A stretch of 64,000 bases of DNA from Isoetes taiwanensis (Eukaryota > Streptophyta > Lycopodiopsida > Isoetales > Isoetaceae), in assembly GCA_021234155.1 (NCBI GenBank), contig JAJEKV010000094.1:2887442-2951441 (forward strand). The letters are read 5' to 3'. The notes under the pieces are model-generated. The model saw only the letters and a program-made list of their open reading frames with translations. It was not told the origin of the DNA and ran no database searches. How positions within the stretch are numbered: position 1 is the first letter of the stretch; the number at the start of each line of letters is the position of its first letter. Below are positions 1 through 64,000 of the stretch, piece by piece. The position numbers were made by a program, and so were the translations under genes.

Positions 1-339
1 CTAGACCGATGGAAAAGGGGGACTTGTCCCATCACTGATTGATCCTGAACCCTGGGTAGGATCTCCCCATGTTGATGCTATTGATGTTGTTGTATATGAG
101 ATGTTATGATGTATTCACCCTTCGAGGAGAGCTTATTGATGTATTGATGTTATGTGCTCATGTTTATTCACGCTTCTGCAGCTAGGACGGTCCCGAAGGA
201 AGACGGGCAAATGACCCTCACTGGCCCAGTTCATGGGATTGGTGTCAGGTGGATGGCCCCTGCTAGTTTGGCTACCAGGGGGATGAACTCCACCTTCGGA
301 TACGATGGGAGCATCGTAGACGAAGTAGGGGACATCACA
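1..339 (+). repeat. Gypsy LTR 3' portion, internally deleted copy
   Basis: This stretch matches the right part of the 3' LTR (from about 21078 to 21843). Relative to that LTR, about 430 bp is missing after position ~48. It ends in the same terminal ...TCACA. The immediately following bases (gcaatgctccg) are the same bases that follow the 3' LTR at 21844. It therefore copies an LTR together with its 3' junction and is not the 5' LTR of the element that follows. The left end lies outside the window. Confidence 0.85.
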
Positions 340-452
340 GCAATGCTCCGACCAATGTCATATTTAGCAATTTAGCATCTTCCATCCAGCGTCAATGTCA
401 ACAGACATTGTTAACTCTTCCGTCATGTCATCTTTCCCACACTTCTCGGCAA
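340..452 (-). pseudogene. Duplicated fragment of the flanking terminal exon
   Basis: About 113 bp nearly identical to 21844-21956, which is the end of a minus-strand terminal exon. The stop codon corresponds to 364-366. A few substitutions separate the copies, and two of them fall close together in the CTTCC/TCATGTC stretch. At ~452 the copy is fused to gypsy pol sequence, so it cannot be functional here. It shows that the LTR plus its genomic flank was duplicated as one unit. Confidence 0.75.
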
Positions 453-902
453 CACTCCTAATCCTAAAGAGGCACACTCCTAATCCAGAGAAAGTATTGG
501 AGACAACCGAGTTACTGGAAATGATGGACGACCAGCTTGAAATCGTCCCTGAGGTTCTTCTTGACAGGGCCTATAAGAAGACAAGAAGATCCAAATTTCT
601 CCAATACCTTGTGAAATGGACGCACTTGCCTGTTGAAGACGCTATGTGGGTACTACAATCAGATTTGGAGAAGCAGTACCTTCAATTCATGGAGCAATGC
701 AAGGGTCGACTCGTCACCGAAGTAGTCGACACCGATCCGATAGGTGAGTGGAAGGTAGATTAAAAAGTCTACTTCTGTCTCATGGAAGTAGATGACCTTG
801 AGAGATAAGAGGTCATTCAGGCATACATTGATAGGAAAGCACCTCTAGTCAATGCCTACCACGGGAAGGACGCCACCCTTCATGCCAAAGGCAACTAAAG
901 GT
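453..902 (+). pseudogene. Gypsy pol 3' fragment with chromodomain
   Basis: This matches 19311-19757 at high identity. It includes the pol C-terminus with a chromodomain (YLVKWTHLPVEDAMWV, corresponding to the copy at 19380-19615), the stop codon at ~761, and the hairpin just after it (768-798). The fragment is preceded by host-exon sequence and followed directly by the 3' end of an LTR, so about 1.8 kb between pol and the LTR end is missing. An open frame runs across the upstream junction, but its first residues come from the host-exon copy in antisense and have no meaning. Confidence 0.85.
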
Positions 903-1184
903 GTTGATGCTATTGATGTTGTTGTATATGAGATGTTATGATATATTCACCCTTCGAGGTGAGCTTATTGATGTATTGATGTTATGTGCTCATGTTTATT
1001 CATGCTTCCGCAGCTGGGATGGTCCCGAAGGAAGACGAGCAAATGACCCATCCACTCTTCCCTCACTGGCCCAGTTCATGGGATTGGTGTCAAGTGGATG
1101 GCCCCTGCTAGTTTGGCTACCAGGGGGATGAACTCCACCTTTGGATACGATGGGAGCATCATAGACGAAGTAGGGGACGTCACA
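903..1184 (+). repeat. LTR 3' end next to the primer site (5' LTR remnant)
   Basis: Matches about 21568-21843 of the 3' LTR and positions 65-339, ending in GTCACA. Only the last ~280 bp of the LTR is present, because the left part is replaced by the pol fragment. It is followed by one base and then the primer-binding site, so in position it is the 5' LTR of the element running to 21843. A shared or recombined LTR between tandem elements would give this structure. Confidence 0.85.
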
Positions 1185-1185
1185 G

Positions 1186-1198
1186 TGGTATCAGAGCA
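1186..1198 (+). other. Primer-binding site, initiator-Met tRNA type
   Basis: TGGTATCAGAGCA lies one base after the LTR end. TGGTATCAGAGC is the complement of the plant initiator Met-tRNA 3' end and the usual primer site of plant gypsy and copia elements. Confidence 0.93.
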
Positions 1199-1398
1199 TG
1201 ATCTTGGTAGACCAAGATCGAGCACTGCCATTCCCTGTTAGGACTAACAGTAGACTTTCAGTCTTGGGAAGAGCCACCCAAGCATGAACCTCGAAAATTG
1301 GGAAAAAAATTTCCAATTTCTAGTGCAGTAAGTAGAAAAATGCTAAGTTAGTAAGAATTTTTAGCAAAAACCCTAGAAATCTTGGCCAAAAAGGTGTG

Positions 1399-1471
1399 AC
1401 CCCTCACAGAGTGCGCCCAGGGCCAATCTGTCATTCTCGGATTTGCCTCTCGCGCACTGTGTGAGTGGTGG
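1399..1471 (+). repeat. Nested hairpin repeat, copy 1
   Basis: First of four ~70-bp copies. The outer arms (CCCCTCACAGAGTGCGC and GCGCACTGTGTGAGTGG) are complementary over ~17 bp with a few mismatches. An inner ATCYG...CGGAT stem closes a short loop (TCATTCT). It could form a cruciform in DNA or a two-tier stem-loop in the genomic RNA of the element. It lies upstream of the TATA box and histone-like ORF. Confidence 0.85.
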
Positions 1472-1610
1472 ACCCATGTTGACCTAGATAGTTGCATAAT
1501 TAATGAAATCTTATAGTGCAGAGCAGCTTAATCCTTAGATTTGAGCTAGAATTGCGTGTTATAACACTAAGAAACACCTTGTAAATTGAAAATTAGAGTA
1601 AAAAAGGGAT

Positions 1611-1684
1611 GACCCCTCACAGAGTGCGCCCAGGGCAAATCCATCATTCTCGGATTAGCCTCCCGCGCACTGTGTGAGTGGTGG
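1611..1684 (+). repeat. Nested hairpin repeat, copy 2
   Basis: Second copy, 212 bp downstream of copy 1, with the same outer arms and inner stem. One base change in the right arm (TCCCGCGCAC for TCTCGCGCAC) leaves the stem intact. It is the nearer of the pair preceding the TATA box at 1789. Confidence 0.85.
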
Positions 1685-1788
1685 ACACTTTTTGCCCAAA
1701 TAAACCTAATGTATTGATCCTATAAACACTAATACCTTGCAGGATTGTACAACATGAATTTGCAGGTAAACCCTAAAACCCCCAGATC

Positions 1789-1796
1789 TATAAATA
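1789..1796 (+). promoter_or_regulatory. Internal TATA box of the histone-like module
   Basis: TATAAATA, in the context CTATAAATAG, lies 105 bp before the ATG at 1901 and is followed by CCTCATTTACAC. The same arrangement (TATAAATAG, then CCTCATTTACAC) recurs at 3937 before the next ORF. The duplication of both parts argues for a real internal promoter module. Confidence 0.65.
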
Positions 1797-1900
1797 GACC
1801 TTTAGGGTTCCTCATTTACACTTTCCTTCTCCAGTTAGCCGCTCGTCGTTCAAGGAGGCGATTTTTAGGTGCCAGGAAGGCGATTAGACCAATTCAAAAC

Positions 1901-3350
1901 ATGGCCCACACCAAACAAACTGCCCGAATAGTTGTGCCAGATGACTTCGTCAATGCCCAAGAGCGGGCTGCCCAATAGAAGGCGAGACATGCTCAGGAGC
2001 GGGCCAGGTGAGAGCAAGATCCAAATGCCAATCCTGACACCCAAGAGGAGGATCAGGAACATCAGGAGAAGGAGGAGCGCGCCCAAGAAGTGGAGGAACA
2101 AGAGAACCCTGAGAGCCAGGGTGATGCAGGGCAGAATGAGGAGGAGCAGGACGAGGCAATGACGGAAGAAACGGTGGAGAAACTCAAGGAGAAGAAGGAG
2201 TTAAAAAGGAAGAGGAAGAAAGAGAAGTTGGAGCGCAAAAAGAGAAAAGAGGAGCGCAAGAAGCAAAAAGAGGAGCGCAAAAAGCAGAAAGAGGAGCGCA
2301 AGAAGCAGGAAGAAGAGAACAAGAAGCGGAAAGAGGGCAAAGGAAAAGGACCCAGAGCCGCCGAAGAAACCCCGGCGAAAGACAAAAACAACGCCGGCAA
2401 AGGGAGTTGTAATAGCGGAGCAGGAACCCGATAGGCCACCCTCATCCTCTGACACTGAGTCAGATGATGAGATAAGGGTTCCCCGCGCAACTGAAGGCTC
2501 GGGACCTTCAAATGTAGGTGCTGAAGAGGAGGAGCCGGCAGCAGGACCACCACTCTACCCCAAATGGCCCAAGCCCGAGGCAGACGACAAGAAAGGCAAG
2601 CCAGCAAGGGAGTCATATGTACTCCAGCACGAGCAGGAGTACAGGAAAAAGCTTAAGGAGTACAACCAGTACATGAAAATGTACGAGGATACTCAAGGTA
2701 CTACGAGCAGCACAAAGTCACGTACGTGGAGGGAGGCAGGCCATCGAAGAAGAACACACTGAAGCCGCCCCCAGAAAGACTAGCACCACCGAAGAAGCCA
2801 ATGAGGAGAAAGGCGGATTCTTACTTCACGAGAGCTGCTCGAGAGATCCGCCATTTTCAGAGGAGCTACGGGTTGCTGATTCCACGAGCCGCCTTCGCGA
2901 GACTCACCCGCAAAATTTTGCAGGAATTTGACAAGACCAAGAGAGTAACAGACGATATGTTACTCGCACTACAGGCCCGAGGGATCCACCTTCTTTGTAA
3001 GGGATATGCCACCTGCGTGCATAGGGTAGCCGAAAAACCCCTAGTATACGTGTTTCTGATAAGCAAATTTGACCCCTTTCCGTATGGTTTTACAACTAGA
3101 AGAACATTCCAAAATCCCTATGACCCCTAGTATACATACGGAAAAGGGTAAAAAATCGCCCCCTCCCATTGACGCACATGGTTTTGACAGGTTCCACAAG
3201 GTGACGCCCCCTTGACTACAAGAGGCAGCAGAACAAAGGATAGTTCAGCATTTTGAAGACTCTTTAGCATGTGCCCTCCATGCAAAAAGAGTGACTTGTA
3301 TGCCTAAAGACATGAAACTAGCTAGATACATTAAGAAAGAAGACTGCTAG
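1901..3350 (+). pseudogene. Histone H3-like gene carried by the gypsy element (broken)
   Basis: The reading begins MAHTKQTAR, almost the histone H3 N-terminus (ARTKQTAR). A long Asp/Glu-then-Lys/Arg linker follows, with KKQKEER-type repeats at 2200-2330. The histone fold starts at about 2820 (AAREIRHFQRSYGLLIP, then AFARLTRKILQEF), reaches LLALQ at ~2973, and resumes at 3221 with EAAEQ..., [29 protein letters not shown] and a stop at 3348. This matches H3 helices alpha-N to alpha-3, including the HAKRVT-MPKD loop. LLIPRAAF resembles plant CENH3 more than the LLIRKLPF of canonical H3, but loop 1 has canonical length. The copy is dead: in-frame stops at 1976 and 2009, two compensating frameshifts (about 2340-2365 and 2695-2705), and a 241-bp insertion at 2974. 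Histone identity is near certain; any role in the element is inference. Confidence 0.93.
2974..3214. mobile_element. Small MITE-like insertion in the histone fold
   Basis: These 241 bp separate two halves of one H3 helix. The direct repeat ACTACA flanks them (2968-2973 and 3215-3220), as a target duplication would. The H3 reading LLALQ-EAAEQ is continuous once the insert and one ACTACA are ignored. The insert has internal inverted repeats (CCCTTTCCGTATGG against CATACGGAAAAGGG) and imperfectly matching ends. It lacks GT-AG borders, so it is not an ordinary intron. Confidence 0.7.
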
Positions 3351-3490
3351 TTTATTGTAAATAACTTTTTGTAAATACAAAATTATGTTTTTGTCATGAT
3401 AATGTGTAAAATTGTAAGTATCTAGATTGTATTAAGGATATCTGCATTTGGAATTGCCAAAATTGGAGCAAAATTCAGTGTTTTTGGCCC

Positions 3491-3560
3491 CACCCCTCAC
3501 AGAGTGCGCCAGGACCAAATCCCCATTCTCGAATTAGCCTCTCGCGCACTGTGTGAGTGG
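3491..3560 (+). repeat. Nested hairpin repeat, copy 3
   Basis: Third copy of the hairpin unit, directly downstream of the histone-like ORF. The inner stem is damaged (CCCCATTCTCGAATT), but the outer arms are intact. With copy 4 it forms the pair upstream of the second module. Confidence 0.85.
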
Positions 3561-3693
3561 TCGACCACTGATCTTTGCCAATACTTGGCCAAATATAGAA
3601 AGTAAGGGCATAATCCAACCCAACTCATCGAGATAAGTAGGATTTGACCCTTAGATTATAGAAATTGAGCCATCCTAGACCCAAACAGAGTCC

Positions 3694-3764
3694 CACCCCT
3701 CACAGAGTGCGCCAGGACCAAATCCGTCATTCTCGGATTAGCCTCTCGCGCACTGTGTGAGTGG
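3694..3764 (+). repeat. Nested hairpin repeat, copy 4
   Basis: Fourth copy, 203 bp after copy 3. The spacing matches that of copies 1 and 2, so the whole pair was duplicated as a module. Its inner stem AATCCG/CGGATT is perfect. Confidence 0.85.
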
Positions 3765-3936
3765 AGACCAAAATTGACCCAACTGGCCCCAAGTTTCCCC
3801 AAATTAGATGAAATTTCTTGCAATAGGATCTTTATAATGTACTCTTTAACCTAGTTTGCCTATGAATTGCATAGCAGCACCTTAGAATCATAGATATTCC
3901 CCAACCTTAAAATTTTCTAAAATTAGGGTTTTATCT

Positions 3937-3944
3937 ATAAATAG
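3937..3944 (+). promoter_or_regulatory. Internal TATA box of the second module
   Basis: TATAAATA in the context TCTATAAATAGG is followed by ACCCTCATTTACACCC, closely resembling the box at 1789. It lies 118 bp before the ATG at 4055. Confidence 0.65.
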
Positions 3945-4054
3945 GACCACAACCCTCATTTACACCCTACTCATTTGCTCCTCACTCCAAGGCCATTTTC
4001 CAGCTCCCAAAGGCGCTTCCCCATCTGTTTGACATCCCCAACTGCTCTAGCATA

Positions 4055-5578
4055 ATGGCAACATCTGCATTCAGGTGATGGTACAGCGCCACAGCTCATG
4101 TAGCCGAGGTCGACATCAACTTAGTCTTCGCCGTCTTTCAGAAGGAGATTGATATGGAAGCAACCATTAATGCCACCCCCTATTACCAAGACATCATGAA
4201 TGAATTCCATGCCAAGATAGGACCTTCTCTAGTAGAACTTCCACCTTGCATAGGATACTTTGCTCCAAGCATGGCCCTTCGTACATCTCTGCAAGACATC
4301 CCTAAGATAGACAAGTACTTAGAAAGCAAAGCTAGCCGCTTGCCTAATTATATGTCAGTATCTGTAAATAGGAGGAGATATTTCTCTTACACCGCAGCTG
4401 TAGCAATTTTCCTATCCCATAGAGCCCAAACCCAGATAGGAGAACCATCTGTCCAACCCCTAGACATTGAGCCTATGGCCATGGCAGCAGGTGAAGAAGA
4501 GCAGATGCATCTGGAGTACGAGAGGGAAGAGCAGGAGGAAGAGAAAGGACGTGGGTCGGACATTGAAGACATCACTGACGTCGACCTAGTATAAGAAAGG
4601 CAGCAAGCAGAGCAGCAGCTCCAGAGCTTTGAAGAGGGGTTGAGAACCACGCGGACAACTCCACCACTTGGGCTACGCATCACGAGCTTAACCCCAGTAA
4701 TCATCAAAGGAGAGGCGTACCTGAGCCTCCACGACATCAAGAACCTTCCAGAGTGCAGGGACAGGGGCTACAGGGTAGACGAGCTCCTACATCTCCTACG
4801 ACAGCAACCGGACCTCGATGACTTCATCGACCGGGAGACACAGGACTTTCCCATCAGTATAAGGGAGGCCTGGACATACACTGGCCAGACATCGACGGAC
4901 ATAGAAGCCTACACCGGCATCAGGCAGATGATGGACCAGCAGGAGTTACCTTCAGAGGAGGAGTTCTTAGCAATCCAAGAACGGATGGGAATTAGGGGGA
5001 AATCAACGAGTGCACTCTTACCCAGCACCTCAGCAGCGGCACCAGTACCAGCCGAAGGTATCATCAACTTAGGCAGCATCAACTTAGCATCTTCCATGTA
5101 CAGCGACTACAGGGAGATGGTAGAAGTACCGGTTGATGAATACTCCGGAAGACACAGAGCTGCATTCAGATCCGGCGAGGAGGCAGGGCACGACAAAGCC
5201 CTGAGGTTCTATCTACCCTTGCTCATTGATGGAAGGATAGCAGTTATACACCGCCAATTCAGCCCACGTGGGGAAGAAGGAGTTTTTATGCTCACTGCTC
5301 TCTCAGGATTCGGAGGACATGCTCGCATGACCCCAAACGTCGACTATGTCATCCTTGTCAAGAGGACAATAGCATTAAGCATCTTCGACTTCGCGGTCCC
5401 TTATTGGCGACAAGGCAGGTTGGCAGTCACCGCAGCCTATACATCAGACAGAAGGATTGAAGACTTGGTGACCGCATTCCAAGGAGGCACGACCACCAAC
5501 ATCCTGGGGAACTTAGGGCGAACGGTCGGCACAACCCAAATAAAGAAATTCTTGGAGGACAACCCACTCAAAGAATAA
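4055..5578 (+). pseudogene. Second extra ORF of the gypsy element, unknown function
   Basis: One frame of about 507 codons runs from the ATG at 4055 to 5578, broken only by TGA at 4076 and TAA at 4592. Both could come from CGA and CAA by C-to-T change. The predicted protein has an N-terminal globular part (to ~residue 130), an acidic Glu/Asp-rich stretch (4480-4590), then a larger globular C-terminal part (LGLRITSLTPVIIKGEAYLS; RQFSPRGEEGVFMLTALSGF; ending KKFLEDNPLKE). I recognise no enzyme motif, zinc finger or membrane segment, and it is not gag-like. It has its own TATA box and hairpin pair and lies between the histone-like ORF and gag. A structural or movement-type role cannot be judged from sequence alone. 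Confidence 0.7.
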
Positions 5579-5964
5579 AACATAAAATTTTCAATTTCCT
5601 ATGTCTATTTATGAATGTAAACATATTATATCCATGAATATAAATATGATATTGATCATGTTCTCTTGATATATTTTGTCCCCACAATTATATCGCCAAA
5701 CAAACCAATGCAATGACAAAACAATGAACTAATCATTAGAGTGTAATCTAATGTGTATGCAGCTAGAGTATCTAGGAATGTTGAGGACAAGGACAACATG
5801 AGCAAGAGCACACTCCAGCAAGGCAATTCCAGCCAAGAAATCTGTACCAGGAGTTCGAAGCACTAACCCCGGAATAGGAGATATCCCAGATAAGGTCAGA
5901 CATCCATGAGATAAGAGCACTGCTGGCAGGAGCAACAACAGGGGGACCAGACCAGAACGTACAA

Positions 5965-7127
5965 TTGCCAGAAACACCAGCCGGCCGAGCAGCTAAACCA
6001 AAGAAGAGAAGTCAGAGAAGGAGGTCACCCAGCACGGACTCCTCCAACTCAAGTTCCGACTCCGACTCTGAGTCTGATGAGCAGGAGAATGAGCCACAGG
6101 ATCGCCGGGAGGGTCCCAACCGTGATAGGGGCAGGGCAGAAGCAGACTATCAAAAGAAAGTGGACTCGGCATTGAGCAACGTATAGAAAGCCAGGAAGTT
6201 GGAGCAATTCTCAGGGGATAGCAGGTCTGGAATGGAAGCCAAAGTATGGTTAGACGAAATGAGGGAGTATGGGAATGCTTATAGCATGAAGGATAATGAC
6301 AAAGGCAGAGTAGCAACAACCAACCTTAAGGGAGCAGCTAGGATTTGGTGGAAAGGCTATGCCAAAAGCCATGGGCTAAGCAGGGATAGTTGCAGGTTCA
6401 AGAAGTTTGCCAAAGCATTTAAGCGCCATTATGTGCTAAGGGAACACAAGTGTCACATGATGCAGCAGTTCTACAGGTTGCAGCAGGGAAATAAGACAGT
6501 CCAGAAGTACACCGAAGATTTCATGAGGCTGAGGCCCTATGTGCCAAAATTAAGTGAAAGGCATGCAGTAGAGGGGTACATTGAAGGCTTGAATGAAGAG
6601 ATCAGGAAGCTAGTGAGAGCAATAAACCCCAAGACAGTGTCAGAGGCAGAGTCTAAAGCAGTGAGCTTGCAAGGAACGGGACCCCAAGAGAGTGGGCCAA
6701 GGCATCAGTACTATCAGGACAAAGGGAAGGGTACAGGAAGCTACAGCCCAAGAGCAACAAGCCCAGCAGCTAGCAGACCTCAGTATAACGCAAATTCTGG
6801 GAAGCAAGGCAACGGAAATTTTGGCAAGCAGGATAAGAAACAGGTCAGCTTCAAGGAGCAAGGAGTTCAAACTACTCCAAGGCAATAAAGCAGTTCTTAC
6901 AGTCCATCCCCAAGGAGAAGAGGCAAGAATGTATTGAAAAGCAGTTGTGCTTCAGGTGCTTCCAACCAGGACATCAGACACATAATTGCCCATTTGTGAT
7001 GAATGCGGCGTTAGCGGAGCTAGGATGGGAGACACCCACGGACGTCGACGAAGAAGATGCCCCCGACTACATCCAGGGTGAGTGCCACATCTTTGCCGCT
7101 ATTAACTCCGAGAATGCTGAGAGTTAG
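5965..7127 (+). pseudogene. gag: Gypsy gag with zinc knuckle (broken)
   Basis: The N-terminal part has a basic/Ser-rich stretch, then the retrotransposon gag core (EAKVWLDEMREYGNAY, GAARIWWKGYAKSHG, FKRHYVLREHKCHMMQQFYRLQQGNKTVQKYTEDF). A CCHC zinc knuckle follows at ~6955-6995 (CFRCFQPGHQTHNC). The frame is interrupted by TAG at 6184. The knuckle and following residues are in the -1 frame relative to the core (the core frame stops at 6886-6888), so there is either programmed frameshifting or a small indel. Another TAG lies at 7125. The true start is unclear. The 5579-5964 stretch upstream is AT-rich leader whose end already reads in the gag frame, with stops. Confidence 0.88.
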
Positions 7128-8587
7128 TATCAAGTCATTTCGACGACTGGGAAGGCTCAAGCCAAATCCTTCATAGTGTTGATAGACATAGGGAGTACCC
7201 ACAATTTTGCCTCGCCAAGGATGGTAGAAATGTTGAAGCTGAAGCCTTTGAAGTCCAAGTCTAGGCCAGTTGTGTTGGCAAGTGGGGCAGTTCGACACAC
7301 AGCTGGGTAACTCCAACATAGACTTGCCAGGTATCAATGTTGGAATAGGAGCAGAAGTGATGAACATCGGCAAGTACAACTTGATCATAGGCATGGAATA
7401 CCTTGGGCCGGCTGGAGCTGTGATTGATTGTGGGAAGCGGAAAGTAACCTTAACAACGTTAGAGGGCAAGGTCATTGAGATAACAGGTAAAGAAGTCACC
7501 CCAATCATGCAATGCATGTCTAGTAAGAAGTTACTTAGATACTTAAAGAAGGAGCAAGTGGCCTATGTCTTTAAACTCGAAGTTGACGAGCAAGAGACAG
7601 CGGAAGAGAGAGAGAGGCCAAAGTATTGAGCAAGCTCCCAAAGCCTATAGCAAAGTTGGTGAAGTAATTCCATGATTTGTTCCCAGATGAGATTAAACAA
7701 CTTCCACCTTACAGAGGAGTCGAGTGTGAAATAGCACTTGAGCCAGGAACTAAGCCAACAAGCAAGGCGCCCTACAGGATGTCAACCCAGGAGTTGACGG
7801 AATTGAAGAAGCAGTTGCAGGAGTTGCTAGACCTAGGGTTTATAAGACCTAGTGTCTCTCCATTTGGAGCGCCAATACTCTTCGTGAAGAAGAAGGATGG
7901 AAGTCTTAGGATGTGCATTGACTATCGTCAATTAAACAAGCACCATCAAGAACAAGTATGCCCTACCACGATCGGATAATCTGATGGATCAATTGCAGGG
8001 AGCGAAGGTCTTTTCCAAGATAGACTTGAGGTCAGGTTATCACCAAATCAGAATCAAGGAAGATGACATCTATAAGTCTGCATTCAGGACGAGGTATAGC
8101 CATTATGAGTTCACAATGATGCCGTTTGGATTGTCCAATGCTCCAGCAACTTTCATGAGGCTCATGAATGATGTTTTCTGCGAGTTCCTAGATTCTTTCA
8201 TCATAGTTTTCTTTGATGATATTCTAGTTTACAGCAAATCCCTAGAGGAGCATGTCCAGCACTTGAGAAAGGTGCTTGAAAAGCTAAGGAGGCATCAACT
8301 CTTTGCGAAGCTTATCCAAGTGCCACTTCATAACAGAAAGAGTAGAAGGTCTTTTCCAAGATAGACTTGAGGTCAGGTTATCACCAAATCAGAATCAAGG
8401 AAGATGACATCTATAAGTCTGCATTCAGGATGAGGTATAGCCATTATGAGTTCACAGTGATGCCGTTTGGATTGTCCAATGCTCCAGCAACTTTCATGAG
8501 GCTCATGAATGATGTTTTCTGCGAGTTCCTAGATTCGTTCATCATAGTTTTCTTTGATGATATTCTAGTTTACAGCAAATCCCTAGA
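7128..8587 (+). pseudogene. pol: Gypsy protease and N-terminal reverse transcriptase
   Basis: An aspartic protease motif is at ~7180 (LIDIGSTHNF; the usual D-T/S-G has become DIG). RT follows from ~7700, with [27 protein letters not shown] (split here: LGFIRPS, then FVKKKDGS), [26 protein letters not shown] and the catalytic FFDDILVYS at ~8215. The frame shifts near 7942, where one extra base lies in the stretch after LNK. A 341-bp tandem duplication then repeats 8004-8344, and element A interrupts the second copy at 8587. RT resumes at 17335. This copy cannot encode active pol. Confidence 0.92.
8004..8587 (+). repeat. 341-bp tandem duplication within RT
   Basis: Positions 8004-8344 are repeated from 8345. 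The second copy reaches TAGA at 8584-8587, is interrupted by element A, and finishes at 17335-17432. The copies differ at only a few sites (for example GACGAGG against GATGAGG at ~8090/8430). The duplication is therefore recent and older than the insertion of element A. Because 341 is not a multiple of three, it also breaks the frame. Confidence 0.93.
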
Positions 8588-8867
8588 AAGCATGATTTCA
8601 TTAATTGGATAAAATAACGCAATTTTGAGAATTTTAAGCACACCTTATTTGCTCAAGCACGAATACTTTCACCTTGTTCTCGAGCCCAACAAACATGAGG
8701 TAATTAACATATACATATACATACAAATTATGTGTTATACTTGTACGTGTACATGATACTTGTAGAAGCCCAATAATGGCCCTACATTCTACACCAATAA
8801 TTCACATCAATAATTTCACTTCACTATTAAAACAGCTCGACTCGGGGGTAGAGATCATTCATCTTCC

Positions 8868-9110
8868 ATGGCTTCCTCGATGCCTCGTCCAGAGCACATC
8901 CGATCTTTCAAGTGCTACTTGAGCTACAATGATCTGAATGAATGCGCAAGAAATGGTGTCAATCTTGATCCATGGCTCCAATCTAAGGCTGATGGTCCTG
9001 CTAGTGCTTGCAGGAAGCTCACTCGTGTTAAAGTCCACATTTACTGGCTTCCTGATCAGGAGATCTATGAGCTGAATAGCATCACGAGCTTTGATGTTGA
9101 TGATGAGTGA
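8868..9110 (+). CDS. Small unknown protein (80 aa)
   Basis: A short open frame begins MASSMPRPEHIRSFKCY, contains LDPWLQSKADG and KVHIYWLPDQEIYELN, and ends in an acidic tail. I recognise no family. Support for real coding comes from a diverged duplicate 450 bp downstream (9330-9551) that keeps the same landmarks in the same order (HI-x-K-C-S-x-S, LDP-L, IRV-IH-WLPE, ISGIT, acidic end). It sits just inside the left end of element A, a usual place for accessory or captured genes. Confidence 0.45.
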   Translation: MASSMPRPEHIRSFKCYLSYNDLNECARNGVNLDPWLQSKADGPASACRKLTRVKVHIYWLPDQEIYELNSITSFDVDDE

Positions 9111-9329
9111 ATCAATGTTATCAGTGATGACTACTGTATCTGTTTATGATGTAATAATGGTATGAGCACCTATAAACTATGTAAGGATGTAATAGCACAA
9201 TGAATTTCTAAAGCTTTTCAATCACACCTGAATTACTAAAGCACAAAAACATATCCATACGAAAGATGTATTATACCTGTATGTATACAACAGTCTTATA
9301 CACGCGCAATAATTTTTCGCCTTCATCAG

Positions 9330-9551
9330 TTCACCACATCGAGGCGATCAAGTGCTCAATGAGCCACTCTGATCTTGTTGGTTGCCTAGACAGGCATCTT
9401 CTTCTTGATCCCTACCTGCGAAGAAAAGCTTTGGGTCTTTGAGATTGAGGTGCCTAGCGTCAATTCGTGTGATGATCCATCTGATTTGGCTTCCTGAGCG
9501 CATGAGCTATGAGATATCAGGGATCACTACTACAGATCATGAAGATGAATG
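9330..9551 (+). pseudogene. Decayed tandem copy of the small-protein gene
   Basis: Translation gives HIEAIKCSMSHSDLVGC and LDPYLRRKALGL, then a stop, then (after a frame change) SIRVMIHLIWLPERMSYEIS and a DHEDE end. This parallels the protein at 8868-9110. The stop and frame break make it non-functional. Confidence 0.5.
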
Positions 9552-10105
9552 AATCACCTGTTCAACATGTTATAGTGTAAGAGCTCTTGTGTTAAGATGA
9601 AAAATGCAAGACGTAATAAATAATAAATAGTCTATTGTAGTGATGTTATGGATAATAAATATTTCTCTTGTGAAATCTTCAGTAATGTACTGTAAGACTC
9701 AAGTTTCATCTCCATCCTCGGATGCCTCTTTGGCAAGCAATTCTTGTAATTTGGATTCCTACAAGAGGGGAGGTATCACAACTGTAATGGCTTTGGTTCC
9801 ACGGACCAAGCATAGTCTATCGTTTTGAGAGGGCGATAGCGTGGTGCGTCATTAGGATTCGGCCTCCACTTCTTATGCCGGTGAGTCCGATATTGTTGAT
9901 CGTGCGGGGTGCCTTTCTAGCCACGGGCTCCCACCAAGAAACAAAACCTCGTTATTATAATGGGGCGGTGGGATCTTGTATTGGATCCTCTTCCACATAC
10001 GCTAACCATGTAGGACATGCATCTGCTGGTCTCACAAGAAGAAACATACCTTTCTGTACATCTTGGTATGGGTCAAATATCTCCACTGCATTCTTGGGTT
10101 TATCC

Positions 10106-11196
10106 TTAGCAGGCCCAACATAGGCAGCGGAGCGTCATATCGATCGACTGAATAGATTCAGGCTCTTGAAGCACAACTTGCCTTGTTTGGGGCCAGAAGT
10201 TCTGAATTTCTGGATTGCCCGGGGGTACTTCACCTAGCACACGCATCACTTCGCACCAGTAGTCCATGACCTCGTTCATGTAGGTATTAGACCACGAGTT
10301 CACACCAGCCCTGGAGATGTTAGCCCAATGCATAATGTATTTCGCAATGGACGACCTCAATGCTCCTATGTCCTTGAGGCATGCATATGGCCTGACAGTC
10401 TTGGGCGAGCCAATCGGTATCTTTGGCAAACCATTGTCATCTGCTTTCCACATCCGAATACCCTTTTCTGGCAACCATTCTCTATGACCAGGTCTCATCT
10501 TGTAATACATTAATGGCCACCCATCATTCATGCAGAACTTGAATAACAGGGGCTCCAAGTGACCAACCAAACGATCCTTCTTATCAGGAATGTAACCTTT
10601 TACGAACCCCTTCCAATCGGGAACCTCGGTAACAAGGTATGGTGTCGGTGCCTTTGTGCTACATTCTCGGAAGAGTTGCATTAGTTCTGGAATAGTTAGA
10701 GCATTCTGGAATAGTTGAAAACAAATGTGGTCCTGTCTGAAGCTCGCAAGTTCCAATAGAACCTACGCATACACGCTATCTCGCCTGATGTGAAGTTTGT
10801 GCAGCATCTTCGCATGCAGCAGAGCGAAGACTTAAAGTCTAGAATGGAAGCTGCTGTGATTTTTCTCTCAGCTTTAGTGGCCACAGGAGGTGAACGTGGG
10901 GTCCGGTTCACCATTCTGTAAGTCCTCTTTGTTGCCTTTTCAGGCTCAATTTGCATGGCATAGGGTTCTGCTTCAACGACTGTCTGTTTCGCAGTCTTTA
11001 TGAGTGTTGACACAGCAACATTGTCTACTAACACCAAGGCAATCGGCCACCTCACTAGGTCGTGCAACTGTGGCATTTCAGCACATGCTTGGCATCGCAT
11101 GGTCGGCCTATCTGGCATAGGGAATGTCCTCATTATGGTTGCTGCCAAGTAGTCTTCTCCCAATCTCATGTCACCAAACTGACTGATTAGGGTCAA
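10106..11196 (-). pseudogene. Transposase remnant of element A, catalytic core deleted
   Basis: Read on the minus strand, the upstream half ends with a Cys-rich motif (LCCMRRCCTNFTSGEIACMRRFYW). It corresponds to the N-terminal HCCSQRCLLKIGLKELRLIRD of the element B protein at ~31435. In the next frame it passes directly to a C-terminal segment (ALTIPELMQLF, HLEPLLFKFCMNDGWPLMYYKM, REWLPEKGIRMWK) of the type found after the catalytic core in this family. The core itself (DGMDQ, LQLDNT, GHTHDQ in element B) is absent, so this copy has a large internal deletion and a frameshift. Reading resembling the same gene continues down to ~10045, where AAAG|GTATGT looks like a splice donor. Family assignment is by layout and short motifs. 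Confidence 0.6.
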
Positions 11197-12568
11197 TGAA
11201 GATGATCACCCCAAGGGCATACCGGAATGTTGCGGCCAGTCATGGAGTAGTGTGCAACTTTTCTCTACTAGCTTCGTCCCTTGAAATGCCTCGAATGTTA
11301 TTCTTTGAAGGGCTTTTCCGGTGCTTGCAAGCCCAGCCAATCAATTTTTAATGCAATGCGGCGGTGTGGATATTTCGGGTTCTTGTGTAAGGGTAGCTAT
11401 CCAATCGCTACACAAATAAAACTCCCTCGCGAATCGCGAAAGTGTTGTAAATTCGGTTGGGATATGGCAAACTAATGCTTCCGTCGAGAATAACTTCCAT
11501 AGACACTACAATGCTATCTCGGCGGAAGGGCAAGTTGTGGTGTTTGTCGAAGGCATGTACTTTTCCTTCGCCCACTTTGACTCCATGGAATAGTATGGAC
11601 CTCGAGGCAGCCATATGCGCAAGCACAATGGGCGTTATTGCTTTCGGTTAAAAGCGGCGCGATTTCCGCGAGCACTTTCACGTTAGCCGGACAAACCAAG
11701 TTCAAGGAAGGACGTGGTTAGCAGGATCGCGACCGCGATCTCCTAGAGCAGGCAGTTACATCTGTCTACATTGTACGTGCCTAGAGCAAGCAGCTAACAT
11801 AGTCTCCTAGAGCAAGCAGATACCATAGTCTAGATTATACGTGCCTGTTTAGATTATGCTGCACAAAATCGCCTTCGCGATCCGGACGAGTACTAGCTGT
11901 GCTGTAGGGACGACCTGGATGAATCAATAACCCCTGATGGGTAACTTTATGGGAGAGCATTAAATGGTACCTTAGTCTAGAATATGTTCGGAAAGATCGC
12001 CTTCGCGATCCTCGATGGAGTACTATGCGTGCCTTAAGGATCACAATGAGAGGAAGATTAATGACATCAACGCCTACAAATAGGAACATCTATATTACCA
12101 AATTAGAACGGGATTTGATTTACCAGACACAAAAAAAGGGTGCATGCGGATTTAAGTGAAAACACAGTTTAATGAATGAACTTGCCTGTCTTTGGCCTTC
12201 AATGAATTCTACAACGTCAAATATGCTTGGATGCTTTGAAATTCATCAGAGCGCCATTGTAATCCAACATAGCGCCTTGAAATTAACTCCGGCGCCTCGA
12301 ACAACTCCTTCCCAAGCTTTGCAACTATGAAATTGTTGGAGGGTCTCACCGCATTTGAAATGGATTTGAATTTCAAAATGGTGTCCTTCGGGCGGGACCT
12401 TTTTATGCCCTAATGTCCCTGTCCCTATCCAATTTAAACTGACATGCCGTGGGTGATTTCTTTGTCCTTTCCAAAGCGCCCTACGGTCACTCTCACACAA
12501 ATTCTCACGTGTCACCGTCCCGTACGTTGCCAAGCTGGGGGTTGCTTTTAGGGGTAATGGGGGAATAT

Positions 12569-12640
12569 GCCGCCCGTCATAATGGCGCCGCCCGTCATAA
12601 TGACGCCGCCCGTCATAATGGCGCCGCCCGTCATAATGGC
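12569..12640 (+). repeat. 18-bp minisatellite, four units
   Basis: GCCGCCCGTCATAATGGC is repeated four times head to tail, with one unit ending GAC. The flanking ~150 bp also repeats TTCTAGCGCC three times. It lies in the non-coding centre of element A (11197-13228), upstream of the divergent methyltransferase gene. The rest of that ~2 kb holds palindromes and short CTAGAGCA repeats but no gene I can support. Confidence 0.85.
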
Positions 12641-13228
12641 GTTCATTTTTCTGATCACCCTCGCGAAAATTTCTAGCGCCTTCAGCAAATTTCTAGCGCC
12701 ATCCGAAATATTCTAGCGCCACCATGTCTCGCGCCTCTGCCCTCAGAGAAGGTAATTTCCGCGATTTTTTATAGCATAGGTATCGCCATAGCTTCGGCCA
12801 TGTCTTTTTAGGATAGTTAGATGGTCGCTACGATCGCGGCCGCGATAGTTGTGACCACGACCTTCCCTCTTTTCTGGAAGGTAGTGCTCAAGACAATCGC
12901 GGCCGCGATAGTGGCGAGCAATTTATATAAAACGTAATACTCATTTGTTCAGTAAAGAACGAGCGGTGCGTTCTTACCCAAGATAATGGTGACAGAACAC
13001 CCTTTATTAGTTTGCAACTGATGAATCGGATCGCGGCCGCGATCCTTAGGAACACCTTCTTCCAATACTAGTGCATCTAACCTGTGTTCAATTGCTTCTG
13101 CAGCCCTCGAACTATTCCGCGGGCCTAATGTAGAACCAATCAGAATTGTCACTCCCGATAAAAGCAGGAAGTGGTGTGTTGAAATCTCACAGGCAAAACC
13201 TCATGTCACTGGAGACCGCCGAAAGGAC

Positions 13229-16171
13229 TTGTGTTTGTTCTTTAGGAATGGGAAGGGTCCAGAAGATTACGAGCAGCTAGGTATAGTTATTGCTATGTGG
13301 GAAGGCACCAAAAACAATGTACAGGATGCAATAATTTGCAGCGTAGAAGATACTCAAGGGTTGCAGTTTGTCGAGTACGTTTTGAGATGGCAGAATTATG
13401 ATCCATCCATTATGATTGCGAGTAAAGTCAACAAAGCGGCAAGCGGCAAGGGGATGCCCACCAGTGCTAAGGGATTTGGCTGGATATTGCCGTCCTATGA
13501 TTCCTTAAGTTTGTCGGGTATAAAGTGCAACAGGGATATACTTGTTGGATTTAGCATGTGCAGAAAAGGTCTTTCAGCTGATAAGAAACCTCCTTCTGCT
13601 GCTTTGAAGGCTACTAAAGACAACAAACTGCCTTCAAGGATGGACACCAACTGGCTCAGGGCTGTTTCAAAGAAGAGATCTGTGGCCCCTTTGCAGGCTA
13701 TTGGCGAACCATCCACTCCAAAGGATACTGTAGTGCCCATAGAGGCAAATGTTGTTGTTCCTTCAAAAAGAAATCGGGCCAGTAGCCCCTCAAAGCAAAT
13801 GTTGGTTGTTCTGCAAAGTAGTTGACCCTTGACTCCCGTCATGCTTTTGATCGCTCCCGCGGGGAGACTCGAGGTCTGTAGAAGGACAGCCATCAAAGAG
13901 GATCCCGCCATTCAGGATAAAGATTCCAAAGGTGCGCCGCGGATGACGGTCGCAACCTTCGACGTCTTCTACTCCTTCCTCGTCCACTAAAGCAACACCT
14001 ACCAGCCACTTATTGCCCTGGAGAACTGATCCCCAAATGCCAGAAGATTTGAAGTTTAATCCAGATGAAGAAAAGAAACTGGCTCAGGAGACAGCATCCA
14101 AGCTCGAGGAGTTCAAAAGATATTACCCAATGGGTGTAAACTGGTTCCAAAGGGTTAGCATTTTCGATTGCGAACCAGCTCCCGCTAATATGACACATAG
14201 AGTCCGGTCGAATGACCATGTACTGTTTCTTGATAAAAGCTTCAAGAAATACCCGACGGAGGTTCTTACACCTGCCGATCTCGTTCCATATGATCCTTTA
14301 ACAAGGTCTGTTACATCATATTTATTTCTTTCTTGTCATATTGGTTACATATATAAATATGCTCAACCGGATCGCGATCTTCGTGAACAATTTCTTGCAC
14401 TAACTAGTGTCTCTCGGTCACTTGCAGGAAACTAGTCACTTGGTCGCGCCCAGAAGAATTGGCAAACAAGAAATTTTATATTATTTCTGGTAATCACGGC
14501 ATTTTTTTTTGCCGCGGTTTTTTATGCACATGCGTGGGCAATGTCGAGCAAAGGTTGGAATTTGCGAAAGCATATTTAAAAAGAAGAAGTCGTGTATTAA
14601 ATGGAAATCTCTCCAACAAAGAATACATTCAGATTTCCATACAGTGCAACGACGTCATCGCAGAAACAGTATACAAAGAACCACTGATAGAAAAGCTCCA
14701 ACAACTAAGAAACCAAAGACAAGGCATTGGGATGTCCTCCACAAGGGCCAACAGGCTAGCGGTGACATCCGCCTAGAAGGTATGTTTTTGTTTATTTGCT
14801 CGGGGAAAATCGCCGTCGCGATCCTAACCAAAGACTTGCGGGGATTTTGTCGAGGTGGCTACCACAACATTGAAGGTTAAGGAACTGAAGGATGAGAAGC
14901 AGTTCCTATTTATGCAAGATTCTGCCTGGTCTAAACTCGTAGAAGTTGTCAACAAATGGGCAACCCGAAAGCTCACTGATGATCAGGGGGAATTACCAGA
15001 GAAACCTTCAAAGGAATTCTTCAACAAGACATTCCTGAGAAACCTACGAGGAATGAACAATGCTGAGGTAAGCCAGTTGATGGACGAAATCTTCTGAGGG
15101 CAAGGTTTTCTTGAAAGTGCGGTGAGGGGGTATCTGGGGCGTTTTAATTGCAGTCAGAGGGCTCTAGACATCAGAACACTTTCACTCATGCGTCGTGAAG
15201 TGTTATCATACGCCAATTCTATCTCAGAGAAGCTATACAATAATTTTGAAGAGTTGGCTTCATGTTTTCCAGAGCTGTCTGAGCAACGTCTCCTGGATAT
15301 TGCAGACACAGATTTCGAATACGTCAAAGCAAACTATAATAAAGAGGCAGTTCAAGGTAATCTGCCTGCAGTTTTTTTGGAAGCTATTGTTGCTATAATG
15401 AGGCCAGATGAGGCCCGGAAAATGAAAGAGAAACAAAACATCGTGCAGCACGTAACAAAATGTGGCATCCTTGTGTCTGCATCGGTGTCTAAAAATGCCA
15501 GTTTGATTTTTGTAGACATGCGTAGTTTTTCCACCCTGTGGGATGTGAATAAATACACAGATTTTTTTAGCAGAGTTGCAGGCATGACACATGCAAAAGT
15601 GTACCATATTGTCATGTTTCTCAGATCGGTACATTTGCCAAACTGTTTGTACAGTCTTAGCCAGATACAAGGTAGCTCCCATGTTTCCCTAGGTGCTTAT
15701 GAAGAGAGAGGATGGGAGAGCAAAAAAAATATAAAAGAATTCCAGTATTATGTCAGCCATGTGACAATAAACAGGAGTGACGTTCGTGTGCTGCCCGTTA
15801 AACCCAACTTGGAGCTGCGGCTGACTCAAGTCACTAAAGCACCACAAAGCACTCCTCTTCCAAAATATCCGATGGCGGGCGAATTTAAGATGTAGATGCA
15901 AAAACAAAAAGAAAGTATTTGGAGTTCTTTTGGGTAAACCCAAATTCTCATGGGCAGCTATGGAAGGCGACTTCGTCCTCAAGAAGAGCGGGCAAAAACC
16001 TCTTATGTCTATTATATAGTGAAGGAGCTGGTACCATTAGAAGGTTGCGTTTTGGATTTCTTCTCAGGCGGAACTGCCTCAAGGGTAGCGTTGATGCAAG
16101 GAAAACGGAGTGTTGCTTTTGAGTTTGGCGACAAGGTATGCCGTTTCCTTAGATCTTTCTTGAGATTCTAG
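13229..16171 (+). pseudogene. Element A ParB-like/methyltransferase gene, degenerate
   Basis: Blocks in order parallel the element B gene: an N-terminal domain (13229-13825, containing CNRDILVGFSM, compare CDEKVLVKGFWY in B); a ParB-like region (14013-14330) with FYIISGNHG at ~14480, compare YYVLGGTHSYKA; a linker (14855-15097); and an open block of 257 codons (15122-15895) with LPAVFLEAIVAIM, compare LPAGFLNLV. At the place of the catalytic DIPY motif of B this copy reads VDMRSF, so the amino-methyltransferase active site is missing. The SAM-binding region (~16045) reads LDFFSGGTASRVAL in place of LDAFSGTGTTAICAL. Frames change between blocks; some gaps are introns and some are decay. It is probably not an active enzyme. 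Confidence 0.65.
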
Positions 16172-16601
16172 AGAAAATGGCAAGGCGACATGGAAGAGGA
16201 AGGTGATGAGCAAGATGAGCAACGTGAAGAGCAAGGTTCGGACAAGCGATATTAATATAACACGGGGAACGGATCTCGGCAACATGGATCGGATACTAGA
16301 AGGCTGGATCGAGAAAAGCTTCAAGAAAGGATCAAGGAGACCCGAACCGATAGAGCGGATCGAGAAGGCAGGCAAAACTTGATCCAACTTTCAAGAAGCT
16401 TGAAGCACCGAACCGTAACTTGGACACCGTAATGCCACCGCTAACTAAAGCAACGGACAAGCAACTGGACAAGGCCCTTCCTAATTTGGAGTATGGTGAA
16501 ACAGCCGCCGCCGGAAGTGGGAGAACCTCCCAGACCCTTCACCTAAAAGGCGAGGAAGCTGGTACCCTCTAATGAATATTTCGAAAGCAATTGCGTGGTA
16601 A

Positions 16602-16883
16602 TTGTTTAATAGCCAAGATATGTCAGAGCGTGTTCAGAACGCAGCACAGGCAATGGGTGTTGACATCCCAGAAACAACTGGATATACTGAAATGGACCTG
16701 TCACAGACCCTTGCTATTGGAAGAGAGCATATTGCAAGAATAGCTGCTCAACATGGTGTTGATCCAGAGACTGTATTCGAGACTTCGGTTGATATAGCCT
16801 TCGCCTTTGTGCTGGGCATTTTGTACAAAGTTTTTGTTATAACATTGTGTTTACATTTTCACCTGTTTTCAGGTTCAATATGA
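16602..16883 (+). CDS. Short open block, element A methyltransferase 3' region
   Basis: The frame contains MSERVQNAAQAMGVDIPET and a small helical segment (LAIGREHIARIAAQHGVDPETVF), then runs into hydrophobic residues that are probably intronic. No family is recognised. It follows the SAM-binding block of the ParB-like/methyltransferase gene and could be its last exon or a separate small gene. The 16172-16600 stretch between them has no convincing coding. Confidence 0.3.
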   Translation: MFNSQDMSERVQNAAQAMGVDIPETTGYTEMDLSQTLAIGREHIARIAAQHGVDPETVFETSVDIAFAFVLGILYKVFVITLCLHFHLFSGSI

Positions 16884-17334
16884 GTTATGCTTTTTCAGTT
16901 CAGTATGTGTTCAACTTTTGTACACTATGCTTTTGTGTTATCTCAACTTAGAATAGGATAAAAAAATAGTCTGAAAGATCGCGGTGGCGATTCTGTACAT
17001 CAGTTATACATCCCCCAGATGGTAATTTGACCACGAAGCACACAATGTGCTTCTTGTATTCTGCCTTCACTTGTTCTCGCTAGAATCACAATGGCGATCC
17101 TTACGACCACTCGTGATGCTACTCAAACCCCTCGGTTACTGTCATGCCAGCTTTGGCCTACAGGCCTGGTGTCAAATTCTGGCGCGTGTTTTTTTTTCAA
17201 GCTGAACTTAGGATTATTGAGGCTTGGTTTTGGTAGAGAGGAATCATTTCTTACCATCCCCGGGGTGACCACAACCTATTTCGTTGTCAAACGAGAAAAC
17301 GAAATTTCTCTAATTAATGAAACCATGCTTTAGA

Positions 17335-19615
17335 GGATCATGTCCAGCACTTGAGAAAGGTGCTTGAAAAGCTAAGGAGGCATCAACTCTTTGCGAAGCT
17401 ATCCAAGTGCCACTTCACAACAGAAAGAGTAGAGTACTTGGGGCATGTAATCTCAGCGGAAGGGATCTCCACTGACCCTGCAAAGATTGAAGCAGTAATT
17501 GATTGGCCGGCACCGAAGAACACACATGAAGTGAGAAGCTTCCTCGACCTCGCAGGATATTACAGGAAGTTCGTCAAGAACTTTGCAAAAGTAGCAGCTC
17601 CGTTGACGGACCTCACCAAAGCGGGAAAGATAAAAGATTGAGCAAGTCATTGGCAAAAGAAGGCCTATGCAGCATTTGAGACGTTGAAGGAAGCTTTCAC
17701 GACAGCGCCAGTCTTAATCTTGCCAAATCCAGCAAAGGATAAGCTTGTAGCAACACACACTAGCAGGATAGCAACAGGTGCAGTACTCATGCAGGAGGAA
17801 AGGGTAGTCGCATATGACTCCAAGAAGATGAATGATGCGGGGCAGCGATACCCAACTCATGACCAAGAACTCGGCCATTGTAAGAGCATTGCAAATCTGC
17901 AGACACTATTTGTTGGGAAGGAAGTTCCAACTAGACACAGATCATCAAAGCCTCCAGTATATATTCACGCAACCACTCCTGAACCTGAGGCAAAGAAGGT
18001 CGATGGAATTTCTCGAGGAATATGGCTTCGAGATAGCCTACAAGCCAGGCAAGCTAAATGTAGTCGCAGATGCGCTCTCCAGGAAGCTCTTGAAGACGAG
18101 GATGCATTGCAATGCCATATCAACGCTCACAAGTGAGTATGGCAAGAAGATTGAAGAGACCTTGCCAACAGATTGCGACTTTAAAGAAGTATGGGCAAAC
18201 CTCTCTAAAGAGGCAAGAACAGACAAAGAAAGGGAGGCCTTCAAGAACTATAAAAAGGAAGGAAACCTCCTATACCATAAGAACAAGTTATATGTATCAG
18301 AATCTTCAGGAGTAAGAACTATAGCTGGCCATGCAGGGTTTATGAAGACATATTTCAAGATTAGAAGCAGCTACTTCTGGCCCGACATGAAGAAGCAGAT
18401 AGCAAGGTACATTCATGAATGCCAGATATGCCAGCAAACAAAAGCGGAGCAACTCCGAATCCCAGGAGCCTTAGAGCCGTTGCCAGTGCCAAATGCTAAG
18501 TGGGAAGTCATAAGCATGGACTTCATTACAAGACTTTCAAGAACAGCAAGAGGCAAGGATGCCATGATGGTGGTGGTAGATAAGTTGTCGAAGATGGCAC
18601 ACTTTGTGCCGTGCAGGACAACAGACACAGCATTGGATACTGCCGTCCTATTTACCAAAGGGATATTTAGACTCCACGGCATGCCGAGGGAGATAATCTC
18701 GGATAGGGATTCTAAATTTATGAGTGCATTTTGGCAAGACCTATTTACCACCATCCAGACGAAGCTTTCTATGAGCACAGCATATCATCCGCAAACAGAT
18801 GGTCAGACGGAGCGAACCAATAAGATTATTGAAGATATGCTAAGGAACTATGTGTGGAACAAACAATCTAAGTGGGAAGATTTCATCCACTTAGTAGAGT
18901 TCGCCTACAACAGCACTAAGCAGGAGTCATTGCAGATGTCTCCTTTCATAATAAATTATGGGTATCAGTGTCTTACCCCAGATACTTGGCACAACCCAGT
19001 GTCAAAAGTGGAAGTCTCCCAGCAGATGTTATCGGATATGCAGCAATTGGTGGAGGTAAGAGGTTACCTTCTAGCAGCGAGAAGTAGGCAGAAAAGTGTA
19101 GCCGATAAGCATAGAACGGTAAGGGAATTTCAGGTGGGAGACAATGTATGGTTGAAGATCAAGGTGAAGCAGGCCAAGCTTCGCATCGGCAATTGCAAGA
19201 AGCTTGCTCCAAGATGGGCTGGACCTTTCAGGATAACCAAAAGAGTAGGTACCCAATCCTACAAGTTGGACCTGCCACACATCTCAAAATCCATAGGGTC
19301 TTCCATGTAAGTCTCCTAAAGAGGCACACTCCTAATCCAAAGGAAGTATTGGAGACAACCGAGTTACTGGAAATGATGGACGACCAGCTTGAAATCGTCC
19401 CTGAGGTTCTTCTTGACAGGGCCTATAAGAAGACAAGAAGATCCAAATTTCTCCAATACCTTGTGAAATGGACGCACTTGCTTATGGAAGACGCTACGTG
19501 GGTACTACAATCAGATTTGGAGAAGCAGTACCCCCAATTCATGGAGCAATGCAAGGGTCGACTCGTCACCGAAGTAGTCGACACCGACACGATAGGTGAG
19601 TGGAAGGTAGATTAA
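17335..19615 (+). pseudogene. pol: Gypsy RT end, RNase H, integrase and chromodomain
   Basis: RT resumes after element A ([28 protein letters not shown]). RNase H follows (DTDHQSLQYIFTQ; DALSRK), then integrase: a zinc-binding region (GHAGFMKTYF...CQICQQTK), the catalytic core (SMDFITRL; IISDRDSKFMSAFW; AYHPQTDGQTERTN) and a GPF/Y-type region (WAGPFRITKRV). A C-terminal chromodomain (FLQYLVKWTH, DATWV) spans ~19390-19560. This is the chromovirus order. Lesions are TGA at 17639-17641, a frameshift near 17870, and another near 19270 ahead of the chromodomain. The Asp expected in the first RNase H motif is not visible. In the family, the chromodomain targets integration by reading histone H3 methylation. 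Confidence 0.93.
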
Positions 19616-19618
19616 AAA

Positions 19619-19645
19619 GTCTACTTCCGTCTCACGGAAGTAGAT
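19619..19645 (+). other. Conserved stem-loop after the pol stop codon
   Basis: CTACTTCCGT-CTC-ACGGAAGTAG forms a perfect 10-bp stem just 5 bases past the stop codon. In the second copy (770-792) both arms have changed (CTACTTCTGT and ATGGAAGTAG), yet G-U pairs keep the stem in RNA. It could be a terminator, a stability element or a packaging element. Confidence 0.6.
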
Positions 19646-19648
19646 GAC

Positions 19649-20286
19649 CTTGAGACATAAGAGGTCATTCAGGCATGCATTGATGGGAAAGCACCTCTAG
19701 TCAATGCCTACCACGGGAAGGATGCCACCCTTCACGCCAAAACGCAACTAAAGGTGTAGGCATGAGTGTCATCCTAGGCATGATAGGGCGCTGTCTCCAC
19801 GGCCACGGTGGAAGAAGCATTTTCTTCCTATGCCAGGAGATTAGTCTTGCATCCATTTAAATTCTAATTAATGGGTGGTTCCCTAACAACCAACTTTATA
19901 ATAATTAAATGTGTACTAACATAGTGTTGGACCTGTAGGCCAATAGGACAGTCTAGCGGCAGGAAGGTCACACTGCGAAGACTTGCAACACATAATTTTG
20001 TCATGATGTGTTGTAAGGGAACGATGTGGAACCTTAAGTAGAAAATTTTGGAACTATGTTAATAATGATAATGGTAGAAGCCATAAAATTTTGTGAATAA
20101 TAGACGATAAAGCAAAAGGATGGAATAACCTCTTATCATAGTATAATAATAAAGCAAGGATATGTTATGATAAATTAAAATATTACCTTGAAGTATTTAT
20201 GTGTAAAGTTATATGTATCAAGTGTAATTGCAGGATATGCAGGGTTCCAAGGTGGGGAGACGCGTGATGCTGAGGACAGCATCAAT
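19649..20286 (+). other. Element 3' untranslated region
   Basis: Non-coding DNA between pol and the 3' LTR. Two short GC-rich hairpins are suggested near 19790 (CTCCACGGCCACGGTGGAAG). A first polypurine stretch, CAAGGTGGGGAGA, occurs at ~20249 and is repeated at the functional position 20289. No gene is seen. Confidence 0.6.
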
Positions 20287-20301
20287 TCAAGGTGGGGAGA
20301 T
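20287..20301 (+). other. Polypurine tract
   Basis: TCAAGGTGGGGAGAT immediately precedes the LTR start TGTGACGT, which is the expected plus-strand primer position. A second near-identical tract ~38 bp upstream may be a duplicate or a central backup. Confidence 0.85.
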
Positions 20302-21843
20302 TGTGACGTTCCAGTATAATATATGCCCCAAATATATATATTATACTGCCACGTCATGCGTACATGTCATCATGACAAACACTAGCGAGAGGTAAAGGGT
20401 TGCACCTAGGGGGCATCCTCGTTGCACCTAGGGGGCAACCTCGTAAGTTGTGCATGTTTAATAAACATATGCAACTATAAACCCCATGTCAAATGGCAAA
20501 ATCCCATTTGGCCAATGTTAACCTAACCCTAAGGGTGTCTATATAAGGGCTTTCCCCTTAAACCGTAAACCCTTCTTCCTTTTTCGCAATTAGAGTTTCC
20601 CAAATCCATTTTGGCCAAGCCAGGACTCTAGTTCGTATTGCCAGGCTCTTAAAAGCCACCCTTGCACAACAGATCTTCCAGCAGCAACAGTCTTCAGCGG
20701 GATCAGAAGCATGGACGCATTTCGAGGATCTGGAGCAAGTCAGGCGCCAGGTAAATAGTCATTCTGTTGTGCAAAGCCGCCTTTTAGCTTGGCAATGAGC
20801 TGGTTGAACATGTTAGTTCAGCCTTAGAGGCCTTATAGATCCCGAGATAATAAGCTCTAACAAAAGAACCTAACTTTGGATGTTTAGATAGGTAGATTAG
20901 ATGTTATTCTACAATTCAGTTCTTTGATGATGATGGTATTCATTCTATGCTCTCCCGTGTATTGGGAAGGGGGTAGAGACCCTAAAAGCCTTTGTAGCAG
21001 ATGTTCCTAGATAGCCTCATTAATACCCAATTAATGCGGCCTGTGCACAAGAGCCCGCCTGGTTGTGGGTGGAGGGGCTAGACCGATGGAAAAGGGGGAC
21101 TTGTCCCATCACTGATTGATCCCTCTGGTGTGTAAAGCCTACCAGGGATCTTAGTGGGCTAGGCTTAATGGTTTGCCACTGAGTGTGGGCAAGGCATGAG
21201 CTCGACACCTCTGGGGTGATGCGTCACCTTCCATGGGGTTCAAGTTGAATAAGGGCAGTGGCCCTCTAGCCGCCTGTGATGGGCATGCATGCCTCTGGAG
21301 GGGAGATGATTCTCCTCCTGCCTCATCGGGACTGGGGAGATGCAACCCAGCAGTAGCCCTCTTGGCTATGTACCCGGTAGGCTATGATCCGGTCCCAACA
21401 CTTTTCAACCTACTCTGCAAAGTGTGCACGGGAGGGGCGGATGGAGTGGACTACCCAACAGCCATGTTCTTATGCCAGCCCAATTCATTGCTATGACTCG
21501 GTCTGCATTGACTTCTGGAGGCCCAAGCCGCAAGTCGATCCCCTATAAGTCCGAGCCCTGGTTAGGATCTCCCCATGTTGATGTTATTGATGTTGTTGTA
21601 TATGAGATGTTATGATGTATTCACCCTTCGAGGTGAGCTTTTGATGTTATGTGCTTATGTTTATTCACGCTTCTGCACTTAGGACGGTCCTGAAGGACAA
21701 ATGACCCATCCGCTCTTCCCTCACTGGCCCAGTTCATGGGATTGGTGTCAGGTGGATGGCCCCTACTAGTTTGGCTACCGGGGGGATGAACTCTGCCTTC
21801 GGATACGATGGGAGCATTGATAGACGAAGTAGGAGACGTCACA
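20302..21843 (+). repeat. 3' LTR of the gypsy element (1542 bp)
   Basis: It starts TGTGACGT and ends ACGTCACA, a perfect 8-bp terminal inverted repeat of the TG...CA type, and it directly follows the polypurine tract. Its last ~280 bp recurs beside the primer site (903-1184). U3 contains two tandem copies of GTTGCACCTAGGGGGCA (20399-20440) and a TATA box at 20540. The bases after it (gcaatgctcc) belong to the 3' end of a minus-strand exon. Confidence 0.92.
20540..20546 (+). promoter_or_regulatory. LTR TATA box
   Basis: TATATAA, in the context GTCTATATAAGGGC, lies 239 bp into the LTR. A pyrimidine-rich run (CCCTTCTTCC) follows ~25-40 bp downstream, where transcription of the element would start. 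Confidence 0.65.
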
Positions 21844-21867
21844 GCAATGCTCCGACCAATGTCATAT

Positions 21868-22043
21868 TTAGCAATTTAGCATCTTCCATCCAGCGTCAAT
21901 GTCAACAGACATTGTTAACTCTTCCCTCATGTCGTCCTTCCCACACTTCTCGGCAACACTATCCACCACTGTCTTCTTGCAAGCATTGTACCTCTTCACG
22001 ATCTTATTGTCGTCGATGTATTCAATCTCAGTATTCCAGAGAC
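21868..22043 (-). CDS. Terminal exon of an unidentified minus-strand gene
   Basis: On the minus strand a pyrimidine run and AG (plus positions 22044-22060) precede an open exon starting with LWNTEIEYIDDNKIVKRYN, continuing CKKTVVDSVAEKCGKDD, and ending GWKMLNC-stop at 21868-21870. The sharp acceptor and clean frame make it a convincing last exon. I do not recognise the family. The gypsy element sits 24 bp beyond the stop, in what would be the 3' UTR. A partial copy with the same stop is at 340-452. Upstream exons were not identified; element B lies 0.8 kb upstream, within what may be the preceding intron. Confidence 0.55.
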
Positions 22044-22844
22044 CTACACATTAAAAGAAAAAAAAAAGTGATTACTTGGACCCCGTAACAAAAGACATGC
22101 GAGTAATAGAAAGACAAGGAGTTAGGCTTAGTACCAAAACAAACCCCACTTTCAAACCATTAATAAGCCCCCATACACAGAACGAACAATTAAGAAACAT
22201 GAAAACACACTCCTGGCCCTCAGAAGGCAACCCCACGTGCACAACAATCTTGTTTGTGAAGCAATCTTTAAAGAATGTTTCAGATGTTTTTTTTTTTCCA
22301 TGGGCCCCTAGGGGCTACGCACTTAATGATACAATTATGTAGCATCAAAGTAAACAGCTTTCATGCTATGCGGGCCACACAACATGACCAACAAGATAAG
22401 ATACATGACAAACTTTGTTGCATACCAAGTTGGCAATGCCAACTCATCTTATAAATTGCCAAAGTGGTGGGGGTTAGTGGTACCACGAAGGCTAAGGTGG
22501 CAGCCACATAGGTTACCAAGGTGACCATTTAAGGATGCAACACAGAACTGTTAGGCAAGGACCGATTTTTTCCTAGATAAAGGCTAATCTTTCAAGTAAG
22601 TTATCTCAAACAACTAGAAAATTGTTAAAGAGAACTATAATCTATGATGCTAGAAGCAAAATCTTAATGACCATGTGCTATCACAGCCACTAGAAGCAAT
22701 ATTTTATTGACCATGTGGCATCAAAAAACTATCGCACGGCAGTCCCATTCTGCTTCAAAGTCTTAAAGCACATTGATACATGCCAACGATCATTCTCTTT
22801 ACTGATCAATAAAAAATACAACATTTCACCTATAAAGTTCCTAC
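22044..22844. other. Non-coding DNA between the exon and element B
   Basis: AT-rich sequence with homopolymer runs (a T13 near 22288) and no open frame that looks coding. It may be intron of the minus-strand gene ending at 21868. The last bases (AAAGTTCCTAC-TATT) form the target of element B and recur intact at 34262-34277. Confidence 0.5.
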
Positions 22845-23374
22845 TATTAACAATGTTTAAAATGAAACGCACTTATTTAAGAAGTGCGTTTGAAAGATTC
22901 CTTTAAAAATTTTTGAAAATTCAAAAAAGAGACAAAAAAGGGAGCAGGAAAGATTGTTGAACACTTGGTGGTCAATAAATCCCATAAAAAGTAGCACTTT
23001 TATAGAAATGTAATGGAAAAAAATAAAAAAATAAAAAGAGACTGTTTTGAGGAAGTTAACGCAAATATTAAAGAACCAACAAATTAATTGTTGTTAAAAA
23101 GGAAGCATATGCAGTATGTCCTTTTGTACAATAAATCTGCAAATGCCTTTAAAGTGTAATTTACAAAAAGTAAAAAATAAAGTATGTGAAAAAGAAGTGG
23201 TAGTTGCTGTAATTAGACATTGCTGGAGACAGAATAAGAGAATCCATTTTAAATTTCTTAGTGGATTTCCAAAACAATACAAAGGGCATTAATGCGAACA
23301 TTAGAGAACATAAAATTCAGTTCCTCGTACAAATCTATACCGACATTTTAAAATTGAAACCTGACGGTATAAAT

Positions 23375-26300
23375 TTATACGATGGGAGGTTCCTCCCAGT
23401 CTACAGGGCTCGCATCTCCCTTTTGCTCTGTTTCTTGTGATGCCACGAAGCCTGAGACACCTGCTTCTGATTCTAATGGTACTGGAATTGGCTGCTTGGG
23501 GGGCTCTACCTCCACTGGTTCGAGGTCTACAAACTCCACCTCCTCGTCTTTTCTTCCTGTAATAGGAGGCTGGATTTCAGTGTAGGTGCCTTTGACATCC
23601 CCAGCACCATTTTTTGCTCCTAATTCCTCATTTTCATCTGGAAAGGACTCACAGGAGCTTATTCGAGTCCTGATGAAGCTGATTTTGTCTGGGTCAATGT
23701 CAACTGACACCACATTACGCCCCTGCTTAAGAGCGCATATAGCTGTGGTGCCAGTTCCTGAAAAAGCATCCAAAACCCAGTCCCCAGGGCGTGAAAACCA
23801 TTGTGTCAGATTGTTAATTAGCCTTTGGGGTTTCTGGTAGTGAGATACCCGGCGTCTTGCCTTGTTGCGGGTCTCTAAACTTACGAAGACAAATGGGAAT
23901 TGGAATGCATTGCACGGTGGGGTCTTCTCACCTTGAGTGTTAAAGTGCACCATGGTCTTCTTGGTGTCAGCGCTGTAGTAGCCTATATGAAAATGTTCGA
24001 AACAGCTGACTAACCGTGGACCACCACCATGACCTTTAACGTTTGTCTTCAGCCTGGAGCAGAAAGAAAAGGTAAGTCGAAAGTCTTGAGGAAATGGTAT
24101 AAATATATACGGTAGAGGGATCTATTTGTATAAATTTATACCGCAGTCTCTCCTTTGTATAAATTTATATGCATGAGGTTCTATTTGTATAAATTTATAC
24201 TGACAAAGACTAAATATAAATTTGTGCAGCATAATCTTTTTAAATTACAAAAAGCAAGCAACTTCGAGGCTTACCAGATGCAATTTTCAAAGCCGGCGTT
24301 GCAGACCAATGAAAAGGGTTTTAACACAAACATCGTTTGAAGGTCGGAGTGAAAGATTATGACACTCCAATTTGCCGACAACGTGAGGTCCTTTAAACCA
24401 TCCAAAAATGCTTTTACTTGCACATGAGTAAAGGCTTCATCATCAAAAACACTGTCCTTGATCTTAAAACCATAGGGAATGTCTGCTATGCACAATGTAA
24501 AGTTCTGCTTATCCAACAGTGTCCCTAGTTTGGTCATGTACAACTTTGTACAAGCAGTCCTGGCCACATGTTGTAAATCTTTCGTAGCCACCCTCAGAAC
24601 TGCTTTCAGCTACCTGCTTGCCCTGTTCGATGGCTTTTAATCTTTGCCTTTCCTCTTTTGCCCTTCGAACCAGATTCAAGAAGCCTGCTGGCAGACCTTT
24701 CTTCTTGTTCTGTAAGAAAGGAGTAAGGCAGAGGCACAAAAGCACAAAAGCACAAAGCAGTTCTTCTTACAAACTCACCCAGCCACTAAAGTTGACAGCA
24801 TGTTCTCGTATTATACTATCTGTTGTACATGTCGGGTAAAGAAGCTTGCACTCCTCCCAGTCTTCTAAATTTAGTTGCTTCATTAACTCCGACTGCCATG
24901 TGACAATGTCCTTCTGACTGCAACCAAGAAGAGAGTTAGACATGGATTGAGTACAGTGCATAGTAAAGTCTCCTTACGTCTTAGCTTCCTTAGCCATTTC
25001 GTCGAGAGTAAATTCTTTGGCAACAACTTTTTCTAGAAGCCGCACAAATATTTCTTTGCTCTTCAGGCCCTGTAGTTGTGTCCATGGCACTATGCTCATG
25101 TTTTTTTGTTTCGACTCAAAAACTTTTTTTGGTTTTGTGCCAGCGCTGCTGGCTTGCTCTTTAAGTTCACCATCTTCAAACATGCAGAAGATTCTTTCTT
25201 GCAGATCCCACACCTGTTAACAATTGAGGACCGTTAATGCAGCAGCTTAATGGCTAAGGCTAGTTGTGAAACAATTAATTCTAGGCAGGCGAGGCCATGG
25301 TATAAATTTATCCCGTTCATGACCGTGGTATAAATTTATACCGTAGAGGGCCGAGGTTCTAAACGTCAGCATTTTAGAATGGTATAAATTTATACCGAGT
25401 CCTGGTCCGGTATAAATTTATACAGTGGCATTGCCCGGTATAAATTTATACCGATACAGGACGCGGTAGAAATGTCTTTTAATGCACATATTCTGGTAAA
25501 CCTTGTAAGAAACTTAAACATGAAGGAGAAAATACTTACTTGGCCATCTCTGAAAGCAAGTTGAAAGTAGTTGTCATATTGCTTTACCACCATCATAGGC
25601 TTCTTATCAGAGTCGTAACTTAGATAGCATTCTGTCACACAAGCCTCCCGAAGTTCTTGGAGCTTGTTCTTTTGCTTCTTAAAGTCATCTCCATGCAACT
25701 GCTTGAACTCAATGTATTCTCTGTGCATGAAGCGAATTTTGTCTATGAGGCTCATCTTCAACCTAAAGTCATTGTCCAGGTTGTGACTTACGGCTATGAC
25801 TTTGGCCTCCTCATCTGTCAACCCGACATATATATGGGCTTCCACACTCTTCCAAACCTCATTCCTGCTCTCTTCCTTAGACAATTCTTTCCTGGCTTTA
25901 TAACTATGTGTTCCACCGAGAACATAGTAGGTATAGTCCTCAAAATCAGCCTTCCTGTAATCCCTGAGCTCTTGGACATGTTCTCTGTTAACCATGACAA
26001 CCAGAGGAGACACATGGGCATGTGGATTTCTTCTCATTCTTTGCTTTAGTATGCCCACATGTGCTGCGTACAACTTTCGAACTTGAAGCACCCTGATCCC
26101 GTCTTCATTCTTTGGCGGTCGCTTGATAGTGCTTAAGGATAAGGAGATTGTTTGTTTTAAGAGCTTTGTTTCATTTACACGTTTCAGAATTGCACTTGAT
26201 TTGTCCGAGGGTTTCATGACAATATCGGCCCCTGGCGCCTTTTGTAGTGCTTCTGCTGATTCTCCAATGGTCAATGCTTTGGTCTTCCTAGATTTTTTTG

Positions 26301-26958
26301 GTGGCTCTGTGGTGGTGACCAAAGCTTGCCTTTTTCCTCTTCCTTTAACCACAACTTCCTCTTCCTCTTCCTCTTCCTCTTCCTCTTCCTCTTCCTCTTC
26401 CTCTTCCTCCTCTCTGTCTTTGTCTCTCTCTTCATTTGTACGTGGATACCAGAACCCCTTCACAAGAACTTTTTCATCACAAAGAATAACGGAGGATAAG
26501 ATGTCTACTATGTCCTGCAGTCAGGCAATCTCAGTTAGCGTTCAATGTGTATAAATGTATACGAGAAAGCAACAAACAAAAGAAAAGAGGTCATAATGCT
26601 GACGTAACCAAGTTTGTTGTTCTCCGAAATGTACTCATATACATCTTTTGGCTTGCACATGCTTATTCTAAACATTGTGGTGCTTAGGATGTACTCAACA
26701 TCCCCGTCGTCATTAATTCAAGTCATAACTATTTCATCTTCGTTGTGTGAGGCCACCAAACTCGTCATTTCTCCAGCTGGGTAATAATCTTCAGCCTTAT
26801 ACTTACCCCTTCCTGTCTTGTTGCAAAGGTAAAGGTACGAATCAGTGGGGTAGCGTTCCCTAGCGCCCCTGTGAGTGTACCATATCACATCTCTGAGTTC
26901 GTAGGATTGTGGCTTTGGAGCTGAAGGCTGACCTTTGAGTTTAAGTGTTATCTTTTGG
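23375..26958 (-). pseudogene. ParB-like / beta-class DNA amino-methyltransferase gene (near intact)
   Basis: Exons on the minus strand: ~26958-26611 (N-terminal domain), 26514-25540, 25213-24978, 24917-24779, 24709-24275 and 24053-23375, with good GT-AG borders at most joins. The second exon encodes a ~20-Glu run, then a ParB/sulfiredoxin-like domain with YYVLGGTHSYKARKEL. The fifth carries the catalytic DPPY-type motif (CIADIPYGF). The sixth carries the SAM site (GDWVLDAFSGTGTTAICALK). Motif IV before motif I is the beta-class order of bacterial and phage N4-cytosine/N6-adenine methyltransferases. The lesions are one TGA in the N-terminal exon (~26715) and a frameshift in the fifth exon near 24595. 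Upstream exons may lie beyond the 27.2-kb insertion. The methylated base cannot be told from sequence. Confidence 0.8.
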
Positions 26959-27580
26959 CTGAAAACGCAAAAGAATCAGGCTTAAACATCGTCAGAAAAG
27001 ACTTTAACACTATTTTCTTTTTTAATTTTGTACTAAAAATGTTGTCCTAGAGAAGCTATTCTAGGTGTTATTGTACAGCTTTTTACGCTGCTCTAACTCT
27101 AAAAACACTGTAAATTTATGGAAATTGTGTAATTTTCTACTAATTTTTAAAGATCTAGCCTTTTCGGTATAAATTTATACCGAAAGAGGTCTCCACGGTA
27201 TAAATTTACTAGTTAGGGTGCCCAGCGTTGCTGGGCATAAGTTTGTCGCATGTTAATGATACAGCCTGTTGATGATACACGTGATATATCACGAAAACAT
27301 TGCAATGATAAAAAAAACATTGCAATGTCCATGTTACGACATTATTACATGCATGTTAAATGCAGGATCTTAGCAAATTGAACTGCTCTAGTTGTTTTTT
27401 GAAGATATGATTGTTAATGGGTACAATCGCCTAGATGTAAACAATACATTTACAACGATGATACAAATGTAACCTTTTTGTTAATGCGGAGTTGGGTTTT
27501 TTGCCTCGCTTCGTCCTCATACTGGTGCTTCCCCCTAAGCTAAGGTGAAAGGAAAGGTCAATTCAATATCGCCAGCCGTC

Positions 27581-27618
27581 TTGAGAAGAGCCGCATGAAG
27601 TGTAAGTTCCACATACGG
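27581..27618 (+). other. Group II intron domain V-like fragment (organelle-derived)
   Basis: GAGCCGCATGAAG...GTAA...CATACGGCCC has the layout of group II intron domain V: an AGC triad, a GNRA-type loop, a two-base bulge and a closing CGG arm. Two A-C mismatches would become A-U pairs by the C-to-U editing common in plant mitochondria. It is followed by GAAAGCCGAGCC, as in plant mitochondrial introns. It is probably a nuclear copy of mitochondrial DNA. Confidence 0.55.
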
Positions 27619-27655
27619 CCCGAAAGCCGAGCCTACGCAGGGCGCAGTCCAGGCT

Positions 27656-27766
27656 TAGGTTAACCGATCTCAATTGGCGTTTCTTCCTCTGTTTTTCTAA
27701 TAGTAAGTTAGGTTAACCGATCTCAATTGGCGTTTCTTCCTCTGTTTTTCTAATAGTAAGTTCTCC
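27656..27766 (+). repeat. ~55-bp tandem duplication
   Basis: The unit starting TTAGGTTAACCGATCTCAAT and ending CTAATAGTAAG occurs twice in immediate succession with no differences visible. It directly follows the group II intron-like fragment. Confidence 0.9.
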
Positions 27767-28743
27767 AGCTCTACGGAGTAACACATCTTATATTATAATG
27801 TTATAATTATGGTGCCCAGCATTGCTGAGCATAAGTTAGAAACTTGTAAATGATAAGTCAACGCCGCTCCCAACCAAGATGTCCCTACTAATATGTAAAT
27901 GATAAGCCAACAATGTTCCCACTTTGAAGGTGTCCCTACTAATATTCTTAGTGGAAACGTACTAATATTTGTAGGAATGTGCTAGAAGGTATCTCTACTT
28001 ACCTTCTCGTGTTTTTTTGTTTGAACTGCCCTTTTAAGGCTAGGTGCTTTCCATTTTCCAATTAGTAGGATGCAATAACAAACAATTTGAGACAAACAAT
28101 TTGGAAGTTGTTATTATTATTTTTTAAAATATATGAGACCTTTTTGAATTTATTGTTATTTTGTAAGTTGCTATTGCATAATCACTTTATTTCTCCTTTG
28201 TTTGATTACAATAAGTGCTCAACTGCTCCAGATTGATGTAATTAGCGTCATGCTCTTGTGCGTGCCTACACCAAGTGGTGCTCAATTTTTAGCTGAAACG
28301 TGGCACCGTTGGAGATGGTTCAGCACCATTGGCACCCTGTTTTCAAGGCCTTTATTAGTGGTGCTCCATGGCAAACACCCTGCAAAAGGAAGAACCCAAT
28401 TCAAGAATTTAGCAGGGCAAGAATTGAAATCAGAGGAGAGAGACTATGCAACAATTAAAAATTCATACCCACAACAGGCAAGCTTCAAATACTTGACTAA
28501 CACAAAAAGCGCATAATATACTCATGGTGCATATGCATTTCTTCATCCGAGTTGCAAATTCCAACTTTTCGCACATAAACTTTTGTGAGAAGCAAGATAA
28601 GTTGTTCTCCTTGATTGGCGGCATTATCCGCATATCACATCGAAATTTATATGTAATAAAATGGACTGCATCCCAAATCGAGTGTGAGGGACAAATTACA
28701 CGAAAACCAAATATGGCTCGCGAACCAATCTAAAAGATCAACT

Positions 28744-29917
28744 TCATCGGTTTTTTGAAATGAAGGCTCCATCATAGATGGCCATGGCGAGCCACAAATT
28801 GTGCTCAAAGCATCCTTCGCTGCTCTTATCTAGCATTATGGAAATGCCAAAAGCGTAGATGTCCAAAGAGAGATGAGCTTCATTATATACCTCATCAACC
28901 GGTGCATTATCGCCACGCACACACATCGGCTTTAGCCATCCGTTAAATACCCCAATGGCATCACTAACACTTCCGCATCTCATGTACATGTTGATTAAAG
29001 TATTCCCTAAAAAGGAGCTTGTTTCAAACATCATTTTGCTCGGATATGCATGAATCGCTTTGCTTTTACGAATATCATGCGGCTTTGTAAACAAAACGGA
29101 TGCAAGCATCAAAATGTTCCCTAGAATCTTTATGGTCCATGATCTTAAAGGCAGAAAATGCTTCCCTTTAATTTTCCTTTCTTAGCCATTTGCCAAAGAT
29201 ACCTACTTTTCCTGTCAATGTGGAAACTTTTGAAAAAAAAATCGCACCCTCACGGAACAACTTCTTACATTTTTTTTTATTATGGCAATGAGTGAAGTCC
29301 GCACCGTTGGTCTAAGCCAAAAGCCCCGCAAGGAAACATTTGCAAGCCAAGAAGGAGAAGGTTTTCCGATCATAAAGCTTATATCACATTCCTTGGTCTG
29401 TGCGCACTCAAAGATTGAGGTTAAACCCGTGGTAATCAAAGCCTCAACTTGGGAAAATCATCGAAAAATACGATAGAACTGGCCTGCATGTCCCTCGAGC
29501 CACGAAGCAAAGCTAACCCTTTGATGGGAAGAAAAATATTGGTTAAAAGCTCATTTGCAAATGGACGAAACGGTTGCCCTTTGAAGAAATTGGCATGCAA
29601 GTCTTTGAAAACTCCGTAAGCAAGAAAATAGTTCGATGCAAGATAACCAGGTGTTCCCTTTATCTGTGTAGTGACACTACCACTTTCTTGAGTGATGAGC
29701 TTGGCCATGCCAAGGTAAAATAACTCTGGCGAGAGGCCTGAAGCTTCCAAGCCAAGATCAAGACACGAAAATCAGTAGCGTGGAGGCAAGGGCAGAGCAG
29801 AGACTTGGAACTGATGTTCGGCCAGCAAACAGGAAGAGCAAGATCCGGCTCTGCAAGAATTGGGCAAATCGATGCCCTCTTCTTCGGTGCCCTCTTCTTC
29901 GACCAAATCTCAACCAT
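28744..29917 (-). pseudogene. Fragments of PPR and receptor-like kinase genes
   Basis: On the minus strand, 29112-28980 reads as a pentatricopeptide-repeat segment (SSFLGNTLINMYMRCGSVSDA, split as NTLINMYMRCG and SVSDAIGVF). Next to it, 28930-28830 reads SLDIYAFGISIMLD, kinase subdomain IX. Further upstream, 29705-29630 reads LGMAKLITQESG...TTQIKGTPGYLAS, a kinase activation loop. The pieces are out of order for any single gene, contain stops, and lie inside the 27.2-30.0-kb insertion. They are best read as captured gene fragments. Confidence 0.7.
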
Positions 29918-30718
29918 TGAGTCTCAACCCTAAATCTCAGCCTCTCGATCTAGGGCTGGGTCCAACACTTACACAATAACATTATAATATAAGATACTGC
30001 AGAATTCTCTGTTGCATAAGTTCATACTGCTTCAGTAACCCGCGGTATAAATTTATACCGAGGAGACTTGCATGGTATAAATTTATACCGCTCAGCACTC
30101 TGTCGGTATAAATTTATACCAGTTCGTCCTCCTCCTCGGTATAAATTTATACCGAGAAGAACTCACACGGTATAAATTTATACCGGGAGACGTCCTGCGG
30201 TATATCTTTAAGCTGTTTATGTTCAGACTCGGTATAAATTTATACCAATGGGGTTCAGCCACTGTATAAATTTATACCGAAAGACCACGACCTAGAGAAA
30301 GTTTAAACTACTAAAAGAAACGTAAACTTGAAATGGTACGGGTTAGAAACTTACGTGGCCATGTCCGTATGAAGATCCTTATAGCTGCTAGAAGTCGCAA
30401 AAAGGGGCAAGTATATAAGGCGGATCGCGAGCGCCTTCGAGCCAAGCAGCATATACAGATAATGAGCTCGCCTCCACCTCCCTTAAGTACTACTGCCAGT
30501 TGCTCTTTCGTATAGTTTCTGTCCATAAGTTTCTATATACTGCGTTCTAAAGTTTTCGTATGAAATTATACCCTCCTTGTTTGTTTTCACTGTGCGACTG
30601 TATAAATTTATACGCTTTCTGTATAAATTTATACCACTCTTTGTCTCTTGTGCTTCTGCTTGGTATAAATTTATACCGTGCGGTATAAATTTATACCGTC
30701 TGTGCCTGCGAGCTCACT

Positions 30719-33700
30719 ATGGCTGGAGAGAAGAGAATGGCCGAGCCACCATGTCCTGCTCGCCGGCTACCTCCTCCCATGGTTTTCACACCCACGGTTG
30801 CTGCTAGCCAGGAAACTTCTAATTCTGACACTCAGAGCCCCAGCCCTCCTGTTCGTGCACGTCGGCTACCACCACCAATGCAGTTCACGCCACCACCTCC
30901 AGCTCCTGTGCTTCGTTTACCGCCACCCATGCATTTCACTCCTCCAGAACCCAGACAACAAGGCAACCGTCCTCCACCCAGTCGTTTCACTTCAGCTGAG
31001 CCTGGTTCAGCCTAGACAGCCCACACGGTCGCAAATGACTCCATCACCATCCATTGCACTACAGGATGCCACTTTTAGTGAAAGCAGTCAGCACCATGCT
31101 ACTCCTGTGTTTTATGAGACTTCTGGAGCTACTCAACTACGTCATCCGCCTCGACTTCTTTTTCCAAGGGAAAGGCAAGCTTCTTCCACACAGAATCAAC
31201 ACACGCCTAATCTCACAGCATCCACAAGTACAACGTCCATTCCTATAGCGTCAGATGAAGAAACACCTCATGTTGATCTCTCAGACGAGGACCTACCAAA
31301 GCCACAAGACTCTATGTTTGAATTCAAAGCTCCTGCAAGTAAGAATCTTAAGCGAAACTTACACAAGAAAGCATGTACATCCCAAAGAAGAAAGAAACTT
31401 ATGGACGAGGCTCACTTGAGGACAACACATACAAAGCATTGTTGTTCTCAACGTTGTTTGCTTAAGATTGGACTAAAGGAATTGAGGTTGATTCGTGATA
31501 GTTACAGTTCAATGACTTTGCTAGACCAAAGAGGCTACTTAGCCTTCAATATTAGGCCAGATTATGGTGAGAAGTTTACTTACACAGCTGGTGGCCACAC
31601 CATATGTCAAACATCCTTTAAATTGATTCATGCTTTAGGCAGCAGACGACTTGACCGCCTGAAGAAAGGGCTTGACAAGAATCCAGGCATTAATGACTAC
31701 TGCCACTCAGGAGGTATATTCAGAATTCATGCCCTTCAATGTGTTTCCTGGATGGAAGGTTTCTTTAAGGAGTCTTGTGAGAAACTCCCTAACAGCCCTA
31801 TGTACCACTTGAGTGACAACTTCACGAAACGTGAAGTCTACGATAATTATAAGGACATGTGTGTTGAGGCTGGAGAACGCCATGTATGCTACTCTTACTT
31901 CACTGTGCTCTGGAAAAAAGAGTTTTCTCGCGTGTCCATTCCTAGAAAGCATCGGATGTCTGTTTGTGCTACATGCTCTGAATTAAAAGCTCAGAGACAA
32001 AATGCAAGGACACTTCACACTAAAAGTAAGCTTTCCGGACGTGTTCTTGCCTAGTTCTACTTAAAAGTAGGTTCTTTCCTAAACATGTTTTCATTTCAGA
32101 TGCATTGAAAGAGAAACTGAACAAGCACAGACAACAACAATCTTTGGAAAGGAGAAAATTGACAAAACATAGGAAGAAAGCACTGGAACAACTACTCAAC
32201 TACATATCGGTTGTTATTGATGGAATGGACCAGAAGAAGACCACCCTACCACATTTTGTCAATGTGCCTAAGGATGCTGCTGAAGAAGATTTCATACACC
32301 TGCATGTTGTTGGTGCTATGGTATTTAATGGAAAACTATCTTGCAAGGCATTTTTGAACTATCCAAACATTCATGTTGATCCAAATCTCACTATCACAAT
32401 ATTGAATAAGCTTCTTTCCAATCTACAACATGTACCACCGGTTCTATATCTTCAGCTAGACAACACGACAAGAGAAAATAAGAATCAGGCGTTGTTTGCT
32501 TACTGTGCTATGCTAGTTGAGAAACAAATCTTCAAGAAGGTGAAGATTGGTTTCCTGCTTGTTGGTCATACACACGATCAAATTGATCAGATGTTCAGTA
32601 GGTTCTCTAAACGTCTTGCTCGAAAAAAGCTCTCAGCCTACCAGCAATGATTGAGGTTATCCAAGATTCCTACAATCCTCGTCCAGACATCGAGTTATTA
32701 GAAGAAACTTATGATTTCAAGGAATGAATTTTTCGGAGAGATCAACTGGGTCACTGTGCTATTGAGCCCTTGAGAAACATTACATTTCAGCATCAGATCA
32801 AAATTTCACTTGTAGATGGCAAGGCCATCTTACAAGAAAAGAAATATGCCACATCCTTGCAGTGGCAGCCAGCAGCAGGTATTCAATTCATTCGCACCAT
32901 CCCTAATACTAGTTCTATGCTCTTCGCAAATGCCTCTAAAAAGCTCGAAAGAAATCACAAAGAGTAAAAAGGAGGGAAGAGCATTTGACTCAAACAAATC
33001 ATTGGATTATATTGAGACAAGTATTCAGTCGTGCTCTAACCACTTTGGGGAGGCAGATGCTTTATGGTAGCCTCAGTTTTTTTCTCGGCAACGTGACATG
33101 TTGCAAGCTTCATTACAAGGTCGAAGACCAATTACATTCAACTGGCCATCTAGGCAAACTCTCCCTGTGCAAGTTGAGAATCAAGAGGAACATGTAGAGA
33201 TATTGGCTAGCTCAGATGAAGATGACAGAGTCATGTACACTGGCCCCAGATGCACGGCACAACAAGTTGCTCGAGTATCTGGTTCAGTCTCAGAGATTCA
33301 GAAAGGAATGCTCATAACTGTCCCAGCTGATAATGATGAATCTGGGAAGCCATTCTGGCTAGCTAAAGTACTGGAGCTAACAAGAGAGGATGGAATTCCC
33401 ACTCAATTAAAAGTGCACTGGATGAGAACAAATGCTGCCAATGCTTTCAGTGGGAGTTATACTTTGGAGATAGTAAAAACAGGAGTGGGAAAGAGAGCAA
33501 AGTCCAAAGCAAACACTGCGTTCATAGATCTAGCTGAAGTAAAGGTTCTTGCATATGACTTTGTTCTGACTGCTGCTAATAAGTTACGTATGGTCACTCA
33601 AACTTTAATAAGGTCGGCATGTGGATTAGACAAACAACCTAGAAAGGTGGCCAAAAAAGATGATGATGAAGACTCACTTGTAGACAGTGAGGAAGAAGAT

Positions 33701-33823
33701 CGTTTGAGTACATCCAGTTTTGAGAGTGAAGCTGAGGATGAAGGCTCAAGTGATCAGGGATTAAATGAGTCGGAGGATGAGATGCATCCTGATATTGCTG
33801 CAAAATGTAAGTTTGTCCGATGA
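30719..33823 (+). pseudogene. Element B transposase-like gene (broken)
   Basis: The ATG at 30719 opens a Pro-rich N-terminus with three RLPPPMxFTP repeats and a degenerate fourth. After a frameshift near 31000 the main frame continues: CFV-type Cys pairs (HCCSQRCLLKIG, ~31435; CATCSEL, ~31970), a splice donor at 32026 and acceptor at 32099, then VVIDGMDQKK (~32215), LQLDNTTRENKNQ (~32450) and VGHTHDQIDQMFSRF (~32565). This D...D-N...H-D pattern is that of an uncharacterised transposase-like family (I believe DUF7869). A frameshift at ~32635 and stops follow, then a C-terminal block (33098-33823) with GMLITVPADNDESGKPFWLA and a Ser/Asp/Glu tail. It is transcribed away from the methyltransferase, with two palindromes just upstream. 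Confidence 0.72.
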
Positions 33824-34238
33824 CTCAAATATGTAAAGAACAGAAAGTGCAGGTGATGCGTGTTTGTCAAAATGTCCTATATTTTTGACAATTTTGTTCA
33901 TAATTTTGTACAATTTTCACAACCTTGAATATATCACTTCTTTGTCACTCTACTACCCTTGCTATTTTTTTTATTGCCCTTTTTTTGCTACACTTTATAT
34001 AAGTAACTATTTTTTGTTCTAAATTAGGAGGATGAAAATTGTTGTTTAAAATTTTTGCATGGAAGCTATGTTCAATCAACCCCTCAAAAAAGGTACCTAA
34101 ATTACCTAAATTGTCACACCTGTCACAAAAAACCTAAAAAATGGACTTTTTTAAGGGAATTTTAGGGAATCTTTCAAAGTTTCCTTTTGAAGTGCGTTTG
34201 GAGCAAATAAGTGCGTTTCATTTTAAACTTTGTTTATT

Positions 34239-37200
34239 ATACATCTCAACTAGAAAACCACAAAGTTCCTACTATTATACATCTCAACCATAGCAAAAAC
34301 AATCTAATTGGCTAATCTACACTTCAATTGGTTCATGCACTTCAGAATGCAGATACAGATGTGACTAAAAACTGTATGCATAGTAACAATAGCCAAAGAA
34401 TGGCAGAGTTTTGATTTTCCTTCTGATGGGTTAAACCATCATTCAATTAAATTAAGATTATGTCTTAATTTTGGGACAAATTTTATATTGCGTGTTTTTA
34501 GTGACATATTCAAATTCTCAAAGTCTTATGTGAAAAGCACAAAAATATAATATCATATTTCTTTAAGGAAAGACAACATTTCACAATATAGCATAATAGC
34601 ACGCAAATGATAGAAGAAAATGATGAAAAACTTTGAGCACGACAGTGTTATTACAGAAGTATGCACAAAAATAAAACACACAACCGAGTTTCATAAAGTT
34701 GTGGATCACCAAATAAAAAAAGCATTCCATGCTACTTTTTATAGAACTAGAATGTTTTTCCTCCATCTTCCACATTCCATCTTTTAGAACTCCAATGTTT
34801 CTCCTCCACCTTTTAATCTCCGAATCCTAATGTAGATCAATTCTTCACGGTCCAAAGAAGAATTCAGCCTAGCATATTTCTTCTTGTAAGCATCGTGCCA
34901 TTACGACCAAAGCTACGATAGTGAAAACACAAAGGATTAGTCCATCAAAATTCACATGGAAGAAGATTCACATTTTCGAAATTGGGCTCATAATAAGAAG
35001 CGGAACATGTAAGAAGATACACATTTTCAAATTAACACTATCCACATGAATTACGCTACCAAGATCGCTTTGAAAATAGAGTAAAAAATATATTCTAAAC
35101 CAAGAACTTTATGGTACCCAACATCATGAATAAGCTTAGATATAGTCAATATAGCAATCGTAATGGTGTACTACAAAAGTATTTAGTTTACCTTGAAAAT
35201 ACGCTGAAACGGGTGGTTTTTCTCCAAAATAGGCTTACTTATAAACGCATCCCATCACCTAAAAAATAAGCCAGAAAAGACCAATTTAACTAAAAGATAG
35301 GCTTAAATAGAAGTTATTTGTTATCTATAGAAAGTTGGATAAAAGCCAAAAAAAGAGCACGCTTAGCGTGGTTTTTCAAGCACGTCTACATTCTATAAAA
35401 CATGCTCAAACTGAAAATGGATCGTATGTAGAAGAAACGAAAATAAAAAAACAAGGAGAAACTTTGTTGCTATGAATCGGCTAATTAGATGCCCTAAACT
35501 CATCCCCGACACATACATACCTTAGAAAATGAGCAAAGGAACCCCTCTAATCGGCTATTGCAACCTCAGCACGAAGAACAAGCTCTGAAGAAGAAGAAGA
35601 AGAAGAAGCGCAAGAAGAAGCAATCTCGGCAAGAAGAACAGATTTCTGGCACCATGGCAAGTGGAAAAGGAGTTGTTTAGGCCATTAGAAGTGCTGATCA
35701 GAGTGTCCGGCACTGCATCCTTGCTGTAAGATGGCGCTCCTCATGATCATGACAGCAAAAAAGGTCTTTCCCCTTGCTTTTATCCATATCTGCATTTGCC
35801 TTCCTATCGATCTTCAGATTATGATGTATCTATCTCCAGATGCAAATGTAAAAGAAAGAAATACCTGGTTTAACAGAAATGGGTATATGCCTTTTCTTGA
35901 TCGTCATTGTATCTAGCAGTCATTGTATCTAGCAGAAACGGGCTTGTGGGTCTTCAGAAACGGGCTTGTAGAATCTTGAATGTCGCTGGAGAAGGGCTCC
36001 AAGAGGTAGTTTAGGCGAGCAATAAAAAATGGGTGAGCAGGAAAATAAGATTCAAAATAATAACTGAGCGGGAAAAATCAGAATAGAATTATTTACGGAC
36101 GTTTTATACAGAACGTTTTATACAGAACATAACAAGTTGGGACGGCCTGGCTCTGGATGCCCATGGATGCCCAAGCACGAGGCTCTGGATGCTCAAGCAC
36201 GAGACTTGCTGAGTCATTAGCTGAAAATGTTGCCATTCTTGCAACTACCAGAGGTACAAATCAATATTTCTTCTTGTACTTACATCTCAAATGTTTTTAA
36301 ATGTTATTCTTAGTTTTATCCTGGAACCCATGAATACTAGCTTTGCTAGTGTTGCCTGGTGCCTGATACAGCCGATATAATGCTAGATAGAAATGATTTC
36401 ACCTCTTTTTCTTAGATACATCACGTGAATATGCATAAAATGATCCAAAAATATATTTCTGTATGATTCTGCCTTTGTCTACTGAGCTAGATCATTTTGG
36501 AGCAGACAAGTTCATACATTGCCCAGCCCTTCCAATCTTCTGAGTTTGCCAAAACAACTAAAGCAGAGCTAATTAGACCACTCTAAAGCACGTTAGGCCT
36601 TGTTTACCATTCTTTCCTGCCACTGCACCTTTCGGGTTTGCCATTCTTTCCTGTCACTGCACCTTTCTAGTTTGCCATGCTTTCCTGCCATTGCACCTTT
36701 CTGTTATGCAACAAAAGACTGATTTGCACATATTAGAGGAATACTAAATCACACGCTAGGCGTGAATTGCACTTGTAAGGGCTTTGAAAAGGAGCCCTGC
36801 TTCGAAAAGCCGTTCAAATAATGCAATAAAAACTGGGCAAAGCTTTGATTTAGCAATAAGGTAATCATTTGGCAGCAGACTATTATTGCAGATTTTAGAA
36901 AGGCACTATGAGCCTCCATGATGTCAACCACGGTGAGACTAATGGAAGAATCACTGGCAGCCTGATTTGCATTTGTGATGGAATATAAAGCACTTGCTCA
37001 TGATCGATGGAATCTAATTCACGCTCAGCGTGATTTGCCCTTTTCAACAACATGGCTAGGATCTAAATCACGCTCAGCGTGATTTGTCTAGAATCTAAAT
37101 CACACAATGTGATTTGCACTTGACTAATTGCAACAGCGGCCTGGCAATTTGTTGGAACGGGGAATGCAAGGCGAATCGAATACTTTAAAAAAAAAACATG

Positions 37201-40200
37201 CTTGTAAGAAAGATAATAAGAGAGATAATAGAATAATCTCGGAAGAGGATAAAGCAGCTATTAATAAAGAGAAAGACTTTAATATTTTCAGTTCAGGGAA
37301 AGGATATGCTGATTTTCAGATATATTTCACTTTAAATTCGACTGAGAATAAGTATTTGGATTGCGGAAAAAATCTTTCTGAATGGCTTTTTCAGGGAGAA
37401 TATATTAACCACGAACGTATCAATGAGCAATGCTAAGTCGCTGGCGCTCAACCTCCCGCCAATGCAGTAATCTGTTCATCCGGATTCCACCTCTTATATA
37501 TTGCATCACCGCTTTCCGTTCCCACGAACTCAGGGATGCAGATAGTATGTCTAGGCGGTGTATTCCCAGCCCGACGGTTTTGCCAGCAATCTCGAACCCT
37601 AAGTTCATCGATTCAATGAACCATAGCACACCGCATATTTCCTTACCAAGGTTTTATTTTAGTCCTTTCTTAACCATATCTATAATATCCACCCATCATA
37701 TAGGCAACACCTTAACCACAAGCCCTTATACACCATCCTTTATGTAATCAATTCTTGAAGATAAAACCAATTCCCATAATGTCATTGCATTCTATAACTT
37801 GTTTGCACATGGTATTCACTAAGCATAGGTCAAAAGCTATCCATCTAATAATAATGCAAGCTGTCTCTAGGTCCCCCCTGGTTCTTTCCTTTTATATTCT
37901 TCGTGACCAAACATTGTTTCTGCCAGCAGCCTATACCACTGCTGCTGTCACATTCCGTATAACCAGCACAACACCAAATTATAACTAGCACAGCACCAAA
38001 TTTCGTATAACCGCTGTCACATTCCGTATAACCAGCATAGCACCAAATGTATGCCAGATAACTCCAGCATGTGGAAATCCGGTTTATTGTGCCACAATCC
38101 TTGCATTATAACATTAGTTTATTGTGCCACAATCCTTGCATTATAACATTAGGAGCATGACTTTCTCCTCTATCTTATATTTATTTTCTTGCCACTATGT
38201 AGCATATACTAGGTAATGTTAATTGATTTGTACGAAATCTCACATGTTCAAAGGTGATGTTTAATGTTTAGCATCATTGTTAGCTATGGCATTTTATTCG
38301 TATATTATGCAAATATTGTTTATATTATTAATATTCTTTGATGTAATACATACAATTTTTTGTCTTTCAGGACGAAATCTCATCTTGATATGAAGCTAAG
38401 GGGCAAGCACTTCATTGAACTAATAGTGCAACTCGTACAATGCTAATTGACTTAAAACCACGTTGGTATGGCTTGAATTGCATTTAAATACACATTTTGA
38501 CGTATTTTGAATTGCTTCTACAATCAAGCTCAGGCCCTAAATCCACCATTTTATGCTCCAAACAACTTTGCGACAGATGATTTCCTGGGCCATTTTATGC
38601 CTATTATGAATAATCTGGCTATGGGGATGACAATGCATGAGGTGTTAGAATCACATCTAGAACTGGACATAAGAATTGACAGGGAACCACACCTTGTCTA
38701 TTATGTGGAAAAACATGGATTGGTGCCATAATATTTTATTTGAATACATCATTGTTTTTATTGATATTCATTTCATATATTCATAATTTCTAAGGTTGTT
38801 CCTGCCCAAAAAACTTGTAATATGTTATCAAATTATATCTTTTTTGTCCCAATGTTCTAAGTTTATGATGTCATAAGTTTGAACAATTTGCCCTTGTGTT
38901 TTACATATTTCGAGTCACATATAAAAGATCAAAGAAAAATGCAATGTTTATATGATTTAGCAAGTCCAAAAAAAAATTAAAAAAAAGACAAAAGTCCCTA
39001 GAAAGCAACCATAGGTTGGCGTGATTTTGGAGTTGACATAATCCCAATTTAATTGGATGATGGTTGTTACTTCCAGGGCAGACACTAAGGTCCATTTAAT
39101 TAGCAAATTAAATTTATCTACAAGCAAGAGGGGTTCTATACTGCTTTTGTGGAAATCAACAGGTTAATCTTCTATCTCAAAATAATAGGCCAAGAGGCAT
39201 AGCCTTCGTATGTCAAGTCAAAAAGTTCAATTCAGTGCAACCAGCCTTATATTGCATCCATAATAATCCTCCCATACATGCACTCCTTCTATTACAAATA
39301 TCTGGCCAGTACCCAAGATGGCTCACATAGAAAAAGAAAGAGCTATAGCCTTCTAATTGGAAAGAAGTTAAGGCAAAGCCATCTAGAAGGTTCTTTCTTT
39401 CATAATAATCTTGCTCAATTTGTTAAATGTAGCCACTTAGGGGTTCCAAACCTTGCTCAAGGTATCTGTCAACAGTACATGAGCAGCCCAATAAACATGA
39501 GGAAGATCAAACCCATAAGAATATACATGCCAATCATTTAGAGCCATGACAAAATGATCCTGGTAACACTCTCAAAATACAAAGGGTACTGGCCTTACTC
39601 GATGGCGTCTGTCTAGTCTCACAATCAACCATACAAACTCATAACTCATCTGCATGCATTCTAATAAAAACAAAATGGTCATAAATAACCAGACCATCAC
39701 ATATATAGCAGACCATAGCATTACTATGAGCCAGATCTTTCCAGTCTCTAAAAATTTAAGATTAAATTTGTCAAGAACAAGAAATTGATCTCTGTTGTGT
39801 AGATTTGCTTCAGGAATAGATTGAGCTATGTAAAGATTATGTGGCTCTAAAACCCCTCGGGATATATGGAAATGTACGATAATAATTTGTTTGAAGATGG
39901 GATAATCTCATTTGAATTGGCCACAGTTCTTTTGCCTACAGTTCAATGCTTGAATGAAGTAAGCAACTTAATTAATAAATTTTTTGAGACTAGGAAGTCT
40001 TTATGCCTTTTTTTCAAGCTCTGCAAGTTTTTGAAAGTAATCATTTTCAGAAACTTACCAAGACATTGTATGAAGAACAAGCAACAAGTGAACAAGCAAT
40101 GGGAGGAAGTGAAGAACCGTTCACTTGTTTCAGATAGCACATATTCAGCAATGTATATTCAAAACATCTCAGACTCCGTGGTTTTAGAAGCAAATAGGAC

Positions 40201-40513
40201 CGGCGCCCTCGGTGGCGGGCGACCCTCCCCTATTTAATTCTTAGGGGAGCAATAATCTCGTCATCAGCGACAACGATGTGGCTGCAGCCACACCATTATA
40301 ATATATGCTTTATATGCTTGGAATATTCTTTCTTCGGAGATTATCTAAATGTTTGACCATGAACAGATAGATCTCCGGCGATAGTCATCTGAATGGGTCC
40401 AGTGTATATTGGAAGCGATCTTTGGGAAGTTGCTAATGTTGCTTCTATCATTTTCAACTTGCCAGGAGTATTTAAGAAAGGTTCCTCTAATCTGGAAAGC
40501 ATAATCAGCAGTT
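34239..40513. other. Long non-coding stretch, mostly repeats
   Basis: AT-rich DNA (about 6.3 kb) in which I find no supportable gene. A (AAG)n run is at ~35585-35625. CATCTCAAC and AAAGTTCCTACTATTATAC repeats at 34240-34300 flank element B. A repeated 50-bp unit (TTTATTGTGCCACAATCCTTGC, split) occurs at 38080-38150. Open frames at 37128-37436 and 38507-38731 have no recognisable domain and no homologue within the window; they may be remnants. 37430-37650 is more GC-rich and open on both strands but unrecognised. Confidence 0.5.
37014..37117. repeat. Palindromes AAATCACGCT-C-AGCGTGATTT
   Basis: Near-perfect inverted repeats with arms ATCACGCT/AGCGTGAT occur at ~37017 and ~37070. A relative with ATCACA/TGTGAT is at ~37098, each followed by TGC or TGTC. 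A looser version (ATCACACGCTAGGCGTGAATTG) is at ~36750. All fall within 400 bp of non-coding DNA. Confidence 0.75.
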
Positions 40514-42239
40514 ATGGAAGGAAACATGAAGGCTATCCAGTACACAGCATATGGCAAGTCTCTTCAGGTATGTATGATGTATATTTTTTCTGTATATTTG
40601 TAATCTAATATATGTATATCAGTAGGGGCTGTAATCCAATCCTAAGAGTTTGCATTTGCTCTGCAATTTCCCTATTATGCAGCATGTGGAGTTGCCCATA
40701 CCTGTACCTTCAAAGAATGAAGTCTTAATTAGAATTGAAGTTGCTAGTATCAATATTCTTGATGTGAAGGTCCATCATGGACAGTTTCGGTATATTATGC
40801 CCATAAGAAAATTCCCTTATATTCCAGGTATATTTCAAATGAACAAGCTGTTGGTTGTTTTCTTTAACCTATTCTCCCCCCTTTTTTAGGCACAGATATT
40901 GCAGGGGAAGTTGTAAGCATTGGACCAGGCGTTTCTGACTATGTTTGTGGAGATAAAGTTGTGGCCCATAGTGATATTGGTGTAAATGCCCATGATTCCT
41001 TCTAAGTAATTGTTTGCATGAAAGCCTTTATTATTTTTGCCTGATGGTTTTAGAAATGCTGCAGACAGGAGGTGCGTTTGCAGAGTATGTGGCTGCACCG
41101 ATCAGATCTATTGCAAAGAGGGATGCAGCGGTACCTGCCTTTGATGCTGCTGGTTGTAACATGGCTGGCATTTCAGCCCTCCAAAGCCTCAGAGACAGCG
41201 CAGGCGTAAACATTGATGGCAGTTATAAAGGAAATATCTTGATCACTGGAGCTTCTGGTGGTGTTGGCACCTATGCTGTGCAGGTAAATAATCATGTTAT
41301 GTGGTTTTGATGGCAATTACAGGTGGTATCTTTGATCCTTGGATCATGTTTTTCATACTTCAATCTCATTTCAACCTACCTGCAGCTTTTCTGAGATTCA
41401 TTAATGGAGGGCCCACGTAGTAAGGGAGGTTTAGGAGCATCCAAATGGTGCAATGGTAGATGGTTTATAGTTTTAGGACACAATTATTATATTACAGTAC
41501 ATGTTTGAATATGCATACATCCAGAAAAACTCATATGATTGTTACATCTGGATAATTTTGCATCTTGAGAAATGTGGGTAATGTCAATGGTGTTAGTAGA
41601 TTTATTATGTCCATCATGAGCTCCAGATGGGTATAGAAATAATATATGCATTTGAATCAGTGAGTAAATCCAGTGGTTGAAAATATTATTAGCTCCTCTA
41701 ATGTTCATGAATATTACAAATTTACATATTTGATACCTAACTTATAATGGTACTCTATGCAGCTAGCAAAACTTGCTGGTGCTCATGTAACAGCCACATG
41801 TGGGGCACGGAATGTTGAGTTAATTAAAAGCCTAGGTGCTGATGAAGTGCTAGACTACAAGACTCCAGAAGGGATTGCATTAAAGAGCCCTTCGAGTTGC
41901 AAATATAATGTTGTCATTCACTGCGCAACAGGGATTCCTTGGTCTACATTTCAGCATGTTCTTGCTAGAAGAGCAGTAGTGGTCGATCTTACTGCTACTT
42001 TAGGTGCAATCATGAGGAGTGGTCTTATGTTCCTTACCTTGGCAAAGCAAAAGTTGCTACCTTATTTCTGGTCACCAAATAGCAAGGATCTTAAAATTCT
42101 AATGGACTTGATCAAAGATGGTAAACTGAAAACGATAGTTGATTCCAAGTACACCTTAGCAGATCTTGAGCAAGCATGGACAAAGTGTTCTGAACGACAT
42201 GCTACAGGCAAAATATTAGTGGAAATAGCCAAACTATGA
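40514..42239 (+). CDS. Quinone oxidoreductase-like protein, chloroplast envelope (ceQORH) type
   Basis: Five exons join in frame: 40514-40567, 40683-40827, 40890-40979, 41069-41283 and 41763-42239 (981 nt, 326 aa), all with GT-AG borders. The start is MEGNMKAIQYTAYG. The GroES-like N-domain contains HVELPIPVPSKNEVLIRIE, FPYIPGTDIAGEVVSIG and GDKVV. The NADPH-binding Rossmann motif GASGGVGTYAVQLAKLAG spans the last intron, followed by VTATCGARNVELIKSLGADE and DYKTPEG. The end is HATGKILVEIAKL. These are the landmarks of the zinc-free medium-chain reductases related to Arabidopsis ceQORH, which reduce alpha,beta-unsaturated carbonyls or quinones with NADPH and are imported without a cleaved transit peptide. 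No lesion is seen, so it is probably functional. Confidence 0.92.
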
Positions 42240-43357
42240 TTCTGTACATTGTGGCTGATGGCTTAATATATTAATTTTTGAACTTTTTTGTATTTATTCC
42301 TTTGTATGTTTCTGTTATTGTAATTCAATACTAGTTTGTTCCATTTTTCTAGATTTATCTTCACTCTTACAATGCGCGATACCAACAGACAGACACTCCG
42401 TACCAGAACAACTATAAAAAGTGATTCTAGGGACAATCATCACATGTAATAAACCGAGCGTCTTAAATATCATCTTGAACCAAAGAAAATACAGGATGTT
42501 TTCGTGGACAAAGAGTTTTTTCTGTGTTGTCATGTTAAAGTCAAAGCACATGGAGTTTTTCCAATTTTACGCTGGTTCAAACATGATAGTGGATGATATT
42601 CTAAACCGTAAGAAACACTCTTTTAGTTACATTTGATGAAACTACCTTTCATCTCGTTTATGACTTCTCTTCAAGTACAAATTTTATTAAACGAGGGACT
42701 TAGGCATTTTTACACCAGTTTGCTTTGTATTTCCAATCCACGTTGTAGATTGTTGATAACACATGAAGCATTGTCCTTTAATGTTCCTTCACATCCCATA
42801 TTTGCTGGCCAAAAGGGGTGTTATTGGCCATTACTGGTGCAGTTGCATTATGCTGTTCTTGAAGCTAGGCTTCAATTGGTCTTGGGGAGATCATCTTGAC
42901 AGGCCCTGGAAATCTTGGGATCTAGAGGTGTTGTAGAGTATAACAAGCTAAGAATTTTCAAAGGTTAACCCTATCCAATTCCAGTTATGATGGGCTTTGT
43001 AGCATACGTATGATAACAATACGGTAAATCCGAATTCATGTTTCAAACCTGGATCCAGATCCGTAGCAGCAGTATCAGTGCAAGTCCCGAATTGGGTGCG
43101 ATCCAAATCGCTGCATTTTCCATAAATGGTGCCTCTTGCTAGTAAATCCGGGCCCTGGAAGCAGACCCACATCATCAAAATGAGGCGGCAACCGCCCTGA
43201 ATTAAAAACTCTTTCTTTTTTAGACCTATGAAGTTCGGGCAACATAAAAAAGAAGAGGCACCTGAGGTGATAACAGGAGCGGTGAACGACAATGCCAAGT
43301 AAGCACCGCGTGTCGAATCTATAAAGGGAATGCAAGCGAAAGCTGTGGGGAACAAAA
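42240..43357. other. Intergenic region between the two host genes
   Basis: The first part is AT-rich 3' flank. The last ~400 bp (42950-43357) is more GC-balanced and presumably holds the glyoxalase promoter and 5' UTR. No coding exon or repeat is evident. Confidence 0.5.
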
Positions 43358-44012
43358 ATGGCGGAAAACGGGCTGCCCACAACTTCCTTCAACCACATCT
43401 CGCGCAACTGCAGGGACCTCAACAGGTCGCTCGATTTCTACGTTAATGTTGTGGGTTTTGAGCTCGTAAAACGCCCCCAATCTCTCGACGGAGAGGGCGC
43501 CTGGTGGGTGTTCTTCCTTCCCAATCCAACCATATCCTTCAGGCTTTTCCTTCATTTTTTTTTCGTTTTTTTTCCCCCAGGTTATACAAACACGGCATTG
43601 GCATCCATCTCCTACACTGGGGCTCTGAACGAAGCCTTCGCGCTGCCAGACCTGATGCAGATATCGATCCCAAAGCAGACCATATTTCTTTTCAGGTTCC
43701 TTGCCTTCCTTGCACCATTTTTCCCCCTATTTTGTGCTTGTTTTCTTTCTCTGTTTTTCATTGAGGTTTTTTGTGTTCCTCCTTTGGTTTTCTTAGGCTG
43801 ACGATGTTGATGCCATAAAAAGAATTCTCAAGGACGCAGATATCAGGTACATTAGCCGAGTTGTTGAAGAGAAAGGCATCAAGGTTGAACAGATTTTTTT
43901 CCATGATCCTGATGGTTATATGATTGAAATTTGTACTTGTCAACGTTTGCCCATTGAGCCCCTTCCTGGTGGCGCTTCTGCTGCTTTGCTTAATGGAAAT
44001 GGACCAACCTAG
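43358..44012 (+). CDS. Glyoxalase I-like (VOC superfamily) protein
   Basis: Three exons, 43358-43503, 43581-43695 and 43797-44012, join in frame into 158 aa with GT-AG introns of 77 and 101 bp. Sequence landmarks: FNHISRNCRDLNRSLDFYVN with the first metal-ligand His, then GFELVKRP, GAWLYKHGIGIHLL across the first join, DHISFQ, VEEKGIKVEQIFFHDPDGYM and IEICTC. This matches plant single-domain VOC proteins of the GLYI-4/GLYI-7 group. Several members of that group bind metal poorly or may act on other substrates, so methylglyoxal activity is not certain. It lies 1.1 kb downstream of the quinone reductase gene on the same strand. The frame is intact. Confidence 0.92.
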
Positions 44013-44404
44013 TATGCGCTTTCAGAGTTTTGGTTGTAAATACTTATTTTTCTTGCTCAACTCTTGGTTCAAGTTTAGATTGCTTAACAAGCGCTTTCCA
44101 ATAAGCATTTCTTCGATATAACTCTTGGTTCAAGTTTGCGCTTTCCAATAAGCATTTCTTCGATATATGGATCAAGATGAGAAGTTTCTAGGCATCTAGG
44201 AGGGGTTGCTGCTTCAAAGCATGGGCTTTAATGTTGTAAAGAAAATGTTCCCCCACTCTTTTTGAGACACTTATCCTAATGTGGATCAACTTCCGCTTCC
44301 GATGGAGAGATATAAAAAAAGCAATTTCTAGAGGAAAATGGCTGTGCCCATTTTTTATTATAATGCATTTATAAATTATGTTATGCAAAAAGTACAAAAC
44401 ATGA

Positions 44405-44520
44405 TTGATGGTTTCCGAAAGGATTAGTTTTACATGCTTTGATGCACTTACAATGTACAAAACATGAATGATGGTTTCAGAAAGGATTAGTTTTACATGC
44501 TTTGATGCACTTACAATGTT
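44405..44520 (+). repeat. ~60-bp tandem duplication
   Basis: The unit GATGGTTTCCGAAAGGATTA...GCACTTACAATG occurs twice in a row with one or two differences. It is non-coding, 400 bp downstream of the glyoxalase-like gene. The rest of 44013-44800 shows only short GCTTTCCAATAAGCATTTCT repeats (44091 and 44141). Confidence 0.9.
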
Positions 44521-44822
44521 ATCTCTCATGGGATGTTTAACAATGCCTCTATGCCATTCATTATCATCGGTGCTAGAGGAACAATATTTATGATACTGTG
44601 CTAGAAGGAACGTATTTATGATATTGTGCTGTTATGATCTTGGTGCACTTTTTGTTTTTGCTTTACTGTTGCGCTCCTTTTATTAGGTTCAATGGGTCGG
44701 TTGGTCTCCATAGATTATAACGACTATTCAATTCATTTTAACTGGAAGGGATCAACCTAGTATCCGATGGAGTCACCTCTATGACGAGAGGGATAACACC
44801 CTGGAACGATACTTATCTTGTT

Positions 44823-45690
44823 CCATACTAGACTAATCTTGTTTGGCTGCCGCAAGGTAGTGGGATAAACTAGCTAGTCTGTACAAGATTAGTCTAGTAT
44901 GGACCTTAAACAAGCTCTAAAAAATTAATGGGCCATGGATCGACCGCTGTCTTACAGCGCTATGGTGCCCAACTTCCTAAGGTGGGATTATATCCTACCT
45001 ACAAAGTGTGCATGTAAGGCAAAAGTTTTGCCCAACGGATGTGTGGTGAGTTGGTATAGGCCTAGTAATGCCAAAATAAATGTGCATTTGGTCATGGGTT
45101 CAAACCTTGCCAATGTATGTTTATCTTTGGAAGTTGGTTACTGGGGTTATACGATGATGATCCCCGACGTGGTAGAACTTAAAAGCCTATACGTGTCCTC
45201 CACTTTGGCTGCCGACGTGGTAGAACTTAAAAGCCTATACGTGTCCTCCACTTTGGCTGCCGCAAGGTAGTGGGATAAACTAGCTAGTCTGTACAAGATT
45301 AGTCTAGTATGGACCTTAAACAAGCTCTAAATCTAGTATGGACCTTAAACAAGCTCTAAAAAATTAATGGGCCATGGATCGACCGCTATGGTGCCCAACT
45401 TCCTAAGGTGGGATTATATCCTACCTACAAAGTGTGCATGTAAGGCAAAAGTTTTGCCCAACGGATGTGTGGTGAGTTGGTATAGGCCTAGTAATGCCAA
45501 AATAAATGTGCATTTGGTCATGGGTTCAAACCTTGCCAATGTATGTTTATCTTTGGGAGTTGGTTACTGGGGTTATACGATGATGATCCCCGACGTGGTA
45601 GAACTTAAAAGCCTATACGTGTCCTCCACTTTGGCTGCCGCAAGGTAGTGGGATAAACTAGCTAGTCTGTACAAGATTAGTCTAGTATGG
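44823..45690. repeat. tRNA-derived SINE-like units within a duplicated foldback repeat
   Basis: CCATACTAGACTAATCTTGT at 44823 has exact inverse copies at 44883, 45293 and 45671. Between these, a ~300-bp unit (GGGCCATGGATCGACCGC...GTGGTAGAACTTAAAAGCC) occurs twice, starting at ~44930 and ~45369. Each unit contains GTGAGTTGGTATAGG and, ~45 bp on, GGGTTCAAACC. These resemble the A and B boxes of a tRNA (Pol III) promoter and are typical of SINEs. The unit end is itself duplicated at 45160-45240. Confidence 0.65.
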
Positions 45691-45837
45691 AACTTGTCTA
45701 GATTACTTATGAACCTTGGAACAAGAAACCTTTGTAGCTAGTTGCGCAAAAAGGATCGATCCGACTTCCATTTCGCGCTGTAGGGGAATGCCACATGCCA
45801 CCACCATAATGCACACCAGCAAAATTAGACGAATGGG

Positions 45838-45918
45838 ATGCCATTCTGGCATGTACCGATGGGGTCCTGCGACTGGCGTTAGTCGGGAGCGGGTCACTGG
45901 TACATGCCAGAATGGCAT
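45838..45918. other. Perfect 20-bp-arm hairpin, miRNA-precursor-like
   Basis: ATGCCATTCTGGCATGTACC (45838-45857) and its exact complement (45899-45918) enclose a 41-nt loop that can itself fold (GACT...AGTC). Arm and loop sizes fit a small plant miRNA foldback. A short foldback transposon or inverted duplication would look the same. No target is known from this window. Confidence 0.5.
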
Positions 45919-46606
45919 ACCAAATATTGTGAACCCACAATATGGTATTTGGGGAGCAAAATTTGTCTGCGCTTGCTTCCCCATACGATTTTTGAGGCGC
46001 CAGACCATCTTGAGATCTTGCAGGGATGGTGCCAAGCAGAACCTCCCTTCAGCGACGATGTGCAGCCGGTTCTGCAAGTCTTGGCAACAGTTTTGAACGT
46101 TTTGGAATAAAAAGGGCAAAAGCTATGGCACGACAACAAAGGAAGCGAAATGAAGGCACTTCTGCCATTTTTCTTACATCATTGCATCTATGCAAGCTTA
46201 TTGAAGCTATGTTTGTTGTATTTTCTATTCATTCAGTCTTACATGCTTCTGGCGGCTTCAAATCAATGGATTCGACTGCAGGTAAGAATCTTGGTAAAAC
46301 TTGTGGATTCGGCTGCAAATCTTATGTGTTTTTGACGTTTTATAGTGACATTTGATGGAAACATGGGAAGCAGTCTTGCATGCTTCTGGCGGCTCCAAAT
46401 CAGTAGATTTGAATGCAGGTAAGAGTCTTATAATCATTATTGTAGATTCGGCTGCAAGATTTTAGTAAATCTCATGTGTTTTTTTATGTTTTATAGTGAT
46501 ATTTGACGGAAATATGATGGCTCAAGCAAAGATTACTCACTAAACAGGTAAAATCACATATATTTTGGAATGTTCTTGCATGCCTTTAAGATTCTAGGTT
46601 TTCATT

Positions 46607-48065
46607 TTGTATTTTCTTGTGCATGCAGATATTGGTGAAGCAATTGTCTCTGTAATTGACTTTGCTGAAAATTACAGTTTTAAAATTCAGAGGAAGGCAC
46701 AATCTTGCCACTGGCACACGGACCAGGCCTCAATTCTGGTTCATATCACATATAGACATGCAACCCAAGCTGAGATAGAGGAGATGGAAGTTAAAGAGGC
46801 AGAGCAAAGAGAAGCAGAGCGGGATAAGCTGAAAAGAAAGAAGAAGACAAGTCAGGAGATCATCAGCACCAATCAGAGGAGAATTATAAAGGAAGTGCAA
46901 TTTTATATTTCAGATGACAAGGAGCATAGCACTGAGTTTGTACAACATTGCTTGAAAGTACATCGACCGGCTTAGAGCCTGTAACATTGAGTACAAGAAA
47001 CATATTTTTAGAGTGATGGTTGCACATCCAGGTTTAAAGGAGCAAGGCGGTATTTAGGAAGGAACTATGTGTGTAGTGAAGGAATTTTATGGTATTTATG
47101 GAAGGGAACATATGTGCAATATTGAAAAGTTTTGCAAAGAGAGCATTGAGTATGAGTGGAATTTCATTTTGCTGGTACATGATGAACAATTCTCATATGG
47201 GCAAAGGAGAACATGTTTTGATGGACAAGGTGTCAAAGATGATGATATATTTGAGTTCTTAACATCTTTTTGGCAAAGTACCTTACAACATGTATATACT
47301 AATTGAATATATTTCTTTGAGTCAATCTTGTAGTCTAGGTACTTTAAAATACAATTATGACATTGTCGATTTCATGAACTGGTACATGATGAACAATCCA
47401 CTAACACCCTCATATAAGAAGGTAAATTCTTGTTTTTTCTTATATTTTTCTTAGATTTGAAGTTGCATGAATCTGTTTTATATTGCAGGTTCTTTTGGCA
47501 TATTGATCCCCAAAGTGTAGACAAATCTGAAAGGAAGGAGTGGAAAACACTATGTGGGAGCTCTAAACTTCATTGCATCAGACCATGTGACAAAAAGAAC
47601 CCTGCAAAAGTTGCTTACATGTGCCTCTCTTGCTATTGTTCCTATTGCTTTCATGGTAAAAGGGATTATTGCACGAACAAAGCACGTTTGGGAGCATGGC
47701 TCACAGCAGAACTGAAACCAAAGGTTGCTGGAGAAACATCCACAACAATTAGTCAGGAGGAAGAAGAAGAAGATGAAGAAGAAGAAGAAGAAGATGAAGA
47801 AGTAGATTACCTTAGTTCTCTTCTAGAAGTTGGAGATAACTTTGCTGTAAATACACATCCAGAAGATGAAGAGGGAGTTGACTTTTATGTTCTTAGGTGT
47901 ACAGAGACTAAACACACATTGTTAGATGCATATGAAGATGCTTGGGGTATTGCATTTGGTGTAGGAGAAGTTATAGTTTCTGGCCATTACTACAAGCAAA
48001 CAGATGCACTCCAATTTGAGTTGCTATTGAACAAGCCAGTTGCTAGTTTGTATAGCCCGATGTGA
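46607..48065 (+). pseudogene. Transposase-like gene, second family, copy 1 (broken)
   Basis: The first block (~46640-46972) reads VIDFAENYSFKIQRKAQSCHW, HTDQASILVHITYRH and VQFYISDDKEHSTEFVQ. A degraded middle (46980-47310) keeps traces such as HMGKGEH. The last block (47490-48065) is open: LHCIRPCDKKNPAKVAYMCL, SCYCSYCFHGKRDYC (a Cys cluster), a Glu-rich stretch, and a C-terminal domain. This is the layout of a large uncharacterised transposase-like family known from plants and animals, with a DFAENY/SD/HGKGE acidic core. Repeated exon-like stretches with GCAGGTAAGA donors lie upstream (46260-46500). Copy 2 is at 57.3-58.6 kb. Confidence 0.6.
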
Positions 48066-48792
48066 AGTTTGATTGGAGAATCTTGGTAAGCAGGGGTGAA
48101 AGCATGTTAGGGCCTACATAAAAATTACCTTGCTGCAAGTACATAATTGTATTTTAAAGTACCTAGACTACAAGATTGACTAAAAGAAATTGTGTTATAT
48201 TCAAGAGTAGTAGTATATACATGTTGTAAGGTACTTTTGTGATGTGAAGTTTGATATGGAGAAACTTGGTAAACAACATTTTCAAAATGAGTGAAGAGAC
48301 ATGCCAAAAAGTTATGGCATCCCTTCCAGTAGAGTGCTAATTCTGCTGCCCGTTTTTTCTGCTTTTGCTTCGAAGAAGCAGAAGTTGAGTTTTTAGATGT
48401 ACACTGGCTCTTTCCTGCCATATTCTTTCTTATATTCTTTATAATTCGTTATCAATGAAAACTAACAAATTCTTTGTTGCACAAATGTTCCTTGTCCTCA
48501 CAGCTTTAAAAGAAAAGCTCAGATGGGTCTGCTTTTCATACTTATGCTTTGTCTGCTTACATGCTTTCTGTTTTCAGTTAACTATTACAGACTTGATGCT
48601 GATGGACATGGAAAACAGATTGCAAGTTTTTAAATGAACAAAGTTTACACAAGTGTAGGTAAATGCCTGAAACATTGAATTTACATTAATATCCGTTTCT
48701 GTTACAAAAGTGTACAGCTATGTACTCATATCCAGTATCCACAAAAAAACAGCTGTTATAACTTAAGTTACATCTTAAGTTACATGAAGTTC

Positions 48793-49692
48793 TTAAAGTT
48801 CAGTATCTTCAATGTTCTCAAAGTCAGGATCTTCAATGTGGGTCTGATCTTGTGTTATTTCTTCTCTTGCAGTTTCCTCCTGTTTATCGGTATCTTCAAT
48901 GTTGGTCTGATCAGTATCTTCAATGTGTTCAGTATCAGTATGGAGAATCTGTGTTGTGTCTTCTTTTGCAGGTTCATCCAATTTTTCAACACCAACAATA
49001 TCTTTCACCAATTGCATGCTTCCCTCAATTGCTACTTTCCATCTTGCAAGTTTTTTCAAGTGGTCAACAGTAAGCTTGAGTATGTTGATGTCTACTTCCT
49101 TGACCACATCAACATGAAGCTGCTGGTGCAACCACTTTTGAGGATTCTTTGAATGAAGCCAAGTGTGCAAACATGCTTTTATGTAGTTGAATACCTTATC
49201 ATTTTCCTCATTGTCAAAGCTCTCAACTATTAAACATGTGTCTGGTGGGGACAAGAAAGTCTTGTACAAAGAGTCATCCACAAGCACAACATCCTGTACA
49301 TCATTAAAAGCTGTGTAAACTTTGACAATTGGCTTCATAAATACTGGTTTGGTTGCACTGCATGGAAACATAAAAGGCAGCACCTCACATTCATTCTGAC
49401 CCCAAATGAATTTGAATTTAGCAATGTAGTGTGCTGGCAGAATACTGTTAAGGATTTGTATGATGTTGTGCTTCATCATGCTAGACCAAATCCCAACTTC
49501 AAATCTTTCAAAACTCCAATCCAAGAACTCTTGTAAAAAAGGTCTGCAAATAACCACTTTCCCTGCTGTGTAATACTTCTTGAGCCCTGGTGGAATCTTT
49601 ACTTTCGCTCTTTTTTGGAAGGTGTTCACCAAAACTCCATTAATGTCTAAGATGACACGTTTTTTCTTTTCTAAATCCTCTGCAACATCCAT
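48793..49692 (-). CDS. FCP1/SCP-type HAD phosphatase-like protein (299 aa)
   Basis: A single uninterrupted frame. HAD motif I reads RVILDINGVLVNT: the nucleophile Asp is kept, but the second Asp of DxDx(T/V) is Asn. Motif II is VGIWSSM; the Lys of motif III is in the FMKPIVKVY region; motif IV is VVLVDDS. This is the CTD-phosphatase (NIF) domain layout, residues ~10-190. The C-terminal ~70 residues are acidic repeats of the NIEDTD type. Loss of the second Asp, which acts as general acid/base, suggests weak or no phosphatase activity. The gene is convergent with the transposase-like copy ending at 48065 and may be cargo of that element. Confidence 0.75.
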   Translation of the reverse strand: MDVAEDLEKKKRVILDINGVLVNTFQKRAKVKIPPGLKKYYTAGKVVICRPFLQEFLDWSFERFEVGIWSSMMKHNIIQILNSILPAHYIAKFKFIWGQNECEVLPFMFPCSATKPVFMKPIVKVYTAFNDVQDVVLVDDSLYKTFLSPPDTCLIVESFDNEENDKVFNYIKACLHTWLHSKNPQKWLHQQLHVDVVKEVDINILKLTVDHLKKLARWKVAIEGSMQLVKDIVGVEKLDEPAKEDTTQILHTDTEHIEDTDQTNIEDTDKQEETAREEITQDQTHIEDPDFENIEDTEL

Positions 49693-50529
49693 AAGAAAAG
49701 AAACTTAAACATCAACATGACAACAATTAAAGAATTATGACATTTACCTTCATTTTCATAGAATTGAAGGTAAATGAAGTTCTTGAACTACTATACTAGG
49801 TAGTTGCCTGGCAGTTATTTTGTCCTTTGCGTGTCTCCCCTATTTAGGTCCCTAGTCTCGTCCTTTCCTTCATCAGCTCCTCAACGTGCATCTCTTCTTC
49901 TTGGAGTTTCAAGCCCCACCCGCCCACCCTTGTTCCTTCCGTCATAAAGGTGTTTCCTTGGTTGTTGGCCCTAGTGCCAGTTGGAGGCTTTCATGCCAGT
50001 TGTTGGCCTTAGCGCCTGGTTGGAAGCCCTTGTGCTTAGTTGGAGACCCTAGTGTCTTGTGGGCCCTTGTGCCTATGGGGAGGCCCTAGAGCCTGGATGA
50101 GCCCGAGGGGCCTTTTTTAGCTTATTTTTCTTTTTTGTTTTGCAGATACCAAGCTGCTTAGTTGGAGACCCTAGAGTCTTGTGGGCCCTCGTGCCTCGTG
50201 CCTATGGGGAGGCCCTAGAGCCTGGAGGAACCTGAAGGGCCTTTTTTAGCTTAATTTTTTCCTTTGTTTTGCAGATGCCAGGTTGGGAGGATGCAGTAAT
50301 TGATCTGTCAAGTTGAGAGTGGATCCTAGTCCATTGTCTGAGGATTGTTACGGTTTATGCACGAACCTTGTTCCGTTCTTCATGTCAGAGCATGTTCTAT
50401 ACCTATGTACTCATCCCAACAAGGCTAGTAGGCCTGAGGGAAACTTGTTACACCATTAGAATTCTAGCCTGGTTAATGATCCTATTATGATCTGGGTTTT
50501 TCCTCGAAAACCCGAAAGGGCGAGGTTTT
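49693..50529. other. Non-coding DNA with a ~125-bp tandem repeat
   Basis: 50030-50150 and 50155-50280 are two copies of a unit running TTAGTTGGAGACCCTAG...TTTGTTTTGCAGAT. A pyrimidine-rich run ending CAG lies in each copy, resembling duplicated intron acceptors. Further on, CCTCGAAAACCC-GAAAG-GGCGAGG at ~50503 can form a hairpin beside the DIRS-like element. No gene is seen. Confidence 0.6.
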
Positions 50530-52353
50530 TTAATCCCGATTATAATGGTTTAATATTGTATAATGGTTTAATATTTTAATAATGTTAGTATTGGTCCATG
50601 ATTGAGAGAAAGCATCGGGTGGCGATAAAATACCAGGAAGTGGATGCCAACAATTAAAATTAGAAATACGAGCATTATAAGCATTGGCAAAACGATCCCA
50701 GTCATGGGGTCCCCATCTCATCTCTATCAAGGAAAAAGCTGCATCAGATAACATATAGTCATCAAAATCAATAATTTTTGATAGATAGTCAGCCCATTGG
50801 TTTAGGTTCCGAGGAATCCAGGCTGGTTTAAGGGTAATTCTATGCTTAGAACACAAAATAAAGATCCGGATACATAAGGAATGTAGGTGACAAACACGGG
50901 ATCCACCTTTAGACAGGATAAAATAAGCATTTAAGGAATCACCAAAAGCCGTAACTTGGGAGTTCTGCAAGGATAAAGCACGCTTCTCCAGGAAATGTAG
51001 CAAAGCCAAAAGCTCACGGGCAGTTGAGGATGAAGTCTTCTCGGCATCAGAGAAAGAACCGACAAATTCAGAACTCGGAAAGGAACCATGAAGCCAAACT
51101 CCCCACCCTGAGTTACTAGCATCATAGCATAAGGAAATGGCAGGGTTGAGGGGTTCCCAAATGTAAGCATTGTTAAGGAGATCAAAGGAAGAGAACCAAA
51201 GGAAAATCTCAGCATGTTCTCGCTGGGATAACTGCAAATGTTGGGACCAAGATGTAATGGAAGCATAAAGGTTAGCAAGATTGAATGATAAGAGTTTGGA
51301 GAATGGGCCAAAAACCATACGGAAAGACTCGATCATACCCATAAAAGAGGCTAAAGTTCGCGCCGGAACATAATCAGCAGCAAGGAGTTTCGATGCTAGG
51401 CTAAAAAATTTCTGGCGCCTTGCAGGAGCAATAGACAAGAAACCCGAAGATGAATCAACCATAAAGCCTAAGAATTTGGCCACATGAGAACATTCTAGCT
51501 GGCACTTATACAGGGCTAAAACAAAGCCGGCTGCCTCAAAATCCTGCATCACCAAAGCTTTGAGATTCTTAAAATTAGTGACAGGAGTAGCAAATAAGAA
51601 GTCGTCTGTGTAGGGAATGCAACGACAACCTTTAGCACGCCATAGACGTACTAGTTGTCGCATTAGTTTGGTAAATACATAACATGCAGAAGAAAGACCA
51701 AATGGTAAGGATGTAAACATGTAGAAAGTACCCTCGAACTCAAAGCCAAGGTATGTCCAACAAACAGGGTTAATATCGACATGATGGTATCCAGAGTGGA
51801 GATCAAAAGTGAACAAGGCATCATTAGGTTTGACAATATCACGAACTTCCCTTATAGTCTCATATTTGAAAGGGATATGAGCTAAGCAACTATTGACATA
51901 ACGAAGGTCCAAAATAAGACGAAATTTATTCCTGGCTTTGGGCACCACGCCCAAGGGTGAGCATATGAAGGGGATTAATTTTGAAACAATAGCAGCACCT
52001 GAGGCAAGCAAATCCTTGATAGCACCCCTAACAAACTCTGCATGTTGCTGTACAGACTTATGGTTTGGCTGAGACCAAGGTTGACTAGGGGGACCATGTA
52101 GCCAAGGAAGAGAATATCCATTACTGACCCAATCAAGCACCATAGCAGATGAACAAAAGGATTTCCAAAATGCCAAGCGGTCTTTCAATCTATTGCGCAA
52201 ATACGTCACCGATGGGTGCAAAATTTGTGAAGGCGATGTGCTTATATCTGTAACAATGCAGAAGTCATACTCAATTAGTAACACGTAACCATGCAACTGC
52301 GCATCCATCTCGATCGCAATCCGCATTATACCATCATAACAATACCAATACAA
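50530..52353 (-). CDS. DIRS-like reverse transcriptase and RNase H
   Basis: One open frame of ~607 codons. RT landmarks in order are VSKLIPFICSPLGVVPKARN, RLILDLRYVNSCL, FTFDLHSGYHHVDI, LPFGLSSACYVFTKLMR and catalytic YTDDFLFA (~51610), then KFLGFMVDSS. RNase H follows with CYDASNSGWGVWL, STARELLALLHFLE, FGDSLNAYF and NQWADYLSK. The tail GPHDWDRFANAYN...DAFSQSW is typical of DIRS/Ngaro pol just before the tyrosine recombinase, but here the frame ends soon afterwards. The start is uncertain, because conserved sequence begins only ~100 codons in. It is intact enough to be recently active. Confidence 0.88.
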   Translation of the reverse strand: MYWYCYDGIMRIAIEMDAQLHGYVLLIEYDFCIVTDISTSPSQILHPSVTYLRNRLKDRLAFWKSFCSSAMVLDWVSNGYSLPWLHGPPSQPWSQPNHKSVQQHAEFVRGAIKDLLASGAAIVSKLIPFICSPLGVVPKARNKFRLILDLRYVNSCLAHIPFKYETIREVRDIVKPNDALFTFDLHSGYHHVDINPVCWTYLGFEFEGTFYMFTSLPFGLSSACYVFTKLMRQLVRLWRAKGCRCIPYTDDFLFATPVTNFKNLKALVMQDFEAAGFVLALYKCQLECSHVAKFLGFMVDSSSGFLSIAPARRQKFFSLASKLLAADYVPARTLASFMGMIESFRMVFGPFSKLLSFNLANLYASITSWSQHLQLSQREHAEIFLWFSSFDLLNNAYIWEPLNPAISLCYDASNSGWGVWLHGSFPSSEFVGSFSDAEKTSSSTARELLALLHFLEKRALSLQNSQVTAFGDSLNAYFILSKGGSRVCHLHSLCIRIFILCSKHRITLKPAWIPRNLNQWADYLSKIIDFDDYMLSDAAFSLIEMRWGPHDWDRFANAYNARISNFNCWHPLPGILSPPDAFSQSWTNTNIIKILNHYTILNHYNRD

Positions 52354-53870
52354 GCCTAAACAAAAGCTAAAGATAAAGGGAGATCTTTATCCACCAAAAG
52401 AAACAACGTTATAAAAATATAAGGGACAAGATAAAATTTAGCCGGCAAACAAACCATTAGAGCAATCAAACCATTAGGGCATCAAAAGATTAGGGTCTTA
52501 CAGACAAGGCAGATACTAGCAACGATCGAAAAAGGTCATGGATTAAGATAGCACAAAAAATCAAGGTCGATTACGCCATGCACGGAAGATAGATAAGCTA
52601 GCCAAAGACTGTGGCGGCCAAGTTTTACCATAAACGCTTTGCATTTGTCTTTTCAGTGGACACAAACATTGTTCAGGGGATGATACTTTGACACAAATGC
52701 AATTAATACTTGCGGTTGGATCTTTCGTATGCAATCCTGTAAGGTTTTTAGAACCTAAATAGTTAGAAAAACAACTAGAACAAAGAATCAAGGCCGATTA
52801 CACCATGCTAGCGGCTGCTCTCAGCATCGGCCAACAAGCTGCGATCAGGCAAGTCCAAAAGGGTAAATAAGCCAGGTAGATCACAATGAATTGTCTGATA
52901 CTTGCTTTAGAACAAGCTATAAACCGGTTCATGAAGATACGCCTGAATTCAAAAGGCTAAACCCGTACAAGATCAAGGTTAAGCACATGCACAGATATAT
53001 GTAGACAGCACTGGAAATGAACAGGGAGGTGTTGTACAGACTAACTATAGCCATATGTAACTATCTCAGCTGGCCAAGGAGCTCCAGCACAACCACAACT
53101 CATTACCAGAATCCAAACAAAATTGAATGAACATTACACAGATTGCAGATTGCAGAGAGTACTTCCACTGGTCCAACCAAATGCAGAAAGGCATATTGTC
53201 CAAGATCTAGGTATCTAAAGAATAAGAGCTTGAAAATGCATCATCAAACACAGAGCAGAATTCTAACACGTTTTTTTTTAAAACTACAGCAGATTAATTG
53301 TAAATCCACACTAGGAGATGAGCAAAACTTCAACATATAACTGGTGACCAATATCCAACAGCGCTAAACATGGATAAAAGGTTGAAACAACTGAAAACCC
53401 ACTTCAAACAGCCATTGTAAGACTATGCTCATCATTCAACGGACTTCTCAGATTCCTTACTGCAAACTTACTGCAAACTTACAGCAAATTGGAGAACACT
53501 TATAGAACAGGAAAAAACTAACAGAGCTGAAAGATCTCTAGCCAAGATTGAAAGCAAGCAAAAAGAAGACCACTCGATAAATGTCAGTTGGAAAAGCTGG
53601 CAGAAAGACTAGATCTACAGCTTGCGGACGATTATCGCAGAGAACAGCTAACATGCAAGAGGTGTAAAGGAAAGGAGAAAAAACGCTGATAGCTATCTAA
53701 AAAACAGAAGACAAACTGAAGAGCCTAATTGAACAGTAGTACAATGAGAAAATTAAGCAACAAACTGTATTAAATAAGATACACAAAGCCAGAACCTCTG
53801 AAATAAAAGAAGGCTTTATTATAAAGGACATTCATAAAACCAGAGGTGAAAAACACAACAGGTAAAACAT
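52354..53870 (-). other. Non-coding interior of the DIRS-like element
   Basis: About 1.5 kb between gag and RT without a recognisable domain. A repeated phrase (CAAGGTCGATTACGCCATGC at 52562, and CAAGGCCGATTACACCATGC at 52789) flanks ~230 bp. It may hold introns or a decayed gene; I see no tyrosine-recombinase motif. Confidence 0.45.
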
Positions 53871-54677
53871 TCAAGCAGTTTTATAAAACATGTTATTGGT
53901 ATTAGTTGGCGCAGGGAGCCGAAGTTGTTGAGGAGATGGAGCCAGCAAAGCTTTAGAAGGGCATGCTGCTGCTAAATGGCCTGGCTGCTGGCAAATATAG
54001 CAAAGATTAGAACCTTTAAGCCCAAACTGAAAGCCAAACCTTTTCTTGGAGGTCTTACTCAATTCGAAGGCTAGTTTCTTAGCGTCCCGCAGCCGTTTAT
54101 CATTATCACATATATTAAATTCTCCCATTTCATAGCATTCAGCCACTGTTGGACCTTCCCTGTCCCTTATCCAAACATAATTTTTCCTACTTGAAATCGA
54201 ATTGTTACCTTTGTCAATAATAGCCTTGCATGTTGGATCCAACGTCTTCTGGAGCCGCATATGGCTTTCCAACTCTGCAAAAGATTCCTCCATCTCGTTC
54301 AGAAAATCCCATTGCTTGATATTTCCATCGTATTTGAGGGCAGGAGCCCTAGCTCTCTTGCTTTTGCGCTGGATTTCTTCCTGGAGGGAAGCGACCTTGG
54401 TTTCTAGAGCTACTACGTCTTCTGCTTTAGCATTATTCAAGGCTGCAATCTTGGAATCCATGGCACCACCTAAGCCAGCAATCTTGGATTCCAGGAGGCT
54501 TTCCATAGCTTGCAACCATGCCGGAGATTCTTCATCAGCAGCCACCTTCGTCCTGGAATCCTCTAAAGAACCAGAAGCTTCAGAGATAGGCCTCTTTCCC
54601 AGCCTGAGAGGATTTGATTTTGGTGCCATTGAGATACAGAGAAGAAAACTGAGTCGGATGGTAATGGCTAAGCTCAC
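53871..54677 (-). CDS. DIRS-like gag with CCHC zinc knuckle
   Basis: An open frame of 268 codons. The in-frame Met at 54629 (MAPKSNPLRLGKRP) is a better start than the first Met, because the preceding residues are hydrophobic and look untranslated. A coiled coil follows (LLESKIAGLGGAMDSKIAAL), then a globular part with KQWDFLNEMEESFAELESHM, and near the end a zinc knuckle CYICQQPGHLAAAC. It lies upstream of RT on the same strand, as expected of ORF1 in DIRS-group elements. Confidence 0.75.
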   Translation of the reverse strand: MSLAITIRLSFLLCISMAPKSNPLRLGKRPISEASGSLEDSRTKVAADEESPAWLQAMESLLESKIAGLGGAMDSKIAALNNAKAEDVVALETKVASLQEEIQRKSKRARAPALKYDGNIKQWDFLNEMEESFAELESHMRLQKTLDPTCKAIIDKGNNSISSRKNYVWIRDREGPTVAECYEMGEFNICDNDKRLRDAKKLAFELSKTSKKRFGFQFGLKGSNLCYICQQPGHLAAACPSKALLAPSPQQLRLPAPTNTNNMFYKTA

Positions 54678-55149
54678 AACAAAACCGGCAGTGCAGGGCC
54701 AAAGAACAAGGCTGGCAATAACTCAAAGCAACAGAAACGAAGGATTGAATCCAAGGAACGAAAATTGAAAGAAAACTGGCCCTAAATTGGCTGAGCACAC
54801 AAACTCTGAAATGACGTTGCAAGGAGACCACCGTTTGCAAAAGGACTAAATATAAACTTCGAAAAGGCCGTGTATGAAGAGAAGGCCGACACAGAAATGA
54901 TAACGGAATGCAAATAGGAAAAGGAATAGGTAGCGTGGGGCATGATTGAGAGAAATTACAATATTAAAACAGAAAGCATTATTATCATGGACCAATACAG
55001 AAATTACAATATTAAAACAGAAAACAGAATTAAAGAAAACATTGATTAATTAAAGAAAACAGAATTACAATATTCAAACAATGTTCTCAAACAACATAAA
55101 ACAAGTAAAACAGTATTTCACATGCACCACAATATGTTATGTTCTGAAA

Positions 55150-57015
55150 CTAACTCAATGACTTGATATACTGAGAAACAGAACCTGAACTACCATTTAA
55201 CATTTTCAAAATAGTTTCAACTTGATCATCTATTTGCTTTGGTGCTGGAGGTGGCAGCTTCTTTGAGGGTCTCCCAATCTTCTTTTTTACTTTTGTTGTT
55301 GCTACCTCCATTTCAACTGCTGCTTCACCCTTACCCTTACCTTTCTCAACAGCATCTTCAGCAACTTCAGCAGGAACATCATCTTCATCTGCTTGTTCTT
55401 CATCACTGCTTACTTGAACATCTACATGTGCAGCAGTAGAATTTTCTCCTGCAGTTGCACTCCTCAACCTGGTCTTTATGCCAATTGCAGGAACCTTTTG
55501 TACAGGTTGTTCATAATATTCTTCTGAACTGCTGTCAACAACACGTGAACGTTTTATCCTTTTTTTTGCTGGCCCCTTACTAAGCTGAATTACAGAACTT
55601 TGCTGCTTAGAACACAAATCAATTTAAATGAGATTAAGTTAGTTAAAACACAAATAAGAAATATCAAAGTCTTACCTTCTGCAAAGCTTCTACAGCTTTC
55701 CTTACTGGACTTGGTGACACTTGAGCTGATGCAGTAGAACCAACATTTTTTGGTGACTCAGGTGAAGCCACAGGTGCCACAGGTGCTTTATTAAATAATA
55801 AAGCAGGTGAAGCCACAGGTGTGACAATAGGTGAAGGAAATGCACTAGTAGTGCCTGCCTGAATCTGCAAGTCTTCTTCACCTGCAACCTCTAGACCAAG
55901 TTCCACAAAAACTTCTTTGGGAACTTCCTTCAAACACCTGAAGCATGTCTTCTTTTCATACAAAAGCATGCGGCATGCCAAGTGATAAACATGTTCACAT
56001 GGTAGTGCCATACTCAATTTATATTTTGGATTGAAGACCAATCCACATGCAGCACATGCATCTTCCATGAAACCAGGCAACCTGCTTTTCATTGTTATGA
56101 TAGACATTTTTGATATATCTGAGTCCATCAATTGTCTACCAGCTTCTAAATATTTCCTGCTTTCCTGTAATCTGAATTCCAGTGAAGTTTTTAATCTTTC
56201 CTTCTTTTCCTTCTCCTGTAATGCTTCAACACTAACCTTTGGAAGGCAAGCCTCCAGTTTAGAGCAAAAATATATTTCACCACTTATTTTTTGCTTTAAC
56301 TCTTCAATCTGCTTCAGGTCTCCATCATTCTTGTCTGCCTTGGCATTCAAAGCAGACAAACTCATTCTCCATTCTTGTTATCTCGTTCCTTCCAAGCTCA
56401 ATCATCATCTCTTCCCTTGCTAAAGAGTTCTTATCTACCTCAATGGTACTAATTATTTTTACCAGATCAGTTGTACAGTTGTCTAAATCTGTTTCCAACT
56501 TACTAACCTCCTCTTCAATCAAAGAAATGTTGAAACTTAAATTGGAAACAGAAAACTCAGAAGACTGACCTGCTTTCCCCTTAAATTCAAGTTGAGGTGT
56601 TGATGTGCCTGAAGCTACAGGTGTACTTTGGCATGAAGGAACTGTAGTTTTGATCCTTTTAACATCTTCTTTTTTAACATCAATGTCATCCCTTTTTCTC
56701 CTGGACCAAACATTAACCTGTTTCTTGTAAGCATCCCAATCAACCCGATGAGCCTCAGGGTTATGCTCTGCCTGTCCGACTGCAGTTTTCCCATGCAAAT
56801 GATAATGCTACTAGCTTCCTCAATTCATTATTCGGGACACCTCCATCTCCATACAAGAAATCGATCAAGCCATCCAATTTCTGCTTCAAATGAGGGCGAA
56901 CAAAGTAGATTTTGATTTTGCCTGAAACCATTGGCTCAGACCAAACACTGTTCCAGTCATCTGCAGTGACATTTTCCGCCAGCCATTTCTGTGGGATGAT
57001 TCCTTCACCAGCCAT
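55150..57015 (-). pseudogene. RING-finger coiled-coil protein gene (frameshifted)
   Basis: The minus-strand start MAGEGIIPQKWLAENVTADD at 57015 gives an N-terminal domain (to ~56790). A +1 frame change in a GGGAAAA run leads to a long coiled-coil region (NISLIEEEVSKLETDLDN; ~56600-56400), and a second frame change near 56350 leads on to QKISGEIYFCSKLEACLPKV. A RING-type zinc motif follows at ~56060-55930 (CAACGLVF...LPCEHVYHLACRMLL...CFRC), then Pro/Ser/Ala repeats (PVASP). A clean intron (55613-55675) precedes an acidic/basic tail with a KKKIGRPSKKLPPPAP AT-hook-like motif. The role would be E3 ubiquitin ligase or chromatin binding. The gene is divergent from the transposase-like copy at 57.3 kb. 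Confidence 0.6.
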
Positions 57016-57275
57016 GAGAAAAGAAGATACTTTAAAAAAAAGCAGCAAGAAACAAAGAGGTCGGAGCAAGCGCCTTGAAGAGGATGATTCAATTTGTAAA
57101 ATGCAGGAATCGAAGTGCAATCGACGAGCAAATTGGCCTGTACAATTCAATTAGTAATAATGGATGCGAATAATTACACCTCTGACAATCAAAATCATTG
57201 TTCGTCGAAAAGGCGCGCGGAAATCGAAAAGGTGCGTCCGGGCGCTGCTTCGCGTGCTTTCTTCGCTTCCGCTTA

Positions 57276-58554
57276 ATGTCGAAGTTTGTATATCATAACT
57301 TTGTGGCACATTGGCAGAGCAAACAATTCAAGGAATCCATGAAGAGTCTTCGTGATGATACCGTATTATCAGTTGTTGATTTCTCGGAGAATTATACTTT
57401 GAAGCCATTCAACGAGATTCAAGCACAACATTGGTACAACGAACAAATCAGCATATTGGTCCACATCACGATGTTCAAGGTACAGGGTAAAATGAGGAAA
57501 TGTGTGCACTTCTTTATTTCAGATGACAAAACACATGATACTCACTTTGTACAAAAAGCATTCAAGATGCACCTCAATTGGCTGAAAGAAAATGGTCTTT
57601 GGTCATATGAAATACCACTTAGTTTGGTCCGACGGGTGTGCAGCCCAATTCAAGTCGAGAAGAGCTTTCTATCATGTAACTAGGTATCATCAAGAGCATA
57701 AGATCAGAATCTTGTTTGGAATTTCTTTGGCTCGGGACATGGGAATGGCACACATGCCGGAGAAGGAGCCATAGCCAAACTATGGCTCGAGGCGAACAAA
57801 GAAAAAAGGATGGGAAAGTGATAAAAAATAAACCGCATGTGAGGTTCTTGAAAGAAAATTTCTGATGTGGAAAGGGTATTTTCGAAGGTGTCTGACATTG
57901 ACCGTTCCCAAAGATTTGATGTGCTCCCAGTGAAAGGGGTGCAATCTCTTCATTGCGTATCATCCATAGATCCAAATGATCCAACAAAGTTAATGTGTAG
58001 ATCTCTTTCATGTTTTTGTAAGGCATGCATCAATTTTGATTGGCCTGCTTGTGAGAATGCTGATCATTGTGGCAGGTGGGAGTTGAGAAAACTAGAGCCT
58101 ACAAACAGGGGACAATGTTGAAGAAGATGGGAATGAGGCGTGAGGAGGACTTGTGGGCAAATGGCGTGGACAATGTGGATGAGACAAAGGTTGGAGAGAT
58201 TATTTTGCATCATTCACATCCCCAGACAATTATGAAAGGGTCCCTTATTATCTCATCCAATGCACAGAAGTGAAACATGCCCTCGAAGAAGACACCAAGG
58301 ATGACTATGGAAATGAATTTTATTGTGGTAATGAAGTTATAGCTGGTAACTACTTTGAATTGATTCCTGGTTGCCATCAAAAGTACAGGCTTATTCAAGG
58401 AAAGAAAGTTCTTGTCCATCCCGAGTCAGTAATTGGGGTGAGATTTCCATTGGAGCCAGTCAAACATAAGATTAAAGGTACAACTTATGCATATGAACTG
58501 ACTAACTATTGGCATGAAATGTTGCTGGAAAATTTGCCAGAGATTGTACGTTAA
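57276..58554 (+). pseudogene. Transposase-like gene, second family, copy 2 (broken)
   Basis: From MSKFVYHNFVAHWQSKQF the frame reads VVDFSENYTLKPFNEIQAQHW, NEQISILVHITMF and VHFFISDDKTHDTHFVQKAF. After a frame change near 57610 it reads HLVWSDGCAAQFKSRRAFYH, and after another GSGHGNGTHAGEGA (usually HGKGE-D-GA). Later blocks are LHCVSSIDPNDPTKLMCRSL with a Cys cluster (CFCKACINFD) and an open C-terminal domain (58270-58554). Acidic residues D..D..E are visible in order. It parallels copy 1 at 46.6-48.1 kb. Several frameshifts make it non-functional. Confidence 0.65.
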
Positions 58555-58739
58555 CCTATTGTTGAAGTAACTTTTCTATGCACTAAGGCATGGACTTGCA
58601 AACTGAATGTAATCAGAATGTGAACCAGATTAAAACACAAACATTAATATATTGTTTATATAGTTCCAAGACTGTTATACTTAGTGTAAGTTGTAAAAAA
58701 CACTGTAAGCAGAAGGTCTCAAGATTCAAGATTCAAGAC

Positions 58740-59325
58740 TCAAGATTCATCCAGAAGGTCCTGCAGTGTGAGATCAGCAATGGTCCTGTTCCCGAAAATT
58801 GTGAGAAGAGTGTCCAGGACAGCTGTTTGGAAGTTGGTGAAGTCTAACAGAAGCAAGACATGTGCTTCTCGCTTCTGTTGCCATTTGTGATAGAGATTGG
58901 TAAAGTATGGTTTGAGGCTATTGAATCTCCAAACCTCAGCCCTTTTCAGCACTTTGTTGATTGCTTTTGCATGCACAACTTCCTGTTTAAGTTGAATGAG
59001 AATACTCTCTAGTTCTGCTTTAGATAATTGGGATTCCTCATCCCCCTTGTCCGCTGCTACTCCCATAGCTCGATCCATGCTTCCAACATTGTTAAGTCTC
59101 CTCTGTGCATCTGTGTAGAACATCATAAGCAATTGTTAGATTAGGAACAAAAGCATGTTTAAGAATAGGAGTACCTCTGAACTCGTGACTGCCTCTCCGT
59201 TTGATTTTGTTCAATTGGTTTCCCTGTTCGGCATTGATCTCCTCAAGAATCGGGTGCGCCAGGTGAGTTTGCATTTGAATTGGGGATATGGATTGTGATC
59301 TAGTCGTTCGATCTCCTCCCGCCAT
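58740..59325 (-). CDS. Two-exon unknown protein (173 aa)
   Basis: Minus-strand exons 59325-59175 and 59110-58740 join in frame across a 64-bp GT-AG intron. The protein starts MAGGDRTTRSQSISPIQMQ, has a helical middle (LSKAELESILIQLKQEVVHA) and ends DLTLQDLLDES. No domain is recognised. It is convergent with the transposase-like copy 2, just as the HAD-like gene is convergent with copy 1, so it may be cargo of the same element family. Its MAG-basic start resembles those of the RING gene and the element B transposase, which may be coincidence. Confidence 0.6.
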
Positions 59326-59582
59326 CGGAATCAACCAGTCACCACAGGTAAAAAAGGAATTTTTATCCCTGGCTATTCCCTTCTCCCCTGTTTCTGATAT
59401 GGCTCGTACCATGCCAATGATTTGTTCCTTAACCAATGATTTGTGCCAATGATTTGTTCAACATCCTTTTCTCAAAATCTTTCCCATCGTTGTCCTCTTT
59501 TTCTCAACCCAATTGGCCAATGGTTGATCTTTGGCATATATCCCACAAGCCTAGCTCAAATGAAAGGGCTATACTCAATAAG
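59326..59582. other. Upstream flank of the two-exon gene
   Basis: Non-coding. It contains three close repeats of CCAATGATTTGT (59413-59455). It presumably carries the promoter of the minus-strand gene starting at 59325. Confidence 0.4.
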
Positions 59583-59893
59583 GAATATTCCTTTCAATGT
59601 AATAAGGAATATTCCTTGTAACTATGGGTGCACTTAAACAAACTAAAGAATATTCCTTTGAAGGTAATAAAGAATATTCTTGATAACTAGGCACTAAAGA
59701 ATATTCCTTTCAATGCAAAAAGGAATATTCCTTTCAAGGTAATAGGAATATTCCTTGTAACTATGGGTGCACTTAAACAAACTAAAGAATATTCCTTTGA
59801 AGGTAATAAGGAATATTCCTGATAACTAGGCGCTAAGGAATATTCCTTTCAATGCAATAAGGAATATTCCTTTCAAGGTAATAAGGAATATTC
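59583..59893. repeat. Cluster of twelve GGAATATTCC-type palindromes
   Basis: GAATATTC, usually within AAGGAATATTCCTT, occurs at 59583, 59607, 59648, 59672, 59699, 59723, 59746, 59787, 59811, 59838, 59862 and 59886. The pattern is a 139-140-bp tandem unit with five palindromes, present ~2.2 times. The core nGAAnnTTCn also matches a heat-shock-factor half-pair arrangement. Confidence 0.95.
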
Positions 59894-60542
59894 CTTATTA
59901 TCTCTATATTGTTGACTCACGCTTTACCAAACACAATATGCCTAGGTACACAATATGCCTTAACATAATCCATTCATTTGGCATTTGTTGATTTGGCAAT
60001 TGTTGATTTGGTAACATGTGGAACATTGAATGCATGTGGGATATTTGAGCCCATTACTAAAAAAAAGGGTGGACTAGGATTACGTCTTGGATAGTTATGA
60101 CGACCGGCCCAGAATCGAAGATTACAAGCCAGCGAGCCATAACTTTTCAACATCTAATCTCTATCCACACTTATCAATGAAGCAGCAAAATCCTATTTAT
60201 ATATGCGCACGACTTTTGTGATATATGCATGTGGGATATTGCTAACTTTGTGTTAGGGTTGTGCTAACTGCATACCAAGCAATTGGTCTCATAATATGGT
60301 TCAACCTATACATTTTACATTTGCAAAAATATTGAGGTGGGTGGATTGGCTCCCGAGGTGTGAGATCGTATGCATGGATACATCCCTTTCCTCTTCTGCC
60401 TAATTCCCAAAACAAAATCGTATGCATGCAAACATCCCTTTTATTCCCAAAATTCTGCCCTGCAGCTTCATTCCGTCCCCATCGTCTATTCCGCCATCTC
60501 CTTCACTCCTTCCCCATTCCGTCCATCTCCTTCACTTCCGCC
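59894..60542. other. Upstream region of the 101-aa gene
   Basis: Non-coding, with short direct repeats (CATTTGTTGATTTGGCAATT...TTGTTGATTTGGTAA). The last 120 bp is C/T-rich, like a plant 5' UTR, and leads to the ATG at 60543. Confidence 0.4.
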
Positions 60543-60848
60543 ATGGCCAAGTTCAAGACCACACTCTGCAAGAACACTATCCCGGCCATTGTGCCTGCTC
60601 CTCCCCCGCCAGCACGGTCCTCCTCTTCCTCCGGAGGATCCGTGTCTTCCTCCGGAGGCCACCCGGTTACAGTCAGGGCGAAGTTCACTCCACCAGAGGT
60701 GGAGAAGCTCATCATGGATCATCAGGCTGTCGCTTCGTTGCGGGTGATCGAGTGGGTGCATGAGGCTTACCTCGACGAGGAGCGACTCCTCGAAATGAAG
60801 ATGTATGCCATGGAGGACGACCTTCATATAGAGCTGAAGATGGCCTGA
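60543..60848 (+). CDS. Unknown small protein (101 aa)
   Basis: The ATG at 60543 follows a C/T-rich leader and sits in CGCCATGG, a strong context. The protein starts MAKFKTTLCKNTIPAIV, has a Pro then Ser/Gly low-complexity stretch (residues ~20-40), and a charged helical end (KFTPPEVEKLIMDHQAVASL, then EEDD-type residues). GC-rich third positions set it apart from its surroundings and support coding. I recognise no family. Downstream (60849-61390) are AT-rich 3' flanks with no gene. Confidence 0.55.
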   Translation: MAKFKTTLCKNTIPAIVPAPPPPARSSSSSGGSVSSSGGHPVTVRAKFTPPEVEKLIMDHQAVASLRVIEWVHEAYLDEERLLEMKMYAMEDDLHIELKMA

Positions 60849-61431
60849 AGATCAAGCCTTGTTTTTTGTAATCCCTGGTTTCAATTTTTTTGGTAATAGT
60901 CCTTGTGACTATTCTTTGTAAAGCTTTTTAATTAAATACAGAACTTGTTTTGCAATACTCCTTGTGACTCCATTTTTTCTAAAGCTTTTATTCATTAATG
61001 ACAGAACTCCTCTTCTCTACAGCTGTTGTGACTATTTTTTTTGCTGAACTATTTCTATCCTTTTCTGTATAGATATAAGACAACTCAAGTTTTTGGTGCA
61101 ACTCAAGTTAATGACAGATTTTGTCAATTAAAAAATGCAAAGTATAATTACTGAAATAGTATACCAAAACAAACATTAAAGCCAACAAGGAATTTCAAGG
61201 TGCAGAATTTATGATCTGCACACTAACAAAATATGGTAACCAGCAGCCAATAGGAAAATATGTTCAAAGTATTTTTCTTTAAATGCATCTTGAAGCATCT
61301 GAAGCATCTGCCAAAAATTTCTGGATGTTGGTCCAGAAACCTCTTGAACAATACCATCTGCATGAAATGAACACTAAACTGTTAGGGTATGTATACCACA
61401 CCAAACCATGCACCATACCATGCCCCACACT

Positions 61432-61912
61432 ATCATATTCACCAGAACGAGCACATCCCACCACACACCACACCATTCACCACACACCCCACCACACACC
61501 ACACCATTCACCACACACCATACATCATAGACCATACACCAACTATCATATTCACCAGAACGAGCACATCCCACCACACACCACACCATTCACCACACAC
61601 CCCACCACACACCCCACCATTCACCACACACCATACACCATAGACCATACACCAACTATCATATTCACCAGAACGAGCACATCCCACCACACACCACACC
61701 ATTCACCACACTCCCCACCACACACCACACCATTCACCACACACCATACACCATACACCAAATGGTGGAGTGTGGAGCGGTGGTGGAGTGTGGTGGTGGG
61801 GGGTGGTGGTGGTGGTGTGTGTAGTGGTGTGTGGTTGTGGATTGTGGTGTGATGTGGTGTGGTGGAGTGTGGTGGTAGTGGTGAAGTGTGGTGGAGGGGT
61901 GTGGTGTGGTAC
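61432..61912. repeat. CA-rich minisatellite switching to GT-rich strand
   Basis: A ~110-bp unit (ATCATATTCACCAGAACGAG...CACCACACACC...CCATACACC) is repeated about three times, starting at 61433, 61547 and 61656. It is almost free of G on the plus strand. At ~61760 the composition flips to G/T (GGTGGTGGGGGGTGGTGGTGG) until 61912. The two halves can pair into a long hairpin, and the G-rich half has G-quadruplex potential. Open frames across it are artefacts of the repeat. Confidence 0.9.
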
Positions 61913-62232
61913 AAGGTCACAAAATATATCAGTCGAAACAATCAAGTAACTGTTTTGATTGACCAAAAAGGGTACAAGGCTTCTTTAAATCAGAAATCTT
62001 TTTTCTTCAAAAAAACAAAACTTACATAGTCATAAAGTATACTATCAGTAGTATACTATTCAGCATAGTGTCATTTACACATTCCTTATGATAGGAAATG
62101 TGAACACAAATGTGAACAAAAGATATATATATAAGCCTGTTACATAGTTCATCTTGCAAAATCAGATACTCAGACTCATGATCAGCTCAAAAATCAGAGG
62201 ACTGCTGGCTGATACGTTCTTTCGGATTGGCA
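61913..62232. other. Non-coding AT-rich stretch
   Basis: Nothing beyond short repeats (GTATACTAT and AGTATACTATTC near 62038-62060; ATATATATA at 62124). It is probably the 3' flank of the minus-strand protease-like gene. Confidence 0.4.
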
Positions 62233-62391
62233 TCACAATGCATGACCAAAGCATCTATTAGAAATTGTCGTCGTGGAGACGGTATTCATGAGAGAACCAT
62301 TTAGATGTAATCTGTGACATCCATAAATAAGGTTAGAAATATTTAAAGGAACATGAGATGCAGTACATACAAGGGAAGACATACAACTTAC

Positions 62392-62833
62392 TTCCATATC
62401 TCTACCAGAGACAAGAGCTTCAACATATTTGTGCATAAATCCCATCACATACAACCCACATGATGTTAAATCGGGTTCTTTGGGCACCTCTACTTCTTTG
62501 AATCCGATTAACATTATTTCTCTTCATGAAATCGCCTCTAGATACTTGACCGATCGATGTGGTTAACATTTGTGTTAATAGACCTACATATCACGAAATT
62601 TAGCAGACCGAATTAGCGAAGAAAAGCAAAGCAACAACTTAAAGTATTACATACCCTTTGATTGCTTTCTCGTTCGTCGCATAACCTGTAAGAGGATTCA
62701 AGACGTGAATTCCTGGTGCAGGTAGGATCTTGGAATCGATGGTGCGGCGTAAAAAACAACAAAGCACAAAATGGTCATTCTCAAGGATAGGTGCAAGGAT
62801 ATGATGGCATTTAGCTACCACAATCCCCTTCAT
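62392..62833 (-). CDS. Ulp1-type (C48) cysteine protease-like exons
   Basis: Exon 62833-62655 on the minus strand reads KCHHILAPILENDHFVLCCF then IHVLNPLTG; the DHF and VLNPL parts match the catalytic His and the region of the catalytic Asp (here Asn). A donor GTATGT ends it. The next exon (~62525-62392) reads FKEVEVPKEPDLTSCGLYVM, the catalytic Cys block of Ulp1/SENP proteases, and ends at a consensus donor GGAA|GTAAGT. Further exons on either side are not resolved. Such proteases remove SUMO, and in plants they are often captured by transposons. Asn in place of Asp suggests reduced activity. Confidence 0.55.
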
Positions 62834-63238
62834 CCCCTGATTTCACTATTTCAATGATATTGGTGATCCTTGGTGATTCACCCTTTCTTTTCTTGCTGGT
62901 AGCTTCTCTAAACCTTATATAGTTGTAAAAGGGATAAAAATAGATTTTGCTCTTCCACTTTCGAAAGGCAATGTCTCATACAAGCACACGGATTAGATTA
63001 AGATTAACATTAGAGACAAAGAACAAAGAACAAATAAATTTCGGTTACAACCAGGTTATTACACCGCCATAAAGATCCACTAAGCGGCTACTCATTTTAG
63101 AGTTAGTTGCACATAAAATTGCTATGTCGATGCAACCACTTTCATTTCAGCCGTACGGACAGTTCTTGAATGGCGTGAATGGCGTGAATTCCATAAGTTT
63201 ATCCTTGTCATCATTTTACATTTGTCGGATCCAAGATG

Positions 63239-63500
63239 TTAGTGTCATATTAACAATTGATCCATGACAATAAAGCATAAATTGATACCTTCAATCTCGT
63301 TTCAAAGTGGTTTAGACCTGCAAAACGAGTAAAATATAATAAGCTACCAAGTATAAGTAAGTCAATGTTAGTGTCATATTAACAATTGATCCATGACAAT
63401 AAAGCATAAATTGATACCTTCCAATCTGTTTCCGATGGTTTAGACCGCAAAACGAGTAAAATATAATAAGCTACTTTTGAAGTATAAGTAAGTCAATGTA
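63239..63500. repeat. ~128-bp tandem duplication
   Basis: The unit starting TTAGTGTCATATTAACAATT and ending AAGTATAAGTAAGTCAATG occurs twice (63239 and 63367) with small indels. It lies in an intron or the 3' flank between the protease-like exons and the acidic-protein exons. 62834-63238 shows no coding. Confidence 0.9.
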
Positions 63501-63592
63501 AGCTAGCAATTACCGTTTTTGCAGCCGGATGTCCCCGCCGGTTTGCACTCTCTTTTTTCCAATTTGTTTTGGCATCAGCTTTGACCATAAAT

Positions 63593-63977
63593 TTAGTCGC
63601 GCGCCTTGGCTGCAATCTCCAAGGCTTCTTCAACATCATCTAGCTCCTTTGAATCGTCGCAAGTCTCTGAAGACAAGAAAGTGCTTCATTCTAATGTTTT
63701 GAAAGCAAGACAAAAAAAGAAACATGTACCTGCCAAAGAACAAGCCTTTTCCTCAACTTGAACTTCAACAGCAGCTTCAGGACTGTTTTCAATGTCGTCA
63801 CCAACATCTTCAATAATTTTATCTGTACACACGTCAACGTAAGTTTCAAAATACAAAAAAAAAAAAATAGAAACCCTGAAAAGGAGAGAGAATTACTTTC
63901 TGGGCTTTCAGCTAGTTGCTCCAATAATAGCAGCTCGGCTTCAACAGGTGGGATCTCTTTTTGGAAAACAACCTCTG
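63593..63977 (-). CDS. Last three exons of an acidic protein gene (partial)
   Basis: Minus-strand exons 63977-63897, 63822-63731 and 63666-63593 join in perfect phase with GT-AG introns of 74 and 64 bp. They read FQKEIPPVEAELLLLEQLAE, then EDVGDDIENSPEAAVEVQVE, then ETCDDSKELDDVEEALEIAA and a stop at 63593. The protein end is strongly acidic and helical, with no recognised domain. The gene continues beyond the right edge of the window. It could belong with the protease-like exons only if the stop at 63593 is read past, so I treat them as separate. Confidence 0.6.
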
Positions 63978-64000
63978 CTGCAAAATATTGAACATTAGTG

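Follow-up and report, generated by a model that had tools for sequence, protein, structure and literature searches.

Organization of the H3-bearing element

The window is a 64,000-nucleotide stretch of the Isoetes taiwanensis genome (contig JAJEKV010000094.1, positions 2,887,442 to 2,951,441). It begins with a decayed Ty3/gypsy chromovirus, nested and rearranged, whose components follow the order LTR, primer-binding site (PBS), H3-like gene, a second open reading frame (ORF2), gag, pol, chromodomain and LTR (Table 1). The original prediction of an H3-like gene located between the PBS and gag of a gypsy element is thus borne out. The Ty3/gypsy features found are an LTR pair, a PBS, a polypurine tract, gag and an integrase placed after the reverse transcriptase (RT), while a chromodomain at the integrase end characterizes the chromoviruses. 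The chromodomain copy at 395-763 matches PF00385 with 32.7 bits, and that of locus L034, which belongs to a related element described below, with 32.9 bits.

The two LTR ends differ at 20 of 269 positions, 19 of the differences being transitions, and the upstream portion of the 5' LTR is replaced by a rearranged piece. In positions 1-904, an LTR end with host flank at 47-456 (similar to 21553-21960) is followed by a piece of chromodomain at 462-904 (similar to 19314-19757) and then by an LTR end, an arrangement that is either a nested tandem copy or an assembly effect. The RT region carries a tandem duplication (8004-8254 / 8345-8594), directly after which pol is interrupted over ~8.7 kb (about 8595-17330). 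Beyond the interruption the element continues from 17331, where its bases match those from 8243 onward. Further along the window, a minus-strand ORF of 607 aa (50530-52353) looks by eye like a DIRS/Ngaro-type reverse transcriptase.

Table 1. Features of the H3-bearing chromovirus, in window coordinates
Feature	Positions	Strand	Basis or remark
5' LTR, 3' part, ends ACGTCACA	902..1184	+	alignment to 3' LTR
Primer-binding site TGGTATCAGAGC	1186..1197	+	read from sequence
Palindrome 1 before H3 gene, imperfect, 69 nt	1400..1468	+	RNA fold z -6.3
Palindrome 2 before H3 gene	1613..1681	+	RNA fold z -6.8
TATA-like ATCTATAAATAG	1786..1797	+	about 104 nt ahead of H3 start codon
H3-like gene, kind B, broken: tail MAHTKQTARI, K/E-rich linker, H3 fold	1901..3350	+	
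247-bp insert in H3 fold	2968..3214	.	direct repeat ACTACA at 2968-2973 / 3215-3220
Palindrome 1 before ORF2	3493..3560	+	RNA fold, copy comparison
Palindrome 2 before ORF2	3696..3764	+	RNA fold, copy comparison
Second ATCTATAAATAG, ahead of ORF2	3933..3944	+	same 12-mer
ORF2, broken	4054..5578	+	C-terminal part resembles kind-A ORF2
gag (Retrotrans_gag, Ty3_capsid)	5863..7010 (start about)	+	domain matches
Protease and reverse transcriptase	7011..8594	+	domain matches
Remainder of pol: RT end, RNase H, integrase	17331..19310	+	beyond insertion
Chromodomain end of pol	19314..19613	+	second piece at 462-761; repeats 97% identical
Polypurine tract AGGTGGGGAG	20290..20299	+	read from sequence
3' LTR, TGTGACGT...ACGTCACA	20302..21843	+	end part repeated at 902-1184

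By sequence comparison, the homology of the window gene to histone H3 is beyond doubt. Its N-terminus reads MAHTKQTAR and the two halves of its fold, scored separately, give 35.1 bits (2699-2974) and 40.9 bits (3216-3347) with the Pfam Histone family, whose cut-off is 26.4 bits. Joined across the insert, the two pieces find H3.3 as best PDB match (E = 3e-22). The product aligns ungapped to H3 over 89 residues, with a helix like HAKRVTxMPKD, the segment LLIPRAAF and a loop 1 of canonical length; CENH3 has a longer loop 1. Canonical H3 or H3.3 is a protein of 136 aa with ARKS at K9 and K27, whereas the H3s of the elements have no ARKS and carry long N-terminal parts or linkers.

The gene had been read as a single ORF, but the window copy is broken by 2 stops in 401 codons, by frame changes near 2340-2400 and near 2699, and by the 247-bp insert, which splits the fold between LLALQ and EAAEQ. 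This copy is dead. The insert has an internal 19-bp inverted repeat, no second copy of it is found within the window, and it is perhaps a small DNA transposon. An intron at this place (GT..AG, 2997-3243) was considered and discarded: the sequence before the second piece reads as protein, and in 8 of the 11 fetched relatives the fold runs through in a single frame, the insert being absent. Random sequence of the same dinucleotide make-up has 12.3 stops on average and at least 5 (300 runs, best of three frames), in a comparison that allowed two frame changes to the observed reading and none to the random one. Decay after insertion predicts a mean of 1.4 to 2.4 stops at 3.7% change, with 2 observed. 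Homology is a stronger argument for an H3 gene than these stop counts.

The TATA box announced for the H3 gene is present, and ATCTATAAATAG with CCTCATTTACAC precedes both this gene and ORF2. The 69-nt palindromes of the window, four in number and with RNA fold z values from -5.6 to -6.8, are 88-97% identical to each other, the spacers between them being at shuffled level (0.446 vs 0.451). As the H3 gene and ORF2 each have their own palindromes and ATCTATAAATAG/CCTCATTTACAC, separate expression of the H3 gene is likely in the window element. Exact matches to at least one palindrome arm occur in 10 of 11 relatives of the window's kind (kind B, 3.3 kb each), and an exact-match search of viral and prokaryote contigs with a palindrome arm found none. 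Elements X2, X3 and X4, of the second kind described below (kind A), display a hairpin of different spelling in the leader ahead of H3.

The two pieces of ORF2 give no match to Pfam, NCBIfam or PHROG families, the predicted ORF2 structure has a mean pLDDT of 36.6, too low to be of use, and short peptide patterns detect no ORF2 relatives in viral contigs. ORF2 matches are present in 6 of the 11 kind-B relatives (3.3 kb each), and the window ORF2 shares 27% identity over 59 aa (E 4e-6) with that of L035, a kind-A element. In X2 (L033+L034) and in L027, gag directly follows H3 and there is no ORF2, which therefore seems dispensable where H3 is kept.

Two kinds of element-borne H3 in the assembly

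A Pfam Histone search of the assembly (1,658,258,908 bases, 1110 contigs) gave 8,704 loose candidates, the best 150 of which were scored and found above the cut-off. The top 15 (L001-L015), canonical in sequence, are regarded as host H3 genes. The 135 others among these best 150 are non-canonical H3 matches at 144.5 to 154.7 bits, many of them within open frames of 300-494 codons. Sixteen of the 135 were read (the 15 loci L016-L030 and X4). These kind-A sequences encode proteins of up to about 485 aa that end in a near-canonical H3 fold, which closes the open frame in 16/16 copies, L021 having a stop inside the fold. In all but one of the 15 loci the fold has upstream of it an N-terminal domain of ~200 aa that belongs to no Pfam family, the two sometimes lying in different frames.

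The order PBS, H3, second ORF and gag recurs in other copies. In L016-L030 the H3 sequence is followed by ORF2 (12/15) or gag (2/15); L020 has neither ORF2 nor gag within the stretch examined. Four longer kind-A contexts, three of which contain loci already among L016-L030, have H3 followed by ORF2 (three) or directly by gag (one), and then pol. X2 is a structurally complete kind-A insertion with H3 between PBS and gag. Its LTRs begin TGTGACGT and end GCGTCACA, with a divergence of 0.046 (K2P), the target site duplication is CAATC, the PBS starts one base past the LTR, and gag is followed by a pol with chromodomain. X4 has an LTR pair with a divergence of 0.052 (K2P) and X1 shows no LTR pair within its 20 kb. 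The PBS of the window also lies next to the LTR in X2 and X3; an exact match to it was not found in X1 or X4.

A second search, with 92 residues of the window H3, gave 6,331 loose candidates. The best 150, scored, are the window and 149 other copies with 77-93% identity (E <= 7e-44), here named kind B. Copies of the element H3s are spread over very many contigs. A single-copy accident, the outcome that was to overturn the original prediction, is excluded by the 135 non-canonical matches and the 149 other kind-B copies, each in the best 150 of its search. The H3 gene resides inside a mobile unit that exists in many copies of at least two kinds and in which the fold is kept.

Selection on the fold and origin of the H3 genes

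The ratio dN/dS, proposed to lie below 1 in intact copies, is far below it in both kinds. For the kind-A fold (89 codons, 16 copies), 81 of 120 pairs were used, 30 with saturated dS and 9 with dS <= 0.05 being set aside, and the median is 0.05 with a maximum of 0.154. For the kind-B fold (120 codons, 8 copies), 26 of 28 pairs are finite, ranging from 0.028 to 0.275 with a median of 0.067. In seven longer kind-A frames the rest of the ORF gives 0.13-0.56 where finite and the fold at most 0.107. X3 and X4, whose pol identity is 77%, have 80 of 89 fold residues in common, and their N-terminal parts differ with a dN of 0.71 (L018 is the H3 locus of X3). The kind-A folds share 75-81 of 89 residues with canonical H3.

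The copies in these comparisons are top-scoring ones, which lowers dN; we do not think that this choice alone would give saturated dS together with 75-81 of 89 canonical residues. Judged from codon substitutions, the H3 fold is under purifying selection in the sampled copies of both kinds, and would be retained for a role that requires such a fold, pairing with H4 being the simplest. That the elements captured fragments of host H3 and spread them as functionless passengers agrees with the many broken copies, the window's included, but is hardly credible in view of dN/dS values far below 1 and of dS saturated between lineages.

Relative to the canonical copies, the 16 kind-A folds share changes at positions 86, 89, 105 and 107, which fits a single capture of a canonical H3. 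Position 87 is H in L019 and X4, as in the canonical copy L015, a residue that we take to be a plant H3.3 mark. A tree of 32 rows, with long branches, unsettled bootstrap values, and three of its four CENH3/CENP-A rows and four H3 references entered by hand, places kind A beside canonical H3 (86/79) and kind B on a long branch (100/100) that joins the four CENH3/CENP-A rows on one side of a branch at 73/68. A single clade of A and B is rejected (AU p 0.011). One origin for both was consequently dropped, and it is doubtful that H3 was captured once and for one function; the two H3s may go back either to two captures or to one that ran away. From RT to integrase, the window pol has 71-81% amino acid identity to X3, about as far as X4 is from X3 (77%), so that related elements carry quite different H3s.

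Short peptide patterns of the H3 and of the integrase found no relatives in viral and prokaryote contigs, a weak miss for the H3, whose queries held a wrong fold junction. The same wrong junction weakens the protein database searches, in which a 125-aa H3 query gave no match and the only hit obtained was a protein of 289 aa from Hyalella azteca, which belongs to the Pfam Histone family and seems to resemble CENP-A.

Roles in integration targeting and in escape from silencing can both be conceived for the element H3s. For targeting, the variant would be deposited in host chromatin, in the case of kind B perhaps at centromeres, as a landing site for the integrase. This would suit elements that carry a chromodomain, and a kind B that has LLIPRAAF and joins the CENH3/CENP-A rows. 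The CENH3 likeness suggested earlier for the window's type is, however, weakly backed by a tree with long branches, kind A groups with canonical H3 and not with CENH3, H3-bearing copies lie on very many contigs, and homogeneous repeat density is described in the I. taiwanensis genome paper (PMC8566536, available in part). We hold targeting to be very doubtful.

Altered H3 tails and their putative function

None of the 16 kind-A open frames, a few of which are short, has an ARKS motif, vs two in each of the 15 canonical H3 genes, nor does any frame of 11 kind-B loci. The proposal that the chromodomain acts as reader of a mark on the H3 made by the same element gets no support here, the ARKS of K9 and K27 being missing from the element H3s examined. 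Chromodomains of chromoviral integrases bind methylated H3, and those of type I, which bind H3K9me, have a cage of three aromatic residues. An alignment inspected by eye, which covers all but the first of the expected cage positions, shows in the window chromodomain a conserved W and an L at the expected third place. Reading of element H3 marks by the chromodomain is unsupported.

The kind-B tail starts MARTKQTAR like H3, with MAHTKQTAR in the window. Position 9 is I in 6, M in 4 and V in 1 of 11 readable copies among the window and 11 relatives, one being without match. The next 20 relatives, taken by rank whatever their tail, have I in 12 and M in 5 of 17 readable copies, two others being unaligned and one cut. 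Together, I is found in 18, M in 9, V in 1 and K in 0 of 28 readable copies (32 examined). R8 is mostly kept in these close copies and position 10 is V, not S. In eight rows codon 9 shows all four third bases with its first two bases unchanged; TKQTAR being the criterion by which these rows were chosen, the conservation of codons 3-8 follows from the choice, and L042, with V at 9, is outside the set.

Across the assembly, 100 places (control 0) have the exact tail in which position 9 is I or M and position 10 is V, and a kind-B fold, whole or broken, follows it in 7 of the 8 places fetched. MARTKQTAR-x-V with any residue at position 9 occurs at 250 places, only 100 of which have I or M. Among the 100 matches listed of these 250, K is found in 40, M in 23, I in 19, V in 16, and R and L in 1 each. 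With K in 40 and V in 16 of those listed, K9 loss is not general among such tails, and a replacement of K9 in all of them was rejected. A further H3-bearing sub-lineage, L079-L081, has the tail MARTKQTARM, with M at position 9, and a related fold (...FLIPRAAFQRLVREILWD...); at other places in the genome, nearly the same tails have K at this position.

A fold that is kept and a tail that is changed where silencing marks sit lead us to favour, tentatively and at a little short of an even chance, the hypothesis that the elements encode an H3 variant that would render chromatin resistant to H3K9 silencing and act as an anti-silencing factor. The element H3 would pair with host H4, and both could form nucleosomes or a nucleoprotein on the element cDNA or on the new insert. 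Owing to its altered tail (kind A has lost both ARKS; kind B retains residues 1-8, K9 being replaced in the window's lineage), such chromatin could not carry normal H3K9/H3K27 methylation. The methylation that silences transposons would not be writable, the element supplying its own anti-silencing factor. Against this hypothesis, K9 is still present in many tails of the kind-B type, kinds A and B do not form one clade, and other roles such as packing or targeting would leave the same selection signature.

An architectural role is rather unlikely. Here the element H3 and host H4 would condense the cDNA or the pre-integration complex, by analogy with giant-virus histones, and the tail would be free to change because no mark is needed. 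The loss of ARKS, the K/R/E-rich linker of kind B and a fold better kept than the rest of the ORF all agree with it, but H3 residues 1-8 are exact in many kind-B copies (100 tails, control 0) and packing would need none of them.

The tails of the window's lineage could, alternatively, poison the silencing enzymes: K9 changed to M or I would inhibit H3K9 methyltransferases, as engineered H3K9M does, with MARTKQTARMVV or ...IVV as candidate tail peptides. I or M stands at position 9 in 27 of 28 readable close copies, with R8 mostly kept, and PRC2, in the available part of a study of K27, is inhibited by M or I at the target position, not by lysine, arginine or glutamate, with preference for R at -1 (PMC6513997). 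H3.3K9M lowers H3K9me2/3, and in H3.3K9M tumours 16 of 19 changed transposons went up (PMC8866878, available in part). Of the 100 listed tails with V10, 40 have K and 16 have V at position 9, which argues against poisoning as a general rule, as do the replacement of S10 by V and the absence of any such tail from the 16 kind-A frames. Poisoning is possible for the window's lineage and, taken overall, clearly unlikely. A scenario in which H3 was captured at least twice, H3K9 silencing being disarmed by tail loss in one lineage and by K9-to-M/I changes in the other, as oncohistone-like inhibitors, is likewise conceivable but rather unlikely.

Few host proteins are as closely guarded as the core histones, and the silencing of transposons is written on H3. 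If true, a group of retrotransposons that makes its own H3 would represent a counter-move at the level of the nucleosome, and bears on how histone variants arise. The anti-silencing hypothesis is testable: the H3 frame is open in many copies, the altered residues are clear and the host genome has been published.

Comparison with known systems

Word searches of open-access PubMed Central found, among their best-ranked matches, no description in print of a retrotransposon-borne H3 gene, and 'histone' is absent from the main text of the genome papers of I. taiwanensis (PMC8566536) and I. sinensis (PMC10541799). In the main text of PMC6317226 the word occurs once only, on H3K9 binding by chromodomains. 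By the features tested the window element is a chromovirus, and its H3 gene is undescribed as far as word searches show. With plant Ty3/gypsy chromoviruses it shares LTR, PBS, gag, protease, RT, RNase H, integrase and chromodomain, and it differs from them by the H3 gene and ORF2 between PBS and gag. Ogre/Tat elements also have an extra ORF upstream of gag, in which we know of no histone domain; the Isoetes elements differ from them in having a chromodomain. Giant viruses and bracoviruses carry histone genes, those of giant viruses packing viral DNA. They have in common with the Isoetes element a mobile or viral genome that encodes core histones, but are DNA viruses, whereas the element is reverse-transcribing.

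EZHIP and the K-to-M oncohistones resemble the window's lineage in that their H3-type tail carries M or I where a methylated lysine would stand (PMC6513997, PMC8866878, both available in part). They are, however, host proteins or mutations and not transposon genes, and among the element H3s the replacement of K9 is limited to some lineages. The nearest precedent seen, in the available part of PMC9289625, is the family of Phalaenopsis gypsy elements with an ORF for an AlkB-type RNA demethylase. Fifteen extra domains are reported there from 121 angiosperm genomes, with no histone among those named in that text, which gives only some of the fifteen. As in Isoetes, the captured gene of the orchid elements forms a separate ORF, and the authors suggest that it gives the element an advantage against host control, but the gene captured is a different one.
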